Source: Muricauda sp. SCSIO 64092 (lineage in GTDB: Bacteria > Bacteroidota > Bacteroidia > Flavobacteriales > Flavobacteriaceae). Taken from it: DNA of 64,000 bases. Of the stretch, positions 1 to 64,000 are shown in pieces. The notes under the pieces are model-generated. The model was not told where the DNA came from. It ran no database searches and worked only from the letters and a program-made list of their open reading frames with translations. Positions within the stretch are counted from its first letter, which is position 1, and every line of letters starts with the position of its first letter. The position numbers were made by a program, and so were the translations under genes. The stretch is taken from the NCBI RefSeq assembly GCF_023016285.1, contig NZ_CP095413.1, forward strand, positions 4,295,001 through 4,359,000. Direction: 5' to 3'.

Positions 1-1
1 A

Positions 2-859
2 GATAGCAGGCACCAAATTGTTCGGGGAACGATTACCGAAATAACCTATACAGCCCAAAGGACTGTAGACGATAAACATAAACTTCTTATTGATTACAAA
101 CTCACCAATGAGAATGATAAAAAGGCTATGGGTATGATGCTTAGAAGAGCAAAAAGTATTTTAAGAACCAATACATTTACAGCACTTTATGACAAAGGCT
201 ATCATACCGGTAGTGAGTTCTATACTGCAAATTGCCTGGGAATAAAAACCCTTGTGGCCATACCAGGTATTGGCAGAAGTAGCCAAGCACCAGACCCAAC
301 TTATAATGTTGGGCACTTTATTTATAACAAAAAAGAGGACACCTATACTTGTCCGAAAAACAGAGAACTAATCTCTAATGGTAATTGGTATAAGGCTAGA
401 AACTATAAGTTTAAGCAATATAAAACCAAGCCTTGTAAAACTTGCCCAGTAATGACAAGTTGTACAACTTCAAAGGTCAATGGGAAGATTGTTCAACGTA
501 GCCAGTATAAATCGTACATAGATAGCAACAAAAAGCATGTAGCCAATAACCAAGGACTTTACAAAAAGCGACAAGCCATTGTAGAGCATCCCTTTGGTAC
601 GATAAAGAGGCAATGGGGTTTTGATTATATAATTACAAAGAAAGGAATTGCTTCAGCCAGTGCTGATTTTGGATTAACAGCTTTAGCATACAACCTTAAA
701 AGAATGTTCAATCTAGGCTGGAAACCAAAAATATCCGTCTTAAAAGCATTTTTTAAACACCTTATTTGCTTTTATAATGACCAGAGTGTTTGTTTTAACG
801 GAATCTCAGTTTTAGGTAATCCATTTGGAAAACCCTCTAACAAATTAATATATTTTTAA
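2..859 (+). CDS. IS1182-family-like transposase, C-terminal part (cut by window edge)
   Basis: The frame is open from base 2 without a start, so the gene begins before the window. An internal ATG at 128 is not the true start. The protein resembles the C-terminal half of DDE transposases of the IS1182 type. An LYDKGYHTG segment carries the second catalytic Asp, a cysteine pair-rich insert (CKTCPVMTSC) follows, and then comes the typical VEHPFGTIKRQWG block with the catalytic Glu. It ends with the usual AYNLKRMFN-like helix plus a short tail. The reading frame is intact, so the element may be active. The right end of the insertion sequence should lie shortly after the stop. Family assignment is from motif memory, not a search. 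Confidence 0.8.
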   Translation, partial: DSRHQIVRGTITEITYTAQRTVDDKHKLLIDYKLTNENDKKAMGMMLRRAKSILRTNTFTALYDKGYHTGSEFYTANCLGIKTLVAIPGIGRSSQAPDPTYNVGHFIYNKKEDTYTCPKNRELISNGNWYKARNYKFKQYKTKPCKTCPVMTSCTTSKVNGKIVQRSQYKSYIDSNKKHVANNQGLYKKRQAIVEHPFGTIKRQWGFDYIITKKGIASASADFGLTALAYNLKRMFNLGWKPKISVLKAFFKHLICFYNDQSVCFNGISVLGNPFGKPSNKLIYF

Positions 860-1559
860 AATAAACAACTAATCACGGTAGTTTTGAGACAGACTGACGT
901 TGTAAGTAATGCAAGCAAAAACTATTACAAAAAATGAAAAGGATTAATTTGGAATTATATCCGAACCCAGATATTGGTAGAGATTGCTTATTTAATATTA
1001 ATCATGTAATCGAACTGGATAAAAACATGAAGTAATCTATTTCCAATAAAATATCCAATTAAACTTTTAATTTCTTAACTTTAATCGCTAAAACAAAACA
1101 AAAGTTCTTATCAAATAAGTTACCCATTCGGTTACCTAATCAATTAAGAAGTACGTAACTTTTTGATTATTAAAAACATAAAGGGAACGGCAGACTTCCT
1201 GCCACCCCGACGAACTTAGAAATAGGTTATATCAAAACACTATTAATCATATGATTTTCAGTGTTTTATTGGTTTTTTGACCCTTTAAAGACCAATAAGG
1301 GAAATTTCTGAATTACATTCTATGACTTTACGAAGTACTCTCGACTTTTTGAAGCACATCAATTGTTTTCATTGAATTCCATCTTCGAAGTTATTGTCCA
1401 TCCAAAGAAAAGTTTGTACTTCTTTCCTTTCCTTCCTTAATTTTCGATATCCCTGTAATTTCTTCTTATGTCCCACTTTCCATATTGATTAGCACATTTT
1501 AAGGATTTTTTTTAAAAATTAGCGATTCTTTTATGCCCAATCATTAAAAACAGAGACAC
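860..1559. other. Intergenic: probable IS right end, then AT-rich leader of the TonB receptor gene
   Basis: A GTTTTGAGACAGACTG stretch about 22 bases after the transposase stop is a candidate right terminal repeat of the insertion sequence; the left end is outside the window, so this is unproven. Positions 934-1035 hold a tiny frame discussed separately. The rest is AT-rich. I see no convincing gene and no clear Bacteroidota promoter. Confidence 0.4.
934..1035 (+). pseudogene. Possible remnant of a type IX secretion sorting tail
   Basis: A 33-codon frame begins MKRINLELYPNPDIGRD. The LYPNP core followed by a Gly resembles the start of the type A (Por secretion) C-terminal sorting domain, which normally ends large secreted proteins. 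Nothing upstream in frame encodes a passenger. If real, it is a leftover of a gene removed when the insertion sequence or a deletion arrived. The similarity is short and may be chance. Confidence 0.25.
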
Positions 1560-4016
1560 TTGACCTGTCCTTTAGATTTTGACAATAACCGCCGTCCAAA
1601 CTATGCGGCCTTATATTTACACGTTTTTGTTTTTGTTTTTAGTTCATTACACCTGTATTCCAAGAACCTCGATAAAAAATATGCAGTTCAGGAACAGGAG
1701 TTCACCATTAGTGGCTATGTGAATGAAAGGGGAAGTGAAGAGCTTTTATTAGGTGTTTCCATTTATGTGCCGCAACTACAAAAAGGAACTGTAAGCAATG
1801 ACTATGGTTTTTATTCCTTAACCCTCCCAAGGGGAAGACATACACTGGTTGTGTCCTATATTGGTTTTTCCACACGGCGGATCAATGTCGATTTAACCGG
1901 TAATATTGAGTTGGACATCATTCTAAAACCTAACACAGAACAATTAGACGAAGTAGTGGTGACAGCGGGTTCGCAACTTCAGGAAAGTAAAGTGACACAA
2001 ATGAGTTCCCTTAAACTAAATCCTGAAATTGTCGAAAATGTTCCTGCCCTGTTGGGTGAAAAGGATGTATTAAAGACATTACAGTTATTGCCTGGAATTA
2101 GTGGTGGAACTGAAGGTAGTTCAGGTTTTTTTGTCCGTGGTGGCACACCTGACCAAAATCTTATCATCTTGGACGATGCAGTGGTATACAACAGTAACCA
2201 TCTTTTTGGTTTCTTTTCCGTTTTTAACGGGGATGCCATAAAATCAGTAGAAGCATTCAAAGGTGGATTTCCCGCACGTTTTGGTGGGAGACTTTCTTCG
2301 GTCGTTAAAATTGATATGAAAGATGGGAACAAGGAAAAGTTGACGGGTAAATTCAATATCGGACTCATCTCTTCCTCCCTTTTATTGGAGGGACCTATAA
2401 ATAAAGGAAAGACCTCTTTTATCTTTAGTGGAAGAAGAACATATGCGGATCTTTTGGCAAAACCTTTCTTGCCGAAAGATGTGAATGCAGGATACTTTTT
2501 TATGGACCTCAATTTTAAAATGCACCACATTTTTGATGATGACAACAAGCTCTATTGGAGCAACTATTATGGAGAAGATAGGTTTTTCAGCAATGAACGT
2601 TATGATGATGGCGATCGTTTTAAAGCGCGCTTGGATTGGGGGAATATTACCTCTTCCCTGCGTTGGAACCATCGTTTTAGCAATAAGTTTTTTTCCAATA
2701 CCTCTTTAATATTCAGCAACTTCAAATTCAGAATTTCTCAAGAAGATATATTTGAAGATCAGGAAAACATTTTTCGAACCAGTTCCGGCATCAACGACTA
2801 CACCCTTAAAAACGACTTCAACTATTACCCAAATCCCGCTCATTCCATACGGTTTGGTGTCTTGGGCACAGTTCATAACTTCACTCCACAGCGCTTGTTT
2901 GTGCAAGATTCGTTTTTAGAAAACCAGGATACCGAACAAGTGCTCAATTCCTTTGAAGGGGCCACTTTTATTGAGGATGACTGGAAAGCAACCGAGAAGT
3001 TGAATGTCTCGGCCGGACTTCGCTTTAGTTACTTCAAACAAAATGTTACCTCATACAACTATTTAGAACCCAGATTGGGGCTCTCTTACAGGCTTGGTCC
3101 TACGTTTGCCGCAAAGGGTTCCTATGCGAACATGAACCAATTTGTCCATTTATTGTCAAGTTCCGGCATTGGGCTTCCCACGGATTTATGGGTATCTGCA
3201 ACAGATAACGTAAGGCCCCAACGTGCCCAACAATTTGCGTTGGGTGTAGCCAAGGACTTCACGGAAAGTCAATATTCCCTTAGTCTAGAAGGGTATTACA
3301 AGACCATGGACGATATTATCGAGTATAAGGAAGGGGCTTCGTTTTTGGTCTTGGACGACTTCGAAACTGCCAAAGAAGTGGATTGGGAAGACAATATTAC
3401 CGCAGGTAGGGGCTGGGCGTATGGAGCTGAACTTTTGTTTCGAAAAAAGAAAGGGCCCTTTACGGGATGGCTGGGCTATACCTTGGCATGGTCCCAACGT
3501 CAATTTGATGAACTGAACCAAGGAAATCGCTTTAATGCGAGGTATGAGCGTAGACATGATATTGCGCTGGTAGGCATTTACAAACCTACCAGAAGAATTA
3601 CCCTGTCGGCGAATTGGGTATATTCTTCAGGCATAAACTTTACCTTGCCCAATATAGCCAGACTGACCCCTAATACAGATTTACCGATAAGCAATGTTCT
3701 GGATCGTTTTGGAAATGGCTTATTTGGTCCCCTAGAAGCCGATGAGTTCACCAACCAAAGAAATAACTTCAGGGGTGAAGCAAACCACCGTTTAGATCTT
3801 GGCGTGCAGTTTCATAAAAAAAGGGAGAAAAGTGAACGAACATGGAGTATATCCATATACAATACTTATGCAAGAAAGAATCCCTTTTTCTATTATAACA
3901 GTGAAAATAGTGTAGATATAAATGGAGATGGTATTTCCGATGTATTGAGGACTGAACTCAATCGCGTGGCTCTTTTGGTGTTTGTTCCATCCGTTAACTA
4001 CACTTTAAAATTTTAA
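1560..4016 (+). CDS. TonB-dependent receptor with carboxypeptidase-like N-terminal domain (DUF4249-paired type)
   Basis: Outer-membrane TonB-dependent receptor of 818 residues. A hydrophobic export segment (about residues 16-32) is followed by a carboxypeptidase-regulatory-like beta domain (about 47-125). The plug (about 130-250) shows LDEVVVTAG, the FFVRGGTPDQNLIILDD block and a typical GGFPARFGGRLSS end. The remainder is a 22-strand barrel ending in an aromatic-rich SVNYTLKF. Receptors of this plug type are usually followed by a DUF4249 lipoprotein, as here six bases downstream. The substrate is unknown. The only in-frame start before the signal segment is TTG at 1560, and an in-frame TAA lies at 1545, so the N-terminus is slightly doubtful. 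Confidence 0.88.
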   Translation: MTCPLDFDNNRRPNYAALYLHVFVFVFSSLHLYSKNLDKKYAVQEQEFTISGYVNERGSEELLLGVSIYVPQLQKGTVSNDYGFYSLTLPRGRHTLVVSYIGFSTRRINVDLTGNIELDIILKPNTEQLDEVVVTAGSQLQESKVTQMSSLKLNPEIVENVPALLGEKDVLKTLQLLPGISGGTEGSSGFFVRGGTPDQNLIILDDAVVYNSNHLFGFFSVFNGDAIKSVEAFKGGFPARFGGRLSSVVKIDMKDGNKEKLTGKFNIGLISSSLLLEGPINKGKTSFIFSGRRTYADLLAKPFLPKDVNAGYFFMDLNFKMHHIFDDDNKLYWSNYYGEDRFFSNERYDDGDRFKARLDWGNITSSLRWNHRFSNKFFSNTSLIFSNFKFRISQEDIFEDQENIFRTSSGINDYTLKNDFNYYPNPAHSIRFGVLGTVHNFTPQRLFVQDSFLENQDTEQVLNSFEGATFIEDDWKATEKLNVSAGLRFSYFKQNVTSYNYLEPRLGLSYRLGPTFAAKGSYANMNQFVHLLSSSGIGLPTDLWVSATDNVRPQRAQQFALGVAKDFTESQYSLSLEGYYKTMDDIIEYKEGASFLVLDDFETAKEVDWEDNITAGRGWAYGAELLFRKKKGPFTGWLGYTLAWSQRQFDELNQGNRFNARYERRHDIALVGIYKPTRRITLSANWVYSSGINFTLPNIARLTPNTDLPISNVLDRFGNGLFGPLEADEFTNQRNNFRGEANHRLDLGVQFHKKREKSERTWSISIYNTYARKNPFFYYNSENSVDINGDGISDVLRTELNRVALLVFVPSVNYTLKF

Positions 4017-4022
4017 TGGGAT

Positions 4023-4925
4023 ATGAAAAAGCACCTAATACTACTATTTGCGTTATCGATTTTGTTTGGTTGCGAGGATGTTGTGGATAGCGGAGTAGTT
4101 GAGATCGATCAAACCATACATATCGCCGGATTCATATCGCCGGAAAATGATACGTTGAGCGTAAACATTTCTAGAGCGTTACCCGCACTGGGATTGGAAC
4201 TTAGTTTTGATGATCCCCGACCCGATATGGAACGATTTATTGTTAGGGATGCCGAAGTAACCATAGAAAATAGTACAGGTAGTAATATACGACTCCCTTT
4301 TTTGGAGGATGAACTTTTATATGCAGAAAGTGCAGAAACCTTTGAAGTGTTGCCAGGTGAAACCTATACTTTGAAAGTTTCCGCCAATGGACAAAACTAT
4401 TCCGCCACATGTATTGTCCCATTGCACAACATTGATGGAATTTCAGAGCAGATTCGTGAAGATACCAATGAGTTTGGCTTTAATGAGTTTGACTTGGATA
4501 TGAGCTTTATGGATATCGAGGGTGAGGACAATTTTTATTTTGTTGGGGCATTCTTGGAGGTAACGGCCGATGATGAATCCATATCCAACACCATTAGAAA
4601 CATCTTCTTTGACCTTGAAGCTTTTCAGACCGACAACTTAAGGGATGGTTTGGAAATTGGGGCAAGTACATATTTCTTCCCTGCCTTGTCCTTTGATGAA
4701 AACAATGAAGTTCTATTCCTGGAACAAGATTTGGTACTTCAGGTAATCACAGCAGAGCAGTCTCTGTTTCAGCTATTACGAGCAGGCTACTTGAATGAAA
4801 CCAACGATGGGAATCCTTTTATAGAACTTGGGGTTGAGCCAAACACTATTAACGGTAATGGAGCAACAGGGGTATTTGCAGGATACCGCTATTTTGAAAA
4901 ACGTGTGGTTATTACAGAAGAATAA
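4023..4925 (+). CDS. DUF4249-family lipoprotein
   Basis: A 300-residue protein with a lipoprotein signal (hydrophobic MKKHLILLFALSILFGC, Cys at about residue 17). The body is beta-rich and acidic, with an Ig-like first half (IHIAGFISPENDTLSVNIS, then LLPGETYTL-like segments), matching the DUF4249 family. That family is found next to TonB receptors and is presumed to act as a surface lid or partner, analogous to SusD. The start lies six bases after the receptor stop, so the two are almost surely co-transcribed and co-translated. No ligand can be inferred. Confidence 0.85.
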   Translation: MKKHLILLFALSILFGCEDVVDSGVVEIDQTIHIAGFISPENDTLSVNISRALPALGLELSFDDPRPDMERFIVRDAEVTIENSTGSNIRLPFLEDELLYAESAETFEVLPGETYTLKVSANGQNYSATCIVPLHNIDGISEQIREDTNEFGFNEFDLDMSFMDIEGEDNFYFVGAFLEVTADDESISNTIRNIFFDLEAFQTDNLRDGLEIGASTYFFPALSFDENNEVLFLEQDLVLQVITAEQSLFQLLRAGYLNETNDGNPFIELGVEPNTINGNGATGVFAGYRYFEKRVVITEE

Positions 4926-4964
4926 AGCAAAAGTCCTAAAGTAGTTCCCAAAGCTTCTAGCATG

Positions 4965-5153
4965 TCATGGGTTATTTAGAGATTTGGTAAATGTCAACGG
5001 GGCATAGTTGGTCACCACTACGAGTACCGAGTTCCCATTTTCCAAACGTTCCATCATATGTGGCTTTCCCATTCTTTCGGTTTCCGGGATACTTCTTTCA
5101 ATCATGTAATATTTTGGAAATGGGAAATTAAATTCTATTAGGAAATTCCCCAT
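4965..5153 (-). CDS. Small protein, homologous to the 12789-12959 product
   Basis: A 62-residue frame whose start overlaps the last 16 bases of the minus-strand gene at 5138-5938. Its C-terminal 48 residues align without gaps to the C-terminal part of the small gene at 12789-12959 (shared KYY/FM, ERSI, HMMERL, NGNS, LVVVTNY, PLTF, LN). The similarity is at protein level over two loci 7.7 kb apart in opposite orientation, which argues for a real, duplicated coding sequence or its relic. I do not recognise a family and see no signal peptide. Confidence 0.45.
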   Translation of the reverse strand: MGNFLIEFNFPFPKYYMIERSIPETERMGKPHMMERLENGNSVLVVVTNYAPLTFTKSLNNP

Positions 5154-5938
5154 TCATTTTGAATTTGGCAAACAAACTTCATAACCTCCATAGGTAGCAC
5201 CAAGAAATGTTTATTTGCCTTAATCCGATCAGTAAATTCCGTTAGGTCCTTATGATAAATAATACTGTCCAAACGCACACAGTAGATGGCAATATCCAAA
5301 GGGAAAATGAATCTTAGTGCCGTAATGCCCTCAGGGTTGTTGGACCATATTTTTATCAATTCCCAACCATCGCCCTTCCCTTTTTCGGTTATCTCTCTAA
5401 ACGTCGGGCTATAGTATTTACATAAATCCAAAAGTTCCATAGATGAAGGGTAGGTTTCGTATGTTAACCAACGGATATCTTTATTTACTATTAAATTAAG
5501 AATGAAGCTTTGAGTAGCACGAATATAGCTAGTAAAGATGGGCAGCTGTTTTGCCTGTTCCACAAAGTCAGTTAACCGAGTATTTCCCAAAATAGCATCT
5601 ATTCTTACAGAAAACAAACCAAGGTCCAATGGGCCAATCATCTTAAGGTCATCATAACGTTCAGGGTTTTGGGTCCAGTGATATGTCAATCGCCATCCCA
5701 TGCTTTTACCAAAACTGGATGAGGCTATATGCTTTCGATATAATGGGCTATGTTTATAACATAAGGCGCAACCCTCAATTATACGAGGATCAAAGTTTTT
5801 GAACTTTTCTGCGTAAATGGCAATTTTTTCCATAAGGATAGCCGTAATATCAGCATCTTTTGATTTCATCGGAGCATAGTTTTTTGTTTTTAAGTTTAGT
5901 GCTGTAGACCTAAACTTGAAAAGCAGAAAAGATTCCAT
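5138..5938 (-). CDS. Orphan protein with two tandem internal repeats
   Basis: A 266-residue protein with no signal peptide or membrane segment; not recognised. Two halves align. One runs from about residue 65 (GWRLTYHW, NPE, PLDLGLFSVRIDAIL, then TRLTDFVEQAK). The other runs from about residue 175 (GWELIKIW, NNPEG, PLDIAIYCVRLDSII, then KDLTEFTDRIK). This shows a duplicated domain of roughly 90-100 residues, each with a CY/KHSP-like helix before it. An internal ATG at 5869 (MKSKDAD) is an alternative and perhaps better start. It lies alone on the minus strand with the 4965-5153 frame overlapping its end. Confidence 0.6.
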   Translation of the reverse strand: MESFLLFKFRSTALNLKTKNYAPMKSKDADITAILMEKIAIYAEKFKNFDPRIIEGCALCYKHSPLYRKHIASSSFGKSMGWRLTYHWTQNPERYDDLKMIGPLDLGLFSVRIDAILGNTRLTDFVEQAKQLPIFTSYIRATQSFILNLIVNKDIRWLTYETYPSSMELLDLCKYYSPTFREITEKGKGDGWELIKIWSNNPEGITALRFIFPLDIAIYCVRLDSIIYHKDLTEFTDRIKANKHFLVLPMEVMKFVCQIQNEWGIS

Positions 5939-6473
5939 GGGATTTTTGACCTAACCTCACGTTATCTTATAAAATATGTACGAAAAACCTTAAAGAAAAG
6001 ATGTAAAAAACTGTAGTTTGGTTTTTCTTATTTGGGGGATTGCCTTTCGCCCTTACAAATTACTGTTGGACCAAAGTCATTAAAAATGAAATCAAAAAGC
6101 ACCCCCGAACAAATGCCCCTTTATAAAGACATCAGTAGGTTTTCCAATACATTGAGCCGAATAGTGCAGGTATCCGTGGTATTGGGCCTTGTTCCAAAAA
6201 AAACGACGGGGACCGTAGTTCCAAATCCCCGCCGCTGCTATTAAACGTAAACTAACTCAAATAAATTTTATCCTTATGAAGCCAGTGGTTAATCTGGCGC
6301 CACACTGTCACTCCATTGCAATATTGCTTGGATAGCCTTTTATTGGAAATAAAGATGGGGTTTTAGTACAAGACTGGACGATAAAATGTGCCTATACGGA
6401 TTAAAACCGGGACAAACATGCCGTTAAAAGTGATAGAGGGCATAAAAGGAAAGTATTTTGGGGATTGTTTGTT

Positions 6474-6495
6474 CATCCTTGGTCCAGGCACAGAC
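6474..6495 (+). repeat. 22-bp exact repeat, copy 1 (copy 2 at 12619-12640)
   Basis: The bases CATCCTTGGTCCAGGCACAG plus AC occur identically here and at 12619-12640. Both lie about 200-250 bases upstream of an ATG, with further weak similarity downstream (6626-6720 versus 12688-12775). The two copies flank the giant LRR gene in direct orientation. Confidence 0.7.
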
Positions 6496-6625
6496 CGCTC
6501 TTGATTCCAGCTTTGGAATATGTAGGTACTTTTATGGATTAAATAAAGATAGGTTTGAAGGCCCATGCACGTGTGCCTACTGTAAAAGCAGCGCCACAAA
6601 ACCGTATTCAATTTCTTTTCCAAAA

Positions 6626-6746
6626 TCCCCAAAAAACCCTTCTACATCCCAATTTTGAAGAGGTTGGGCACTGATTTTTGGATGTTTTTCCCTGTATGTC
6701 AATATTTCCTATCTATTAATATTCAAAAGGTAAAAGTCCATGCATT
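6626..6746 (+). repeat. Gene-start leader repeat, copy 1 (upstream of LRR gene)
   Basis: This begins TCCCCAAAAAACCCT, then TACATCCCAATTTTG, then a GGTTGGGCACTGATTTTTGG segment and a run down to the ATG at 6747. The first part matches 17868-17897, and the whole block matches 12688-12788 with small gaps. It sits directly before a start codon like the other copies, so it may carry promoter and leader. Confidence 0.5.
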
Positions 6747-9700
6747 ATGAAAAAACAACTACAATTGGTACTGTCCATCATACTTATGGCATTGGCGGGC
6801 CTTACCGGTTATAGCCAAAATTTTTCCGTTGGTAACATTGAATACAAACCCACTTCTGCAACCGAAGTTGAGATCGTCGACTATGCCGTTACAGGAGGTC
6901 ACGTGGAAATTCCCTCAACAGTGAATAATGGCGCGAACACCTATACGGTGACCGCCATTGGCAGAGAAGCTTTTGAGCATAACCAATTGACCAGTGTTGA
7001 GATACCCAACAGCGTGACCAGTATCGGCCATGAAGCTTTTCGTGGGAACAATTTACGCAAGGTGACCATCCCCAACAGTGTCACTAGTATTGATGGGGTT
7101 TCTGCTTTTCACCTTAACCCAAACCTGGAGACCATGACCGTAAAACGTAACGATCCCCCAATACTCGCTGGAAACGCCTTTCATACTCCACAAAGTTCCC
7201 TTAGACCTTCCCGTGAAAATGTAGACCTTTTAGTGCCCAAGGATGCCCTGGGGAATTATCAAGACCCAAACAAAGGCTGGACAGGCTTCAAATCCATCAT
7301 TGGCATCTTTACCGTTAATGACACCGAATACGGAATTACCTCTACCTCTCCACCCGAAGTACGGATCACGGATTACACGGGTACAGCATTAGAAGTCGAA
7401 ATTTCCGAAACCATCAATTATGATGGGGAAACCTACACGGTGACCGCTATTGGCATTAATGTTTTTCGGGATAAGGGATTAACCAGTATTGATATTCCCA
7501 ACAGTGTAACCAGTATTGGGGCTGCTGCTTTTTATAAAAACCAATTGGCCAGTGTTGATATACCCAAAGATGTGACCACTATCGGGGCAGATGCTTTTAG
7601 GGAAAACCAATTGACCGGGGTGACCATACCGGAAGGTGTCACCAGTATTGAGGCTGGTGCTTTTCAAAGCAACGAATTAACACAGGTGATCATACCGGGT
7701 CGTGTGACCAGTATTGGTTCCTTGGCTTTTGATGGTAACTCACTTGAGAAAGTGTTTGTAAAGGCTACTGATCCCCCATCACTTAATCAAGATGCCTTTG
7801 AAGATCGTGCCCAAATAGATTTGGTCGTTCCCGAGGAAGGAGTTTATAAAAGTAATGTACAGTGGACGAATCCCAATTTCAAGTCCATATCATCATTCAT
7901 AGGACAGCGCTTTACCGTAGGCGAAATAGAATACGCAATTACCTCTACCTCCCCCGATCAAGTTGAGGTTTCGGGCTATTCCGGTTCCGGAACAGAGGCG
8001 ATCATCCCTCCCACGGTGATAGATAATGGCTCAAACTTCACTTACACGGTGACCGCTATTGGTGATAGGGCTTTTCAGCAAAAGGGGATGACCAGTGTCT
8101 CCATACCCAACACAGTGACCCGTATCGGGCAAGATGCCTTTTGGAAAAACCAATTGACCAGTATTGTCATTCCGGAAAGATTGACCATTCTCGGGCAACG
8201 GGCATTTGGGGAGAGCGGCTTGACCGAGGTGACCATACCGGAAGGTGTCACCAGTATCCCGCAGTGGGCCTTTGCCCAAGCCCAATTGACTGAGGTGACC
8301 ATACCGGCCAATGTGGAATTTATTGGAAAGCAGGCCTTTCTTGGAGCTGGAAGCACCAACCCAATCGACGTGGTGACGGTGAAGGCCAAAAATCCACCGG
8401 CGCTCGGTGAAGAAGTCTTTGTGAATCGAGGTAAAAACCGTGAAATCATAGACTTGGAAGTACCCTTGGGTACCCTGGTTGCTTATCTAGACCCAGCCAA
8501 TGGCTGGACGGGCTTCAGATCCATCTCGGAAATTCCAGAGATCGGGATGACGTTCAGTGTCGATCATATCATCTACGAGGTGACTTCTATAGACCTCAAT
8601 AATGAAGAGGTCATGGTAACAGACTATAACACGGAAGGAGGTGCCAGCGTGACCATACCCTCAAGCGTAGATCATGGCTTGAACACCTTTACGGTGACCG
8701 CTATTGGTGATAGCGCTTTTTACAATGATCAATTGACCAGCGTGACCTTCGCGGATCGGAGCAAAGTGACCAGTATCGGGATAAATGGTTTTAGGAACAA
8801 CCAGTTCGCCCATATGACCCTACCCAATGGTGTGACCAGTATTGAGAGCAATGCTTTCCATGGCACCCCATTGAAGGTGCTGAAGGTAGAGGCGACCAAT
8901 CCAGCGCGGGTTGCCGAAAATGCCTTTACAAACCGTGACCAGATAGACTTAGTTGCTCCCGAGGGTACCCTGGAGGCTTATCAAGCAGCCAACGACTGGA
9001 CGGGTTTCAGATTCATGTCCTCTGGCACCTTTACCGTTGATGACATCGATTATGCAATTACGGCTACCGCTCCAAACGAAGTCATGGTGGTGAACTATAC
9101 GAACACTGCTGGTCAGGGAGTTCATGTGAGCATCCCTGAAACGGTGGATGATCAAGGTGAAACCTATACGGTGACGGCTATCGGTAATAGGGCTTTTTAT
9201 GATGCCAACTGTTGGCGGGTGACCATACCAGGCGGTGTGAAAAGTATAGGAAGCCAGGCCTTTTATGGGACGAATCCCATTATCTCGGTGATAGTGGTGG
9301 GTGATGCTGACAATCCACCAACCCTCGCTGCAGATGCCTTTCAATATCCGCGCCGTAATCACCACATCAATGTGACAGTGCCCGTACCCGTAGAAAATAC
9401 CCTGACGCTCAGTTCAAGTAATCTTAACACTGCGCTCAGTAATCAGGTAAAAGCGTATGAAGGTACAGGGTGGACCGGTTTCAGGTCCATCTCGACGCTC
9501 ATAGGGCAGCGCTTTGATGATGATGTCCTCAAATATCAAATCACCTCGATATTCCCCGGCGGGGGTGGGGTAACCGTCGTGGGCTATGCCAATAAAAATA
9601 ACCACGGATTCAGTTCGGGAGGTCACCTGGTCATTCCCGAAAGTGTCCAGGGGCGTCAGGACAGGACCTATGAGGTCAGGCATATTGGGAACGATGCTTT

Positions 9701-12260
9701 TAAGCATACTTTCCAAGGGCCCAAATTGACCAGCGTTGAGATGCCCTCTACGCTCAGAAGGATTGGCGAGCGGGCCTTCCTGTACAATAGTTTGACAGAG
9801 GTGATCCTACCGGAAGGTTTGACCCATATCGGGGAGGACGCTTTTTATGGTAACCAATTGACCCATGTTGAGATACCCAGCAGTGTGTTCTTGCTGGGGA
9901 GGACTGCTTTTGGGGATAACCAATTGACCCGTGTGGTCCTGCCACGAACGGGAGATATTGAGCGGTGGGCCTTTTTGTCAAATAAATTGACAGAGATTAT
10001 CATACCGGCAGGTATACACGGTATAGGTTTGTATGCTTTTCAGAACAACCCGGACCTTCGTTTGGTAACGGTGGAGGCGACCGATCCCCCAGACCTCCAA
10101 AGGGATGGCTTTGCCAATGCAGACCGCGACCAAATTGACCTGGTAGTGCCCATGGGCGATATCATGATACAAGCTTACTTAGATAATGGGTGGGACGGGT
10201 TCAGGTCCATATCCTTCGGAGTCTTTACCATTGATGACATCAAATACGGAATTACAGCACCAAACGAGGTAAAGGTGCTGGACTATACCGGCACAGCAAC
10301 AGAAGTGAAAATTCCCGAAGCGGTCGATAATAATGGTGAAACCTACAGAGTGACCGCTATTGGGGAAGATGCTTTTGAGGATAACCAATTGACAGCGGTG
10401 ACCCTATCGGACAGTGTGGAAAGTATAGGGGTTCAGGCCTTTTATAACAACCCGGGCCTTGGTTTGGTGACGGTAGAAGCCAATGATCCACCAGCACTCG
10501 ATGCCACTGCCTTTGCTAATGCCAACCGGCACCAAATTGATTTGGTAGTGCCCATTGACAAGATACAGGAGTATCTGGACAATGGGTGGGACGGGTTCAG
10601 GTCCATCAGCCACGGAATCTTTACCGTGGATGACATCAAATACGAAATTATCGCTCCAAACGAAGTAATGGTGCTGGACTATACTGGTATGGCCACAGAA
10701 TTGGAAATTCCCGAAACGGTCGATGATAATGGTGAAACCTATACAGTGACTGCTATCGGAGAAGATGCTTTTTGGAATAAGCAATTGACAGCGGTGAACC
10801 TACCGGACAGTGTGGAACGTATCGGGAGCCAGGCCTTTGCCAACAACACGGACCTTGGCCTGGTGACAGTAGGAGCGGTAGATCCACCAGTGCTTGATGC
10901 TACTGCCTTTGTCAATGCAAACCGTCACGAAATTTACCTCGTGGTGCCCATTGGCAAGATACAGGAGTATCTGGACAATGGGTGGGGTGGGTTCCGGTCC
11001 ATCAGCCACGGGATCTTTACCTTGGATGACATCAAATATGGAATTATCGCTCCAAACGAAGTAATGGTGCTGGACTATACTGGTATGGCCACAGAATTGG
11101 AAATTCCCGAAACGGTCGATGATAATGGTGAAACCTATACAGTGACCGCTATCGGAGAAGATGCTTTTTGGAATAAGCAATTGACAGCGGTGAACCTACC
11201 GGACAGTGTGGAACGTATCGGGAGCCAGGCCTTTGCCAACAACCCGGACCTTGGCCTGGTGACAGTAAGAGCGGTAGATCCACCAGTGCTTGATGCTACT
11301 GCCTTTGTCAATGCAAACCGTCACGAAATTTACCTCGTGGTGCCCAAAGGAAGGATGCAGGTCTATGAAGACAATGGGTGGGGCGGGTTCCGATCCATAT
11401 CGGAAGACGGTACCCCTCCCCAACCGAACATTGGTGCCCCACAAAGTATTGATGACCTGGGGCCCTTTACGGTAAGCATCACGTTTGACGGTGAGGTCAC
11501 GGATTTTGGAGTGGACGATATCCAGGTTACCAATGCCACGGTAAGTGCCCTTACGGGCAGCGGATTCACTTATACCGCTACCATAACACCCACATCGCCC
11601 TGTGGCATTGCCATAGCTATTCCGGCCAATGTGGCCACGGGTGTGAACGGTTTGCCCAATCCGGCGGCGCAACAGGTAAGCGTGGGTATTATGGACACCA
11701 TTGCCCCGACCATAACCTGTCCCGCGAATGTGGTGGCCAATACCGCTGACAATGGTAAGGACGATTGTACCACTACGGTTGGCCTTGGCAGCCCTGTTGT
11801 CGATGACAACTGTTCCGTTGCCACTGTTGTTGCCCAGATAAATGGCACGGACATAGACCCCGATACCTATGAATTCAGCGCCGGAACAACCATCGTGACT
11901 TGGATTGTGAGCGATGCCACCGGAAATACCACTTCCTGTGAGCAGACGGTGACCGTTGAAGTGACCAGGAATTGTGAATCTAGGCTCCTTACGGATTTCA
12001 ATAGGGGGTTTTCCCCCAACGGGGATGGCATTGCCGATACTTTGGTGATCAAGGGCCTTGAAAAATATAGGAACAACGTGGTGAGGATATACGACCTGAG
12101 CCAAAGGTTGTTGTTCAGCATCCATTATGGCGGACCGGGCGATGCCTGGGACGGCACCCATGAAGGCGGGACGGTGCCCGTTGGCCCCTATGTATGTGTC
12201 ATTGACTTTAACGAACCAGGGCTGGACCAGGAAAGAAAAATGATCTATGTGAACTATTGA
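6747..12260 (+). CDS. Giant BspA-like leucine-rich-repeat surface protein with gliding-type sorting domain
   Basis: A 1837-residue secreted protein. A Sec signal (MKKQLQLVLSIILMALAGLTGYSQ) is followed by nine modules, each opening with a beta unit ending in (Y/F)TVTAIG. Each then has a variable number of BspA/LRR_5 repeats (pattern L-T-V-x-I-P-x-x-V-T-S-I-G-x-x-A-F) and a closing unit with a DPP and a GWxGFRSI motif. After residue about 1550 come an Ig-like domain (QSIDDLGPFTVSITF) and a HYR-like domain (APTITCPANV, then GNTTSCEQTVTV). A C-terminal domain of about 90 residues (FSPNGDGIADTLVIKGLEKY, then WDGTHEGG, PVGPY) is typical of gliding-associated type B sorting signals exported by type IX secretion. 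BspA repeats usually mediate adhesion. Confidence 0.93.
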   Translation: MKKQLQLVLSIILMALAGLTGYSQNFSVGNIEYKPTSATEVEIVDYAVTGGHVEIPSTVNNGANTYTVTAIGREAFEHNQLTSVEIPNSVTSIGHEAFRGNNLRKVTIPNSVTSIDGVSAFHLNPNLETMTVKRNDPPILAGNAFHTPQSSLRPSRENVDLLVPKDALGNYQDPNKGWTGFKSIIGIFTVNDTEYGITSTSPPEVRITDYTGTALEVEISETINYDGETYTVTAIGINVFRDKGLTSIDIPNSVTSIGAAAFYKNQLASVDIPKDVTTIGADAFRENQLTGVTIPEGVTSIEAGAFQSNELTQVIIPGRVTSIGSLAFDGNSLEKVFVKATDPPSLNQDAFEDRAQIDLVVPEEGVYKSNVQWTNPNFKSISSFIGQRFTVGEIEYAITSTSPDQVEVSGYSGSGTEAIIPPTVIDNGSNFTYTVTAIGDRAFQQKGMTSVSIPNTVTRIGQDAFWKNQLTSIVIPERLTILGQRAFGESGLTEVTIPEGVTSIPQWAFAQAQLTEVTIPANVEFIGKQAFLGAGSTNPIDVVTVKAKNPPALGEEVFVNRGKNREIIDLEVPLGTLVAYLDPANGWTGFRSISEIPEIGMTFSVDHIIYEVTSIDLNNEEVMVTDYNTEGGASVTIPSSVDHGLNTFTVTAIGDSAFYNDQLTSVTFADRSKVTSIGINGFRNNQFAHMTLPNGVTSIESNAFHGTPLKVLKVEATNPARVAENAFTNRDQIDLVAPEGTLEAYQAANDWTGFRFMSSGTFTVDDIDYAITATAPNEVMVVNYTNTAGQGVHVSIPETVDDQGETYTVTAIGNRAFYDANCWRVTIPGGVKSIGSQAFYGTNPIISVIVVGDADNPPTLAADAFQYPRRNHHINVTVPVPVENTLTLSSSNLNTALSNQVKAYEGTGWTGFRSISTLIGQRFDDDVLKYQITSIFPGGGGVTVVGYANKNNHGFSSGGHLVIPESVQGRQDRTYEVRHIGNDAFKHTFQGPKLTSVEMPSTLRRIGERAFLYNSLTEVILPEGLTHIGEDAFYGNQLTHVEIPSSVFLLGRTAFGDNQLTRVVLPRTGDIERWAFLSNKLTEIIIPAGIHGIGLYAFQNNPDLRLVTVEATDPPDLQRDGFANADRDQIDLVVPMGDIMIQAYLDNGWDGFRSISFGVFTIDDIKYGITAPNEVKVLDYTGTATEVKIPEAVDNNGETYRVTAIGEDAFEDNQLTAVTLSDSVESIGVQAFYNNPGLGLVTVEANDPPALDATAFANANRHQIDLVVPIDKIQEYLDNGWDGFRSISHGIFTVDDIKYEIIAPNEVMVLDYTGMATELEIPETVDDNGETYTVTAIGEDAFWNKQLTAVNLPDSVERIGSQAFANNTDLGLVTVGAVDPPVLDATAFVNANRHEIYLVVPIGKIQEYLDNGWGGFRSISHGIFTLDDIKYGIIAPNEVMVLDYTGMATELEIPETVDDNGETYTVTAIGEDAFWNKQLTAVNLPDSVERIGSQAFANNPDLGLVTVRAVDPPVLDATAFVNANRHEIYLVVPKGRMQVYEDNGWGGFRSISEDGTPPQPNIGAPQSIDDLGPFTVSITFDGEVTDFGVDDIQVTNATVSALTGSGFTYTATITPTSPCGIAIAIPANVATGVNGLPNPAAQQVSVGIMDTIAPTITCPANVVANTADNGKDDCTTTVGLGSPVVDDNCSVATVVAQINGTDIDPDTYEFSAGTTIVTWIVSDATGNTTSCEQTVTVEVTRNCESRLLTDFNRGFSPNGDGIADTLVIKGLEKYRNNVVRIYDLSQRLLFSIHYGGPGDAWDGTHEGGTVPVGPYVCVIDFNEPGLDQERKMIYVNY
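10611..11400 (+). repeat. Two nearly identical 396-bp modules inside the LRR gene
   Basis: Module 8 (10611-11006) and module 9 (11007-about 11400) repeat with a period of 396 bases (132 codons). Long stretches are base-identical, for example the run around 10655-10750 versus 11051-11146. The next module upstream (10215-10610) is similar but clearly more diverged. This points to recent duplication or homogenisation and a likely length polymorphism between strains. Confidence 0.85.
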
Positions 12261-12788
12261 TTTTTCCGCTTCCCCCCAATGGTCGGTGGTGTAACAACAG
12301 GAAAAGTAGAGAAGTCCTTATGCTACCGAAGGCTATGGGCATGTACCGGCGAGAGACCGGAAATTATAACGACCTGGCATCGGGATTGGTATGGGTCAAA
12401 AGGGTTTATTGTCTAAAAAATATATTTCCATGGAACTTATGTTCGGGGCCAGCAGGTGGTGTGGAGGGAGAATAACAAGGTGATTACGGTGTTTCCGTTG
12501 CCCATCCAGTATAAGTAAACTATTCAATTTACAATTGGATGAGCATGCCTTAACGTATTCTAGATGGGCCATTAAACGGTGTGGATAGGGAAGTTATATT
12601 TATTGAACGTCGTTTGTCCATCCTTGGTCCAGGCACAGACTGTTCTCCTTTCCCTTGTACGAAGTATTGTGCCCGCCCGTTCCATTATCCCCAAAAAGCC
12701 ATGTAATGTCCCATTTTTAAATGGGTTTGGCACTATTTGTTGGATACTTTCCATGTATGGTCATACTTTGTTTATCTATAAAGTAGCA
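12261..12788. other. Decayed region after the LRR gene
   Basis: There are no convincing full genes. A frame at 12420-12518 encodes a plausible C-terminal tail (TYVRGQQVVWRENNK...) that begins just after an A-rich run, as if a frameshift had cut it from upstream sequence. Positions 12619-12640 and 12688-12788 are repeat copies described separately. Confidence 0.4.
12688..12788 (+). repeat. Gene-start leader repeat, copy 2
   Basis: This begins TCCCCAAAAAGCC, then GTCCCATTTTTAAATGGG, then GGCACTATTTGTTGGAT, and ends at the ATG at 12789. It parallels 6626-6746 block by block with small length changes. Confidence 0.5.
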
Positions 12789-12959
12789 ATGGAAAAAAAG
12801 ACACTACCAAAATATTTCATGAACGAAAGAAGTATCCGGGCAACCAATAAAACGGGAAAACAACATATGATGGAGCGTTTGGGAAACGGGAACTCGATAC
12901 TGGTGGTGGTTACCAACTATGTTCCATTGACATTTTCCAGATGTCTAAATGACCGCTGA
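12789..12959 (+). CDS. Small protein, second copy of the 4965-5153 type
   Basis: 56 codons from ATG 12789 to TGA 12957-12959. It aligns gap-free over about 48 residues with the small protein encoded on the opposite strand at 4965-5153 (ERSI, HMMERL, NGNS, LVVVTNY, PLTF shared). No signal peptide or membrane helix is visible. It is preceded by a leader repeat and followed after four bases by the small membrane-protein gene at 12964, an operon-like arrangement. Function unknown; it could be a relic of a longer gene. Confidence 0.45.
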   Translation: MEKKTLPKYFMNERSIRATNKTGKQHMMERLGNGNSILVVVTNYVPLTFSRCLNDR

Positions 12960-12963
12960 CATT

Positions 12964-13122
12964 ATGGAAGATTTGAGCCAAAACGTTTTAGTCCCCAGTA
13001 TCCTTTTTTTAATTCTAATCATATTGATAATTTTAGTTGTGTTGGCATTGCTAAGTTGGAATATCAAATGGGTAATCGAACAATCCATCAATGTTTTAAA
13101 AAAGATAAAAAGGAGGCGTTGA
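12964..13122 (+). CDS. 52-residue single-pass membrane peptide
   Basis: ATG 12964 to TGA 13120-13122. The N-terminus is short and acidic (MEDLSQNVLV). A strong transmembrane stretch follows (about residues 11-31, almost all Leu/Ile/Val/Ala), then an amphipathic, very basic tail (WNIKWVIEQ ... KKIKRRR). This is the architecture of a type I toxin, a small regulatory membrane peptide or a holin-like peptide; none can be chosen from sequence alone. The start is four bases after the previous small gene. A long hairpin at 13255 follows. Confidence 0.5.
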   Translation: MEDLSQNVLVPSILFLILIILIILVVLALLSWNIKWVIEQSINVLKKIKRRR

Positions 13123-13254
13123 ACGATAGTATGTCGGCAAATAAGGCACCCATTCCAAGAAAGAATCTTTTGTTCGGGAACAATGGTATGGTTTTGGTGA
13201 TTTTCTAGACCCTCATGAATTGCTTGTGATACCCAATTTCCCGGGCCTTGGTAT

Positions 13255-13307
13255 TGTTGAAATATGAAACAACTCTCCCCAAGGGCGAGGTGTTTCATAT
13301 TTCAACA
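13255..13307. terminator. Long perfect hairpin, likely bidirectional terminator
   Basis: A perfect 17-base inverted repeat (TGTTGAAATATGAAACA at 13255-13271 and its complement at 13291-13307) encloses a second small stem (CTC.CCC and GGG.GAG). It lies between the plus-strand small gene ending at 13122 and the minus-strand gene ending at 13429. That is where a shared terminator is expected, although T-runs at its flanks are weak. Confidence 0.6.
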
Positions 13308-13428
13308 AGCATTTCAACATCATCTTTTTTATGGCTTTTTAATTCAAAGAATAGATTGAAACTGTATACAATATAATACTTCTCCAAAATCATTTTTTAC
13401 AATTACGGTTCTTCTTTTGACAGTGGGT

Positions 13429-14545
13429 TTATCTATTCAGTACAGCTTTCATTTTATCTAAGTCGACCTGTGGATTTCCTATAAACAAAACTTCATTTTC
13501 GTTGTTCAATATTACTAATCTTGGAAAAGTATTTTTTCTATTGAAAACTTTAAGTAGTTTTTCCGTTGAATAGCCATGCGTCCAATTCATCTCTTTTTTC
13601 CCGATCATTTTTTTCAACTTGTCAATATTTCGGTCGTGGGCATTGATTGAAAAAATTGACAATTTATCCCCATATGTTTTTTTTTAGTTCTTTGATTTTT
13701 TCGTTTGCAAGCAGACAAGGCAAACACCAAGTTCCCCAAAACTCTACGATCGTGTATTTCTTTTGTTTGGTTATATCATAAAGTTTGATAAGGTCGTTTT
13801 CAAAAACATTTCTGAAGGCGTAATTGTCAATCCGATGACCGACTTTTATTGATTTGTCAGATAATTTTTGGTTTTCATCAATAGGGCCATATTTTGTTTC
13901 AATATCAATTTCTAAATGCTTTTCTAAAATATTTTTAAAATTAGAGGGGTTACTTTTTTTAATGGATTTAGCTTCAAAAGCCACATTTGAGCCATTAATG
14001 TGTTCAGTTCTTTTCAATACTAAAAATCCATTGACAATTAGGTCCGGATATTCCAATTGAGATTTTTCCAATCTTTTTTTAGAAATCCAAATTTTATTCC
14101 AACCGTTTTTGGATTCGGAAATCCAAGCTTCACATTGTTCATTAAGGATTGTTCTGTCTTCTTTGGGAATACGCTTGTAGTTTTTAAGTCTGCGATATTT
14201 TGCCGTTACATATGGATTGTGCCATTTTGTTTTTTGCCCAGAGTCCAAATCAAGTCTGTCATTTTTATCTTTATCCCTAATAAATATTGTTTTTAATGCC
14301 CCATTTTTTTTTGGAAATTCTTCAATTAGGATGGTATCTTTCTTTATATGGACAATTTGTTTTTCAGCCGTTAAAAAGCGATCTTTTATTTCATTATCCA
14401 ATTCATAAAATTTAGAATACGTTAAGCTGTCTTTTTCGCTGTCAAAATAGACATTACCCCTGAATTCAATTTCGAAAGCAGAATTGCTTTGAGGATAAAC
14501 AAAATAGTTTAAAAGAATTATAATTGTAACAAGCCTATTTTTCAT
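13429..14545 (-). pseudogene. Secreted TlpA/thioredoxin-like protein, frameshifted at an A9 run
   Basis: The frame from 14545 encodes a signal peptide (MKNRLVTIIILLNYFVYPQS) and a long orphan region. It then reaches the start of a thioredoxin fold with the CxxC motif (EFWGTWCLPC) at about residue 270, and stops right after ELKKNIWG. The rest of the fold continues in another frame from about 13680 (KLSIFSINAHD... through NTFPRLVILNNENEVLFIG, containing the conserved cis-Pro region). The frames meet at a run of nine A on the coding strand (13677-13685). Eight A would fuse them into one continuous TlpA-type protein of about 370 residues. This is either a true frameshift, slippage-controlled expression or a sequencing error. 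Confidence 0.75.
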
Positions 14546-14927
14546 AAGTTTTTATAATGATAAACGACATGTATTTTAAGGATAGTGTGTAGGTAATAAA
14601 AGTAATTTTCTGATGAAAATAGAATGCAGGTAAATCTGTACGAACTTATGACTGAGAAATAAACTAATGCATTATTTCCACCTGGTGTAAGTAAACAATC
14701 ATGCTTTTGGAGGATATATAGATAAACAAAACTTGTGAAAGCTGAGATTAAAGTTTATTGAAGTATTTCAAATCTTTAAATCAAGCGTTTATGAAATCAA
14801 TAAAACTTCTCAGACTAAAATATTCCGAAGTAAAATGAATTACACTTCGGATCGGAATATTTTGAAACCATTATTAAAATTCCTAAAAAGATACATTAGT
14901 AATACAGCTTAACATATCAAAATACTA
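14546..14927. other. Intergenic, contains one hairpin
   Basis: An AT-rich stretch between two minus-strand genes. Apart from the hairpin at 14817-14863 I see no gene or repeat. Confidence 0.4.
14817..14863. terminator. Inverted repeat, probable terminator
   Basis: The arms AAAATATTCCG (14817-14827) and CGGAATATTTT (14853-14863) are exact complements, with an inner AAGT/ACTT pairing. It lies 65 bases past the end of the minus-strand gene at 14928, consistent with transcription termination. Confidence 0.5.
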
Positions 14928-15119
14928 TTATTCCTTTTTCCTTTTGCGATATAAGTCTCGCGCAACGGAATAAGCAACTAAAGAAGTTCCAATGAAAGTT
15001 AACAATAAGGTAGTGTTTCCTTTTTCCAAGTAACTGGCCATCGAAATTCCCGAGACCAATAATAAAAGGATTAAAACAATACTTTGGAAATCCCACTGCA
15101 AAAATCGCTTATCTTCCAT
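14928..15119 (-). CDS. 63-residue two-helix membrane protein, candidate immunity protein
   Basis: The sequence has two hydrophobic segments (about residues 14-30 and 35-52) and a basic C-terminus (RDLYRKRKKE). It starts 35 bases after the end of the double-glycine peptide pseudogene on the same strand, so they form a pair. Small membrane proteins immediately downstream of bacteriocin-type peptides are commonly their immunity proteins; that role is inferred from position only. Confidence 0.55.
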   Translation of the reverse strand: MEDKRFLQWDFQSIVLILLLLVSGISMASYLEKGNTTLLLTFIGTSLVAYSVARDLYRKRKKE

Positions 15120-15154
15120 ACTTTACATTTTAAGTCTAAGTTAAACTTTTATAA

Positions 15155-15363
15155 TTAACAAGCTCTGGCCGCACTGACAGAAGCAACTTGGAAGCCGACA
15201 ACAGCAAGTCCTGTTGCAAGCCCACCAGAAGCAGCCGTAAGCGAAGCTAGACCAGCAAATGCTATACTAAACCTGCTATTGCAAGTCCGCAATCAAAGCC
15301 GCTGCCAACATTCTCTTGACCTCCAATTAAGTTTTCCATTTGTTTTAATTCCAATGTTTTCAT
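15155..15363 (-). pseudogene. Double-glycine (bacteriocin-type) peptide gene 1, frameshifted
   Basis: The ATG at 15363 opens a leader (MKTLELKQMENLIGG) of the double-glycine type cleaved by C39-peptidase exporters. The frame meets TAG after 33 codons, at 15262-15264. A one-base shift at about 15270 restores a Gly/Ala-rich hydrophobic mature peptide (FSIAFAGLASLT..., GGLATGLAVVGF, ending SAARAC, stop at 15155). The reconstructed product is about 69 residues, a normal size for class II bacteriocin-like peptides. It shares the leader start and upstream element with the intact peptide gene at 15868-16053. Confidence 0.7.
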
Positions 15364-15387
15364 AAATAGTGTAAATTAAAAGAAACG

Positions 15388-15430
15388 CCTACTCTATTTC
15401 AAGGATTTTCGGCTTACTCCTTCTAAAAAG
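15388..15430 (-). promoter_or_regulatory. Shared upstream element, copy 1
   Basis: The plus-strand text CCTACTCTATTTCAAGGATT followed by TTCGGCTTACTCCTTCTAAA matches 16078-16120 with few changes. The CCTACTC core begins exactly 25 bases upstream of the first base of the ATG in both copies. This suggests a common promoter or regulator site for the two peptide genes. Confidence 0.55.
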
Positions 15431-15523
15431 CAATTTAGAAGAGGGGTGAAATTAAAACAAGAAATAGTCCGTAAATAAAATATGGGAAAACCGTAACGTT
15501 TAGGAATTTATGTGGAAAAAACA

Positions 15524-15813
15524 TCACCCATGAGGAAAGTAGTGGGGATTAATAATTTTAAACCCTCCTGTTTTAAATCGACTTTCAATTAAGTCCAAAA
15601 GATTTAAATGTTCATCGAATTTTTTTTTAACAGGATTTTCCCAATGAATCCCAATCGCCATTTTCCTGACAAAGAAATTTCATTGCTATTGTTACCTATA
15701 ATCTTTATTGACAACAAAAGATTTCTTTTTATGATTACCATTCGTTTAGATTGCTCATTCAATGGTTGTTTTGATCGGGTAAATTCGTTAACGATTTTCT
15801 GAAAACTATCCAT
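15524..15813 (-). pseudogene. Small basic protein downstream of peptide gene 2, broken at an A9 run
   Basis: The frame from ATG 15813 (MDSFQKIVNEF...) ends at 15604 just after a run of nine A (coding strand, 15620-15628). One extra A would extend it smoothly by about 32 residues (KFDEHLNLLDLIE, then TGGFKIINPHYF) to a TGA at 15524. The reconstructed protein is about 96 residues, basic and without a membrane helix. It lies 54 bases downstream of the double-glycine peptide gene at 15868, so an immunity or processing role is possible but unproven. Family not recognised. Confidence 0.5.
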
Positions 15814-15867
15814 AATACTTTAAATATTCCGAAATACATTTAATAATGTTATTTTGGAAGATACAGT

Positions 15868-16053
15868 TTAATTTTCTCCATACATAGAACCGCCTGAAAG
15901 ACACACTATAGCCGCACCTGCACCATATAAAATTGCCAGGGTTCCTAAAGAAAGTGCTCCAAGTATAATCATGGTTGCCCCATGACTTATCATTTCTTGG
16001 TCGGAACAGCCTCCTTGTACATTTTCAAGCTGACTCGGATGCAATGTTTTCAT
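15868..16053 (-). CDS. Double-glycine (bacteriocin-type) peptide 2, intact
   Basis: A 61-residue peptide with a classic leader, MKTLHPSQLENVQGG, ending in Gly-Gly. The mature part starts CSDQEM and is rich in Gly, Ala, Leu and Ile with one strongly hydrophobic stretch (about residues 27-52) and a second Cys. These are class II bacteriocin or Com-type signal-peptide features. It would be processed and exported by a peptidase-containing ABC transporter, which is not in this window. The upstream element at 16078-16120 and the AAAACAG repeats at 16114-16148 suggest regulated, possibly phase-variable expression. Confidence 0.75.
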   Translation of the reverse strand: MKTLHPSQLENVQGGCSDQEMISHGATMIILGALSLGTLAILYGAGAAIVCLSGGSMYGEN

Positions 16054-16077
16054 TCTAGCATCAATTTTAAAATTTCA

Positions 16078-16120
16078 CCTACTCTATCACAGTATTTTCG
16101 ATTTCCTCCTTAGAAAACAG
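16078..16120 (-). promoter_or_regulatory. Shared upstream element, copy 2
   Basis: The plus-strand text CCTACTCTATCACAGTATTT then TCGATTTCCTCCTTAGAAAA corresponds to 15388-15430, with the same 25-base distance to the ATG at 16053. The conserved positions include CCTACTCTAT, TTTTCG, and CTCCTT near the far end. Confidence 0.55.
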
Positions 16121-16148
16121 AAAACAGAAAACAGAAAACAGAAAACAG
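16114..16148. repeat. Five tandem AAAACAG heptamers
   Basis: Five exact copies of a 7-base unit lie 61-95 bases upstream of the start of the double-glycine peptide gene 16053, directly next to the shared upstream element. The unit is short, pure and in a promoter position, so copy number can change by slippage. Confidence 0.9.
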
Positions 16149-16347
16149 CATTTTTTAACTACTGTTATCTACTTTTTTTGATTAAACTTTTCCTGATAAC
16201 AGTACCTATCAAAAAGGATTGCTTTTTTCTTTGTTTATAAATAAAAGAGCTTGATTACCTATGCCACGTTTCCCAAGAGGAACCCGAGGTGATTTTTGAT
16301 GAAGTGCCCTTAACATGGGTGAAAAGTTCAAAAATGGATTTCTACTA

Positions 16348-16453
16348 TCCCACCAATTTCTTTTTTTGTCCCCGATTTAACCGATTCCAACACTTTTTGT
16401 GGCATGGTGCCATGTTAAAAATTGAGATTTGCCAAAGGCAATCTTGTTATATG
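16348..16453 (+). repeat. Gene-start leader repeat, copy 3 (106 bp)
   Basis: This aligns without gaps to 19503-19608, with seven differences in 106 by hand count. Both contain a GATTTGCC-AAA-GGCAATC stem-loop near the end and finish in ATG. Here the ATG opens only a 15-codon frame, so the gene that followed has been lost or replaced. Confidence 0.85.
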
Positions 16454-16544
16454 GAATTGGTTTTCACGGCAGTGACTGTGCCAATGGTTTCCCTTTGAGG
16501 GCCTTTTTCATTTCCAAGGTTGGTTTTCCATATGTGGGGTTAAG

Positions 16545-16581
16545 ACGGCGAAGGGGACTTGATCTACCAGGTCCCCGCCGT
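16545..16581. terminator. GC-rich hairpin
   Basis: GGGGAC (16553-16558) pairs with GTCCCC (16571-16576), and the outer ACGGC (16545-16549) pairs with GCCGT (16577-16581), leaving a GAA bulge. It precedes the gene starting at 16652 and lies across an apparent earlier start at 16559, which favours 16652. Confidence 0.55.
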
Positions 16582-16651
16582 TCTGAAAACAATCCTTAAC
16601 AGAGCAATGGACAACAAATACAGTGTTACAAACAATATCAATACGAATTCA

Positions 16652-17785
16652 ATGTATAAATCAACGATTTTACTTTTAGTGCTAACGCCATTATTGACGT
16701 TTGGTCAGAAAATCAAGTCTAAAAAAAACCCCATTGCATGGTCATATTATATAGTCCCTGAAAATCCTTTGGGACCAGATATTAAAACCATTGAATTGAA
16801 TCAAGACCTTAGGGGGTTGACATCCATTGAATTTAATCAATGGAAAAAATCACTTCCTGCAAACCAAAGAAACATTTATTCTGGGGATGAAGAGTATAAC
16901 AGACTTTTAACCAAATGGAGTTTCGCCAACAGGGATAGTACAAGAAGGTGGGTAAAAAGGAGCTTCAATTTCGTTAATTACCAAGTGGTAGATTCTGATG
17001 CTGATTTACAAATTGAACTATCAAATGATGGGATCAGGTTAATTAATATTCGAGAGAATATCGACTTTCAAAATAATCAAAGCATAGTTGGGGAATTAGA
17101 TATATCGCTATTGTTATCCGTAAAAAAAGCAGATCAATTAGTTTATGAAAAAAGCATTAATTATTTCTTTAATGAAGAAGGGCCTAACTACATAAAATTA
17201 GATGATATACCTGCCAAAAAATTGAAAGAAGTTTTAGAGGATAAGGATAAGAGTAAGGATCGGAAAGTACGCAGTATACAAAGGTTAATACCTGATAATA
17301 ATGAGCCTTTAATTAAAAAAGAACTAATCAAGCAGGCCAGAGAAACTTTTGACGCAAACTTTTTTGGTAACAAAATATCTTTTCCCGGAGCGGTATATAC
17401 TTTTAAAAACAAAGAATACTCAGAATTTAATGAGGTTGCAGAAAAGGTTTACGCTGAAATTAAAAGCTTGTATGCATTGAGTAAAAAGAAAAGAAAGAGC
17501 TTTGAAGAAGTTCGCCCAACCTTGGAATCGGCAATGACATTTTAGATAGATTACCTTGAAAAAAATAAGGATCCGGATTTTAAGAAAATAGTTAACAATA
17601 ACATTTCGCTGGTTCTTGTAATGTTGGGAGACTATGAAAATTCTAAAAAGTACCTTATGAATATCCCTGAATCAAAAGGTCTTCAAGGAATAGAGCCATT
17701 TACTGGCAGCTTTAAACATTATCTCAAAGGAACTGAGGATGCAATTAAAGTAAAACAAAGATTTAAGAATAGAGCTAAAATTTGA
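16652..17785 (+). pseudogene. Secreted orphan protein interrupted by an in-frame TAG
   Basis: The start at 16652 gives a clean signal peptide (MYKSTILLLVLTPLLTFGQ). The frame runs 297 codons to TAG at 17543-17545, then continues open in the same frame for another 79 codons (IDYLEKNKDPDFKKIVNNN..., ending NRAKI) to TGA 17783-17785. The part after the stop has TPR-like spacing (LVLVMLGDYENSKKYLMNIP). The simplest reading is a nonsense mutation in a 377-codon gene. The family is not recognised. The C-terminal half has charged helices typical of periplasmic TPR-like proteins. Confidence 0.65.
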
Positions 17786-17867
17786 CTATCTGATGGAGCT
17801 TGTCTGGGCGTTATACTACGATCTGTAAAAACGGCTTCACAAAACCACATTCGGTCCCTTTCCAAAA

Positions 17868-17942
17868 TCCCTAAAAAACCCTGTTACATCCCAGTTTTGG
17901 ACATTGATATCAGTATAAATAAACAACTATGATTTTTAGAAA
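17868..17942 (+). repeat. Gene-start leader repeat, copy 4
   Basis: TCCCTAAAAAACCCTGTTAC then ATCCCAGTTTTGG matches the start of 6626. From 17890 to 17938 it matches 18555-18603 (CCCAgTTTTgGACATtGATAT, then AATAAACAAC, ATTTTTA). It ends at the ATG at 17943. Confidence 0.55.
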
Positions 17943-18431
17943 ATGAACAGCTCAAGAAAAATGAAGGCAATGATTCCGTTGACATTGGTACTATTTGCGA
18001 CTTTATACAAAAGCTATGGCAATAATATTGAACACGATTGTTGTAATAAACCGTCCATAGTGGGCACCTGGTTGGAGGCTTCAAGCTCGACCGAGGTGTT
18101 TACAAACAATGTTTCTGATGGTACAATAACGGAAACCGTTGATGCCGGTAACTTCATTAGGATCACCTTCAATGCGGACGGAACATTCAGTGACCTTCAG
18201 TCTTACTCTTATACCGAAAATGGAGATGTTGTTGTCAAAACATCGACCGATGTTGGTACATATTCCATCAACGGAAACATGCTTTTTATTGTCTATGACG
18301 GAGAAACCGATACCGGAACGGTTGAATTTACTTTGAGAGGGGCACAGCTTGTAATTGAGTATGTAGAGGAATTTACTGAAAATGGCAACCAAATGAGATT
18401 GGTCACAAAAGCGACCTATAACAGACAGTGA
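17943..18431 (+). CDS. Secreted lipocalin-like protein
   Basis: 162 residues. An N-terminal export signal (MIPLTLVLFATLYKSYG after a basic start) is followed by a beta-barrel pattern typical of Bacteroidota lipocalin-like domains: IVGTWLEASSS, then ITFNADGTFSDL, then VGTYSINGNMLFIVYDGE. An alternative in-frame ATG at 17964 would give a shorter, cleaner signal. The Cys-Cys pair after the signal (HDCCNK) is not a lipobox. It is preceded directly by a leader repeat. Ligand and role unknown. Confidence 0.65.
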   Translation: MNSSRKMKAMIPLTLVLFATLYKSYGNNIEHDCCNKPSIVGTWLEASSSTEVFTNNVSDGTITETVDAGNFIRITFNADGTFSDLQSYSYTENGDVVVKTSTDVGTYSINGNMLFIVYDGETDTGTVEFTLRGAQLVIEYVEEFTENGNQMRLVTKATYNRQ

Positions 18432-18515
18432 TGGGCATATACCGGGGCAATGGTATATGTGCCGACCAATTATCAATGACCGTGGAACCATTGTACTATT
18501 CAAGAAAAAGTCCAA

Positions 18516-18609
18516 AAATGGATTTCCATTGTCCCACCAGCTCCATTTTCCGTTCCCAATTTTAGACATCGATATAGATTGAATAAACAACCATAATTTT
18601 ATACTGATA
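18516..18609 (+). repeat. Gene-start leader repeat, copy 5
   Basis: The first part (AAAAATGGATTTCCATTGTC, then CCACCA) matches the region at 16330-16355. The second part (18555-18603) matches 17890-17938. It therefore bridges the two sub-types of the repeat. It ends at the start of the next gene. Confidence 0.5.
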
Positions 18610-19311
18610 ATGTTGATATTAGCATTAATTATGAATCTCTTCAATTTCTTGAAAAATAAACCTAAGTTTTCTAGTCGAAGGAAGCTTAATAAAAAGGAGG
18701 AAAGATTTTTGCAGGAATCTCAAATCGACATACTTGAGCTAAAAAGGTTATTTGGGAAACTCATTCTATCGGAAATACTTCCTGATGAAAAAGATAAAAG
18801 TGCACCTGGCATAGTTTTTTCAGGGATTAGAACTGAATTAGATCAATTTTTTAATTTGAGGCAAGAATTGAGAAGATGTGATTTGGGTCTTCAAGTCTCT
18901 CTGGACACAATTTCATCGAGATATAGGTCATTTAAATTTGATCCTTACAATGGATCGAAACCAATTGAAGAACACTACAAACAACTATATAAAATTCGAA
19001 TATTGTCGGATCAAGATGAATTTATTGATCAACTAGCTTACTATGGGGATGATAAATCAATAGTGAAAGAAGCTTATGAAAAGTGGGTGGATGATTTTGG
19101 AGTTTTACCAATTTGGGCGGATGGTAAAGATAACCTTCTTTTATGCACCAAAGGTTTAGATGAAAATTCTGCACAATCAATATTTGAACAGAAATTCAAA
19201 ATCTATCCAAGCTATGGCCATGATATTGAAAAAGGGTGGATGACTAGGGAAAGTATAACGCAAGAAATAAATGAGGCACTCCCAATTATACATCTCTGCT
19301 TTGATTTGTAA
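18610..19311 (+). CDS. Orphan cytoplasmic protein
   Basis: 233 residues. The better start may be ATG 18631 (MNLFNFLKNKPKFSSRRK), removing a short hydrophobic extension. Charged helical N-terminal half (NKKEERFLQESQIDILELKR), mixed alpha/beta C-terminal half (VLPIWADGKDNLLLC, then SYGHDIEKGWMTRE). No recognised domain, no membrane helix. Its orphan character and position in a row of small singletons with repeated leaders resemble immunity or accessory-island genes, but I cannot assign it. Confidence 0.55.
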   Translation: MLILALIMNLFNFLKNKPKFSSRRKLNKKEERFLQESQIDILELKRLFGKLILSEILPDEKDKSAPGIVFSGIRTELDQFFNLRQELRRCDLGLQVSLDTISSRYRSFKFDPYNGSKPIEEHYKQLYKIRILSDQDEFIDQLAYYGDDKSIVKEAYEKWVDDFGVLPIWADGKDNLLLCTKGLDENSAQSIFEQKFKIYPSYGHDIEKGWMTRESITQEINEALPIIHLCFDL

Positions 19312-19330
19312 GGGGCTAATGCTAACAGGC

Positions 19331-19424
19331 GATAAGCTCAATGAGCAGACTTAGCTACAAACAAATTTCAGAGCGAAACCGAACTTTAGAATTAGTATAA
19401 GCAGATATGCTCACTGAGCTTATC
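19331..19424. repeat. Inverted repeat with palindromic cores
   Basis: GATAAGCTCAATGAGCA (19331-19347) and TGCTCACTGAGCTTATC (19408-19424) are complementary except one position, and each arm contains its own GCTCANTGAGC palindrome. It follows the stop at 19311 by 20 bases. It could be a terminator structure, a recombination site or a small-element relic. Confidence 0.5.
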
Positions 19425-19502
19425 TGATCAATATCATCTCTTTTCAAGATGACCGAAATCGGAGCTATGTGGTCACTACCCCTTGCACGGAGATTTCCAA
19501 TG

Positions 19503-19608
19503 TCCCACCAATTTCTTTTTTTGTCCCCTATTTAACCGATTCCAACACTTTTTGTGGCATGATATTATGTTAAAAATTAAGATTTGCCAAAGGCAATCTT
19601 GTTAAATG
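19503..19608 (+). repeat. Gene-start leader repeat, copy 6 (106 bp)
   Basis: About 93% identical by hand count to 16348-16453. The final ATG (19606-19608) is the start codon of the next gene, so the repeat includes the whole leader down to the initiation codon. The conserved GATTTGCC/GGCAATC stem-loop lies about 15 bases before the ATG. Confidence 0.85.
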
Positions 19609-20145
19609 AAAACACGGATTTCTTTTTTGGCCATTCTTTTTACCACCACTATATCCTTTGCCCAGACGTTCAGGAACGTGGAGCGTAATCAATTCAAGGT
19701 ACGACTTTTCAGTCCTGGCTTTGAATATGAAAAAGGATTGGGTTCCAACACGACCATGATCGCAGGAGCGAGCATACAGCTTGCGGCCAGACCCGGGCAA
19801 AATCTGGTGTATTGGGGCATTGTGCCAGCGGTCAGGACAGGATTTCGCTACTATACCAATTTTGACCGTAGGCTTATATTGAGGAAAAAATATATTGAGG
19901 GAAACTCGGCCAATTACGTTGGGGCAGTCAATACCTTATATTATGCCACGCCACTTATTAAAGGGGCGGAAATTGCTGGGGACAAAGGTATTTTTGGAAA
20001 TGTCGGTGTTGTCTATGGAATGCAACGGACACTGCCGGTCGGGTTCAATTACGACATGGGGATTGGACTGGGATATTATTACGATGCCAATTACGGGGGA
20101 AGCATTGGCCCGATCGGGGGAATTGCAGTTGGATGGGCCTTTTGA
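19606..20145 (+). CDS. Small outer-membrane-barrel-like secreted protein
   Basis: 179 residues. Signal peptide MKTRISFLAILFTTTISFAQ. The mature part alternates polar and hydrophobic residues and is rich in Gly, Tyr and Phe (VRLFSPGFEYEKGLGSNTTM, then IVPAVRTGFRYYTNFDRR, LGYYYDANYGG), ending in aromatic AVGWAF. This fits a short eight-strand beta-barrel of the OmpW or porin-like type found widely in Flavobacteriia. Family not specifically recognised. The start codon is fixed by the leader repeat that ends in it. Confidence 0.6.
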   Translation: MKTRISFLAILFTTTISFAQTFRNVERNQFKVRLFSPGFEYEKGLGSNTTMIAGASIQLAARPGQNLVYWGIVPAVRTGFRYYTNFDRRLILRKKYIEGNSANYVGAVNTLYYATPLIKGAEIAGDKGIFGNVGVVYGMQRTLPVGFNYDMGIGLGYYYDANYGGSIGPIGGIAVGWAF

Positions 20146-20211
20146 TACAAGAATATATAAAGTGGTCTTGACACAAGGCCGTTGGCAATAATTTGGAAAA
20201 TAAATCCTGAA

Positions 20212-20391
20212 ATGAAAAAACACTTTATTACATCATTCAAGATTTGGTGGTATTTCTTTGTAGGCGTTCTATGGCTCCTATTGATCCATGTCGATTTTGA
20301 ACTAAGGGTACTACTTACACTGTATTCATATGGACTTGGAGCGGTCGTTGCAACTGCCTTCATCTTAGAGGTTTTTCAAAGAAAAGCATAG
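20212..20391 (+). CDS. 59-residue two-helix membrane protein
   Basis: The start at 20212 (MKKHFITSFKIWWYFFVGVL) is preferred over the ORF-extending 20182. Two transmembrane segments (about 9-23 and 30-50). It begins a run of three small membrane-protein genes (20212-21309) with short gaps of about 20-50 bases, so it is likely an operon. Function unknown. Confidence 0.5.
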   Translation: MKKHFITSFKIWWYFFVGVLWLLLIHVDFELRVLLTLYSYGLGAVVATAFILEVFQRKA

Positions 20392-20438
20392 GATCGTTCA
20401 AAAATCCAAATAATCGAACTCACTAAAAACAAATTAAT

Positions 20439-20894
20439 ATGGATAATCAAAAAGAAATCAAATTATCGTCCAATTGGACCAATGTGGGACTATATGGAGG
20501 AAGTCTTTTACTATTGTTTATGGTTCCCATCCTGGTTCTGGTCATCATGGAACAAAAATTTCATATGGGAATGGTAGTTGCAGGAATTGCATTTTTAGGG
20601 CTAATTGGATTTTTGATATACTTGTTCATGTACACTTGCGACGCTCGGATCATTGGGGATAAAATCGTTCTAAAAAAACAATTCAGGCCAACAAAGGAAT
20701 ACTCATTCGATAAAATCGGATATCCAACATCCTTTCGGTTAAAACGAACTAAATACATTACGGTGGAAATGAAAAATGATGACAATACCACCGAAAAGTT
20801 TATAATAATGAACTCAAGGTCATTGTTGTCGTTTGAAAATAAAGATGCCGAACAAGTATTGATCAGTTTGCGGAATTTGGCAGGAAAAAAATAA
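20439..20894 (+). CDS. Membrane protein with PH-like cytoplasmic domain
   Basis: 151 residues. Two transmembrane helices (about 18-36 and 43-63) are followed by a soluble beta-rich domain (ARIIGDKIVLKKQFRPTKEY, then YITVEMKNDDNTTEKFIIMN) and a C-terminal amphipathic helix. This is the layout of small bacterial PH-like (bPH/YdbS-type) membrane proteins. It is second in the three-gene row. No role can be derived from the context. Confidence 0.55.
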   Translation: MDNQKEIKLSSNWTNVGLYGGSLLLLFMVPILVLVIMEQKFHMGMVVAGIAFLGLIGFLIYLFMYTCDARIIGDKIVLKKQFRPTKEYSFDKIGYPTSFRLKRTKYITVEMKNDDNTTEKFIIMNSRSLLSFENKDAEQVLISLRNLAGKK

Positions 20895-20913
20895 AACCAC
20901 ACACAAACAAGGA

Positions 20914-21309
20914 TTGAAAAAAATAATCGTACCGTTCATTGTAACCATTTTATTAAGTGCAACTACTTCCTACTTTTTGTCCAGATGGCTGGAAGGATAT
21001 TCGATAGATCCTTCAATAGAAAGTTCTTTTGGCAAAATTCAGTCCATTATATTGTTCATTACCTGGCTGATCTACTTTTTCGCCTTGATAACTTTACCAT
21101 TTCTATTGTCGGATTTGGTACGATGGACTAAAATGACAGATAGGGACTGGTGGAAAGCCATCTTGGCGTTTGAATTTTTTTCTCTGATCTTTTCTTATCT
21201 AGCAACTCCTCCCGACCTTATTTCGACCATTCTATTTTTTTTGACCTGTCAGGTTATAGTAATTGTGAACGGTATCGTGCTAAAACGAAAATTGACCGAA
21301 ACCAAATAG
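20914..21309 (+). CDS. Four-helix integral membrane protein
   Basis: 131 residues, with a TTG start at 20914 (MKKIIVPFIVTILLSATTSYF). About four transmembrane segments (residues about 4-22, 45-68, 82-98, 104-122). It starts 19 bases after the preceding gene. Not a recognised family; resembles many orphan DUF membrane proteins of Flavobacteriia. Confidence 0.5.
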   Translation: MKKIIVPFIVTILLSATTSYFLSRWLEGYSIDPSIESSFGKIQSIILFITWLIYFFALITLPFLLSDLVRWTKMTDRDWWKAILAFEFFSLIFSYLATPPDLISTILFFLTCQVIVIVNGIVLKRKLTETK

Positions 21310-21313
21310 CAAG

Positions 21314-21535
21314 GTGAACATGAACTACATCCCTTATAAAACGTGCTACAACTTTTTTCGGTCCAAGGTTAACTCAGGACAAAATGTGTGTTATGTCCAG
21401 AGTCCAAATCCGAACCGGGACCTGCTCACCAATTTTTCCGAAAAGGGAAAGCTCTTTTTGACCGCATCCGGGATCGAGACGGTTTTCAAATATCTTAAAA
21501 AGACCAGGCGTCCGGAACGGAACCACTGTAAATGA
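21314..21535 (+). CDS. Doubtful small ORF
   Basis: A 73-residue frame from GTG 21314 (or ATG 21320), directly after the membrane-protein stop. Basic, three Cys, no recognised motif. It may be a genuine last gene of the small operon or a relic of a longer gene. No second line of evidence. Confidence 0.3.
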   Translation: MNMNYIPYKTCYNFFRSKVNSGQNVCYVQSPNPNRDLLTNFSEKGKLFLTASGIETVFKYLKKTRRPERNHCK

Positions 21536-21696
21536 CAATCTAAAAAGTACAATCCGATATTTAAAATAGCCCTAATGACAGCTATTGCTGTTTTGCACCA
21601 TAGAATTGATAAGTGCCTATTAATCAGAAAATTCCAATAGCTGTAACAAGTTTGAGCTATAATCGTCTTCGGTTAAACAACCAAAGAAGATGATCA

Positions 21697-23193
21697 ATGA
21701 AAATAGTACTAACTATTCTGCTTGTTACAATTTTATGCTCTTGTCAGGACAATAAAGAACAACTGGCTCTTACGGAAGGGGTATACATATCGAATGTTAC
21801 CATAATCTCAACATAAGATGGTACTTACAGCCCTTATATAGGTCATTTAGTGGTTGAAAAAGATGGAATCGTTTATGTGGGCAAGAATAAGCCAGGTATA
21901 AGCGGAACATTTGAACAGATCGATGGAACCGGAAAATTCATAATTCCAGGGTTAATCGATAGTCACGTTCATATTATCCCAGGAGTGCAAGGAATGCTTC
22001 CCCATCATATGGAAAAATACCCTGAACTGGCTACTGGGTTTAAAAGCCAAATGCCCAGAAGCTATTTATATTATGGCTTTACAACGGTTATTAATCTTGG
22101 GGGCATATCAGATGAACGAATCACTTCTTTTAAGATGCAAGAAGTAAAACCCGATTTATATCACGTTGGATATTCAGGAGCAGCGGTTGCAAATGGTTAC
22201 CCAATGAATTTTACACCCGAAGAATTTCGATTTGAAGCCGAGCCAAATTTCATATACATGGAAAGTCAGGCGGAAAGTATACCGGATAAGTATGACCCTG
22301 CCGATCATACCCCCAAAGCAGTTGTCAGGCGTATCAAGAATTCCGGGGCCATCGCCGTAAAATCGTATTATGAATCAGGTTTTGGACGTATGATGGGGTT
22401 ACCTGTTCCAACCAAAGACATTATGAAAGATTTGCTTACTGAAGCACATTCCAATGGGCTTGTCCTAACAGTTCATGCCAATTCACTTGAAGCACATTCT
22501 TTTTTGGTGGACATAGGAGTGGACATTATGGCACACGGAATATGGAACTGGGGAAAGTACAAGGATGTACCAAGGGACTCCCTTCCATTGGAAATAAAAA
22601 GAACATTGGATCTACAAATTCAAAAACAAATAGGCTATACCCCCACCTTAACAGTCATTGAAGGAGAGGAAGCACTGGTTGATACTGAATTTCTTGATCA
22701 GCCTGACTTAAAAAAGGTGGTCCCTAAAGATTTACTTGCATGGTATAAAACGGAAGAGGCACAATGGTTCGCCAAAGATATTTTTAATGAACTTACTGTA
22801 GAAGAAGTTCACACAATCTATGATAATGTACAAGCTCATGCAATGCTAGCTTTAAAATACCTTTCTGACAATGATGGTCTAATTCTATTTGGCTCAGATA
22901 CTCCATCTGCCCCAACTTATGGCAATCAACCTGGTCATAATGGAAATTGGGAGCTTAAATTGATGAAAGAAGCGAGAGTCCCTTTACATAAAATACTTGC
23001 GTCCGCTACCTTCAATAATGCCAAAGCTTTTCATTTAGATTCTTCTCTTGGCTCATTGGCTATCGGAAAAAAAGCAAATATGGTTATAATGGCTAAAAAT
23101 CCTTTAATGGATATTGAAGCATATGATGCCATAGAGAAAGTTGTTATTGGAGGTAAAGTCATAAAAAGAGAAGATTTAGAGGTCAAAGAATAA
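21697..23193 (+). pseudogene. Amidohydrolase-family lipoprotein with an in-frame TAA
   Basis: ATG 21697 gives a lipoprotein signal (MKIVLTILLVTILCSC), then 39 codons to TAA at 21814-21816. The same frame then continues for 459 codons to 23193 as a metal-dependent amidohydrolase of the imidazolonepropionase-like type. Features are GLIDSHVHI (metal HxH), AIAVKSYYESG (candidate carbamylated Lys), LTVHANSLEAH and IMAHGIW (metal His), LFGSDTP (catalytic Asp), and the late LGSLAIGKKANMVIM strand that packs on the N-terminal beta domain. A GTG at 21850 could restart translation, but without the export signal and first strands. Probably inactivated recently, since the rest is intact. Confidence 0.8.
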
Positions 23194-23582
23194 CGGGCTA
23201 CAACATGTATATGATGTCTATTCCCGATTTTGTGAAAGTCACCCGATGAATTTCGGATGTTGAATTAGACTCCATAGAATTAAAAACACTCATCAAACCT
23301 AAGTACCGGCCAGAATTTATCATTTCCCTTCCTTTGGATTGTAACTTCTTGCGACCACGACTTCCACCAATGCAATAAATAAAGAGCCGTTTGGGTCTTT
23401 TAAAAATTGCCTAAAAAAATCCCATCGTTCATGTTAAAGTGGGAATTATCATGTTAAATAGGAAATTGTCCATGGTTTAGCATAGTTAAGACATGTAATT
23501 TCAGGGTAAACTATTAAAAAATCATCTCGGTTTTTTAAGTTGTATTGTCAATTTATATCCATGTTACTAATCCCCACTACTT
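23194..23582. other. Intergenic upstream of the terpene synthase
   Basis: An AT-rich leader with a two-copy 20-bp direct repeat (23430-23469) and no visible gene. A promoter for the terpene synthase should lie here. Confidence 0.4.
23430..23469 (+). repeat. 20-bp direct repeat, two copies
   Basis: CATGTTAAAGTGGGAATTAT and CATGTTAAATAGGAAATTGT follow one another directly, with a degenerate third start (CATGGTTTAG) after them. They lie 114-153 bases before the terpene synthase start and could be tandem operator half-sites. Confidence 0.6.
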
Positions 23583-24524
23583 ATGCCTTATTCAGAACCA
23601 AAACCCCAAACTTGGTTTATAAAGTCTTCCATAAACCCAAATTTTGAGTATGCCCGCCAACATTGTCTTGACTGGGCCTTAAAGTTTGAATTCGTAAAAA
23701 AAGATGATAGAAATTACCAACGCTTGGAGATTTCCAAGATTTGGATGTTGACCGCTCGGGCCTACCCATCGGCAACAAAAGAAGAGCTTTGTTTCGCAAC
23801 CGAATGGTTTACCTGGTTGTTTTGTCATGACGATATTTGTGACGATTCCCAATTAAGAAATCAACTCGATAGCTTGCTTGTCCTGCACAAAGAATTTATG
23901 GCCATTTTATTGCATAAGAAGATGCCTGGCAAAAGTGATCCTTTGCACCGTGGCCTGCTTCATATTCGAGAGCAATTGGACGATATTACGGCTGAAAAAT
24001 GGATTGCTACATTTACCGAAGATGTACGACTATATCTTAACGCAACACGTTGGGAGGCTAAAAATCGTAGGTACAATACCATAAACAGCGTTTCTTCATA
24101 TAACAAAATGAGGTTATTCTCAGGAGCGGTATATACTTGTTTCGATTTGATTGGAATGTTCCATCAAATCGATGTGGATGTATCGTTTTTAAAAGACCTT
24201 CCTTTTAGGCAAATGATAACAATGGCAAACAATTGTGTTTGTTGGGACAATGATATTCGTGGCGTGGCCAAAGAATTGAAAGAGGGAACAACAAATCTTA
24301 TTACTTGTTTGAAGCATGAACATCATATTTCAATCGAAGAGGCCATTAAAAGAGCACAAAAGATGTGCGATATGGAAATGGAGGATTTTTTTGAATTTAA
24401 AGAACGGTTGCCAAAGTTTGACGAGCAAAAGTCGTTGCAACAATACACAGCCGGTTTAGAGTCTCTCGTACAAGGTCATATAGATTGGTATTCCGATACC
24501 GAGCGCTATACCGTCAAGGATTGA
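23583..24524 (+). CDS. Class I terpene synthase
   Basis: A 313-residue soluble protein of the bacterial terpene cyclase fold. The Asp-rich motif DDICDD (about residue 83, CHDDICDD) and the NSE-type triad NDIRGVAKE (about residue 222) that bind the Mg-diphosphate cluster are both present. A terminal RY pair is also present (WYSDTERY, about residue 305). The length is typical of monocyclic/sesqui- or diterpene cyclases without fused domains. It stands alone except for the unknown gene at 24629, with no prenyltransferase or P450 nearby. The product cannot be predicted from sequence reading. It uses a prenyl diphosphate made elsewhere on the chromosome. Confidence 0.88.
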   Translation: MPYSEPKPQTWFIKSSINPNFEYARQHCLDWALKFEFVKKDDRNYQRLEISKIWMLTARAYPSATKEELCFATEWFTWLFCHDDICDDSQLRNQLDSLLVLHKEFMAILLHKKMPGKSDPLHRGLLHIREQLDDITAEKWIATFTEDVRLYLNATRWEAKNRRYNTINSVSSYNKMRLFSGAVYTCFDLIGMFHQIDVDVSFLKDLPFRQMITMANNCVCWDNDIRGVAKELKEGTTNLITCLKHEHHISIEEAIKRAQKMCDMEMEDFFEFKERLPKFDEQKSLQQYTAGLESLVQGHIDWYSDTERYTVKD

Positions 24525-24628
24525 CCTAAGGCATTTTTGGCAGGTCCAGAAAGTACTCCATTTACTTTTTCTTTTCCTACGGCGTCATTTACGCATATTG
24601 TCAACACTACCCCAAATTACTATGAATC

Positions 24629-25372
24629 ATGTCCCAATTTATTCAAAGAAAGCCCAGTGAACTTTCCCGCAAAGAAAGAAGTCAGGTGAAAGCCCTGTTC
24701 GAACGGTACTACCCTACAGTTAATGATGAATACATAAATGATAGGTTATCAAGCGTTTATGGTTTTAACATCGTTCTTTTGAAAAGCCATGGTATTGTGC
24801 TGGGGGCCAGCTATTACAAAATGGACAGGCTAAAAACCCCTTTTCAACAAAAGAAAATTCCGGTCGTCCAGTTCGGCCAGGTACTAAAAAATGAATATTA
24901 CGAGGATGGTGTCATTTGGCGCACAGGGCATTGGTATGCCCAAAGGAATATAAGTTATTACTATTGTATAAAGCCAACAGTGGGACTATCCATGATCAGC
25001 TCTCCAAAAGTCTTCGAGCATTTTACCAGGCTTTTTAAGAACCATTGTCCGAATTTAGGGCCTATGGAGTCGGGCAATAGCATATCCATCGCCGACTTTT
25101 TGCAAAATATATACGGAAAAAGAGGGGTAAAACTTAGGTTCCGCACAAAACATTGTCTCGCCCTATTGAATTATGAACCTATTGATATTACCGATAAATG
25201 GGAAAGGTATTACAAATCCAAAAATGAATCGATCAATACGTTTTTCATTGAGAATGAGATCATAAAACGTAAAGGTGATAGAATTTTCGATAACAATGTT
25301 GCATTAATTGCATGTGGTTATCGAAATCCTTGGAGTTTTATGGCAAGGAAAGGGGTACAGATTCAAATTTGA
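24629..25372 (+). CDS. Unknown protein, possible GNAT-like fold, next to the terpene synthase
   Basis: 247 residues, no signal peptide, starting 105 bases after the terpene synthase on the same strand. The N-terminal part (LSRKERSQVKALFERYYPTV, then FNIVLLKSHGIVLGASYYKM) has the helix-strand-strand rhythm of N-acetyltransferase folds. I see no clear acetyl-CoA loop, so this is weak. Aromatic-rich middle (WRTGHWYAQRNISYYYC). If co-transcribed with the cyclase, it might tailor or sense the terpene product; that is conjecture. Confidence 0.55.
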   Translation: MSQFIQRKPSELSRKERSQVKALFERYYPTVNDEYINDRLSSVYGFNIVLLKSHGIVLGASYYKMDRLKTPFQQKKIPVVQFGQVLKNEYYEDGVIWRTGHWYAQRNISYYYCIKPTVGLSMISSPKVFEHFTRLFKNHCPNLGPMESGNSISIADFLQNIYGKRGVKLRFRTKHCLALLNYEPIDITDKWERYYKSKNESINTFFIENEIIKRKGDRIFDNNVALIACGYRNPWSFMARKGVQIQI

Positions 25373-25749
25373 GATTTTATACTAAATACACTTGGGAGCA
25401 CTACAAGGGTTTATTTATTATATTTTATTTGGACTTTTGTATGGGCAGTATTCCAAGTGACTATCGTAAAAACCAAAGTATAAATAACCGATTATACAAA
25501 ACCATAGATTTTAAAATGGATCAGTCTTGATTATAAATAAGCACTGACACGTATACTCTAAAATACTAATGGTAACAGTTGTATTATAATTGTTCTTACG
25601 CTGAATGAAGTTCATTAATATTTATATAAATTGTATTTTGAGGACATCAAAGAAGATGAATTTAAAAGGGCCCAGCGATAAATCGTTTTTAAGCTACACA
25701 AAACACAAGGATTACGATTTATTTTATATTGATTGACAAATTTCTGAAG
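25373..25749. other. Convergent intergenic region
   Basis: An AT-rich stretch between the plus-strand gene ending 25372 and the minus-strand ABC gene ending 25750. Short frames only. No clear hairpin terminator. Confidence 0.35.
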
Positions 25750-27501
25750 CTAATCCCATGAAGGCACTTGTGATAAATCCGAAATAAGCCTGTGTTTTTG
25801 ATTGGGTTTTAAATCCAGGTTATGGGATTGTGACAAAAAAATCAGGGTCTTCTTATGCTGCAGTTCCTTGAGCATATCCCGCACCAAACGTTCCATTTTG
25901 GGGTTCAGGCATTCAAAGGGTTCCTCTATGATAAGGATGGGTTTTTCGGTAAGTAGTGCACGGCAGTACATAAGTAGTTTGGTCTGGCCTAAGTTTAGAT
26001 TACATCCCAAATCCCCGATGTGGTTGTGCAGTTGTAAGCGGTCCTTAGGGTTTTCGTGTTGCTGTAAATACGCCAGCAATTTTTCCGCCTTTTTCTTACG
26101 TTCTTTATTTCGGCTATAGACCAGGGCCTCATAGACGTCCCTACCGTATAGTGGATAATCATTGGAAACCACTGCCATATTTTTCCGAATGGTTTTTTCC
26201 GAAAGTGAGGTATAGGGAATATTGTTTACGCTCAATTGTCCTTTCTCCGGGGAAATGATTTTGAGCAAAAGCTTGATGAGGGTAGATTTACCACAGCCTG
26301 AGGGGCCATATAAAAAAGTTGAGGTTTTGGGCCGGATTTCAAGATTCAGGTTGCCGAAGACCGGTTTTTCCATCGCTTCATAACGAAATTGTACATTCTC
26401 GAATCTAATGGTACGGTCCTCAAAGGACAATTCTTCAAAGGGCAGGTCATTCTCTTTGGACATCTTGAATACCCGTATCAATTTTTCGAACGAAATATTG
26501 CCCAACTTCCATACAATACTTACCCTCAGTGTTCTGCGAAGTACTGGGAGTATGGCAAGAATGAGCAGGATAATAATCAATAAAGAGCCGCCATCGATAC
26601 CATCTTGGTCAATGGATCCATGAAGTACATATACCATAATTATACCCAACAGGCCATAGGTTAAGGCAGGGATACTCGCCTGTAGCAAGGCCACTGTTCC
26701 CGCATACTTTTTTCCAATTCCATACAGTTTTTCGGAACGTTTGCGATATCTTTTGTTCTCCGGGGTGTATTTGTTGAATGCCTTTAGGCTGGAAATGGCC
26801 CGTAACCGCGTGTTTACAAAAGAGAGCATCCCCGATTTTCGATTGCGTCTTTCCAAGGACTGTTGGTACAACACTTTATTAAGGAACCACAATACTATTG
26901 TTGCCAATAGGATGAAGCCTAACATAAGCCCTGCGAGGACCACATCCATAAAGACAATTACCGAGAACACAATTCCCAAAAGCAATATATCCTGCAGAAA
27001 TCGCAATACCCCATTTTTGATATAGTTCTGTATGCTTTTCAGGTCACCGCTAAAGCGTAGTAGGTATTTTCCGATTCCTTTTTTGTCATAAATGGGCATG
27101 GCTATCTGCACTTGAGCGGCGAAAAGCCGTTCCCTTAGGGATTTGGCAAATCGTTCCCCTACCCATGCAATGCCGTAACGGTTGGCATATTCAAACAAGA
27201 ACCGGAGGCCCACCAAACCGAAAAAGAGCAGAAAGAAGCTGGTATGGTCAGTGGTGTCCATATAGGGAATAAATCCAAAGGCCTTCAACCTATGGGAAGA
27301 GAACCCAAAGGCAAATTCATAAAATCTACCAATGCTAATGGGAATCAGGATGGTAAATATATTATAGGCAAATCCAGCTAATAAGGTCATGGCCACCCAG
27401 ACCTTGTTGAAATTTATAAAGTCACCTATTAAACTCCATTTTGTAGTTTCCACACGTCGGTTTTTTGGAAAAGACCACACCATCACAAAAATATTATTCA
27501 A
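25750..27501 (-). CDS. ABC transporter (fused permease-ATPase) with atypical nucleotide-binding motifs
   Basis: 583 residues. A six-helix exporter-type membrane domain (about 30-330) is followed by a nucleotide-binding domain. Walker A is normal (GPSGCGKS). The signature is LNLGQTK instead of LSGGQ, Walker B ends in IIEEP rather than LDEP, and the H-loop region reads FLSQSHN. These departures could mean slow, regulated or lost ATP hydrolysis. There is no N-terminal C39 peptidase, so it is not a double-glycine peptide processor. It overlaps the end of the HTTM-DCC gene by eight bases, so they are translationally coupled. It is last in the nine-gene minus-strand block. Confidence 0.8.
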   Translation of the reverse strand: MNNIFVMVWSFPKNRRVETTKWSLIGDFINFNKVWVAMTLLAGFAYNIFTILIPISIGRFYEFAFGFSSHRLKAFGFIPYMDTTDHTSFFLLFFGLVGLRFLFEYANRYGIAWVGERFAKSLRERLFAAQVQIAMPIYDKKGIGKYLLRFSGDLKSIQNYIKNGVLRFLQDILLLGIVFSVIVFMDVVLAGLMLGFILLATIVLWFLNKVLYQQSLERRNRKSGMLSFVNTRLRAISSLKAFNKYTPENKRYRKRSEKLYGIGKKYAGTVALLQASIPALTYGLLGIIMVYVLHGSIDQDGIDGGSLLIIILLILAILPVLRRTLRVSIVWKLGNISFEKLIRVFKMSKENDLPFEELSFEDRTIRFENVQFRYEAMEKPVFGNLNLEIRPKTSTFLYGPSGCGKSTLIKLLLKIISPEKGQLSVNNIPYTSLSEKTIRKNMAVVSNDYPLYGRDVYEALVYSRNKERKKKAEKLLAYLQQHENPKDRLQLHNHIGDLGCNLNLGQTKLLMYCRALLTEKPILIIEEPFECLNPKMERLVRDMLKELQHKKTLIFLSQSHNLDLKPNQKHRLISDLSQVPSWD

Positions 27502-28831
27502 TAAAACGGACCTTGTCGTCCAGACCCACTAATGCACATGAATCTTGTTTCCCAAACCAAGTATAGCGGTGGCGTGCAACCACATTGTACATAGTATCCC
27601 TTATAAAACTTGGAACAAGGATAAGCACTGAAAGCAAAGGCCACATGGATTTTAGCCTTCCCAGAATCCGGAGCACGGCTTCACTTTTTCGATATAGGAT
27701 GCCATCTTCGATCAATACGAGGGAATCCATGCTGTCTTTAACGGCGAAAGGTTTAAGTAAGTCATTCGCGGTAGCTGATTGGAGGGATGCGAACCGAAAC
27801 TCCGCTTTTGTTTCGTTTTCCATGACAAAACGCACCCAACCATTACAAAGGTTACAGACCCCATCGAAAAGAATGACCGGCGATGAATTCTGGTTTGTGG
27901 ATGTTGCTGTGGCGCTTTTAGTATTATTAGCGACCTTCCTGCGGGCCTTGGTAAACAATTTTTCAGGGGCAAAAAAGGAAAGGAAGATTAATCCGGTCAT
28001 CTGGTACCGAAAGGTAATTCCCATGATAAAATAAATGCCCCAGTGCATGCCCCATGTTAAGACGGCCCAAAACCTGCCCCATCTTTTTTTGTAAAGTGCC
28101 AAGGGTGCCCCCAGCTCTACAATAAAGGTAAAAATACCCAATAGGAAAAACAGCCATGTATGTTTGTAAATCACATTGAAGAAGGGTGCGGTTTCGGCTC
28201 CTAATATGGATTTGCGTATGGCATCCACGGCAATTTGAGAACGCATGGCGCTGCCAGTGGCCCAATCCCAAGCCAAATCACCAGCAATTTTGGCCACACC
28301 GGATAGAAAATAGGAGCCAACGGTTACAGCACAGATGAGCATAATAGGCCAACCATATCGCCAATGGGCATTTTGTTTAGGAACCCCTTTTCGTCGTTGG
28401 CTCCATGCATCTACGGACCATGCATCTGCCGAAGCCACCAAGCCCACAATAAGGATATGCAGTACAAGGGCATTTCGGTTGTGGTAAATCATTGACCATG
28501 AGTTGCGATAGCTAAAGAACAGCAAGGCTAAAATGGCAAATGCCGGCCCGGTGATTCGAAACTTCCATCCAAGGATGTAACAGATGTTGAAAACGATCAA
28601 CAGGACCGAAATCCACCAAAACAGGTTTGCATGCAGGGGCTCTTGCATCCAGGATAAAAGGCCCACGGGCTCAAAGGCATCCGTATTTTGTACCATACGT
28701 TGCAGCATATTGAAACGGGACAAAAGATACCAAAGGCAAAAGCCCCCGGTGGCCATACGTATAATGGCGAGACGTTCTGGGTTTACCTGTGCAAACCAGA
28801 CATTTTTAATACTGTTCCATACCATATTCAT
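27494..28831 (-). CDS. HTTM membrane protein fused to a DCC thiol-disulfide domain
   Basis: From the start at 28831 (MVWNSIKNVW follows MN) there is a multi-pass HTTM domain, the membrane part related to vitamin K-dependent gamma-carboxylase (about residues 10-310). A C-terminal DCC-family (DUF393) domain follows, with the signature ILFDGVCNLCNGWV (two Cys) and a conserved late ARHRYTWFGK segment. The longer in-frame start at 28975 would overlap the upstream gene heavily and is rejected. HTTM plus DCC fusions suggest membrane redox chemistry. It overlaps the upstream gene's 3' end by 26 bases and the ABC gene by eight. Confidence 0.8.
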   Translation of the reverse strand: MNMVWNSIKNVWFAQVNPERLAIIRMATGGFCLWYLLSRFNMLQRMVQNTDAFEPVGLLSWMQEPLHANLFWWISVLLIVFNICYILGWKFRITGPAFAILALLFFSYRNSWSMIYHNRNALVLHILIVGLVASADAWSVDAWSQRRKGVPKQNAHWRYGWPIMLICAVTVGSYFLSGVAKIAGDLAWDWATGSAMRSQIAVDAIRKSILGAETAPFFNVIYKHTWLFFLLGIFTFIVELGAPLALYKKRWGRFWAVLTWGMHWGIYFIMGITFRYQMTGLIFLSFFAPEKLFTKARRKVANNTKSATATSTNQNSSPVILFDGVCNLCNGWVRFVMENETKAEFRFASLQSATANDLLKPFAVKDSMDSLVLIEDGILYRKSEAVLRILGRLKSMWPLLSVLILVPSFIRDTMYNVVARHRYTWFGKQDSCALVGLDDKVRFIE

Positions 28832-29288
28832 CACTATTGATTTTATAGATTGTAATTTTCCGTTCCAAGACCGGGAGGGTGTCTTTCTCAAGAAAATATC
28901 CCTCCAGGTGATAATATCCCTTGACCAGTTCCAGGGCCATAAGCCTGTCATAAAGCTGAGGTTCCTTTTTTGCAATGTTACCTGCTACTTTTTGGAGAAA
29001 GGGTAACCCCTTTTCTTTTTTTCTCGCCTTGTTGATCTGCCGTCTTACTTGATTGAATCCTCCAGTACCTGCCAATTTGTAGGGAATCCTGAAGTCTTGC
29101 CCTAAAGTATCATGCCCCACCACGTAGTAGAGGCCATAGTTTTGTGTCCTTTTTTTAGCAAACATGGGGTAGTACGATAGTGGAAAACTATCTTTGGGAT
29201 GCTTTGCCCAATTCTGTACAACGGGAGAAAGTACCAGAAGGAGTACGACTATACTGAAAACCAGGGCCTGTATCTTTGAAAAATTCAT
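28806..29288 (-). CDS. Membrane-anchored orphan protein preceding HTTM-DCC
   Basis: 160 residues. One N-terminal transmembrane anchor or uncleaved signal (SIVVLLLVLSPVVQNW) and an extracytoplasmic part rich in Lys, Gly and Tyr (SYYPMFAKKRTQNYGLYYVV). Proteins with this SYYPMF-type motif are often encoded next to HTTM proteins, which I recall without a precise family name. The 3' end overlaps the HTTM-DCC start. Likely forms a complex with it. Confidence 0.55.
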   Translation of the reverse strand: MNFSKIQALVFSIVVLLLVLSPVVQNWAKHPKDSFPLSYYPMFAKKRTQNYGLYYVVGHDTLGQDFRIPYKLAGTGGFNQVRRQINKARKKEKGLPFLQKVAGNIAKKEPQLYDRLMALELVKGYYHLEGYFLEKDTLPVLERKITIYKINSDEYGMEQY

Positions 29289-29311
29289 TGTTATTGTGTT
29301 TTAGGGGGATT

Positions 29312-30358
29312 CTAGATTACCATTTGTACCTTTTTGTCACCTAGCAATTTGCTTAAAAGTGCTCCATCGACCAATTTCTCCAAGGTCAGGACCGGAAGCT
29401 TTTCCTTCCGTTCCACTTCCCCTACCATAAGCGGACTCCCGGTAAACCGCCCCCCGAGGGCGAACAGGCGCTCAGAAAAGATTGGCGACAACATTTGAAT
29501 GCCCGTGTGCACTGCAAGACTGTCGCTGCAAGACAGGATAACATGGTCCGCAGTATCCGTAAAGGGCAGGTGGCACATTAGTTTATGGGTTTCCCTTTGA
29601 TAGAGGCCATCCGCAATTTCAATGACCACATAATCGAATTGCATTTTGGCCACTTCCTTAAGCAGTCCCTCATGGATATCGAGAATCTCATCCAGAGTGC
29701 AGAGGTAAGTAGAAGGATAGCCCATCTCCGAAAAATCGGTCACATAGTCGGCTCCACAATCCAGGCAAAGCATTTTGTCCTTGTTAAAAATTGTGCCTGT
29801 CAACTTTATATAGGCCACTTTATTTCCTGCATTTTTTAGCCCGCGGCAAAGAAAAGCCGCCGTTGTTGTCTTACCGCTGTCCATACTGGCCCCAACAGAA
29901 AGAATAGTTTTGAAAGGCCGGGATTTGAAAGGTTGGAATGGTGTGGTTTCCCTGTGATGATATATGGTATTGATTACCTTGCCGCCCGAGTCGGTAGCAT
30001 AGCCTACCAATTTTAATTTGGTTGGCCCAATATCTTCCAGTTTGTAATACATGGAGGCCACATTACCAACCACACCGCCTTTGCCCACAAGGTCATATAC
30101 TTCTTGATATGCTTCTGGCACATAGGCTTCAAATTGATTACTGGCATAGCGGTTTCCAAAAGCGGCCATAATGTGGTCCTCTTCAAATATGTAACAGTTC
30201 CTTCCTTCAAAGTCCTGAATAGCTTTAATGGACCATAATTCAAGTACTTCAAAAATGGCAACGTCCCCTGGCTTGGGTATATGGGTGGTAATAATGTCCC
30301 GATCAATTGTAAAATCGGTTACATACTTACAGCTATTTGCTTTCTTGATTATTTTCAT
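29312..30358 (-). CDS. P-loop NTPase of DUF1611/dethiobiotin-synthase-like type with extra N-terminal domain
   Basis: 348 residues. The N-terminal 150 residues form an unknown domain (IPKPGDVAIFEVLEL, then GVVGNVASMYYKLEDIGPTKL). The C-terminal half has a Walker A of the SIMIBI kind (GASMDSGKTTTA, about residue 160) and a DYVVIEIADGLYQRET segment that matches the second catalytic region of DUF1611 or BioD-like enzymes. A CLDCGADY segment provides two Cys. Such folds couple ATP to ligation or carboxylation. It lies 23 bases upstream of the small membrane-anchored gene and is clearly part of the block. Substrate unknown. Confidence 0.65.
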   Translation of the reverse strand: MKIIKKANSCKYVTDFTIDRDIITTHIPKPGDVAIFEVLELWSIKAIQDFEGRNCYIFEEDHIMAAFGNRYASNQFEAYVPEAYQEVYDLVGKGGVVGNVASMYYKLEDIGPTKLKLVGYATDSGGKVINTIYHHRETTPFQPFKSRPFKTILSVGASMDSGKTTTAAFLCRGLKNAGNKVAYIKLTGTIFNKDKMLCLDCGADYVTDFSEMGYPSTYLCTLDEILDIHEGLLKEVAKMQFDYVVIEIADGLYQRETHKLMCHLPFTDTADHVILSCSDSLAVHTGIQMLSPIFSERLFALGGRFTGSPLMVGEVERKEKLPVLTLEKLVDGALLSKLLGDKKVQMVI

Positions 30359-30385
30359 GATACTATCTATTTGTGGGGTTTATAA

Positions 30386-31159
30386 TTAGATTTTGAAACG
30401 ATAGGAGAAACTAAAACTCAATACTGAAAAGTTGTTAAACCCCCTCAGGATATCACCATCCCGGGGATCGACTACGTTGATTTGGCGAAATCTACTCCCT
30501 ATATTGAATTCGGTTTGCCTCATAAAACTCAAACTGACATTGGCACGTTTAAAAGGTCTAAACCGGACACCAATACGGATACGGTGTGCGTGCAGACCAT
30601 TGGGTGATTGGCGCACAATAACATCCCCATCCGTATCCCTATAATTCAATGGCCTGCCATTGAGGTAATAATGAAGTTCATTGGTCATATAAGGTGTAAT
30701 GTCCATGGGAAGTCCAAAATCACCTGCATTGAGCCCCAATGCGTACCGAAGGCGATATTCAAATTTACTTCGTGAAGGAAAGTGCCATTCTGCCCGAAGT
30801 TGGTTGGCAATCCTAAGTTTTCCCAGCTTAAATCGATAACGTACCCTAGGGTCAATTCTATTTCTGGCCTGCTGATCGGGATCTGCCGGATCCGAAGAAC
30901 GGATGTAACCCAATCCTACAGTGATGTTACGGTTGAACCGATAGTCAATACGGGCACTATTCTGCATCGAGGTAAGGTCCATCCGGTCATCGAAAAGATA
31001 AAGTTGACCTGCCCGAACACGCCATTCCTTGGTAATATTGGTTCGGTACGAGTGCCCTGCCCAGAATTTCATGCCTTCCTGGGCAGAAAGGGGCAAGGTC
31101 AATAGGCTCACCAAAAAAAGTAATAGTAAGGGGTTGTTTTTGGGATGTATCATTTCCAT
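30386..31159 (-). CDS. DUF2490 outer-membrane protein
   Basis: 257 residues. Signal peptide (about MEMIHPKNNPLLLLFLVSLLTLPLSA-QE), then an outer-membrane barrel with features of DUF2490: FWAGHSYRTNITKEWRVRAG, ARIDYRFNRNITVGLGY, RVRYRFKLGKLRI, LRAEWHF, and a final strand SFSYRFKI. DUF2490 proteins are unassigned barrels of Bacteroidota and Gammaproteobacteria. It lies between the CHAT gene (127 bases upstream) and the P-loop gene (27 bases downstream). Confidence 0.8.
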   Translation of the reverse strand: MEMIHPKNNPLLLLFLVSLLTLPLSAQEGMKFWAGHSYRTNITKEWRVRAGQLYLFDDRMDLTSMQNSARIDYRFNRNITVGLGYIRSSDPADPDQQARNRIDPRVRYRFKLGKLRIANQLRAEWHFPSRSKFEYRLRYALGLNAGDFGLPMDITPYMTNELHYYLNGRPLNYRDTDGDVIVRQSPNGLHAHRIRIGVRFRPFKRANVSLSFMRQTEFNIGSRFRQINVVDPRDGDILRGFNNFSVLSFSFSYRFKI

Positions 31160-31286
31160 TTTTTTTCAATTGGGGATTGTATTGTTTATTTCTATAAGGG
31201 GAAAACGCTGGAAACGTGACCAAAGAGGTGACAATTTCTAGGATCGCCAAAGCGTGACGGAGTGCCCGCGGCAGGGAATGGTGGGC

Positions 31287-34118
31287 TTACGAGGTTTTTG
31301 GGCGCTTAAAATACCGGTATAGGAAAATACCAACAACCAGGGATGATCCCATGGCCAAAGCAATCAAGTACCAAGGAAAGCGCGTGGCTGGTCCAACCTT
31401 GCCCACCAGGACAAAATTGGCCCAATAATAAGGATGCCGTTGGCTGGGTGTTACTTCTTTTAGGTAGTTCAGCTTGGCCTTCTGGAGTGCCAAATCAAAA
31501 GGAACACCTTGTTTCACATATGTTAAAAAAGAGTGGGTAATGCCCAGGGAACTGGACTCACTTGCATTCCAGAGACTGGAAAGCACATTCTGGGAGCCTG
31601 CCAGTAAAAAGGCTTTGCTCATGCCCTGTACGCCCTCTCCATTGTAAATCTTGCCATTCGCTGAATGACAGGCACTCAATAGCACCAAATCCGCCCCTAA
31701 GCGGTTTTTATAGAGATCGGGTGGGGATAGTAGAAATTCCTTCTTTGTATCATCAAAGATGATGCACGATCGGCTGGGGTCATCGGTATCGACCAGACCA
31801 TGTAGTGACAAGTGCAGAATTCGGGCATTATTGGCATTGTTGTAAAAATTCTCCAGGGATGCCCCGTCATCGAGAAATGTTTTGCCACCAAAGATTTTGG
31901 AAGCCTGTTCGACTTCTTTTTTGGAAAGTGAAAGTGGCGACAAGACCTCTTCACCAAAGAAACGCTTTCTGAACCTTAGTTTTGTGCTGAGCGAATTACT
32001 ATATGAAGCTGCAAAGCCCATATAGTCCTCTGGAGGAATTTCCCCATTATCACCTTTTCGTCCAAGAAGTTGCGTGGCATAGGCGTACGTGAACGCATAG
32101 TCCTCGATAAGATGGCCCCCACCGTTGTGCAATACCTCAAAAGATAGGGTATGCAACGAACCATCGGGAATAATGCACAGACGCTCCACATTTGTTAGCC
32201 GTGACAGTCCTTCTTCCATCAATTGCTCAAAAATGAACTGGGAATCTGTCTGTGAAAAGGGTATTTCGGGGTTGCCACATTGTTCGGTGAACCGTTCTAT
32301 GCATTTTCGGAGTTTTGGGGTAAGCGGCACCGTTGTACTGAAAAATTGGGTGGAGGAAATCCAAAAAACATAAATGGATTCCTGGGATTCAAAAAACTCC
32401 AGTACGGCCAAATCCCCCGGAAGCTTTTCCTGTATGGCCTGGATGGGGGGAACTTTCAAAAACCGATACCGTTCCCTGTAATATTTGGGTTCCCTTTCTT
32501 CCAATCGTATCAAAAAGGCATCCAGGGCATTTTGGGCCTGTAGAAATGACTGTAACAAGGAATCCCTATTGTTATCGGATGCCTCAAAAAGAAGGGATTG
32601 TTGCGCGTTCATTCTTTCACGAAGGCTACTTTCCTCTTCAAGAATGGTCTTTGAGGCCGTGGTCCGCAAGGTGTTGATGCGATTGAGCTCCTGTTGCAAG
32701 GTCAAGGCCTTGGTCCTGGCCGAGAATTGATGGGCCTGCTCCAAATAATAGGTGTCCCCTGTTAGATCGTATAGCCGCAATGCATCTTGTATGGCCTTGC
32801 CATAATATTGGAACCGAACATCCAGAAATTCAAGTTTCGATTGCTCAAATTGAAGGGAGAGCAATCCTTTTTTGATCACCGAATCAATTTTATGTTGTAC
32901 GTCCAAGGAATGTTGGAGCCACTCCAAATCTCCTCCCTTCTTATACTTTTGTTCGAAAATACGGGTCTTTAGCTCCATTAGGCGGATCAAGGTATTCTGG
33001 TTCTTGATCTCTATATTGCTTACGGTAGGGACCGTTCTTTGATCAAGCTTTGTATTCGGTGCCACCATACGAAAACCCTTTGCCAACTGTTCGTTTGCCC
33101 TGTAGAACGCTCCTTGCTTTAGATATAGCTCGGCAAAATTTTCATAGGTAAGGGCAATCATTTCCAATCCGCTACCTTTTTGATAAAACTGTTTCCGTAT
33201 ATATAGGACTTCATGCATTATATCCTCGGCTTGCTTGAATTCCTTTTTTTCCATATGTAAAAAGGCCAGTACTTCAAGACCAATGGCATAATATTGTGGA
33301 CTGCCCTGCCGGTCAATAAGGCTTAATGCCCTTTTGGCCAGGGTTTCGGCACGGTCATATTTCTTTTGTTCAAAAGCAATCTTGGCCGCATTCAGATATA
33401 CTGGAACCACATCTTGTGTTGCCATTAAATCTGGTTTGGTCTTAACGAGTTCCAAGGCTTGTCCAACATATTCGGATGCTCGATTATAATCCTTAAAGTC
33501 CAAGTGTAGAGTTACGGTACTGTTCAAGGCGTTGAATTTCCGCGGGATGTCATTTTCCTGTTCGAAGAGATTGATGGCATTGGAAAAGTAGAGTTGGGCC
33601 CTGAATAAGTCGTTGATGGATTCATAGAAGAGTCCAATTCCATGATACTTTAACCCCAACTGATGCGGTGGATAATCTTCAGTATTTTCAAAAATGTTTA
33701 ACGCTTGATCAAGGTAGCCCTTTGCTTCTTCGGTATTCCCCAGATATTGATGGCAAATACCTAAATTATAAATCGTATTGGCCTTTTCACTAATGGGCAC
33801 TTTTGAACAGTTCTCCCACAGGGGAAGTACCTTGTCGCCAAAATAGTCAATGGCCTCGGCCTCCCGGTAGGCCAAATAATAGGAAAGCCCTATTTTATGG
33901 TAAATCCGGCCTTTATCGTAACAATCCAATCTCTGGAATACATCGGCTCTCTCAAGTTGATCAATCAACCTAAAATTGGCCTCGTAGTCTTCTGTTTCAA
34001 TATTGGAATTGATTTGACTGTAGGTCTTGTCAAAATATTCATTACCAAAAACAAAGTGGTTTAGGAAGCAACATAAAATAAAAAGCCGTATGCCTTGTAG
34101 CTTGATCAATGTGGGCAA
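31287..34118 (-). CDS. TPR-CHAT protein (caspase-like protease), membrane-anchored
   Basis: 943 residues. N-terminal signal (LFILCCFLNHFVFG), about eight TPR-like repeats (residues about 60-400), a helical linker, and a CHAT protease domain from about residue 590 with the catalytic dyad His773 (HLSLHGLVD) and Cys817 (VLLSACHSANG). A C-terminal transmembrane helix (about 919-937) with basic tail follows. CHAT proteins are caspase-related peptidases. Placed after a sigma factor, a TPR membrane protein and a subtilisin, this one may be a periplasmic sensor-protease. Topology predicts the protease outside the cytoplasm, unlike the cytoplasmic CHAT effectors of type III-E CRISPR or gasdermin systems. 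Confidence 0.88.
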   Translation of the reverse strand: MPTLIKLQGIRLFILCCFLNHFVFGNEYFDKTYSQINSNIETEDYEANFRLIDQLERADVFQRLDCYDKGRIYHKIGLSYYLAYREAEAIDYFGDKVLPLWENCSKVPISEKANTIYNLGICHQYLGNTEEAKGYLDQALNIFENTEDYPPHQLGLKYHGIGLFYESINDLFRAQLYFSNAINLFEQENDIPRKFNALNSTVTLHLDFKDYNRASEYVGQALELVKTKPDLMATQDVVPVYLNAAKIAFEQKKYDRAETLAKRALSLIDRQGSPQYYAIGLEVLAFLHMEKKEFKQAEDIMHEVLYIRKQFYQKGSGLEMIALTYENFAELYLKQGAFYRANEQLAKGFRMVAPNTKLDQRTVPTVSNIEIKNQNTLIRLMELKTRIFEQKYKKGGDLEWLQHSLDVQHKIDSVIKKGLLSLQFEQSKLEFLDVRFQYYGKAIQDALRLYDLTGDTYYLEQAHQFSARTKALTLQQELNRINTLRTTASKTILEEESSLRERMNAQQSLLFEASDNNRDSLLQSFLQAQNALDAFLIRLEEREPKYYRERYRFLKVPPIQAIQEKLPGDLAVLEFFESQESIYVFWISSTQFFSTTVPLTPKLRKCIERFTEQCGNPEIPFSQTDSQFIFEQLMEEGLSRLTNVERLCIIPDGSLHTLSFEVLHNGGGHLIEDYAFTYAYATQLLGRKGDNGEIPPEDYMGFAASYSNSLSTKLRFRKRFFGEEVLSPLSLSKKEVEQASKIFGGKTFLDDGASLENFYNNANNARILHLSLHGLVDTDDPSRSCIIFDDTKKEFLLSPPDLYKNRLGADLVLLSACHSANGKIYNGEGVQGMSKAFLLAGSQNVLSSLWNASESSSLGITHSFLTYVKQGVPFDLALQKAKLNYLKEVTPSQRHPYYWANFVLVGKVGPATRFPWYLIALAMGSSLVVGIFLYRYFKRPKTS

Positions 34119-34273
34119 ACATTAGACGGGGCGTATCCCAATTCGAAACCAGTACCAAAGTAACGAATTTAAACACGACCCGTTCAACCTTTTTGCACAA
34201 TACCCTTATAAGCAATCAAAAAATAGTCTTTAGTTTACATTTGCAGCCATACTTTCCTACACCATGACTATGG

Positions 34274-35635
34274 TTAGTTGCAGGAACCCATATTTGAAAG
34301 CGCCGAAGTAAAATCAATAATACCTTGTGAAACTACCCGATCTCTTAGGTCGTCCGAAAAGATGGATGTCTCTATAAGCGAACATTTTATGGCATTGGCA
34401 TTACCGCCATGCGAAACCATGATTGTGGCCATTGCGGTCGCAATCGCAGTGGTATATGAGGTACCTGATTTGTCCATTTCATTACCATTTAGATCCATGG
34501 TGGGGATGTTTTCCCCCAAAAAGGCCAAATCGACCGTATTGGGGCCAAAGCTGCTAAAGCCGCTCAATCTGTCCTGGCAACTTGTTGAGGCAATCGAGAT
34601 AATGCCTTCATTGGGATAGGAGGCCGGGAAGGAAATAATATCATCCGTATCATTGTCGTTGTTGGTATTTCCGGCCGAGGCAATCATTAAGGCCCCTTTT
34701 CCCTCTGCGTAATCAATGGCCAGCCGCAATGGTCTATCCTGGGTATCCCCATTGACATCCTGATAGCTAAAGCTAAAGTTCAGGATTTGGGCACCCTCAT
34801 TAACAGCATCCAAAATGGCTGGAATCAGGTTGGAGACAAAACCAATACCCTGACCGTCATGGGTTTTCCGGATATCAAAAGCAATGGAGGGGACCTGCTG
34901 ACCTTGCCCTATCAAACCATAAATCAGTCCGGCAATCTGTGTACCGTGCCCGTTTTCATCATTGGGTTCATTATCATCATCAATATAATCGTAGCCCGTA
35001 AAGTTATCAAGGGAAAATCCAGTGGTCTGCAGTACATTTTTATCAATACCCGAATCAAAAATGGCAATTTTGACCGCATTGTTCCCTATCGTGGCCAGGC
35101 TGCCCGCATCGTCAAAACAAAACAAGTCCTGGGAGGCCAGGGGCGACTGTATGGAAGAACCAAGGTTAAAAGCGACGTCGTTCAGTTCAGCTCTGGTCCG
35201 TGCACTAGCGATTTGCCCATCGATATTGGTCACTTGCTGGCCCTGTGCATCGGTATAGGGAAATGCTGTGGTGTTCCACAACCGTAGGTTAATTTCCTCA
35301 CGAAACCAAACTTCCTCAGAATTCAGGTCGTCCAACAAATCTTCGACCTCGTCCTCCGAAATAGTAGGATCCAACCGCACAAAATACAATGATGGATGTT
35401 TTGTAATCTCAACATCTTCATCGTCATCATCGTCATCATCGTCGTCGTCGTCATCGCCGTCATTGGAGCCGTCATTGTTTTTATCGTCGTCATCGCCATC
35501 ATCGTCATCATTGTCATCTCCTTGGGCCAATTCCTGTTCCATGAGGTCTTCTTCCAAATCGTCGCTACAGGAGAGTGTGATGCCCAATACAAACCCGATC
35601 AGCAGTACTAAAAACAAATTTTTTCTGATTTTCAT
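34274..35635 (-). CDS. Subtilisin-family (S8) peptidase lipoprotein with poly-aspartate linker
   Basis: 453 residues from ATG 35635 (MKIRKNLFLVLLIGFVLGIT). A lipobox ends LGITLSC at about residue 23. The longer frame from 35779 has no signal and is rejected. Residues about 40-75 are almost pure Asp with a few Asn and Gly. The catalytic triad is complete: Asp in IFDSGID, His in NGHGTQIAG, Ser in SGTSYTTA, plus the oxyanion Asn in ASAGNTNN. It lacks a classic inhibitor-type propeptide; the stretch between the Asp linker and the catalytic domain may serve. Predicted surface- or periplasm-anchored serine protease. The linker may bind Ca2+, which S8 enzymes use. Confidence 0.88.
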   Translation of the reverse strand: MKIRKNLFLVLLIGFVLGITLSCSDDLEEDLMEQELAQGDDNDDDDGDDDDKNNDGSNDGDDDDDDDDDDDDEDVEITKHPSLYFVRLDPTISEDEVEDLLDDLNSEEVWFREEINLRLWNTTAFPYTDAQGQQVTNIDGQIASARTRAELNDVAFNLGSSIQSPLASQDLFCFDDAGSLATIGNNAVKIAIFDSGIDKNVLQTTGFSLDNFTGYDYIDDDNEPNDENGHGTQIAGLIYGLIGQGQQVPSIAFDIRKTHDGQGIGFVSNLIPAILDAVNEGAQILNFSFSYQDVNGDTQDRPLRLAIDYAEGKGALMIASAGNTNNDNDTDDIISFPASYPNEGIISIASTSCQDRLSGFSSFGPNTVDLAFLGENIPTMDLNGNEMDKSGTSYTTAIATAMATIMVSHGGNANAIKCSLIETSIFSDDLRDRVVSQGIIDFTSALSNMGSCN

Positions 35636-35840
35636 AGCAGTAGTTTTAAGGTTAAAATAGGTGTTATTTTTTTTAAGTCCATGTGATTGTGCCGGTAATT
35701 GATTTTCCTGCCGCATCGAGCGCCCGCCTGAATGACATGGTCGGACAGGCAATCGAGATGTTTTTTTGACTGCGCCCAAGGAGACAAAAATGTGAATTTT
35801 GATGACAAAATTTAAATACTGGCATAATTACGGACATACA

Positions 35841-36518
35841 TTATTTTTTTAATTTTTCCATAAGTTCCTGGGCTTCATCAAATTGCCATTCCCCCTTTTC
35901 AATCTGCCCAAGCCTATATCTGGCAGCTTTATCCTCGCCATCCAATACGTAGGCCAGGGACAGGAACCAATTGGCCTCCTCTTGAAAACGGGAAGTTTCC
36001 GATGTACCATTTTTTAACTGTTCAATCGCCTTTTGGTACTGCCCATTTTTGAGATAGGCAAGCCCTAAATAATGGATGTCCTCTTCATTGGGTGAAACAA
36101 TCCTTTCGAATTGTAGGATGGCCTTTTCAAAATCGCCATTGTTAAAGGCCCGTATGCCCAGTGTTTTATTTGCATCTGATTTGGCAATTCCTTTGAATCC
36201 CCCGGGGTGTTGCAGGATTTGGGAGTCAAGATATTGGGTCGCCAGAGCATGGGGCGATACATCATTTTGATTGACCACGTACAGGGTTACCAAGAGTGCC
36301 AAGCTGGCTGCAGTTGCCAAGATCGGGCGGATGTACCGCAGCACAAAACCTTTTTCAGGGGTCTTTTTGATACCATATCGGTCATCCAGGGTCTGGGACA
36401 GTTCATCCCGAAGCTCTTCATCCTTGATTTGGGTGACCCAGATTTTCAAGGTATCATCCAATTTGGCCATATCGGTTCCTTTGGCCAAGAATTCTTTTAT
36501 TCGCTCGTTTTGTTGCAT
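35841..36518 (-). CDS. TPR membrane protein, possible anti-sigma factor
   Basis: 225 residues. A cytoplasmic N-terminal 75 residues (acidic-basic, QNERIKEFLAKGTDMAKLDD), one transmembrane helix (about 87-103), then TPR repeats (AFNNGDFEKAILQFERIV, LAYLKNGQYQKAIEQLKN, LAYVLDGEDKAARYRL) outside. The arrangement, one base downstream of the sigma gene, is that of a membrane anti-sigma factor. The N-terminal part would bind sigma and the TPR part would sense a partner, plausibly the CHAT or S8 protease. It lacks known zinc or FecR-like motifs. Confidence 0.65.
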   Translation of the reverse strand: MQQNERIKEFLAKGTDMAKLDDTLKIWVTQIKDEELRDELSQTLDDRYGIKKTPEKGFVLRYIRPILATAASLALLVTLYVVNQNDVSPHALATQYLDSQILQHPGGFKGIAKSDANKTLGIRAFNNGDFEKAILQFERIVSPNEEDIHYLGLAYLKNGQYQKAIEQLKNGTSETSRFQEEANWFLSLAYVLDGEDKAARYRLGQIEKGEWQFDEAQELMEKLKK

Positions 36519-36519
36519 T

Positions 36520-37068
36520 TTAGGAGGTTTCTAACATTAAATCCTTTATTTTTTTGATGCATCGTTCTTTTTGTTTTCTGACCGTTGCCGGGGATTTTGA
36601 CAATTCCCTGGCAATTTCCGTCAGTTGCATGGCCCCATAGTAGTGCTGGGTCAGCAACTGCTTGCAATTGGCCCCCAATGACCGCCATGCCATTCTGAAA
36701 CTTTTCGGTACCCCTGCTTCAACATGGTCGTCCGCAATTTCCCTTAGCGTTTCCAGGTCTTCATAGGTAAGTTGTTGCCTTTTTTTGTTTCGTAGGTACA
36801 TTTGTGTGCTCATTTTGGTAAACAAAAAACGAAGATTACCGTATTTTAACTTGCCATCCACAAACCGCTTTCTGAACTCCAGAAGGGCATCCATTGTGGC
36901 ATCGTAGGCATCTTCATGGCTTGCCCCGTATTCGCGTTTAACATAGTTCAGGGTCTCCTTAAACTGTACCAAAAACACCTGTTGAAAAAAGCGGGTATCG
37001 TTCGCTTTTAAATCGAGGACCATTTGCCCAAAAGATGCTTCGGTCAGGCCAAAGTTCTTACGTTCCAT
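36520..37068 (-). CDS. Sigma-70 family (ECF-type) RNA polymerase sigma factor
   Basis: 182 residues. Region 2 (DAYDATMDALLEFRKRFVDG, then YGNLRFLFTKMSTQMYLRNK) and region 4 with a helix-turn-helix (QLTEIARELSKSPATVRKQK) are in the right order and spacing for an ECF sigma factor without extra domains. First gene of the nine-gene minus-strand block, one base before the TPR protein. A perfect inverted repeat lies 40-83 bases upstream of its start (37108-37151). It probably transcribes the block and is held by the next gene's product. Confidence 0.85.
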   Translation of the reverse strand: MERKNFGLTEASFGQMVLDLKANDTRFFQQVFLVQFKETLNYVKREYGASHEDAYDATMDALLEFRKRFVDGKLKYGNLRFLFTKMSTQMYLRNKKRQQLTYEDLETLREIADDHVEAGVPKSFRMAWRSLGANCKQLLTQHYYGAMQLTEIARELSKSPATVRKQKERCIKKIKDLMLETS

Positions 37069-37440
37069 ACATGGCTGTTTTCCTTATTTCCATTAACGGT
37101 TATTCAAGGTAAGGACAAGTTTTTATATGCCCATTTTTAATTGTCCTTACCGTGCTTCTTTATGATAATAAGGGAAAAAAGTATAAAACGTGACATTTTT
37201 TATATGGAAGTGATTAAAACTTTTTCCATTTGCTAAAAAATTGCCCTTTTTTGCCCATTTTTCTTCTTTTTTTCCTTCCGTAGCCCTGCTATGCAACTCA
37301 AAAAAGCTTTCAAATGGTCAAAAAATTCCTAATTTTCGCCTAAACGCAAAAAGTTTAAATCACTTCATGGGGATTTTTTTTGATGTTCCTATAGGTGGGT
37401 TTAAAAGGTGACAGATGAAAAATTCACAATAATTGCAAAT
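37069..37440. other. Promoter region of the sigma-factor block
   Basis: A very AT-rich intergenic region of about 370 bases, containing the inverted repeat described below and homopolymeric A/T tracts. No gene. Confidence 0.45.
37108..37151. promoter_or_regulatory. Perfect 11-bp inverted repeat upstream of the sigma gene
   Basis: GGTAAGGACAA (37108-37118) and TTGTCCTTACC (37141-37151) are exact complements separated by 22 bases. On the minus strand they lie 40-83 bases before the sigma start. Possibilities are a dimeric operator, a leader hairpin, or an autoregulated promoter element. Confidence 0.75.
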
Positions 37441-38091
37441 TCAAATTTTCTTGGCAAATGCTTTTTCATCTTTCCTAGAAAAACCGTAGACAAAAAAACC
37501 ATCTTCATTGATTTCTGATATGGGAATTATCGTTGACCTAAAACCATCTAAATAGAAGCAAAGAAAGAGAATGTCTTTAAAAGTTTCCAATCGTAATTCT
37601 TCTCCAAGTACAAAATCCTTTTTTAAATATGGAATATCCTTGACATCATATATGGAATTAAATTGAAGTACATTTCTAATTCCATTTAACGTCAATTCAT
37701 AATCATCAAGCATTAATTTTTCAATATCGATAGTATTGATTGATTCAGTTGGCCTCAAACGAACATAAAAAAGCTCAACTTCCTGTAAATCGTTATCCTC
37801 TCTGTTTTCCACTTTCAGTTTTACAAGAAGATGAGTATTTGAATACCATATAAACTTGGTATTAAACTCAGTTCCGGAACTCTCAAAAAAATCCTTGGGA
37901 CTACCCTTAAATTCTTCTTCCAATTCATCAAATTCATAAGAAAGAATTTCATTTTCTTGAATGATAAGAATATTGGTTTTGGGAAAGACCAATTCATTGA
38001 AGTTTGAATCCAACCTTAACCATACACCATTGAAATTATGGGTATTTACTGACAACGTACTTGAAATTATCATTAAAAAAATCGGTTGCAT
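37441..38091 (-). CDS. Secreted orphan protein, paralogue A
   Basis: 216 residues with a weak signal (MQPIFLMIISSTLSVNTHNF). The N-terminal beta part begins FNGVWLRLDSN, as in lipocalin-like proteins. The second half aligns with the neighbour at 38141 (LGEELRLETFKD..., FLCFYLDGFRSTIIPISEI, FFVYGFSRKD). Separated from it by 49 bases on the same strand. Probably a tandem duplication of an unknown secreted beta-protein. Confidence 0.55.
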   Translation of the reverse strand: MQPIFLMIISSTLSVNTHNFNGVWLRLDSNFNELVFPKTNILIIQENEILSYEFDELEEEFKGSPKDFFESSGTEFNTKFIWYSNTHLLVKLKVENREDNDLQEVELFYVRLRPTESINTIDIEKLMLDDYELTLNGIRNVLQFNSIYDVKDIPYLKKDFVLGEELRLETFKDILFLCFYLDGFRSTIIPISEINEDGFFVYGFSRKDEKAFAKKI

Positions 38092-38140
38092 ACAAGGTCA
38101 CAGGACTTCTTTTTTTTAATTTAAATTCTCCTCTATGAAA

Positions 38141-38818
38141 CTAATATCTCTGAGTTTGCCTAATTGCTTTAAATATAGTATCTGAAAGGGAAATTCCGTA
38201 GAGAACGATAGTCTCGGAATCTATGGATTTTATAGGAATTGCATGGATTCTATCCCTACCGTGTAGGTAAGAAGTAACAAAATAGTAATCATCAATATTC
38301 TCGATTCTCAATTCATCTCCCAGCACATTTCTTTCACCTAAATGAGGAATTTCGTCTATTTCTAAAGTTCTTCCAAAAGTCAATATTGTTTTTCCATCAG
38401 TGAAGTAAACCTCATAAGAAGAAGAATTAACAATACTTAAAAGTTTTTCTTTATCCTCTTCGAATATCGTTGGAACTAGTTTTACGTAGACTTTTGGTAA
38501 ATCAACGATAATGCCATTTACCTCTGCTTTGTATATGATTTTAAGATGATTGTCATCCAGCAGTTCATATTTTGCCTGCCAGTTCCTGATTATGGTTTGG
38601 TTTCTTTCCTCCTTACCATGATGGACAAAATCAAATTCCGAATCAAATCGATATCTAGTAATTTTTGTATCTGAGAATTCAATTATCTCATCTCTAAGAT
38701 TACTGAGAAAATTTTTTTCGTAGTTAATGTGTTTCCATAAACCATTCAATTCTTGACCCATTGCATTTGATGAAATTAATATGAGAAGGATAAACCGTAT
38801 CGAACTGTTCAAAATCAT
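38141..38818 (-). CDS. Secreted orphan protein, paralogue B
   Basis: 225 residues. Clear signal (FILLILISSNAMGQ). Starts ELNGLWKHINYEKN, a lipocalin-like opening. The C-terminal half is homologous to the 37441 product (LGDELRIENIDD, then YLHGRDRIHAIPIKSI, IVLYGISLSD). Function unknown. Upstream gene of the pair. Confidence 0.6.
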   Translation of the reverse strand: MILNSSIRFILLILISSNAMGQELNGLWKHINYEKNFLSNLRDEIIEFSDTKITRYRFDSEFDFVHHGKEERNQTIIRNWQAKYELLDDNHLKIIYKAEVNGIIVDLPKVYVKLVPTIFEEDKEKLLSIVNSSSYEVYFTDGKTILTFGRTLEIDEIPHLGERNVLGDELRIENIDDYYFVTSYLHGRDRIHAIPIKSIDSETIVLYGISLSDTIFKAIRQTQRY

Positions 38819-38915
38819 TTGCTAGTCAATCAATCCAAAACTAATATAGAAAATAATGAGCCTAAATCCTTAAGTTCATATTTGGCATCCTATTTTATTG
38901 AAATAAAATTGTTAA

Positions 38916-39395
38916 CTAGAAGCAATATCTTGCTTTTGAAACAGCAACACCACTTCTACAGGGACCAACCGTAAATGTTGCCATAGAACCTCCCCAGCTT
39001 TTGATAGTACTTTGAAGGTTTTTTCGCGTAATTCTCTTGAGATCTATAATGTTTTTGGAATTTCCCTCCAGTTCTGATTCTGTGATTATGATTGCGGACT
39101 TCCAAGCAAGATTAAATAATGTATTGGCCCGAGTTTTGGTAATAGACTCTAGGTTTCCTATTACATTTCTTATTTTCTTAGGAATTGTAACACAGCTTCT
39201 GCCAAATTCTGCATTTTCAATTATTAATTTACCCCGATATGGTACATAAAACCCATAACTCAACCCCAAGTCATCAATATTTACTGTCCAGGAGTTATCT
39301 TGGTCTTGAACTTTGCAGTAAATTTTCTTCGTGTCATATTCAGTAAATCCAATGATTAAACTTATTGTCCTATTTTTTGTGGTATCTAAAGGCAC
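38916..39395 (-). CDS. Orphan protein with GTG start
   Basis: 159 residues. The only usable start is GTG 39395 (MPLDTTKNRTISLIIG). No signal peptide is evident, and the N-terminus may be missing. Residues 40-110 contain a beta part (YGFYVPYRGKLIIENAEFGR) and basic helices. The C-terminus (IKSWGGSMATFTVGPCRSGV, then KARYCF) with two Cys looks like a disulfide-bonded end. No family recognised. Confidence 0.4.
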   Translation of the reverse strand: MPLDTTKNRTISLIIGFTEYDTKKIYCKVQDQDNSWTVNIDDLGLSYGFYVPYRGKLIIENAEFGRSCVTIPKKIRNVIGNLESITKTRANTLFNLAWKSAIIITESELEGNSKNIIDLKRITRKNLQSTIKSWGGSMATFTVGPCRSGVAVSKARYCF

Positions 39396-39512
39396 CTAAC
39401 AAGTTATAATCCACAGCGGTTCGGCATCTAAAACCGTAGCTTGAAGCTATTATGGAGAATTAAATAATGGATTCAGTATAAGTTGTAGGGGATAGGACTA
39501 TCATTTAAGAAT

Positions 39513-40184
39513 TTACGACTTTAATTGATATAAAAAGGGTCCCCCCTGTACCCCTTGTTTTTTCTCCCCGGTATTGACCAGAACATCCATTTGGGAAATT
39601 CGTTTCCTAAAATTTCTTTTGTCCAATTTAACATTCAAGATGTCCTCATATAAATTTTGAAGCTCCTGGAAAGTGAATTTTTTTGGCAATAATTCACCCA
39701 CAATAAGTTTATCCCTAAGGTTGTTTCGAACAAACGAATAGGCTACTTCAACAAGTTTTTTATGATCGTAACCAAATTTTTCTGGAAGGTTATCCATGTC
39801 AAACCAATCTATACTTGTTATAGTATCTTTTAATGTCAGTGGGTGATTTTCGGGTTTTACCAATGCATAAAAACAAACGGTAATCACTCTTTTTATGGGG
39901 TGCCTATCCAGGGCAGTGTATGTCTTAACCTGTTCAAAATGAATGTTCTTAAACCCAGTAAGGACAAACAAGACTTTGGCTGCACAATCTTCTATGGTTT
40001 CATTCCTTTCCATTACACCCCCTGGCACATGCCAATGGTTTTTGTAGTAGCCGAACGATCTTTTGATCAATAATATCTTGAGTTTACCATCAACATATCC
40101 AAAGACCGTTATATCTGCTGTAACAGAACATTCAAAAGAGTCTTTCCTGACTTGAATGTTCTGTAGATTATCTGGTTTAGTCAT
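39513..40184 (-). CDS. NUDIX-fold transcriptional regulator (NrtR/AraR-like), catalytically dead
   Basis: 223 residues. An N-terminal NUDIX fold (SVTADITVFGYVDGKLKILL, then WHVPGGVMERNETIED) and a C-terminal winged-helix (FTFQELQNLYEDILNVKLDK, then RNFRKRI) match the NrtR-like regulators that control sugar catabolism in Bacteroidota. The NUDIX box lost the RExxEE core: after GVMERNETIEDCAA the residues are KVLFVLTG. It should therefore bind rather than hydrolyse a ligand. It is divergent from the hexuronate operon starting at 40695, with palindromes between the two genes. Likely the repressor or activator of that operon. Confidence 0.75.
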   Translation of the reverse strand: MTKPDNLQNIQVRKDSFECSVTADITVFGYVDGKLKILLIKRSFGYYKNHWHVPGGVMERNETIEDCAAKVLFVLTGFKNIHFEQVKTYTALDRHPIKRVITVCFYALVKPENHPLTLKDTITSIDWFDMDNLPEKFGYDHKKLVEVAYSFVRNNLRDKLIVGELLPKKFTFQELQNLYEDILNVKLDKRNFRKRISQMDVLVNTGEKKQGVQGGPFLYQLKS

Positions 40185-40694
40185 CTTCTATGAACTAGTT
40201 TTTGAGGGAGGGATGAAAAAAGGATTACTCCTTTGGTATCTACGCTAAATATACACAGAACATTAAAAAAGAGTATCCAACTATTTGTTGGACAGTATGG
40301 CAATGCCGAAAAAGCAATGGGTATTTATGGCTTTGAATGTGATTGTTTACATGATCTGCGGTTGTCTGTGGAAGAGATGGAAAAAATGTAGTAAGCTTCA
40401 ATTGTACCGATTCATTGGCAGGCATGTTTAAGGGTAATCAAGATGATGGTTTGTCCGGAGCAAACTTTAAGTTTCGGTAACGTACGTCCAAACCCGTAAG
40501 CATTGAAATCGTTAATCATTGCCAATGATTGTTGTACTAAAAATCTTTCTTTTTTGTTATTTCCATACGTAATCTAAAGATATTCTGACTTTTTAACATT
40601 GGGATGGTCATAAAATATATATATTTATAACTGTGTAAAAAGTACACACAAAACACAGAATACTTTTTAGCACTAAGAACAATAACCTAGACCA
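40185..40694. promoter_or_regulatory. Divergent regulatory region between NUDIX regulator and hexuronate operon
   Basis: A 510-base region holding a gene relic (40257-40391) and three palindromes. These are AAACTTTAAGTTT (40462-40474), AATCATTGCCAATGATT (40514-40530, perfect 8+1+8) and TGTGTA-5-TACACA (40632-40648). The last lies 46 bases before the SDR start. Any could be the NUDIX-regulator operator. Confidence 0.5.
40257..40391 (+). pseudogene. Short gene relic
   Basis: An open stretch without start, from about 40257 to TAG 40389-40391, encodes a coherent tail (TLKKSIQLFVGQYGNAEKAM, then YGFECDCLHDLRLSVEEMEK). Its helical, Glu-rich end resembles C-terminal parts of tyrosine-phosphatase-like or other enzymes; I cannot settle which. 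Its lack of a start and isolated position mark it as a remnant. Confidence 0.4.
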
Positions 40695-41549
40695 ATGAAA
40701 AATCCAAGGCACAAAGACTTAAAAGGCAAGGTAGTGGTTGTCACCGGAGGTGGTGGTATTTTATGTAGCACCATAGCCCTAGGCCTTGCCGAACAAGGGG
40801 CTAAACTGGCCGTATTGGATTTAAAAAAAGAACCGGCAGAAGTGGTTGCGGAGCAAATCAATAAAGCAGGTGGCGAAGCAATTGCAGTTCAGGCGGACGT
40901 CTTGAATCAAGAAAGTCTACAAACGGCCTGTGATGCGGTCACCGCACATTTTGGGGCATGTGATATACTCGTCAATGGGGCTGGTGGAAACCATCCATCG
41001 GGGACAACGAGCAATCCTCACCTGCATGAAGACGATTTAAAAAATGCTATTGAGGGGGTCAAAACCTTTTTTGATTTGGATATTGGAGCCATCCAATTCG
41101 TATTCAATCTAAATTTTATAGGTACGCTTTTACCAACACAGATTTTTTCACGGGGTATGGTGGGGCGAACCGGTTGTAGTGTTTTGAACATTTCATCAAT
41201 GAACGCGTTTATTCCTTTGACCAAAATACCGGCTTATAGTGGGGCCAAAGCTGCTGTTTCGAATTTTACACAATGGCTCGCCGTGCATTTTTCAAAAGTA
41301 GGTATTCGGGTGAATGCCTTGGCACCGGGTTTTTTTCTGACCGATCAGAACCGAACACTCCTTACAAAGGAAAATGGGGAATTGACCCAACGGGGAAAGA
41401 CCATAATCGATCAAACTCCCATGGGTTGTTTTGGTGAACCGGAAGATTTGGTAGGTACCACTTTATGGCTCTGCAGCGACCAATCAAAGTTTGTGACCGG
41501 TATCGTGGTTCCGATTGACGGAGGGTTTAGTGCATTTAGTGGTGTATAA
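40695..41549 (+). CDS. SDR-family fructuronate reductase (D-mannonate oxidoreductase)
   Basis: 284 residues. Classical short-chain dehydrogenase: coenzyme site [17 protein letters not shown]-like NGAGG, catalytic Ser in NISSMN and YxxxK (YSGAK). Carries the insert ([10 protein letters not shown] and the segment to FFDLDI) typical of the SDR group that reduces D-fructuronate to D-mannonate in Bacteroidota, replacing the longer UxuB type. Operon with mannonate dehydratase directly downstream. Cytoplasmic, NAD(P)H-dependent. Confidence in the fold is high; the substrate is from context and family memory. Confidence 0.85.
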
Positions 41550-41586
41550 TGTTATTGAAGTTGAAGGATTTATAAAAAGAAGTAAA

Positions 41587-42771
41587 GTGGGTTTAGAGCA
41601 AACATGGCGATGGTACGGTCCCAATGACCCGGTTTCCCTTACCGATATCAAACAAGCCGGGGCGACCGGTGTGGTAACGGCCTTACACCATATACCCAAT
41701 GGTGGGGTTTGGCCCATAGAAGAGATTCAGAAAAGAAAGGAACAGCTAGAAAGGTCCGGGCTTACCTGGTCGGTAGTGGAAAGTATCCCTGTGCACGAAG
41801 ACATTAAGAAACGCGAAGGGGAGTATATCAGCTATGTGGCAAATTATAGGCAAAGTATCAGAAACCTCGGTGAATGTGGTATCGATACGGTTTGCTACAA
41901 TTTCATGCCTGTTTTGGATTGGACGCGAACGGATCTATCCTTCAGGATGAAAGATGGGTCCCTGGCATTGCGTTTCAATGCGGTTGAGTTTGCGGCTTTT
42001 GAGCTTTTTATCCTAAAACGGCCCGGTGCGGAAGCGCTGTACAGCAAAGAAGAATGGGCCATGGCCAAATTCGCCTATGAAAGAATGAACGAGGAAGACC
42101 GTAACAATCTTTCCAAAAATATCATTGCTGGTCTCCCTGGGTCCGAAGAAGGCTATTCCCTTGAGGAGTTTCAATCCGTACTCAATACTTACAATGGCAT
42201 AACAGCGCACGATTTACGTCAAAACCTATTTGAGTTTATAAAAGCAATCGTTCCAGTAGCCGAAGAGGCTGGTGTTTTAATGGCCATACATCCAGATGAT
42301 CCACCGTTCTCCATCCTCGGGTTGCCCAGGGTGGTCAGCACGGAAAATGATGCCATGGAAATGTTAAGGGCATACGATAGTCCCCATAATGGACTATGTT
42401 TTTGTACGGGGTCTTATGGGGTTCGTGCCGACAATGATTTGGTAGGGATGGCCAAACGGCTGGCCGATAGAATAAACTTTGTCCACCTTAGAAGTACGAA
42501 AAGGGACAGCGACGGAAACTTTCATGAAGCGGACCATCTTGATGGTGATGTGGACATGTATGGAGTAATGAGGGAATTACTGCTGGAACAACGGAAAAGA
42601 ATAAAGGAAAAATCAAAAAACCAACGAATGCCCATGCGCCCCGACCATGGACATCAAATGTTGGATGATTTACAGAAAAAAACCAATCCGGGCTACTCGG
42701 CCATCGGCCGTTTACGGGGCCTCGCCGAATTACGGGGATTGATGTACGGAATTGAAAAATCGTTGACCTGA
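41587..42771 (+). CDS. uxuA: Mannonate dehydratase
   Basis: Converts D-mannonate to 2-keto-3-deoxygluconate. The sequence after the GTG start at 41587 reads [18 protein letters not shown], the family's normal N-terminus. The longer frame from 41515 adds unrelated residues overlapping the SDR gene, so I prefer 41587. Metal and active-site motifs are intact: [11 protein letters not shown] (about residue 235), FVHLRSTKR (about 300) and [12 protein letters not shown] (about 345). It ends [15 protein letters not shown]. Starts 37 bases after the SDR stop, and its TGA overlaps the ATG of the next (chimeric) frame as TGATG. Confidence 0.92.
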
Positions 42772-43091
42772 TGGTAATCATAACAGGGAACTTTTTGCCA
42801 AAAACCCAACTAGCTGAGGAATTGTACCACCGCTACGCAAAAAGTATGTCCATCATTGATTGTCCATCAGAACAAATAGCCAGGGAGTACCAGTTCAAAA
42901 ATTTGGCTGAAGCTTGGTTGGCAAGGGATTATTACAAGTGGAGGACGAGGTGTTCACCGCCCATAGGCTTAGTGCCATTTGTTGGGGTTGGGTTGGTAAA
43001 AACCACAATTAAAAAAGTAGTACGCTCCTTGCTCCCCTTGTTTTTGGCAATTGTGGTAGCCTTTTTTCGATTGCCTATTTTCAACAATTAA
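42771..43091 (+). pseudogene. uxaC: Deletion chimera: glucuronate isomerase N-terminus fused to TRAP permease C-terminus
   Basis: Residues 1-60 match the N-terminus of glucuronate isomerase (FLPKTQLAEELYHRYAKSM, then EQIAREYQFKNLAEAWLARD, YYKWR). The metal-binding HCH segment is deleted: the sequence jumps from SIIDC to PSEQIA. From about 42945 the frame becomes the C-terminal end of a TRAP transporter large subunit (SPPIGLVPFVGVGL, KKVVRSLLPLFLAIVVAF). The join is in frame. This implies loss of most of uxaC plus the genes up to the end of a dctM-like permease, all in the hexuronate operon. The start overlaps the uxuA stop (TGATG). The chimera has no plausible enzyme activity. Confidence 0.85.
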
Positions 43092-43164
43092 GCCTATGAC
43101 TACCCGACCTTTTTGAGTTATAAAACCAAAACCTTAATAGCAGTGAGAACTAATTAGTGATAAA

Positions 43165-44541
43165 ATGAAAAAAACAAAAAATACTCTTCGAGTAATAACA
43201 CTTTTAATGGCCTTGATCATTTCGGCTTGCGCCGGAAATAAAGAAGATGATACCCCCTGGGTGGCTTTGTTTGATGGCGAAACCTTGAACGGATGGACGC
43301 AAAAAGGCGGTGAAGCAAAATACAAGGTTCGTGAAAGAACTATTGTAGGAACCACCATTTATGATACCCCAAATTCATTTTTGACTTCGGATAAAATGTA
43401 TGGGGATTTTATTTTGGAGTTGGAATTTAAAGTGGATTCCTCGATGAACTCCGGCATTCAAATCAGGAGCAACAGTCTTCCCCATTACAGAAATGGAAGG
43501 GTACATGGCTATCAGGTAGAAATAGATCCTTCTGACCGTGCTTGGAGCGGTGGCATTTATGATGAAGCAAGACGCGGTTGGTTACATACTTTGGAAAATA
43601 ATCCCGAGGGGCAAAAGGCTTTCAAACAAAACGATTGGAATCATTATCGAATTGAAGCCATTGGGGATACCCTTAAAACATGGGTCAATGGCGTGCCAAC
43701 TTCACATTTGGTGGATGAAAAAACGGCAAGTGGTTTTATTGCCCTACAAGTCCACAGTATAAACAAGGATAAAAAGGAAGGAACTGAGGTTCAATGGAGG
43801 GATATAAAAATTCTTACGGATAGCCTTTCACAGTACGCTAAAAAATCACCATTATCCCCAATAGTCACCAAAAACCAACTCACCAAGAACGAATCCGAAT
43901 CCGGTTGGAAATTGTTATGGGATGGAGAGACCACCAATGGTTGGCGAGGAGCACGATTGGACGATTTTCCCGAAGCGGGATGGGAAATCAAGGATGGAGA
44001 GCTTTCGGTACTATCTTCTGGCGGGGCCGAGTCAAGGGCTGGGGGCGATATCGTAACGACCGATTTGTATGGCGATTTTGAGTTAAAAGTAGATTTCAAG
44101 CTCACCGAAGGGGCCAATAGTGGCATCAAATATTACGTGGATACGGATTTGAACAGAGGGCCAGGGTCTTCCATTGGGTTGGAATTCCAGATTTTGGACG
44201 ATGAACGACATCCGGATGCGAAATTGGGCAATCATGAAGGAAGCCGAACAGTGGCTTCCCTGTATGATTTGATACAGGCAGATACGAAGAAACCTGTCAA
44301 TCCTATTGGAGAATGGAATACAGCTTATATCATCTCGAAAGAAAACCATGTAGAACACTGGTTGAATGGCGCAAAAGTTTTGGAATACGAACGAAAGAGC
44401 AAAGCCTACCGAAAACTGGTCGCTGAAAGCAAATATGTAAAATGGCCTAATTTTGGTGAAGCCGATAGGGGGCACATCCTATTACAAGATCATGGCGATT
44501 ACGTGAGCTTCAAGAACATCAAAATTAGACCGATAAACTAA
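43165..44541 (+). CDS. Lipoprotein with two DUF1080 (3-keto-disaccharide hydrolase-like) domains
   Basis: 458 residues. Lipobox ALIISAC near residue 22. Two tandem copies of the jelly-roll DUF1080 domain: residues about 30-220 (LFDGETLNGWTQKGG, then DFILELEFKVDSSMNSGIQI, HLVDEKTASGFIALQVHS) and about 245-455 (LLWDGETTNGWRGARL, then DFELKVDFKLTEGANSGIKY, GHILLQDHGDYVSFKNIKI). The Pfam description of this domain is now 3-keto-disaccharide hydrolase. With the downstream Gfo/Idh/MocA pair it may act on C3-oxidised glycosides. Upstream is the uxaC relic. Confidence 0.85.
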   Translation: MKKTKNTLRVITLLMALIISACAGNKEDDTPWVALFDGETLNGWTQKGGEAKYKVRERTIVGTTIYDTPNSFLTSDKMYGDFILELEFKVDSSMNSGIQIRSNSLPHYRNGRVHGYQVEIDPSDRAWSGGIYDEARRGWLHTLENNPEGQKAFKQNDWNHYRIEAIGDTLKTWVNGVPTSHLVDEKTASGFIALQVHSINKDKKEGTEVQWRDIKILTDSLSQYAKKSPLSPIVTKNQLTKNESESGWKLLWDGETTNGWRGARLDDFPEAGWEIKDGELSVLSSGGAESRAGGDIVTTDLYGDFELKVDFKLTEGANSGIKYYVDTDLNRGPGSSIGLEFQILDDERHPDAKLGNHEGSRTVASLYDLIQADTKKPVNPIGEWNTAYIISKENHVEHWLNGAKVLEYERKSKAYRKLVAESKYVKWPNFGEADRGHILLQDHGDYVSFKNIKIRPIN

Positions 44542-44550
44542 GTAAGAATT

Positions 44551-45879
44551 ATGGGAACACGAAGGGACTTCATCAGAAAAACTGCTATCGGGGGTACGGG
44601 GATATCCTTGGGCGGAATGCTCATGCCCAGCATGATCAATGCTAACATATTGGGTGCAAATGAACAGGTCAACTGTGCCGTAATAGGGGTTAGAAGTAGG
44701 GCCAAGGCGCATATATTGGCTATTCATGCCAACCCCAATGCCAGGCTTATTTATAACTGCGATGTAGACGATTTAATTATTGAAGCCAATAATGCATGGT
44801 GTCAAGAGAAGATAGGTTATGTGCCCAAAGTGGAAAAGGATTTTCGCAAAATATTGGAAGATAAGGATGTTGATGCCGTTTTTATCGCAACACCGGAGCA
44901 CTGGCATGCCCCCATGGCCATTATGGCCCTACAAGCGGGAAAACATGTATATGTAGAAAAACCATGTAGCCATAATCCCTATGAAAACGATTTGCTGGTG
45001 GCAGCCCAAAAGAAGTACAACAAAAAAGTGCAAATGGGCAACCAACAGCGATCGGCTGAAACCTCCAAATCGGCCATTAAAGAAATTAGGGAAGGAATTA
45101 TTGGTGAAGTCTACAAAGGGGAGGCCTACTACTCCAACAATAGAGGCTCAATAGGCAAAGGTAATTCCATTGATGTCCCTAAAACCTTGGATTGGGACCT
45201 CTGGCAAGGACCAGCTCCCAGGGAAAATTACCGGGATAATATACATCCCTATAACTGGCATTGGTTCCGCAATTGGGGTACGGGAGAAGTACATAACAAC
45301 GGTACACACGAAATTGATATCTGTCGCTGGGCATTAGGTGTGGATCTCCCAAAAACGGTAACCTCGTTTGGAGGAAAATATACCTATGACGACGATTGGG
45401 AGTTTGTGGACAATCAACAGTTGACATTTGCTTTTAACGATAACAAATTCATTACTTGGAACGGACACAGCCGTGGTATAATGAAACCGGAACGGCCAGG
45501 GCGCGGAGTCACTATTTACGGGAGCAAGGGATCTATGGAATTGAGCCGTAATTTTTACAAGCTGTATGATCTTCAGGGAAATCCCATTAAATATGAATTT
45601 GAAAGATCCCAAAGCGCAACTTTGGACACTCAAGGAATAGGTGCTTTGGACCTTTCCCATGTGTCGAATTTTATTGATGCCATCAGAAAGGATGTGGTAA
45701 TGAACTCTCCCATTGCCGATGCCAGCATCTCCACGATGCTCTGCCATTTGGGGAATATGGCACAAGATGCCGGGCAAACCCTGGAGATCGACACAAAAAC
45801 CGGCAAAGTATTGAACAGCAATGCCGCTATGGCGAATTGGAAACGTGAATACGAAAAAGGTTGGGAACCAAAATTGTAA
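44551..45879 (+). CDS. Gfo/Idh/MocA oxidoreductase with Tat signal, 1
   Basis: 442 residues. Twin-arginine signal (MGTRRDFIRKTAIGGTGISL), exporting the folded cofactor-bound protein. The Rossmann domain starts VNCAVIGVRSRAKA (the glycine loop GxGxxG is altered to GVRSRA, unusual). The EKP motif is in HVYVEKPCSHN (substrate and catalytic Lys), followed by the C-terminal beta-sheet domain (DEVHNNGTHEIDICRWALG-like region). Nine bases after DUF1080. Such periplasmic oxidoreductases oxidise C3 of glycosides in the recently recognised 3-keto pathways; that role is inferred. Confidence 0.85.
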   Translation: MGTRRDFIRKTAIGGTGISLGGMLMPSMINANILGANEQVNCAVIGVRSRAKAHILAIHANPNARLIYNCDVDDLIIEANNAWCQEKIGYVPKVEKDFRKILEDKDVDAVFIATPEHWHAPMAIMALQAGKHVYVEKPCSHNPYENDLLVAAQKKYNKKVQMGNQQRSAETSKSAIKEIREGIIGEVYKGEAYYSNNRGSIGKGNSIDVPKTLDWDLWQGPAPRENYRDNIHPYNWHWFRNWGTGEVHNNGTHEIDICRWALGVDLPKTVTSFGGKYTYDDDWEFVDNQQLTFAFNDNKFITWNGHSRGIMKPERPGRGVTIYGSKGSMELSRNFYKLYDLQGNPIKYEFERSQSATLDTQGIGALDLSHVSNFIDAIRKDVVMNSPIADASISTMLCHLGNMAQDAGQTLEIDTKTGKVLNSNAAMANWKREYEKGWEPKL

Positions 45880-45885
45880 ACTATC

Positions 45886-47079
45886 TTGAAACGAAGGAGT
45901 TTTATCACAAAAAGCGCTTTAACGACCACGGCCCTTACCTGTTCAAGTTCCCTGTGGAGTTCATCATGTATTGGAGCCAATAACTCCATAAACATTGGAA
46001 TAATAGGGACTGGGGATCGTGGCCAGGGGCTTTTTAAGGTCATTCAACAACTTGAAGGTCTCAATGTGGTTGCCTGCTGTGATAGTCTTCCATTTCGCCT
46101 TCAAGAAGGTTTGGCCATTGCGGATGCCCCCATTACGGGGCATGCTGATTATCGCCGGTTGTTGGACAATACCGATATCGATGCGGTTTTGATAGCGACG
46201 CCATTCAATACGCATGCCGAAATTGCTATGGATGCCCTTGATGCTGCAAAGCACGTTTTCTGCGAAAAGACACTGGTAAAGGGGTATGATGCCATCCAAA
46301 AATTGATCGATAAGGAAAAGAGCTCAAAGGGAATATTTCAAACCGGTCATCAATACCATAGTTCAAGATTATACTCGCACGTGGTAAACCTTATAAATAA
46401 TGGGAAAATAGGAAAAATAGCGGCATTTGAATGTCAATGGAACCGTAATGGCAATTGGAGACGACCAGTGCCAGATGAAAAATGGGAGCGGCAAATTAAC
46501 TGGCGTATGTATCGTGAATACTCGGGCGGGCTCCTGGCGGAACTTTGCTCCCATCAGATAGATTTTGTCAATTGGGTATTGGGGGAAATGCCCGAACAGG
46601 TAATGGGGATTGGCGGTATTGATTACTGGAAAGATGGTCGGGAAACCTATGACAATATTCATCTTGTGTATAGTTACCCAAATGGGGTCAAAGCCAAATT
46701 TACCTGTCTTACAAGTAACGCCATGGGGGATTATAGAATAAAGGTCATGGGCGATAAAGGATCGATTATTTTAAGTTATGCAAAAGCATGGTTTTACCCT
46801 GAAGGTGATTATGAAAAGAAAGTTGGGGAAGTAGATGGGGTTTCAGGAGCTACCACGAACTGGGCAGAAGGAAAAGGAGTTCCAATAGCGATGGAACATA
46901 CGGAACCAAGTAAACAGGCATTAATGGATTTTAGGGACAGTATTGTGAATAGTAAACCGCCAATTTCCGATGCAGTAACTGGCGCAAAAACTGCCCTCTG
47001 TGTCCAAATGGGATTGGATGCCATGTACGGGAATAAAATTGTTGCCAAAAACACAAACTTAGTAAAGCAAATATCTTGA
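45886..47079 (+). CDS. Gfo/Idh/MocA oxidoreductase with Tat signal, 2
   Basis: 397 residues, TTG start at 45886, six bases after the previous stop. Signal KRRSFITKSALTTTALTC with twin Arg. Rossmann loop IIGTGDRGQGLF intact, EKT in place of EKP (HVFCEKTLVK), C-terminal domain with GGLLAELCSHQIDFVNWVLG (His-containing catalytic loop). Distinct from the first enzyme, so they probably oxidise and reduce different sugars or act in sequence. The next gene is LacI-type. Confidence 0.83.
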   Translation: MKRRSFITKSALTTTALTCSSSLWSSSCIGANNSINIGIIGTGDRGQGLFKVIQQLEGLNVVACCDSLPFRLQEGLAIADAPITGHADYRRLLDNTDIDAVLIATPFNTHAEIAMDALDAAKHVFCEKTLVKGYDAIQKLIDKEKSSKGIFQTGHQYHSSRLYSHVVNLINNGKIGKIAAFECQWNRNGNWRRPVPDEKWERQINWRMYREYSGGLLAELCSHQIDFVNWVLGEMPEQVMGIGGIDYWKDGRETYDNIHLVYSYPNGVKAKFTCLTSNAMGDYRIKVMGDKGSIILSYAKAWFYPEGDYEKKVGEVDGVSGATTNWAEGKGVPIAMEHTEPSKQALMDFRDSIVNSKPPISDAVTGAKTALCVQMGLDAMYGNKIVAKNTNLVKQIS

Positions 47080-47152
47080 TCGTTTAAAAGTCTACCACAC
47101 TGCAAGTAAGTTTTGGGGTAAAATCCTCAAACGTATTCAATGTAATGTAAAA

Positions 47153-48199
47153 ATGGGTTACGACATTACCATAAAGGAAATAGCAGAAATAGCAGGTGTG
47201 TCCACGTCTACCGTATCCAAAGCACTAAATGGGAGCCCTGAGATAAGTATTGGTACGCGTTTGCATATCAAGAGAATCGCTATTAAAAAAGGGTATAAAG
47301 CCAATAATACGGCCAGGGCATTAAAAAGTAAAAGGTCTGGCTCGATAGGGATTATTGTGCCGGAAATATCCAGTTCATTTTTCTCAAGAATGGTGCAAGG
47401 TGCCGCATCCCGTGCCAAAGAAAGAGGTTTAAAAAGTTATATCTGTTTTTCAAATGAATCCCTAAGGACAGAAAAGAAACTTATTGCCGGTTTTATTGAT
47501 CACTCTGTGGATGGACTTATTATTTCACTGTCAAAACAGACACAAAACTTGGGAAGTTATGACCACATAGCCCAGCTAAGAAAATATATCCCCGTAGTAA
47601 TGGTAGACCGTGTCTGTGACGTAATGGAATGTGACAAAGTGGAACTTGACAATATTGAAGCCAGTAAATCGGCACTTAGACATCTGGTATCCACTGGCTG
47701 CAGAAATATCGTTTTCCTTACCACCATTAAACCAACCAGTGTAAGTAAAAATAGGATGTATGGGTTCAAGGAAGAATGCAAAACCCTGAAAGCTATCGGT
47801 GGTAATGGACTAAGGGGAAAAGTGGTTGAAATGAACGGATCTGATGAGCTAGAAAAGAGATTGGGAAGCCTTCTACAAAAGGATTTTATTGACGCATTTA
47901 TCATTGCCGATGAACTCGCCACAATAAAAACGCATAGCTATTTGCAACGAAACGGCTATAAAATTCCACAGGATATTTCAATTATTGGCTTTACCAACAG
48001 TGAAATTTCAAAAAACATTTATCCGTCGCTGACCATGGTAAGTCAGAATGCGGAACAATTGGGAAAAAGGGCATTGGATGTGCTTGCATTAAGAATGACC
48101 AAAAGTGGGGTTGGCCCGGCTTGCAGACAAATTAAGATTCGTCACAAAATGATTATAAGGGAGTCAACGAAACAAGTTAAGATGAAGACCAACACCTAA
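47153..48199 (+). CDS. LacI-family transcriptional regulator
   Basis: 348 residues. The N-terminal helix-turn-helix ITIKEIAEIAGVSTSTVSKA and hinge (KANNTARALKSKRSGSIGIIV) are textbook LacI. The sugar-binding domain follows (SSSFFSRMVQGAASRAKERG, then DHSVDGLIISLSK). It sits between the oxidoreductases and the FecI/FecR/SusCD genes, so it likely senses a breakdown product of the locus and controls one or both halves. Operator sites were not identified. Confidence 0.93.
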   Translation: MGYDITIKEIAEIAGVSTSTVSKALNGSPEISIGTRLHIKRIAIKKGYKANNTARALKSKRSGSIGIIVPEISSSFFSRMVQGAASRAKERGLKSYICFSNESLRTEKKLIAGFIDHSVDGLIISLSKQTQNLGSYDHIAQLRKYIPVVMVDRVCDVMECDKVELDNIEASKSALRHLVSTGCRNIVFLTTIKPTSVSKNRMYGFKEECKTLKAIGGNGLRGKVVEMNGSDELEKRLGSLLQKDFIDAFIIADELATIKTHSYLQRNGYKIPQDISIIGFTNSEISKNIYPSLTMVSQNAEQLGKRALDVLALRMTKSGVGPACRQIKIRHKMIIRESTKQVKMKTNT

Positions 48200-48486
48200 C
48201 GGTTTTTGCCTAATTGATAACACAAATGCGGTTTTGCTTTTGAATATTGAAATCAAATTTTAACCAAGAAAAAGGAAATTATGTAAAATTAATGTTATCT
48301 TAAATTATATTTCTTTTTGCTGAAAGAAAAGTATTACACAAGTGGAAGCTGGTATCGGAATCCTTTACTACGTGAATATTCTTTGAAAGTATGTAATGAC
48401 CTTAAGACCTCTATTTTAGATTACTCATAAGTAATTTTTTTGGTAGTAATGAAGTGTAATTTATAGAAAAGAAGACACTGCAGGAT
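48200..48486. other. Intergenic, promoter region of the sigma/SusCD half
   Basis: An AT-rich region of 287 bases separating LacI from the FecI-like gene. I see no clear operator palindrome and no terminator. Confidence 0.4.
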
Positions 48487-49032
48487 ATGAAAAAAATTAA
48501 TCAGGAAGCATTTGAAAAGTTATATAAAGAGAATTATATTCACTTGGTTCTCGTTTCATTGACCATTGTAAAGGATAGAAGTGCTTCCGAGGATATTGTC
48601 CACACTTTTTTCGAAACACTATGGAAAAAAAAGGAAACTTTAGCAATTCATAAAAATTTCAAATCCTACGCAATTTCTGCAGTCAAAAAGCTTAGTTTCA
48701 AACAGCTTCAGACAAAAGAAAGAGAAAGGCAATCCCTAAGTAAACTTATTCATTACCCCCCTCTTCTGCCCAACGAGAATGGCACCTTGGTCAATGACCA
48801 AGTAAATAAGATGCATGAAATCATCCAATCCATTCCAGAATCAAGGAGAAATATTTTTTTGGATTATGTATTGGGAGGACTTAGTTATAAAGAAATTGCC
48901 GAAATGCGGAATATATCGCTAAATACGGTAAAGGCACAAATGCAAAGAACATACGAGTTCATAAGAAAATTGGAAATGGACAAAGTATCGGCCATTATAC
49001 TTCTTACGTTTTTCCTGACGTACTTTTTTTAA
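48487..49032 (+). CDS. FecI-like ECF sigma factor
   Basis: 181 residues. Region 2 (FEKLYKENYIHLVLVSLTIV, then SASEDIVHTFFETLWKKKE) and region 4 (GGLSYKEIAEMRNISLNTVK) of the Bacteroides-expansion ECF group that controls SusC/D loci with FecR anti-sigma factors. The C-terminus is a hydrophobic tail (AIILLTFFLTYFF), seen in some members of this group. It works with the FecR gene 161 bases downstream: the SusC receptor signals substrate to FecR, releasing this sigma. Confidence 0.92.
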   Translation: MKKINQEAFEKLYKENYIHLVLVSLTIVKDRSASEDIVHTFFETLWKKKETLAIHKNFKSYAISAVKKLSFKQLQTKERERQSLSKLIHYPPLLPNENGTLVNDQVNKMHEIIQSIPESRRNIFLDYVLGGLSYKEIAEMRNISLNTVKAQMQRTYEFIRKLEMDKVSAIILLTFFLTYFF

Positions 49033-49193
49033 TTCGATTACGCTTTTTCTTACCGGTTTCAAAAATAGACTTGCCAATTTCATAAAAATAGGGCTGTATT
49101 TTTTTTATGTTGCCCTACAATGTTGCGATAAATTAAAAAAAAGATAATTTTTTGTAGCTATTTTTTAAACATTCCGGAACATATAACTAACAA

Positions 49194-50399
49194 ATGGACA
49201 AAACAAACACTTTCCGTAGTGCTTTACATCAAATTTTTGATGGGGGCAGCCTTTCAGATTCATTGAAATCTTCTTTACGAAAAGAAGAAATCGAACTTCT
49301 TGTTCAGCTTCAAGAACAAGGGTTGATCGAAGAGGCCATCGCAATAATGGATTCCACGGATTTGGAAGTCAACTGGGAATTGTTAAAGAACAAGCTTGAC
49401 ATAACGGATGGCGAAACAAATAGAAAGGTTTTGTTTGGCAAGAAGAACATATTAAAGTATGCTGCCATCTTCATTGGTGGAGTTGTAGCATCCATTTCCT
49501 TTTATAATTGGCATACATCCCGCAATCAAGATATTGACCCGACCCTGGATTTGGACAAAGACCGGATAATCTTGACACAAGCGGACGGTAGTAAAAAAGT
49601 ACTTTCTGAAGAACAGGATTCAGAGATGGTTATGTTTGATAACGATGGAAATCCCATTGGTGTCCAAAAAGGAAAAGTACTTGATTATTCACAAGATGGG
49701 ACAAAAAGCACAGAAAAGGAGCTTGTCTACAATGAATTAACAGTTCCCCTTGGGAAAAGGTTCGATGTGATTTTATCCGACGGAACCAAGGTAAGCCTGA
49801 ATGCGGGTACCCATATGAAATACCCCATTGCTTTTTCCGCAAAGGGCGCTAGGGACGTCACCATCACCGGAGAGGCCTATTTTAAAGTAGAGAAAGACAG
49901 TACTAGGCCTTTTACGGTTTCCTTTTCTGATGGGTTCCATATCAAAGTATTGGGCACGGAATTCAATGTGTCAACATATGCGGAAGGGGTCGATGTTGAA
50001 ACCGTTTTGGTAGAAGGTTCGGTGGCCCTTTCCTCAAGTGATTCAAAACAGGGGGAGTTGGTTCTAAAACCTGGCCATAAGGCAGAGTGGAGCAGTGCCG
50101 ATCGGAATATTGATATTGCTCCGGCCAACATAAGATTGTACACCAGTTGGGTCAATGGGGAGCTCATTTTTAGAAATAACAGGTTTGAAACCATTGTAGC
50201 GAAATTGGAGCGGGCCTATGACGTGACCATTGATTTTAATGCCCAAGACTTTAAGGGCAAGCGGTACGATGCCACTTTCGATGTTAATGTTGAAAATGTA
50301 GAAGAGGTGATTCACCACTTGGCCAAAGTAGTCCCTATTGATTACCAGGTTATGGGAAAAGAAATAGCAATCACAAAACGGCAAACTGAGTCAAATTAA
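49194..50399 (+). CDS. FecR-family anti-sigma factor
   Basis: 401 residues. N-terminal cytoplasmic sigma-binding part (about 1-85), one transmembrane helix (about 87-104, ILKYAAIFIGGVVASI), FecR domain (about 175-285; ELTVPLGKRFDVILSDGTKV, then TGEAYFKVEKDSTRPFTV, GTEFNVSTY) and a C-terminal DUF4974 domain (ELIFRNNRFETIVAKLERAY). Complete and normal. Regulates the FecI-like sigma of 48487. Confidence 0.93.
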   Translation: MDKTNTFRSALHQIFDGGSLSDSLKSSLRKEEIELLVQLQEQGLIEEAIAIMDSTDLEVNWELLKNKLDITDGETNRKVLFGKKNILKYAAIFIGGVVASISFYNWHTSRNQDIDPTLDLDKDRIILTQADGSKKVLSEEQDSEMVMFDNDGNPIGVQKGKVLDYSQDGTKSTEKELVYNELTVPLGKRFDVILSDGTKVSLNAGTHMKYPIAFSAKGARDVTITGEAYFKVEKDSTRPFTVSFSDGFHIKVLGTEFNVSTYAEGVDVETVLVEGSVALSSSDSKQGELVLKPGHKAEWSSADRNIDIAPANIRLYTSWVNGELIFRNNRFETIVAKLERAYDVTIDFNAQDFKGKRYDATFDVNVENVEEVIHHLAKVVPIDYQVMGKEIAITKRQTESN

Positions 50400-50432
50400 T
50401 ATAACTAAAAAAGAAGCCAATGAATTGAAAGA

Positions 50433-50463
50433 AACCGGAAAATAGGATCAGTATTTCCCGGTT
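50433..50463. terminator. Hairpin between FecR and SusC
   Basis: AACCGGAAAATA (50433-50444) pairs with TATTTCCCGGTT (50452-50463), one mismatch, seven-base loop. No T-run follows. It may terminate or attenuate the FecI-FecR transcript or mark a processed leader 49 bases before the SusC start. Confidence 0.6.
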
Positions 50464-50511
50464 AAAATTTGGATTAAACGAAGTATTAACATTTAAAACC
50501 AAACCAAAAAT

Positions 50512-53500
50512 ATGGAAAATATTAATGGGAAGCCTTGGTTCAAAAGGCTTTGCTACTTAAATTATGATTTGAAAATGAAACTTACATTCACCATCCTCTT
50601 AGTTTCGTTTTTACATCTCCAAGCGACTACAACCACGTACGCGCAGAATACCAAACTGACCATACAAATGGAAGGGGCCAAAATTGCCCAAATTATTGAG
50701 ACAGTTGAATCAAAATCAGAATTCAGATTCTTGTTTGATCGGGACGATGTAGACTTGGAAAGAAGAGTGGATATTGACGTTAGGGCCAAAAAAATTGGTC
50801 ATATTCTAAAGGTTATGTTCAAGGGATCAGATGTAGCGTACAACATCGAGAATCGTCAGATAGTCTTGAACAAATCGAAACAAATAAATAGGACCCAGGT
50901 TCCAAGTATTGAGGACACAGTGGTGCAGCAAGAATACCGGGTCACCGGAACGGTTACCGACAAGGACGGAGGCCCACTGCCAGGGGCAAATGTGGTGGTG
51001 ATGGGAACTACTACTGGCGTACAAACGGACTTTGACGGAAATTTTGAAATTACCGTTCCCGATGGCGGGATTTTGGAAATCTCATATGTTGGGTTTACCC
51101 CACAACGGTTTACCATTACGGAAGACCAGAACCTTCAAGTTCAACTGCAAGAGGATTTAGCTGCACTGGAGGAGGTCGTGGTTGTAGGATACGGTACCCA
51201 GAAAAAGGTAAACCTAACGGGAGCCGTATCTTCTGTCGATTTTGAAGAATTAGGTGATACCAGGCCCATTACCAATGTTTCGCAAGGACTTGCTGGCCAG
51301 GCTCCTGGGGTATTTGTTTCGCAAGGGTCGGGAAAGCCTGGTGATGATGCCGGCGCTATTTTAATTAGAGGTGTAGGTACTTTAAACAATGCAAGTCCAT
51401 TAGTGGTCATAGATGGTATTGTCGGTAACTTGAGTGATGTCATTCCCGAAAATATTGCCAACATATCCATATTAAAAGACGCAGCTTCTGCCGCCATCTA
51501 TGGTTCCCGGGCTGCCAATGGGGTTGTTTTGGTCACTACAAAGACGGGTACTAGCGGGAAAATGACTCTTGCCTATAACGGGTATACTGGTTTTCAAACA
51601 CCAACCTTGCCAGTGGATATGATCTGGAACTATCCGACACATATGGAGTTGATCAATCAAGCCCAATTAAATGTTGGAAAACCAGAAATATTTAGTCAAG
51701 CTACGATTGATGATTATCGCGCTGGTACGGACCCTATCCTTTATCCAAATACAAATTGGTTTGAAGCTGCTTTTCGTGATGCATTCATTCAGCGACATAA
51801 TATTACGGCAAGTGGAGGTAGTGCAAAAGTGCGTTACCTGATATCGGCCAATATTTTGGATAACAGGGGCAATCTGAAAGAAACAGATTTCAAAAGATAT
51901 TCTTTTCGATCAAATGTAGAAGCAGAACTAAATGATTGGCTGACTATTGGAGCAAATGTTTTTGGTTTTTGGTCAGATGAGGGCACACCGGGTGACAATA
52001 TCGGAAGATATCTGGGTTTCATAGGTGGTTCTGTGCCTGGACTGTTGCCACGAGATCCTCTTGGAAGGGTTGGTGGACCTTGGGTGGATGGAGAAAACGC
52101 ATCTGTAAACAACATAGAAACCAATTTTGACAATAATGAGTCGTCTCAAAATATTACCAAGATATTGGGGAAATTGTACACAAGGGTGAACTTTTTAAAG
52201 GACTTCACTTTAACCACCAGCTTTCAGCCTGCAATTCAATATGATTATGATATTAGGCAGGAATTTTTTGCGGATGTCTGGAATCTAAGGGATAATACTA
52301 TTATCAGACAGAGTAATAACAAAACGGCATTGGAAGAAGAGTACAGAAAATATTATCGATTGATTTTTGATTCCTTTTTAACGTACAATAAAACAATTGC
52401 TGACCATCACAACGTTGGGGTAGTAGCTGGTTATAATCAGGAGTATGAGACCGCAAGAAATTTGAGTGCTTTTAAGTTGGATGTGCTTGCTGATGAAACC
52501 ACGGTAATGGATGCCGTTTCAGGGGCGGACCCCGTAGTTAGGGGAAATTTTGAAGATAGATCACTCCGTTCGTTGTTTGGTAGGGTAGAGTACAATTTTA
52601 AAGAAAAATACCTTTTTGACGCCAATATAAGGTACGATGGTTCTTCTAGATTTTCAGAAAACGAACGTTGGGGTGTTTTTCCTTCGGTATCTGCGGGTTG
52701 GGTAATATCCAATGAAGGGTTTTTGGAGGATTCCAAGGCTTTAAGCTTCTTAAAAATAAGAGGGTCTTGGGGACAATTGGGCAATAACCAAGTTGCCGAC
52801 TATGGAACCCAGCCATTGTACAATTTAAGTAGTTATGTTTTTGGCGGAACCATTGTTCCGGGAGCTGCTCCAAACGCAATTCCCAATGACATACTCAGAT
52901 GGGAAACCACCACACAAACCAATATTGGGGTTGAAAGCAGGTTTTTTGGTGGAAGATTGGGAATGGAGTTCGATTGGTTTAAGAGAAGGACCGATGATAT
53001 CTTAATTGATCTCCCAATCCCCGGCGTGAATGGTGGGCTTACTGCTCCCCCACAAAATGCGGGAATTGTAGACAACAATGGTGTTGAGTTGACCCTTAGT
53101 TGGAGGGATAACATCGGAAGTGATTTCAGGTACGCGTTCAGTGGGAATTTTACGTATGTAAAGAACGAAGTTGTCAAATATCTGGGAGGAGCTGGCACAA
53201 GAAGCAACAACCAAATACTTCAAGAGGGATTGCCCTTAGGTTCCTGGTATGTTCGTGAAGTGGAAAGTATTGCGACCCAAGAAAGGATAGATGAGTTGGT
53301 TGCTGACGGATATACCTTTTCCCCCATGCCCTCTCCCGGTGATTTTATCTACAAAGATCAACAAAGTGAAGGAGAAGAGGGACACAAAGTAATCAATGAC
53401 GATGACCGTGTTGCCAAAGGATCGCAGATTCCTAAATATACTTTTGGGTTTTCATTGGACTTAGGTTACAAAGGTTTTGACCTCAATATTTTAGGTCAAG

Positions 53501-53901
53501 GTGTGGCAGGTGTTGAAACTTATTTCAATAATGTCTGGTACACATCGGATTTACAAAATGGAAGATTGGTTCCTGCAGCAGCTTTGGACGCCTGGACTCC
53601 AGAAAACCCGAATGCAAGCTTCCCACGCTTGACTGCAGATGGTGTGCCAAACAACACGGTAGCAAATGACTTCTGGTTGATGGATGCCTCATTTTTGAGG
53701 ATAAAGAACATCACCTTGGGATATTCGCTTCCAAAAAATGTTATTCAAAGTTTTGGTATGGAAAGGTTTAGGTTGTTTTTAAGCGCTGAGAATTACTTTA
53801 CAATCAGATCTTCCGAATTCAAGGGATTTGACCCTGAACTGACAGGAGTGAATTATCCCATTATGAAAAGATTGACATTGGGTCTAAATGTAAACTTTTA
53901 A
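50512..53901 (+). CDS. SusC-family TonB-dependent outer-membrane transporter with STN domain
   Basis: 1129 residues. Signal (TFTILLVSFLHLQATTTTYAQ), a secretin/TonB short N-terminal domain (about 55-115, for FecR signalling), carboxypeptidase-like domain (about 145-225, VTGTVTDKDGGPLPGANVVV), plug (about 235-345; EEVVVVGYGTQKKVNLTGAV, then GVGTLNNASPLVVIDGI) and a 22-strand barrel ending MKRLTLGLNVNF. The STN domain shows it controls the FecI/FecR pair upstream. Transports an oligosaccharide together with the SusD partner 11 bases downstream. Confidence 0.95.
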   Translation: MENINGKPWFKRLCYLNYDLKMKLTFTILLVSFLHLQATTTTYAQNTKLTIQMEGAKIAQIIETVESKSEFRFLFDRDDVDLERRVDIDVRAKKIGHILKVMFKGSDVAYNIENRQIVLNKSKQINRTQVPSIEDTVVQQEYRVTGTVTDKDGGPLPGANVVVMGTTTGVQTDFDGNFEITVPDGGILEISYVGFTPQRFTITEDQNLQVQLQEDLAALEEVVVVGYGTQKKVNLTGAVSSVDFEELGDTRPITNVSQGLAGQAPGVFVSQGSGKPGDDAGAILIRGVGTLNNASPLVVIDGIVGNLSDVIPENIANISILKDAASAAIYGSRAANGVVLVTTKTGTSGKMTLAYNGYTGFQTPTLPVDMIWNYPTHMELINQAQLNVGKPEIFSQATIDDYRAGTDPILYPNTNWFEAAFRDAFIQRHNITASGGSAKVRYLISANILDNRGNLKETDFKRYSFRSNVEAELNDWLTIGANVFGFWSDEGTPGDNIGRYLGFIGGSVPGLLPRDPLGRVGGPWVDGENASVNNIETNFDNNESSQNITKILGKLYTRVNFLKDFTLTTSFQPAIQYDYDIRQEFFADVWNLRDNTIIRQSNNKTALEEEYRKYYRLIFDSFLTYNKTIADHHNVGVVAGYNQEYETARNLSAFKLDVLADETTVMDAVSGADPVVRGNFEDRSLRSLFGRVEYNFKEKYLFDANIRYDGSSRFSENERWGVFPSVSAGWVISNEGFLEDSKALSFLKIRGSWGQLGNNQVADYGTQPLYNLSSYVFGGTIVPGAAPNAIPNDILRWETTTQTNIGVESRFFGGRLGMEFDWFKRRTDDILIDLPIPGVNGGLTAPPQNAGIVDNNGVELTLSWRDNIGSDFRYAFSGNFTYVKNEVVKYLGGAGTRSNNQILQEGLPLGSWYVREVESIATQERIDELVADGYTFSPMPSPGDFIYKDQQSEGEEGHKVINDDDRVAKGSQIPKYTFGFSLDLGYKGFDLNILGQGVAGVETYFNNVWYTSDLQNGRLVPAAALDAWTPENPNASFPRLTADGVPNNTVANDFWLMDASFLRIKNITLGYSLPKNVIQSFGMERFRLFLSAENYFTIRSSEFKGFDPELTGVNYPIMKRLTLGLNVNF

Positions 53902-53911
53902 ATTATTGCTT

Positions 53912-55597
53912 ATGAAAACGTGTAAAATTTTAGTAGTGGCATTGACTTTCATAGCCTTTGGCTGTGAAGATGATTTCTTGGAAACTTCCCCTCAAAATGC
54001 GATAGGTGGCAATGACTTTTGGAAGACGGAAGAACATGCATTTCTTGGTGTTAATGCCATTTATAATGTCATGAGAAGACAACCTTATATTAATGAGTTG
54101 GGAATGGATGATGTGCTTACTCCCATGGCATACCGTTACGGTGGAAGTGCCAACTGGGATACTTGGCAATTGTACAGTATTGTTTCGGGGAATTCAAATA
54201 ATAGAACCAGGCTTTACAAAGATCGCTGGGAAACACTGTATCGTGGGATAAACAGGGCGAATGAAGCAATAGCCAATATCCCAGGAATCGAGACTACTGA
54301 TGAAACTACCAAGAATCGATTACTTGGAGAAGCACAATTTTTAAGGGCTTTGTTCTATTTTGACCTGTTGAATTATTATGGGGGGCAAGACGACTCAAGA
54401 TACGATGGTGTTCCACTATATACGGAGCCTACCTCCTTCTCACAGACGTACGAGCCCAGGAGCAAGCCCTCTGTGATAAGGGCTGTGATTTTGGAAGATT
54501 TAAATAATGCCATTGCCAATCTGCCAAGTACGGGAGGTGAACTTTCAGATGGCAGGGCCTCCAAAGGTGCAGCAATGGCCTTGTTGGGAAAGGTCTATTT
54601 GTATAACAAACAATACACCGAAGCTACAAACATGTTTAGGCAGGTCATAGATTTGGGAGATTATCAGTTGCACGACGATTACGGTAGTATGTTCCAAACA
54701 TCAGCAGACAGAAACAGTGGGGTAATTTTTGCGCTTCAAAATGAAGGTATCCAGGATTTTGGTGGTTGGCGGGATTTACGATATGGCAATGCGTCAAGTC
54801 GCAGTAATGCTAAAAACAGTTCTATTCCAACTAACTTTTTTGTGAATTCGTACAGATGGCAAGATGGTACCAAATTTGACATGAATCAGTTCTTGGCGGA
54901 TTTTGAGACGGCCAATGGCAGAGCATTTGATTGGTCCAATAGAGATGACGTAAATCAGATGTTTGAAGGTAGAGACCCGCGATTGGAGGCCAGTATAATT
55001 AGGCCCTTCGCATTTTTTGTAGGTCGTGGCAATAGGACTTACGAGTATCGATATCCTAGGGATACTGAATCGGAACCATTTGAAAGTATGAGAACTGTCA
55101 ACAATACAAACGATCATTATTGCTGGCGAAAATTTGTAAACGTAGGAGAAGAAAGCCCTGTTCGTAGGCACTCTGCCATTGATTATCCGGTGATTCGATA
55201 TGCAGATGTATTATTAATGTATGCCGAAGCAAGGAATGAAGATAATCCAGGTAATGCTGGTAATGCTGGCGATGATTTGTATTGGGCAATTAATCAAGTG
55301 AGAAACCGAGTAAATATGCCTGATGTTCCGGTTGGCACTCAAGCTGAAGTAAGGGAATTAATCAGGGAAGAAAGAATGTTGGAATTAGCTGCTGAAGGTA
55401 TTTTTTACTCAGACTATCGAAGATGGTTTGATGGCGACCCTTCATTTAATGCGGACTCCTTGAATGAAGATATCCTGGATTTTACCGGAACGGTACTGCT
55501 TGATACACGCAGATACTATCCTGGTTATTTTCTATGGCCGATACCTGAGACAGAAAGGGACTTGAATCCAGACTTAACCCAGAATCCAGGCTGGTAA
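53912..55597 (+). CDS. SusD/RagB-family glycan-binding lipoprotein
   Basis: 561 residues from ATG 53912 (a TTG at 53906 is less likely). Lipobox ALTFIAFGC. N-terminal SusD motif (DDFLETSPQNAIGGNDFW), TPR region (LRALFYFDLLNYYGGQDDSR) and C-terminal RagB part (YPVIRYADVLLMYAEARNED, then IREERMLELAAEGIFYSDYR, LWPIPETERDLNP). The pair with SusC is complete. Surface lid that delivers the glycan. Confidence 0.95.
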   Translation: MKTCKILVVALTFIAFGCEDDFLETSPQNAIGGNDFWKTEEHAFLGVNAIYNVMRRQPYINELGMDDVLTPMAYRYGGSANWDTWQLYSIVSGNSNNRTRLYKDRWETLYRGINRANEAIANIPGIETTDETTKNRLLGEAQFLRALFYFDLLNYYGGQDDSRYDGVPLYTEPTSFSQTYEPRSKPSVIRAVILEDLNNAIANLPSTGGELSDGRASKGAAMALLGKVYLYNKQYTEATNMFRQVIDLGDYQLHDDYGSMFQTSADRNSGVIFALQNEGIQDFGGWRDLRYGNASSRSNAKNSSIPTNFFVNSYRWQDGTKFDMNQFLADFETANGRAFDWSNRDDVNQMFEGRDPRLEASIIRPFAFFVGRGNRTYEYRYPRDTESEPFESMRTVNNTNDHYCWRKFVNVGEESPVRRHSAIDYPVIRYADVLLMYAEARNEDNPGNAGNAGDDLYWAINQVRNRVNMPDVPVGTQAEVRELIREERMLELAAEGIFYSDYRRWFDGDPSFNADSLNEDILDFTGTVLLDTRRYYPGYFLWPIPETERDLNPDLTQNPGW

Positions 55598-55636
55598 GCT
55601 ATTGGATTTGAGGAAGAAGCTAAATTTTTAGACATG

Positions 55637-55671
55637 CCCACTGCAATTATGTTCTTAAAAATTGTAGTGGG
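55637..55671 (+). terminator. Strong hairpin after susD
   Basis: CCCACTGCAATT (55637-55648) pairs fully, with one G-T wobble, with AATTGTAGTGGG (55660-55671), followed by TATTATTTC. Thirty-nine bases after the SusD stop. Likely ends most SusCD transcripts and lowers expression of the enzyme genes beyond. Confidence 0.75.
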
Positions 55672-55784
55672 TATTATTTCAATAATTAAATACCCAACCA
55701 AACTTCTATGGCTGCTTTGGGAATTTCAATTCGGCCTTGGTTTCAATTAATATGGGGGTAAATCAAAAAACATTTAATAGAATC

Positions 55785-57320
55785 ATGAAGACTTCATTAG
55801 TTGCTTTCTTTTTCTTTTGCGCAACCATTGCTTTGGCAAAAGATTTAAAAACGGTGAACATAAAAGATTTTGGTGCCGTCGGAGATGCCAGAACACTAAA
55901 TACACAATCCATTCAGACCGCTATTGACCACGTGGTCGCTTCCGGTGGAGGAACAGTCGTTGTTCCAAAAGGAAATTTTGTAACGGGAAGTATATTCCTG
56001 AAGGATAATATTGAACTGAAATTGGAAAAAGGGGCAGTGCTATTGGGCAGTACCGATTTCAATCACTACAAACAGGGCAGCCATTGGTATGCATTGATTC
56101 TTTCCCTGGATGCCAAGAATGTGCGTATAACCGGGGAAGGGGAGATTAACGGGCAGGCATTGGACCTGGTTGATGATGTCATGGGTAAGCTCACACGTGG
56201 TGAGATTGATCCTTCCAATTATAATCGTAATCGCCCTGATGAGGATGTTCGTCCACAACTCATCGAATTCACCAACGTCTCAAACGTCACCATCCAGGAT
56301 ATTACCTTGCGTGACGCTGCTGGGTGGACACAGACCTATATTAATTGCGATGTGTTATCGCTCAAAAGGGTCAAAGTACGATGTACAAAGTATTGGAACA
56401 ATGACGGTCTGGACCTTGTTGATTGCACTAATGTGGTTGTTGAAGATTGTGATATCATCAGTGAAGACGATGGTATTTGTTTGAAATCCCACGATAGTTC
56501 ACGCGTATGCAAAAACATTGAGATCAAGAATTGCAAAGTCAGCTCGGGTTCAAGTGCTTTTAAGTTGGGGACCGCTTCTCGTGGCGGTTTTGAGAACATA
56601 AAAGTCGATAGCTTGTACATATATGATACCTACCGTTCTTCAATTGCCTTAATGGTTGTTGATGGCGGTTACATGAAAGATGTTACAATATCAAATGTTA
56701 CTGTAAAAAATAGTTCCGGCTCATTTTTTATAGATATAGGGCATCGTAATCAGAAAGCTGACATAGGCACGATTGAGAATATTCGTCTGAGCAATATCGA
56801 CATGGAAGTCAATCTGGATGGAAAAAATAGCAATCATCATAGACCAAACTTTCATTTTCCTCCTCGTGGCGAAAGGCCTGCTCCGCATAATCCCTATCCT
56901 TCAACAATATCTGGATTGCCAAATCATCCAATAAAAAATGTAAGTTTCAAGAATATCACTATGAAATACTTTGGTGGTGGAAAGAAGAAAACAGCACACA
57001 TACCTACGGACTCTTTATCCTTGGTCCCATATAACGAAAAGAAGTACCCTGAGTTTCACATGTTCGGTGAGTTGCCCGCATCGGCCTTTTTTGTGAGGAA
57101 TGTGGAAGGAATACAGTTTGAGAATGTCAATATCAGTTATCTGGAACCGGACTACAGAACACCGTTTGTTTTTAGTCAAGTAAACGGTTTGAAAATCGAT
57201 GGACTTAACGTGAAGGATGTTGAAAATGGTCCAATACTAATTTTGGATAACGCACAGCACGAAAAGATTGAGAATGTAAACGCCTCCGTGGAAGGAGATG
57301 TAATAAAAAAACAAAATTGA
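55785..57320 (+). CDS. GH28-like right-handed beta-helix glycosidase
   Basis: 511 residues from ATG 55785 (signal MKTSLVAFFFFCATIALA); an ATG at 55752 is possible. A pectate-lyase-superfamily N-terminus (NIKDFGAVGDARTLNTQSIQ, then GGGTVVVPKGNFVTG) and a beta-helix follow. GH28 acid residues are recognisable as NNDGLD (about residue 211) and EDDGI (about 231). The usual GHG histidine is replaced by SSAFKLG. Thus an inactive or altered-mechanism member, or a different beta-helix family. Predicted secreted polysaccharide-degrading enzyme of this locus. Confidence 0.72.
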   Translation: MKTSLVAFFFFCATIALAKDLKTVNIKDFGAVGDARTLNTQSIQTAIDHVVASGGGTVVVPKGNFVTGSIFLKDNIELKLEKGAVLLGSTDFNHYKQGSHWYALILSLDAKNVRITGEGEINGQALDLVDDVMGKLTRGEIDPSNYNRNRPDEDVRPQLIEFTNVSNVTIQDITLRDAAGWTQTYINCDVLSLKRVKVRCTKYWNNDGLDLVDCTNVVVEDCDIISEDDGICLKSHDSSRVCKNIEIKNCKVSSGSSAFKLGTASRGGFENIKVDSLYIYDTYRSSIALMVVDGGYMKDVTISNVTVKNSSGSFFIDIGHRNQKADIGTIENIRLSNIDMEVNLDGKNSNHHRPNFHFPPRGERPAPHNPYPSTISGLPNHPIKNVSFKNITMKYFGGGKKKTAHIPTDSLSLVPYNEKKYPEFHMFGELPASAFFVRNVEGIQFENVNISYLEPDYRTPFVFSQVNGLKIDGLNVKDVENGPILILDNAQHEKIENVNASVEGDVIKKQN

Positions 57321-57418
57321 CCACGGTCAAACGTCAGGTGATTGCATTTCGGCTGTTATTTGCCCATGACACTAGGGTGGCAATCCCAGAAGGCATCCAA
57401 AAGAAACTGGACGTATAA
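57317..57418 (+). pseudogene. Possible 3' tail of a lost gene
   Basis: A 34-codon open stretch overlapping the GH28 stop ends RVAIPEGIQKKLDV then TAA, a plausible protein C-terminus with no gene in front. May be the scar of a deletion, like the uxaC chimera. Too short for certainty. Confidence 0.25.
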
Positions 57419-57430
57419 AATTTCATTGTA

Positions 57431-58402
57431 ATGGAAATTTCAATTAGCGAAATAATAGCGTTAACTATTAAAAATAGAATAGGTACCGTTTTCAATGGGT
57501 CAGCAGTTCTAAGCAGGGGAATAGTTTTCGTTCTTCTGTCGTTGTCCTTAATATCGTGTGGTTCCAGAGTATCGGATTCTAAAAATGACAAAGTAGGCAA
57601 AGTTGACTCCAACGAAGTCTCCGCATCATTGTTCAATGGAAAAAATCTGGATGGTTGGTATACCTATCTCAGAGCCCCCGAGCCAACTTCCGAAGTAAAG
57701 GGCTTAAAAAAGGAAGGAAATAAATACGTTGAACCCCTTGGGCTTAACAAAGATCCGCTCAATGTCTTCAGCGTGGTACAGGAGGAAGGCGAACCTGCAA
57801 TCCGAATTAGTGGAGAAGTTCTTGGTGTTCTGATTACCGAAAAAGAATTCGAAAATTTTCACTTGAGTCTGGAATTTAAATGGGGAGAAGAAAAATACCC
57901 TCCCAGAAAGGACAAAAAACGGGATAGTGGTGTCATGTACTACTCTATCGGCAAAGAAGGGGCCAAAGCTGGTGCCTGGATGCGTTCCATGGAGATGCAG
58001 GTGCAAGAAGGGGACACCGGTGATATGTGGTGTATTGATTCCACATCCACTCGGGTCAGGACCGTTAAGGTAGCGATCGATAGCGCGCAACACTTTCGGT
58101 ATGATCCCAAAGCCACATTTAACATCGTAAACATGCGAGGCGAGCGATATTGCCAAAAATCCGGGGATTTTGAAAAAGAATATGGCGAATGGAACCGACT
58201 GGATATCTATGCCTATGAAAGGGAAAGTATACACGTAGTGAATGGGCAAAAGAACATGCATCTTACTGACATTGGCCAAATTATCAATGGAGAAATCGAA
58301 CCGTTGACCAAAGGAAAGATTCAACTACAGTCTGAAGGAGCAGAAATTTTCTATCGCGATATTACAATTCAACCCATACAATCCTTACCACATATAGAAT
58401 GA
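57431..58402 (+). CDS. DUF1080 single-domain lipoprotein
   Basis: 323 residues. Lipobox in VFVLLSLSLISC (about residue 43), preceded by an unusually long N-terminal tail. No other start is available, though translation from the first ATG is unsure. One DUF1080 domain: SLFNGKNLDGWYTYLRAPEP, then FHLSLEFKWGEEKYPPRKDK, DSGVMYYSIGKEG, GKIQLQSEGAEIFYRDITI. Proposed 3-keto-glycoside hydrolase-type domain. Its TGA overlaps the start of the GH92 gene (ATGA). Confidence 0.8.
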   Translation: MEISISEIIALTIKNRIGTVFNGSAVLSRGIVFVLLSLSLISCGSRVSDSKNDKVGKVDSNEVSASLFNGKNLDGWYTYLRAPEPTSEVKGLKKEGNKYVEPLGLNKDPLNVFSVVQEEGEPAIRISGEVLGVLITEKEFENFHLSLEFKWGEEKYPPRKDKKRDSGVMYYSIGKEGAKAGAWMRSMEMQVQEGDTGDMWCIDSTSTRVRTVKVAIDSAQHFRYDPKATFNIVNMRGERYCQKSGDFEKEYGEWNRLDIYAYERESIHVVNGQKNMHLTDIGQIINGEIEPLTKGKIQLQSEGAEIFYRDITIQPIQSLPHIE

Positions 58403-60765
58403 AAATAAAGGAACCAACTATTTTTCGAACATACGTAAAAACAACGCTACTGGTTTGTACCATAGTACTGCAAGCCGGTTGCCAACATCAAAAGGATAAG
58501 ACTACAGAAAAGACGGACTATACCCAAATGGTTTATCCATTATTGGATACGGAGAACTCAAGATGGTTTTTCTTTTCCTCGGCGTGCAGGCCCTTTGGGA
58601 TGGTGAACCTTAGCCCCGATACGGAAGTGGATGGTGCCTGGGGAAGCGGTTATCGTTATAAGGTGGATACCATTAGGGGGTTTAGTCACATCCACGCCTG
58701 GCAGCTTTCAGGACTGTCCGTGATGCCCCTGGCCTTGGATAAACTTTCCGAGAAGGACGTTTCCGACAACTATTCTTCTTCTTTTGATCATGATAAGGAA
58801 AGCGTATCTCCCGGTCATCACCAATTACACCTGGATCGATATGATATTGGTGTAGAACTGACCAGTACCAAAAGGGTAGGTTTTCACAAGTACATTTTTG
58901 AGACAAAAGAACCTGCCATTCTATTCAATTTAAATGGTCAACTAGGGCCATCAGAGATTATCGATGGTACCATAAGGCAGGTGGCACCCCATGTGCTTGA
59001 AGGGGAGCTGGTCAATGCGCCTACGTTTAGGCGGCCCAAGCCCACATCTGTTTTTTTTAGGATTGAGTTGGATACGGATATTGAGGATTTTTCATTTTCC
59101 GATAACCATGGAAAATGCCTTTTGAAGTTACCGTCCAGCTCACATGATGTGAAGATGAAAGTGGCCATTTCCTACACTTCAACTGAAAATGCCAAATTCA
59201 ATCTTGATCATGAACTTCCCCATTGGAATTTTGAAAAGGTGGTTCAAGAATCAAAAGAAGAGTGGAATTCCTATCTAAGCAGGATAAAAGTGGAAGGTGG
59301 CACCCATGGGCAACAGCGAAGGTTCTACACCGATCTTTGGCATGCATTGCAGGGGAGAAGGATCATCAATGATGCCAATGGCTACTACCCGGACAACACA
59401 GGGAAACACTTTCAAATAAAGCGACTTCCCATTTCCGAAGAAGGCCTGCCATTGTTCAACCATTACAATTCGGATTCGTTCTGGGGTGCCCAATGGACCA
59501 TCAATACCCTATGGCAGTTGGTTTATCCAGAAGTTGCTGAGGAGTTTGTGAATTCCCTGTTGCAATACTATCGTGATGGTGGATTGGTTCCCAGAGGGCC
59601 TTCGGGTGGAAATTATACCTATGTGATGACCGGTGCCAGCAGTACGCCTTTCATCGTTGGAGCCTATCAAAAAGGGATTCGGGGATTTGATGCTGAGGAG
59701 GCCTATGGGGCCCTCAAAAAGAATCATATGCCCGGCGGTATCATGATGCGGGCCGGATACGAGCATCAATCGGAGATCGGTGGAGGTTTGGAGGACTACA
59801 TTGCGCAGGGATTCGTACCCTATCCGACCCTTGGGGGAAATCGAAGAAATGGACTTCATCAAAATGGGGCTAGCCTTACCTTGGAATATGCCTATCAGGA
59901 TTGGTGCTTGGCGCAATTCGCAAAAGCCTTGGGAAAAACAGAGGACGAAGCATATTTTATGGAGAGGTCTGAAAACTACGGAAACGTGTTTGATACTGAA
60001 ACCAACTGGATGCGACCTAAAGATAAGAATGGAAAGTGGCGTGAACCGTATGATCCTTATGAACTGAATGCAGGTTTTATTGAAGCGAATGGCGCACAGG
60101 GGACCTGGTTTGTACCTCATGACCTATCGGGCTTGGCCAACTTAATGGGAGGAAAAGGGGCTGCTGTGGCAAAATTAAACCAACAGTTTGAAGAAGCTTC
60201 GAAGTTAGGGTTTACCTCGGGAACCTCACATTCGCAGGAACTGCACCCTGAGTATTCGAGAATACCTATTAATTATGGCAACCAACCTTCCATTCAAACG
60301 GCCTTTGTTTTCCATCATCTGGGTAGACCCGATTTGACCCAATATTGGGCACGTGAAGTTGTAAAAAACGTTTACGAAGGATTGTCCACCAGCAGGGGAT
60401 ACAATGGTGATGAGGACCAAGGACTAATGGGTGCATTGGCTGTGCTTATGAAAATGGGGTTGTTCCAGATGACCGGGGGTAATGAGGCAAATGCCGTTTA
60501 TCAGGTCTCCAGCCCCACTTTTGACCGTATTGAAATTGAATTGAACGAGGATTACCATAAAGGGCAAAAGTTCGTCATAGAAACAAAAAACAATAGCGAA
60601 GAAAACAGGTACATCAGGGCAGCAACCTTGAACGGCCAAGAATTACCCATCCTAAATTTAACCCATACGCAGGTAGTGAGCGGTGGTCAACTAAATCTGG
60701 AAATGTACGGCGGTACAGCTTCTGATACTCCAGAAAAGACCCGCTCCGGACAGGGGAAAAAATAA
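58399..60765 (+). CDS. GH92-family alpha-mannosidase-like, catalytic acid replaced by Gln
   Basis: 788 residues. Lipoprotein or signal (LLVCTIVLQAGC at about residue 27). GH92 landmarks: GFSHIHAWQLSGLSVMPL, NPxxEL, EANGAQGTWFVPHDLSGL, GDEDQGLMGAL (the Asp-x-Asp base and Ca site) and GNQPSIQTAFVFHHLGRP. In the last motif active family members have Glu (GNEPSHH); here residue 629 (CAA 60283-60285) is Gln. From memory, the same change marks GH92 enzymes that cleave mannosyl phosphodiesters. Hence a phosphomannosidase, or a weak or inactive enzyme. Confidence 0.8.
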   Translation: MKIKEPTIFRTYVKTTLLVCTIVLQAGCQHQKDKTTEKTDYTQMVYPLLDTENSRWFFFSSACRPFGMVNLSPDTEVDGAWGSGYRYKVDTIRGFSHIHAWQLSGLSVMPLALDKLSEKDVSDNYSSSFDHDKESVSPGHHQLHLDRYDIGVELTSTKRVGFHKYIFETKEPAILFNLNGQLGPSEIIDGTIRQVAPHVLEGELVNAPTFRRPKPTSVFFRIELDTDIEDFSFSDNHGKCLLKLPSSSHDVKMKVAISYTSTENAKFNLDHELPHWNFEKVVQESKEEWNSYLSRIKVEGGTHGQQRRFYTDLWHALQGRRIINDANGYYPDNTGKHFQIKRLPISEEGLPLFNHYNSDSFWGAQWTINTLWQLVYPEVAEEFVNSLLQYYRDGGLVPRGPSGGNYTYVMTGASSTPFIVGAYQKGIRGFDAEEAYGALKKNHMPGGIMMRAGYEHQSEIGGGLEDYIAQGFVPYPTLGGNRRNGLHQNGASLTLEYAYQDWCLAQFAKALGKTEDEAYFMERSENYGNVFDTETNWMRPKDKNGKWREPYDPYELNAGFIEANGAQGTWFVPHDLSGLANLMGGKGAAVAKLNQQFEEASKLGFTSGTSHSQELHPEYSRIPINYGNQPSIQTAFVFHHLGRPDLTQYWAREVVKNVYEGLSTSRGYNGDEDQGLMGALAVLMKMGLFQMTGGNEANAVYQVSSPTFDRIEIELNEDYHKGQKFVIETKNNSEENRYIRAATLNGQELPILNLTHTQVVSGGQLNLEMYGGTASDTPEKTRSGQGKK

Positions 60766-60820
60766 AGCGGAAATTATTGTTTGATTGGTCTTCGACAAAA
60801 GTGTTTATCTTAAATTACAT

Positions 60821-62329
60821 ATGAAACTTCTGAATTTTCTTTGGCATCTATTTTTTATTGTAATTATCCTTTGTACTGGTATTTCTTGCCAGGATATACA
60901 ACAGAAGAAAGTTAATCGGAGTGGTAAAGAACTGGCCAAGCAATATTGCGTCAGTTGCCATATGTTACCCGAACCCAGTGAGCTAAACAAGGAAATCTGG
61001 GACGAAAAGATCCTGCCTAAGATGGGTTATATGCTGGGATTGAGAGGACTATCTCCAGAGGAATACAACTCGTTCCATGACGACCCCAGAGGTAAGATAG
61101 AACAGAAAAATTCCCCTTACTTAATAGCCAAGGAACCTTTGCTAAGTAAGGAAGAGTACCAGAAGATCAAGGATTATTATTTGGATAATGCTCCTGAAGA
61201 ATTGGCATTTGAAAATCCGTTTCAAGATCTCCCTGTTACCGATCTTTTTATGCCAAAGGAGATTTCTCTCGGCGTACCTTACCCTTCTACTACCATAGCC
61301 TCTTTTTTGTCTCCAGGGAAATTGATTGTGGGTGATTTTATGTCAGGCCAGCTCATGCAATTGAACGATCAATTTGAGATTACCGTTCGCCTCCAGGTTA
61401 AAGAAGCTGTGCTACAATTTCAAGAAGTGGGCAATTCTTACTGGGCGACTGTTTTTGGAGAGTTTTTTCAAGGGACGGATGCCCCCACAGGGTTAATGAT
61501 TCGCTACCCAAAGGATTCATCCAAACCTGCCGAAATCCCTATCGATAGTCTAAAAAGACCTTGCCATGCAGATTTCGTTGACCTTGATGCAGATGGTCAA
61601 GACGACATTGTTATTTCTGAATTTGGTAAGTATACCGGGGGACTCTCGTGGTGGAAAAATGTAAATGGGGCGTATACCGAAAATAAGATATTGGACCTCC
61701 CAGGTGCCATTAGAACCCACATAATGGATTGGGATAACGATGGCGACCCTGACATCGTTTCCTTGTTCGCTCAGGCAAAAGAGGCTATATACCTTTTCTT
61801 GAATGATGGTGAAGGTAAGTTCAAAACCCTTATACTTAAACAATTTCCAGCTACCTATGGTTCCACACACATGATGGTGGTAGATTACAATGGAGACGGT
61901 CTAATGGATATCATTTATAGCCATGGCGACAATGGGGACTATACCCCGCTTCACAAGCCATATCACGGTATACGAATCTTTATCAATAAAGGTAATAATG
62001 AACTCAAGGAAGAAAAATTTATTCCAGTACCAGGGATTTATAAAACAATTCTTTTGGACGTTGACGAAGATGGCGATAAAGACTTTTTGACAATTTCGTT
62101 TTTTCCGTCAGCGAATCAACCGAGCTTTGTTTATCTGGAAAACCAAGGAGCCAAGGACTACAAGCCCTATCGTTTAGATGCCAGGTTCGCAAGCCGATGG
62201 ATTGCAATGGACCATATGGATTTTGATGGGGATGGAGATCAAGATTTGGTTCTTGGAGGCTTTCACTGGGAGGAAGGGAATTATCCTGAAAAAATAGGTG
62301 TTATTTACTTGGAAAACCTGACCAACTAG
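60821..62329 (+). CDS. Haem c-type (CxxCH) lipoprotein with VCBS/FG-GAP propeller
   Basis: 502 residues from ATG 60821. Lipobox ILCTGISC. Soon after, a CVSCH motif at about residue 45 in a KELAKQYCVSCHMLPEPSEL context: a covalent haem c site with a possible Met ligand. The C-terminal 350 residues form five Ca-binding VCBS/FG-GAP repeats (DLDADGQDDIVI, DWDNDGDPDIVS, DYNGDGLMDIIY, DVDEDGDKDFLT, DFDGDGDQDLVL), a beta-propeller. Could shuttle electrons from the Tat-exported sugar oxidoreductases; unproven. Confidence 0.75.
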   Translation: MKLLNFLWHLFFIVIILCTGISCQDIQQKKVNRSGKELAKQYCVSCHMLPEPSELNKEIWDEKILPKMGYMLGLRGLSPEEYNSFHDDPRGKIEQKNSPYLIAKEPLLSKEEYQKIKDYYLDNAPEELAFENPFQDLPVTDLFMPKEISLGVPYPSTTIASFLSPGKLIVGDFMSGQLMQLNDQFEITVRLQVKEAVLQFQEVGNSYWATVFGEFFQGTDAPTGLMIRYPKDSSKPAEIPIDSLKRPCHADFVDLDADGQDDIVISEFGKYTGGLSWWKNVNGAYTENKILDLPGAIRTHIMDWDNDGDPDIVSLFAQAKEAIYLFLNDGEGKFKTLILKQFPATYGSTHMMVVDYNGDGLMDIIYSHGDNGDYTPLHKPYHGIRIFINKGNNELKEEKFIPVPGIYKTILLDVDEDGDKDFLTISFFPSANQPSFVYLENQGAKDYKPYRLDARFASRWIAMDHMDFDGDGDQDLVLGGFHWEEGNYPEKIGVIYLENLTN

Positions 62330-62403
62330 CCCATAAATTGATTTTGAGTATGGTCATAAATAGCAATCAAAGGAAACTGGATAAATCGACAAAGACCCTA
62401 AAA

Positions 62404-62547
62404 ATGAAACAATTGCCGTTTCTGTTTCTGGCAGCCTTGCTGTTGAATTTAAATGTTACATACCAATCATCTTCTATGACAACCAAACCACAAAAAATAA
62501 AAGTTGTGGGTCATGCACATATAGATCCGGTATATTGTTGGCAATAG
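62404..62547 (+). pseudogene. Truncated GH38-like alpha-mannosidase N-terminus
   Basis: 47 codons from ATG 62404: signal (MKQLPFLFLAALLLNLNVTY) then KIKVVGHAHIDPVYCWQ and TAG. VVGHAHIDPVW-type is the family GH38 opening that carries metal and catalytic residues (His-x-Asp). The rest of the roughly 1000-residue enzyme is missing, and the following bases encode nothing similar. A large deletion removed the gene. Fits the mannose-related theme of the neighbouring GH92. Confidence 0.75.
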
Positions 62548-62615
62548 GACGAAATTGAAAGGCGTGGGCTAAACAAAACTTTTTTTAGTCAGTTTTTAAA
62601 ATAACCAAAGTATAA

Positions 62616-63977
62616 ATGATGAATAAAGCGGAAAGAAAATCAATATTTAAGGGCCTGGTATGGGTTGTCATCACCTTTATGCCCTGCCTCTATGTTTATG
62701 GTCAGCAAGACGCCAAGGTATTACCCAATGTAATTATTATCTATACCGATGACCAAGGAACAATGGATGCCAATTGTTATGGTTCAACGGATCTGTATAC
62801 GCCACACATGGATCATTTGGCACATACTGGTGTAAGGTTCACGCAGTTTTATGCAGCGGCACCTATTTGTTCTCCTTCCCGGGCGGCTCTGCTCACGGGC
62901 AAAACACCATTGGCAGCAGGTTTGCCCGGAAATTCCCCCTCTCAAAAAGGGAAGCGAGGTCTACCGACAGAGCAGGTGACCATTGCAGAAAAACTAAAGG
63001 AAAGCGGATATGCTACGGGCCATATTGGGAAATGGCACCTTGGCTATACCGAGGAGACTATGCCCAATGCACAAGGGTTTGACTATTCCTTTGGCCATAT
63101 GGGCGGATGCATTGACAATTATTCGCATTTCTTTTATTGGAATGGGCCCAATCGGCACGATTTGTGGGAAAACAATGAAGAGATTTGGATGGATGGCGAA
63201 TACTTTCAGGATGTCATTAGCAATAAGGCGCTCCGTTTTATTGAGGAAAACAAGGACGTTCCCTTTTTTCTCTATTATGCCATTAATCTTCCCCATTACC
63301 CACTACAGGGAACCGATAAATGGAGGGAATACTACAAAGACTTGGATAGCCCCAGAGATAAGTACGCAGCCAGTGTTTCAACAGTCGATGAGCGAATTGG
63401 AATACTGCTTAAAAAGTTGGATGAACTAAAACTACGCAATAATACCATCATTATTTTCCAATCAGATCATGGACATTCTGTGGAAGAAAGGACGTTTGGA
63501 GGTGGAGGAAGTGCAGGCCTGTACAGAGGGGCCAAGTTTTCGATGTTTGAAGGCGGTATTCGCGTTCCTGCAATCATAAGTTGGCCAAAGACCATTCCCC
63601 AGCATGAGGTCAGAGATCAAATGGCCATAAACGTAGATTGGTTTCCTACCATTCTCGATATGTGCGATATCGAATACCCAAGTGAAGATTTTGAAGGGAA
63701 AAGCTTGTGTAAGGTAATATATGATAATGAGCCCTCAAGGCACAACGTATTTTGGTGGTCGGGGGGCAAAAAAAGTTGGGCCGTGAGAAAGGGCAATTGG
63801 AAGTTGCTCAAAAATCCAAGGGATCCGGTCAATCCAGAGTCCATTCAACCAAGTGATTCCCTTTTTTTGTCAAATGTAAAGGATGACCCTGGGGAAAAGA
63901 CAAATTTTGCCAAACAGTATCCCGAAAAAGTGAGCGAATTGGTTTTGGCATATGAAAAATGGAGAAAGCAGTATTGA
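62616..63977 (+). CDS. Type I formylglycine-dependent sulfatase
   Basis: 453 residues, signal present (LVWVVITFMPCLYVYGQ). Metal site NVIIIYTDDQG (about residue 40), the modified Cys in the CSPSRAALLTG motif (Cys in PICSPSRA, about residue 85), GHIGKWHLG (catalytic Lys and His), QSDHGHSVEE (metal Asp-His) and FEGGIRVPAIISWP. Length and motifs are those of S1 family arylsulfatases. Requires a formylglycine-generating enzyme elsewhere. Indicates that the glycan target is sulfated, as common in marine algae. Complete in window. Confidence 0.93.
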   Translation: MMNKAERKSIFKGLVWVVITFMPCLYVYGQQDAKVLPNVIIIYTDDQGTMDANCYGSTDLYTPHMDHLAHTGVRFTQFYAAAPICSPSRAALLTGKTPLAAGLPGNSPSQKGKRGLPTEQVTIAEKLKESGYATGHIGKWHLGYTEETMPNAQGFDYSFGHMGGCIDNYSHFFYWNGPNRHDLWENNEEIWMDGEYFQDVISNKALRFIEENKDVPFFLYYAINLPHYPLQGTDKWREYYKDLDSPRDKYAASVSTVDERIGILLKKLDELKLRNNTIIIFQSDHGHSVEERTFGGGGSAGLYRGAKFSMFEGGIRVPAIISWPKTIPQHEVRDQMAINVDWFPTILDMCDIEYPSEDFEGKSLCKVIYDNEPSRHNVFWWSGGKKSWAVRKGNWKLLKNPRDPVNPESIQPSDSLFLSNVKDDPGEKTNFAKQYPEKVSELVLAYEKWRKQY

Positions 63978-64000
63978 AACACCCTTTTTAATGGCAAATA

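Follow-up and report, generated by a model that had tools for sequence, protein, structure and literature searches.

Organization of the locus

The window analysed here is a stretch of 64,000 nucleotides from Muricauda sp. SCSIO 64092. From its list of open reading frames and a family search, nine genes were delimited, all on the minus strand, running from an ECF-like sigma factor to an MsbA-like ABC exporter (Table 1). Counted in that order, the junctions measure 1, 205, 155, 127, 27 and 23 bases and are followed by two overlaps. These recomputed values match a first, sequence-only reading of this DNA, in which five of the eight junctions were shorter than 30 bases or overlapping and the largest was of about 205. 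The start codon of the HTTM-DCC gene was picked to fit the length of its homologues, and that of the S8 gene was put at MKIRKN by reading, so that the protein begins with a signal-like stretch and has a lipobox-like LSC. The small membrane protein matched no family in either of the domain-family searches, and generic promoter and terminator scans gave background level only.

Table 1. Genes and putative promoters of the locus (positions in the window)
Feature	Position	Strand	Matches and remarks
P1, sigma-type promoter, GTCACGTTTTATACTTTTTTCCCTTAT	37168..37194	-	precedes the sigma gene
ECF-like sigma factor, 182 aa	36520..37068	-	Sigma70_r4 1.9e-05, TIGR02937 5.6e-12
TPR single-pass membrane protein, 225 aa	35841..36518	-	TPR families; proposed anti-sigma factor
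S8 subtilisin-like protease, 453 aa	34274..35635	-	Peptidase_S8 2.5e-27
TPR-CHAT caspase-like protease, 943 aa	31287..34118	-	CHAT 1.5e-45
P2, sigma-type promoter, GTCACGTTTCCAGCGTTTTCCCCTTAT	31194..31220	-	upstream of DUF2490
DUF2490 protein, 257 aa, signal-like N-terminus	30386..31159	-	DUF2490 1.4e-16
P-loop NTPase, 348 aa, distantly DUF1611/MobB-like	29312..30358	-	sub-threshold CbiA/DUF1611/MobB matches; GASMDSGKTTT Walker A
Small membrane protein, 160 aa	28806..29288	-	N-terminal TM; conserved SYYPMF block
HTTM-DCC membrane protein, ~443 aa	27494..~28825	-	HTTM 8.4e-08, DCC1-like 6.2e-29
MsbA-like ABC exporter, 583 aa, at the end of the set	25750..27501	-	ABC_membrane 4.9e-29, ABC_tran 1.9e-20

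Conservation of the gene set

The order of the nine genes is identical in 13 other Flavobacteriaceae loci. The genes had initially been taken for one system, and a search for the set in other genomes shows a conserved one: homologues stay together instead of lying scattered. The core of the set consists of four genes (sigma, TPR membrane protein, S8 and TPR-CHAT), three in its widest form, and reaches the Saprospiraceae (two families), where S8 and CHAT mostly lie on the opposite strand. The last five genes, from DUF2490 to ABC, are almost confined to flavobacterial loci; in the Saprospiraceae loci only the P-loop and ABC genes were found among them, together in one locus (L027). The set ends at the ABC gene, since 87 ORFs located downstream of it in nine genomes gave just two weak partial matches (22-27% coverage). 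A chance neighbourhood is ruled out by the order kept in 13 loci, the shared promoter described below and the near absence of downstream conservation.

The two proteases and the last five genes

The S8 protease keeps its catalytic residues D194, H230 and S393 unchanged across all 43 sequences compared, and the CHAT protease keeps H773 and C817 in 41 of 41, the window proteins being included in both counts. The CHAT histidine and cysteine are also invariant in a set of 43 made up of the window protein and 42 distant sequences. Among solved structures, the S8 protease matched subtilisins and the CHAT protein TPR chains only (kinesin light chains and similar). Both enzymes had been placed outside the cytoplasm by the sequence-only reading, and both are indeed predicted to be exported from their signal-like N-termini. 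TPR-CHAT combines a predicted N-terminal hydrophobic signal with a C-terminal transmembrane segment (TM, residues 916-934). In the S8 protease, the lipobox-like LSC is followed by SDDLEED and a poly-Asp tether. By eye, LSC-SDDLE fits a lipobox with a motif at +2 to +6 resembling SDDFE, given as the Flavobacterium johnsoniae surface-lipoprotein consensus in the available part of its source (PMC5080379), and the protease is predicted to be a surface lipoprotein (LES). The S8 proteins of loci L027 and L028 carry a T9SS tail; in that of L055 such a tail scores below the threshold.

The genes from DUF2490 to ABC may form an output cassette that alters the envelope. The sequence-only reading had the HTTM-DCC, P-loop and ABC proteins make or export a modified product, a suggestion that stays conjectural. 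In the window, the ABC protein has E for D in Walker B, an NLNLGQ signature and Q at the H-loop position. Its description as degenerate thus holds for this protein and in part only for its family: among 10 sequences compared by reading, E replaces D in seven, LSGGQ is found in none, the H-loop histidine is missing in nine and Walker A is altered in two. The P-loop protein matched no solved structure.

The sigma factor and the TPR protein

The sigma factor scores barely above the cut-offs of TIGR02937 (45.6 bits, cut-off 42.9) and Sigma70_r4 (24.5, cut-off 24.1) and has 185 relatives at E <= 0.001. Weak matches were obtained to a Cas9 model (E 0.0056) and to a type III-E sigma model (E 0.0053), and none between its profile and solved structures.

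The adjoining gene codes for a protein with a predicted cytosolic N-terminus, a TM at residues 65-83 and TPR repeats outside the cytoplasm; within the 60-locus set, all 50 TPR proteins have a TM. Its family matches are all of TPR type, and the solved structures matched by its profile are TPR-repeat chains (among the best 60 of 98 matches). When N-termini were compared, the distant TPR set matched the profile of four zf-HC2-type proteins. The close TPR set did not itself match these four (7% probability), and its agreement with the distant set extended over just 17 columns. In other families a zf-HC2 protein can take the place of the TPR protein, above the cut-off in locus L189 and just below it in L188. 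With this replacement and the N-terminal match obtained through the distant set, the TPR protein looks anti-sigma-like, as had been suggested, and probably inhibits the sigma factor. An HPGxxKG block just outside its TM was considered as a possible cut site and set aside, as distant TPR proteins do not conserve it.

TPR-CHAT loci beyond the close family

Relatives of the TPR-CHAT protease are common: of 296 genomes sampled from the phylum, 108 had a match. A sigma/TPR pair was found within 0.8 kb of 16 of 20 distant TPR-CHAT genes, with a weak sigma match in one (L148), and in none of 20 control regions taken at an offset in these genomes. Beyond these 16, the pair lies 3.6 kb from the CHAT gene of L160. 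The TM of the distant TPR partners is below the threshold used in 5 of 16. Together with the zf-HC2 replacement, the contrast between 16 triads and an empty control supports the assignment of the TPR protein as anti-sigma factor and of CHAT as its partner. Where the partner is of TPR type, CHAT has the C-terminal TM at all 22 loci, and where it is of zinc/Ig type, at none of four; CHAT proteins without a sigma neighbour often carry it too. CHAT also occurs away from a sigma factor, since no sigma gene was detected near 11 of 20 CHAT genes outside the family.

The promoter motif

The promoter of the operon, GTCAC-N17-CTTAT, is newly found here. Of 60 regions upstream of sigma, 31 contain it, as do 14 of the 26 regions preceding an S8 gene that heads its own unit and all 13 regions preceding DUF2490, against 5 of 460 regions before other genes. 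None was found upstream of the TPR (53 regions), CHAT (47), g7 (14), HTTM (14) and ABC (18) genes, and 27 of the 60 sigma upstream regions are without the motif even when N16-N18 spacers are allowed. Within 14 flavobacterial genomes, 25 of 27 matches fall inside the locus; in three genomes where S8 lies away from sigma, a remote copy precedes an S8 gene. Some extra copies stand before unrelated genes. The stricter form GTCACRYT-N14-CTTAT has exactly two sites in the 5.69-Mb genome of the window, namely P1 and P2. A wide regulon in that genome was rejected, as sites with one mismatch remain at background (10, and 14 in the reversed control).

The motif would be an ECF-type promoter read by the sigma factor of the locus. 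Its placement and genome-wide rarity suggest that this factor very probably drives its own operon together with the output cassette from DUF2490 to ABC, both of which it appears to turn on; the S8-CHAT unit itself appears to be among its targets. Since a second sigma-type promoter precedes DUF2490, two sigma-driven units are probable. The single transcript proposed earlier was abandoned because all 13 loci conserve this promoter, and the notion of one conserved system was retained. With just two promoter copies in the genome, the operon looks self-contained and could therefore be transferred intact to a laboratory host for study.

Proposed mechanism and alternatives

The explanation that we favor, with slightly better than even confidence, is a self-contained envelope signaling operon, in which proteases would raise an alarm at the envelope of these marine bacteria. 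The TPR protein, anchored in the inner membrane with its N-terminus in the cytosol and its TPR domain in the periplasm, would hold the ECF-type sigma factor, and the exported, membrane-tethered TPR-CHAT would be the protease partner of this pair. With the surface subtilisin S8 perhaps contributing as sensor or trigger, a signal at the envelope would lead CHAT to cleave the TPR protein within its periplasmic part and release the sigma factor. Once free, the latter would transcribe its own operon from GTCAC-N17-CTTAT, a positive feedback yielding more S8 and CHAT, as well as the output cassette, whose products would alter the envelope. At the sequence level this scheme is supported by the conserved set, the intact active sites, the predicted topology and the placement and rarity of the promoter; the reading of this promoter by the sigma factor, the inhibition of sigma by the TPR protein, the cut of the TPR protein by CHAT, the role of S8 and the effect of the cassette are the steps that we infer. 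Several observations speak against the scheme: the weak direct N-terminal agreement of the close TPR set, the five distant TPR partners whose TM falls below the threshold, the CHAT genes with no sigma gene detected nearby, the C-terminal TM that these often share, the sigma upstream regions devoid of the motif, its copies before unrelated genes, and the sigma promoter before S8-CHAT, which would also suit proteases that are outputs only.

The proteases could instead act only as output, a reading that we hold to be possible though unlikely. The TPR protein would then sense the envelope alone or be cleaved by some house protease, leaving S8 and CHAT as sigma-induced effectors that cut foreign, damaged or self surface proteins. 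The sigma promoter before S8-CHAT units in divergent loci and the surface-sorting signals of S8, both described above, are in line with this. However, in distant triads, where the motif is all but missing (one site in 559 kb), CHAT stays beside the sigma-TPR pair, frequently in the other orientation, which speaks against this reading, though not decisively. CHAT also adjoins sigma at loci where neither S8 nor the output cassette was found. A bolder form of the favored scheme deserves slightly less credence still than the output reading. It supposes an envelope-spanning relay in which S8 licenses or activates CHAT, CHAT cuts the TPR protein and the sigma factor acts on little beyond its own locus. 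The triad would then be a general unnamed class in Bacteroidota and an extracytoplasmic counterpart of Craspase.

A conflict or cell-death system, in which S8 and CHAT would be toxic anti-phage or anti-competitor effectors triggered at the surface, is improbable. CHAT and other peptidases are known in putative conflict systems (PMC10907252, as far as its available part goes), and PADLOC weakly matched S8 to IetS and to a subtilase model. Nevertheless, predictions place CHAT, S8 and the TPR domain outside the cytoplasm, and the output cassette seems to resemble envelope work. The label of defence system was rejected, PADLOC having returned weak domain matches alone and no convincing family among the nine genes. 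Two adjacent operons kept together by inheritance only, with no functional link, are very improbable: the Saprospiraceae content of the last five genes and a P-loop family widespread elsewhere (899 proteins) would fit, but DUF2490 and sigma share a promoter whose stricter form is found nowhere else in the genome.

No stated purpose for exported TPR-CHAT proteins was found in the literature search. Many of them are now tied to a sigma/anti-sigma pair, and one branch to a sharp promoter, which makes their function testable. If CHAT cuts the anti-sigma factor, much of the phylum would use a caspase-like protease as a standard sensor of the envelope.

Comparison with known systems

The sequence-only reading knew of no described system with this gene set, and none turned up in the literature search (mostly outside subscription papers), where topics on CHAT and sigma factors yielded a T9SS review and papers on Craspase and other CRISPR systems. 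In the PorXY-SigP control of type IX secretion, an ECF factor of Bacteroidota is likewise linked to surface proteins; in the available part of the source, this control relies on a two-component system, in contrast with the TPR protein and CHAT of the window (PMC7712824). NTPase-based conflict systems with CHAT or peptidase effectors use the same protease families, whereas the window proteases are predicted to be extracytoplasmic and are linked to a sigma factor, and the nine genes include no STAND/MoxR-type partner. With RseA-DegS-RpoE/RsiW, partly covered in PMC10028731, the locus would share a single-pass anti-sigma architecture, an envelope signal and the positive feedback proposed here. 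It differs by a caspase-like CHAT in the place of DegS-type proteases, by a TPR sensor and by a protease encoded together with the sigma factor.

In Craspase (Cas7-11/gRAMP, Csx29, Csx30, CASP-sigma), the TPR-CHAT protease Csx29 cuts Csx30, the inhibitor of a sigma factor with motifs in its own locus, according to the same partial source (PMC10028731), which sets a precedent for the scheme favored here; the latter resembles a Craspase transferred to the envelope. Both systems encode together a TPR-CHAT, an ECF-like sigma factor and an inhibitor (proposed here), the sigma motif lies inside the sigma factor's own locus, and the TPR-CHAT His-Cys dyad is present in the window protein. Neither Cas7-11 nor Csx30 has a family match among the nine genes, whose sole match to a Cas protein is the weak one of the sigma factor to the Cas9 model, and positions 20000-45000 of the window hold no CRISPR-like repeats, the sole direct repeat being the poly-Asp stretch of S8. 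Contrary to Craspase, export and a membrane tether are predicted for the window CHAT, the part of inhibitor is assigned tentatively to a membrane TPR protein with TPR-type family matches only, and a surface subtilisin is added to the operon. If CHAT cuts the anti-sigma factor, the CRISPR version would be one case of a wider CHAT-sigma theme.

Conservation of the gene set

The sequence-only reading had described nine minus-strand genes, with five of eight junctions under 30 bases or overlapping and a largest gap of about 205; open reading frames and family matches bore this out, and the measured spacings are 1, 205, 155, 127, 27 and 23 bases plus two overlaps. It had also proposed a profile search for the same set elsewhere. 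A protein search with the sigma factor returned 185 relatives, 40 of which were aligned (A1), and a profile scan of genome contigs led to 60 loci (L011-L070). According to their gene maps, the full nine-gene order is found in 13 loci (L011, L014, L015, L017-L026), from Aquimarina, Poritiphilus, Flagellimonas and further Flavobacteriaceae, the extracted DNA ending inside the ABC gene. L016 lacks DUF2490, contig ends fall within the operon in L012 and L013, and the Saprospiraceae locus L027 is arranged sigma-TPR-S8-CHAT-P-loop-ABC. The TPR cluster (proposed membrane anti-sigma) is present in 56/60 loci, the TPR-CHAT caspase-like protease in 46/60 and the subtilisin-like S8 in 44/60, many loci being cut by contig ends. 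From L027 onward, S8 lies on the opposite strand upstream of sigma in 25 of 44 loci, and CHAT comes next after it in 23. ABC was found in all nine genomes for which DNA beyond it was extracted; since the 87 downstream ORFs share only two weak pairs (24-29% identity, 22-27% coverage), the gene set is bounded at ABC.

The distribution of the system is patchy among the relatives of the host: sigma matches at 1e-10 in 10 of 119 (own genome included) and closely in no more than four, the own genome again counted, which all belong to one genus. Active-site residues are invariant in S8 (43/43 sequences) and CHAT (41/41), window included in both, and the CHAT His and Cys are kept in 43/43 sequences (window and 42 distant).

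Predicted topology

In a simple hydropathy scan of the nine window proteins, the TPR protein has a single transmembrane segment (TM), CHAT a hydrophobic stretch at the N-terminus plus a TM near the C-terminus, the DUF2490 protein a signal-like N-terminus and the 160-aa protein a single TM at its N-terminus; several TMs are predicted in HTTM-DCC and ABC, and none in the sigma or P-loop proteins. Across the 60-locus set, a TM is found in 50/50 TPR proteins, and full-length CHATs carry a hydrophobic stretch C-terminally in 40/40 and N-terminally in 37/40.

At the N-terminus of the window S8 a lipobox-like LSC comes after a hydrophobic stretch, giving a predicted mature N-terminus C-SDDLE; SDDFE is the consensus reported for surface lipoproteins of F. 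johnsoniae (PMC5080379). In L027 and L028 a T9SS sorting tail replaces the lipobox-type start (L055 has a sub-threshold tail), and both routes are predicted to place S8 at the surface. In L061-L063, L066, L068 and L070 a different conserved cluster of ~526 aa fills the S8 place beside sigma and CHAT. The two members examined carry a T9SS tail and DUF7619; a surface protein, rather than proteolysis, may therefore matter in those loci.

Coordinates of features in the window and in locus L059
Feature	Location	Description
DDICDD ORF	window 23583-24524	313 aa, from sequence reading; by its motif resembles a terpene synthase
GNAT-like ORF	window 24629-25372	after the DDICDD ORF, from sequence reading
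ABC	window 25750-27501	MsbA-like exporter with altered ATPase motifs
Low G+C region	window 37001-39000	directly upstream of operon; G+C 0.32 vs 0.43-0.46 across most of operon
Small ORF	window 37441-38091	upstream of operon; signal-like start
Small ORF	window 38141-38818	upstream of operon; signal-like start
TPR protein TM	residues 65-83	
CHAT C-terminal TM	residues 916-934	
L059 fusion	L059:1793-4567	924 aa; TPR-type N-terminus fused to TonB-dependent receptor plug and barrel (Pfam)

A probable promoter motif of the operon

A repeated block upstream of sigma was refined by pattern search to GTCAC-N17-CTTAT. With spacings of 15-19 allowed, the 60 loci contain 77 sites, whereas five base-shuffled versions average 12. 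Between -300 and +150 around gene starts, the motif precedes sigma in 31/60 regions (two further with N18), S8 as first gene in 14/26 (two further with N16), DUF2490 in 13/13 and P-loop in 2/15, namely the two loci without DUF2490. It is found before S8 placed after TPR in 1/17 and before other genes in 5/460, and never before TPR (0/53), CHAT (0/47), the 160-aa membrane protein (0/14), HTTM (0/14) or ABC (0/18). Hardly any sites have another spacing between 12 and 22, and the reversed control gave 0 throughout. The regions lacking the motif with N16-N18 included, 27 of sigma (26 loci) and 10 of first-gene S8, all lie outside Flavobacteriaceae except one (L016).

The form GTCACRYT-N14-CTTAT has two sites in the whole own genome, both inside the operon (control 0); allowing one mismatch yields 10 more sites but 14 in the control, so these are background. 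Genome-wide search covered 34 genomes drawn from 40 of the 60 loci, and in 14 flavobacterial genomes 25 of 27 sites are in the locus. Inspection outside the loci covered 5 sites from four genomes and 15 regions of the L045 genome. The genomes of L032 and L033 have no S8-CHAT beside sigma, and their extra site precedes an S8 gene elsewhere, followed by CHAT in that of L032. One L045 region holds a gene for a T9SS-tailed S8; the remaining ones and sites L129, L130 and L132 stand before other genes, many exported-looking. In all, the L045 genome (inspected regions L113-L127) has 18 copies of the motif. Several stand before genes for proteins that look like lipoproteins or carry T9SS sorting signals, for an S8 protease and for a C39-like ABC exporter, and these may make up an enlarged regulon of exported proteins.

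Position and conservation point to GTCAC-N17-CTTAT as the target promoter of the operon's sigma, which would act through it on its own gene, on S8-CHAT and on the output cassette. The cassette, DUF2490 to ABC, appears co-regulated via the motif. Besides the DUF2490 protein, a small membrane protein and the HTTM-DCC membrane protein, it comprises a P-loop protein whose family is common elsewhere (899 relatives) and the ABC; among 10 sequences of the ABC family, LSGGQ occurs in none, the H-loop His is missing in 9 and Walker A and B are variable.

CHAT and its sigma and proposed anti-sigma neighbours

CHAT relatives occur in 42/149 host relatives (E <= 1e-20) and in 108/296 genomes sampled across the phylum (E <= 1e-15), own genome included in both. 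In 20 of the 49 listed distant places, mostly better-scoring, sigma and a family TPR protein lie within 0.8 kb of CHAT in 16, one with a weak sigma match (L148, 8e-4). Both are 3.6 kb away in L160, just a sigma-gene fragment at the region edge is near CHAT in L161, and neither was found near it in L152 and L157. Twenty control regions elsewhere in the same genomes, searched with somewhat broader profiles, gave a sigma gene in 2 and a sigma/TPR pair in 0. Among 20 more CHATs outside the family, one per genus, a sigma gene is near seven (L183, L185-L189, L194), that of L189 being a sub-threshold Sigma70_r4_2 match adjoining a zf-HC2 protein. L184 and L198 are weaker cases, and no sigma was detected among selected neighbours checked with Pfam in 11. 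L194 carries sigma-TPR-S8-CHAT in one row.

The TPR place is occupied by zf-HC2 proteins, which we take to bear a zinc anti-sigma signature, in L189 (2e-5, above cut-off) and L188 (3.5e-4, just below), each with one TM and a different outer domain; the middle proteins of L184 and L185 are similar by eye, with no Pfam match. When the N-termini of 22 distant TPR proteins were made into a profile, it matched these four across 91 columns including the TM (95.8%). Between the close and the distant TPR sets the alignment covered no more than 17 columns (96.0%), and the close set gave no profile match to the zinc set (7%). By hydropathy scan, 5/16 distant TPR partners have no TM at the threshold used. 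The L059 fusion, directly after sigma and matching the N-terminus of the TPR proteins over 88 columns (98.1%), is a possible anti-sigma protein spanning cytoplasm to outer membrane. The C-terminal hydrophobic stretch of CHAT is present in 22/22 loci with a TPR-type partner against 0/4 with a zinc/Ig-type one; it is often present in CHATs without a sigma neighbour too, and the split may be due to two lineages.

Comparison with Craspase

A description of the system was not found in open literature on CHAT with sigma, anti-sigma, TPR, subtilisin or Bacteroidetes, which does not prove its absence. The main rival reading makes CHAT and S8 outputs only, as the sigma promoter standing before S8-CHAT would suggest; however, CHAT stays beside sigma-TPR in loci that gave no match to the other genes and have hardly any copy of this promoter (1 site in 559 kb). 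The favoured reading is that CHAT would cut the TPR protein. It draws on the type III-E CRISPR system Craspase, where Csx30 is reported to block a sigma factor until cut by the TPR-CHAT Csx29, in a locus containing sigma motifs (PMC10028731). No CRISPR-like repeat was found in window 20000-45000. Cleavage of the TPR protein by CHAT is preferred because the window operon has similar parts (TPR-CHAT, sigma, a proposed cleavage target and a locus motif), but here, unlike in Craspase, the protease and the domain proposed as its target would be periplasmic.
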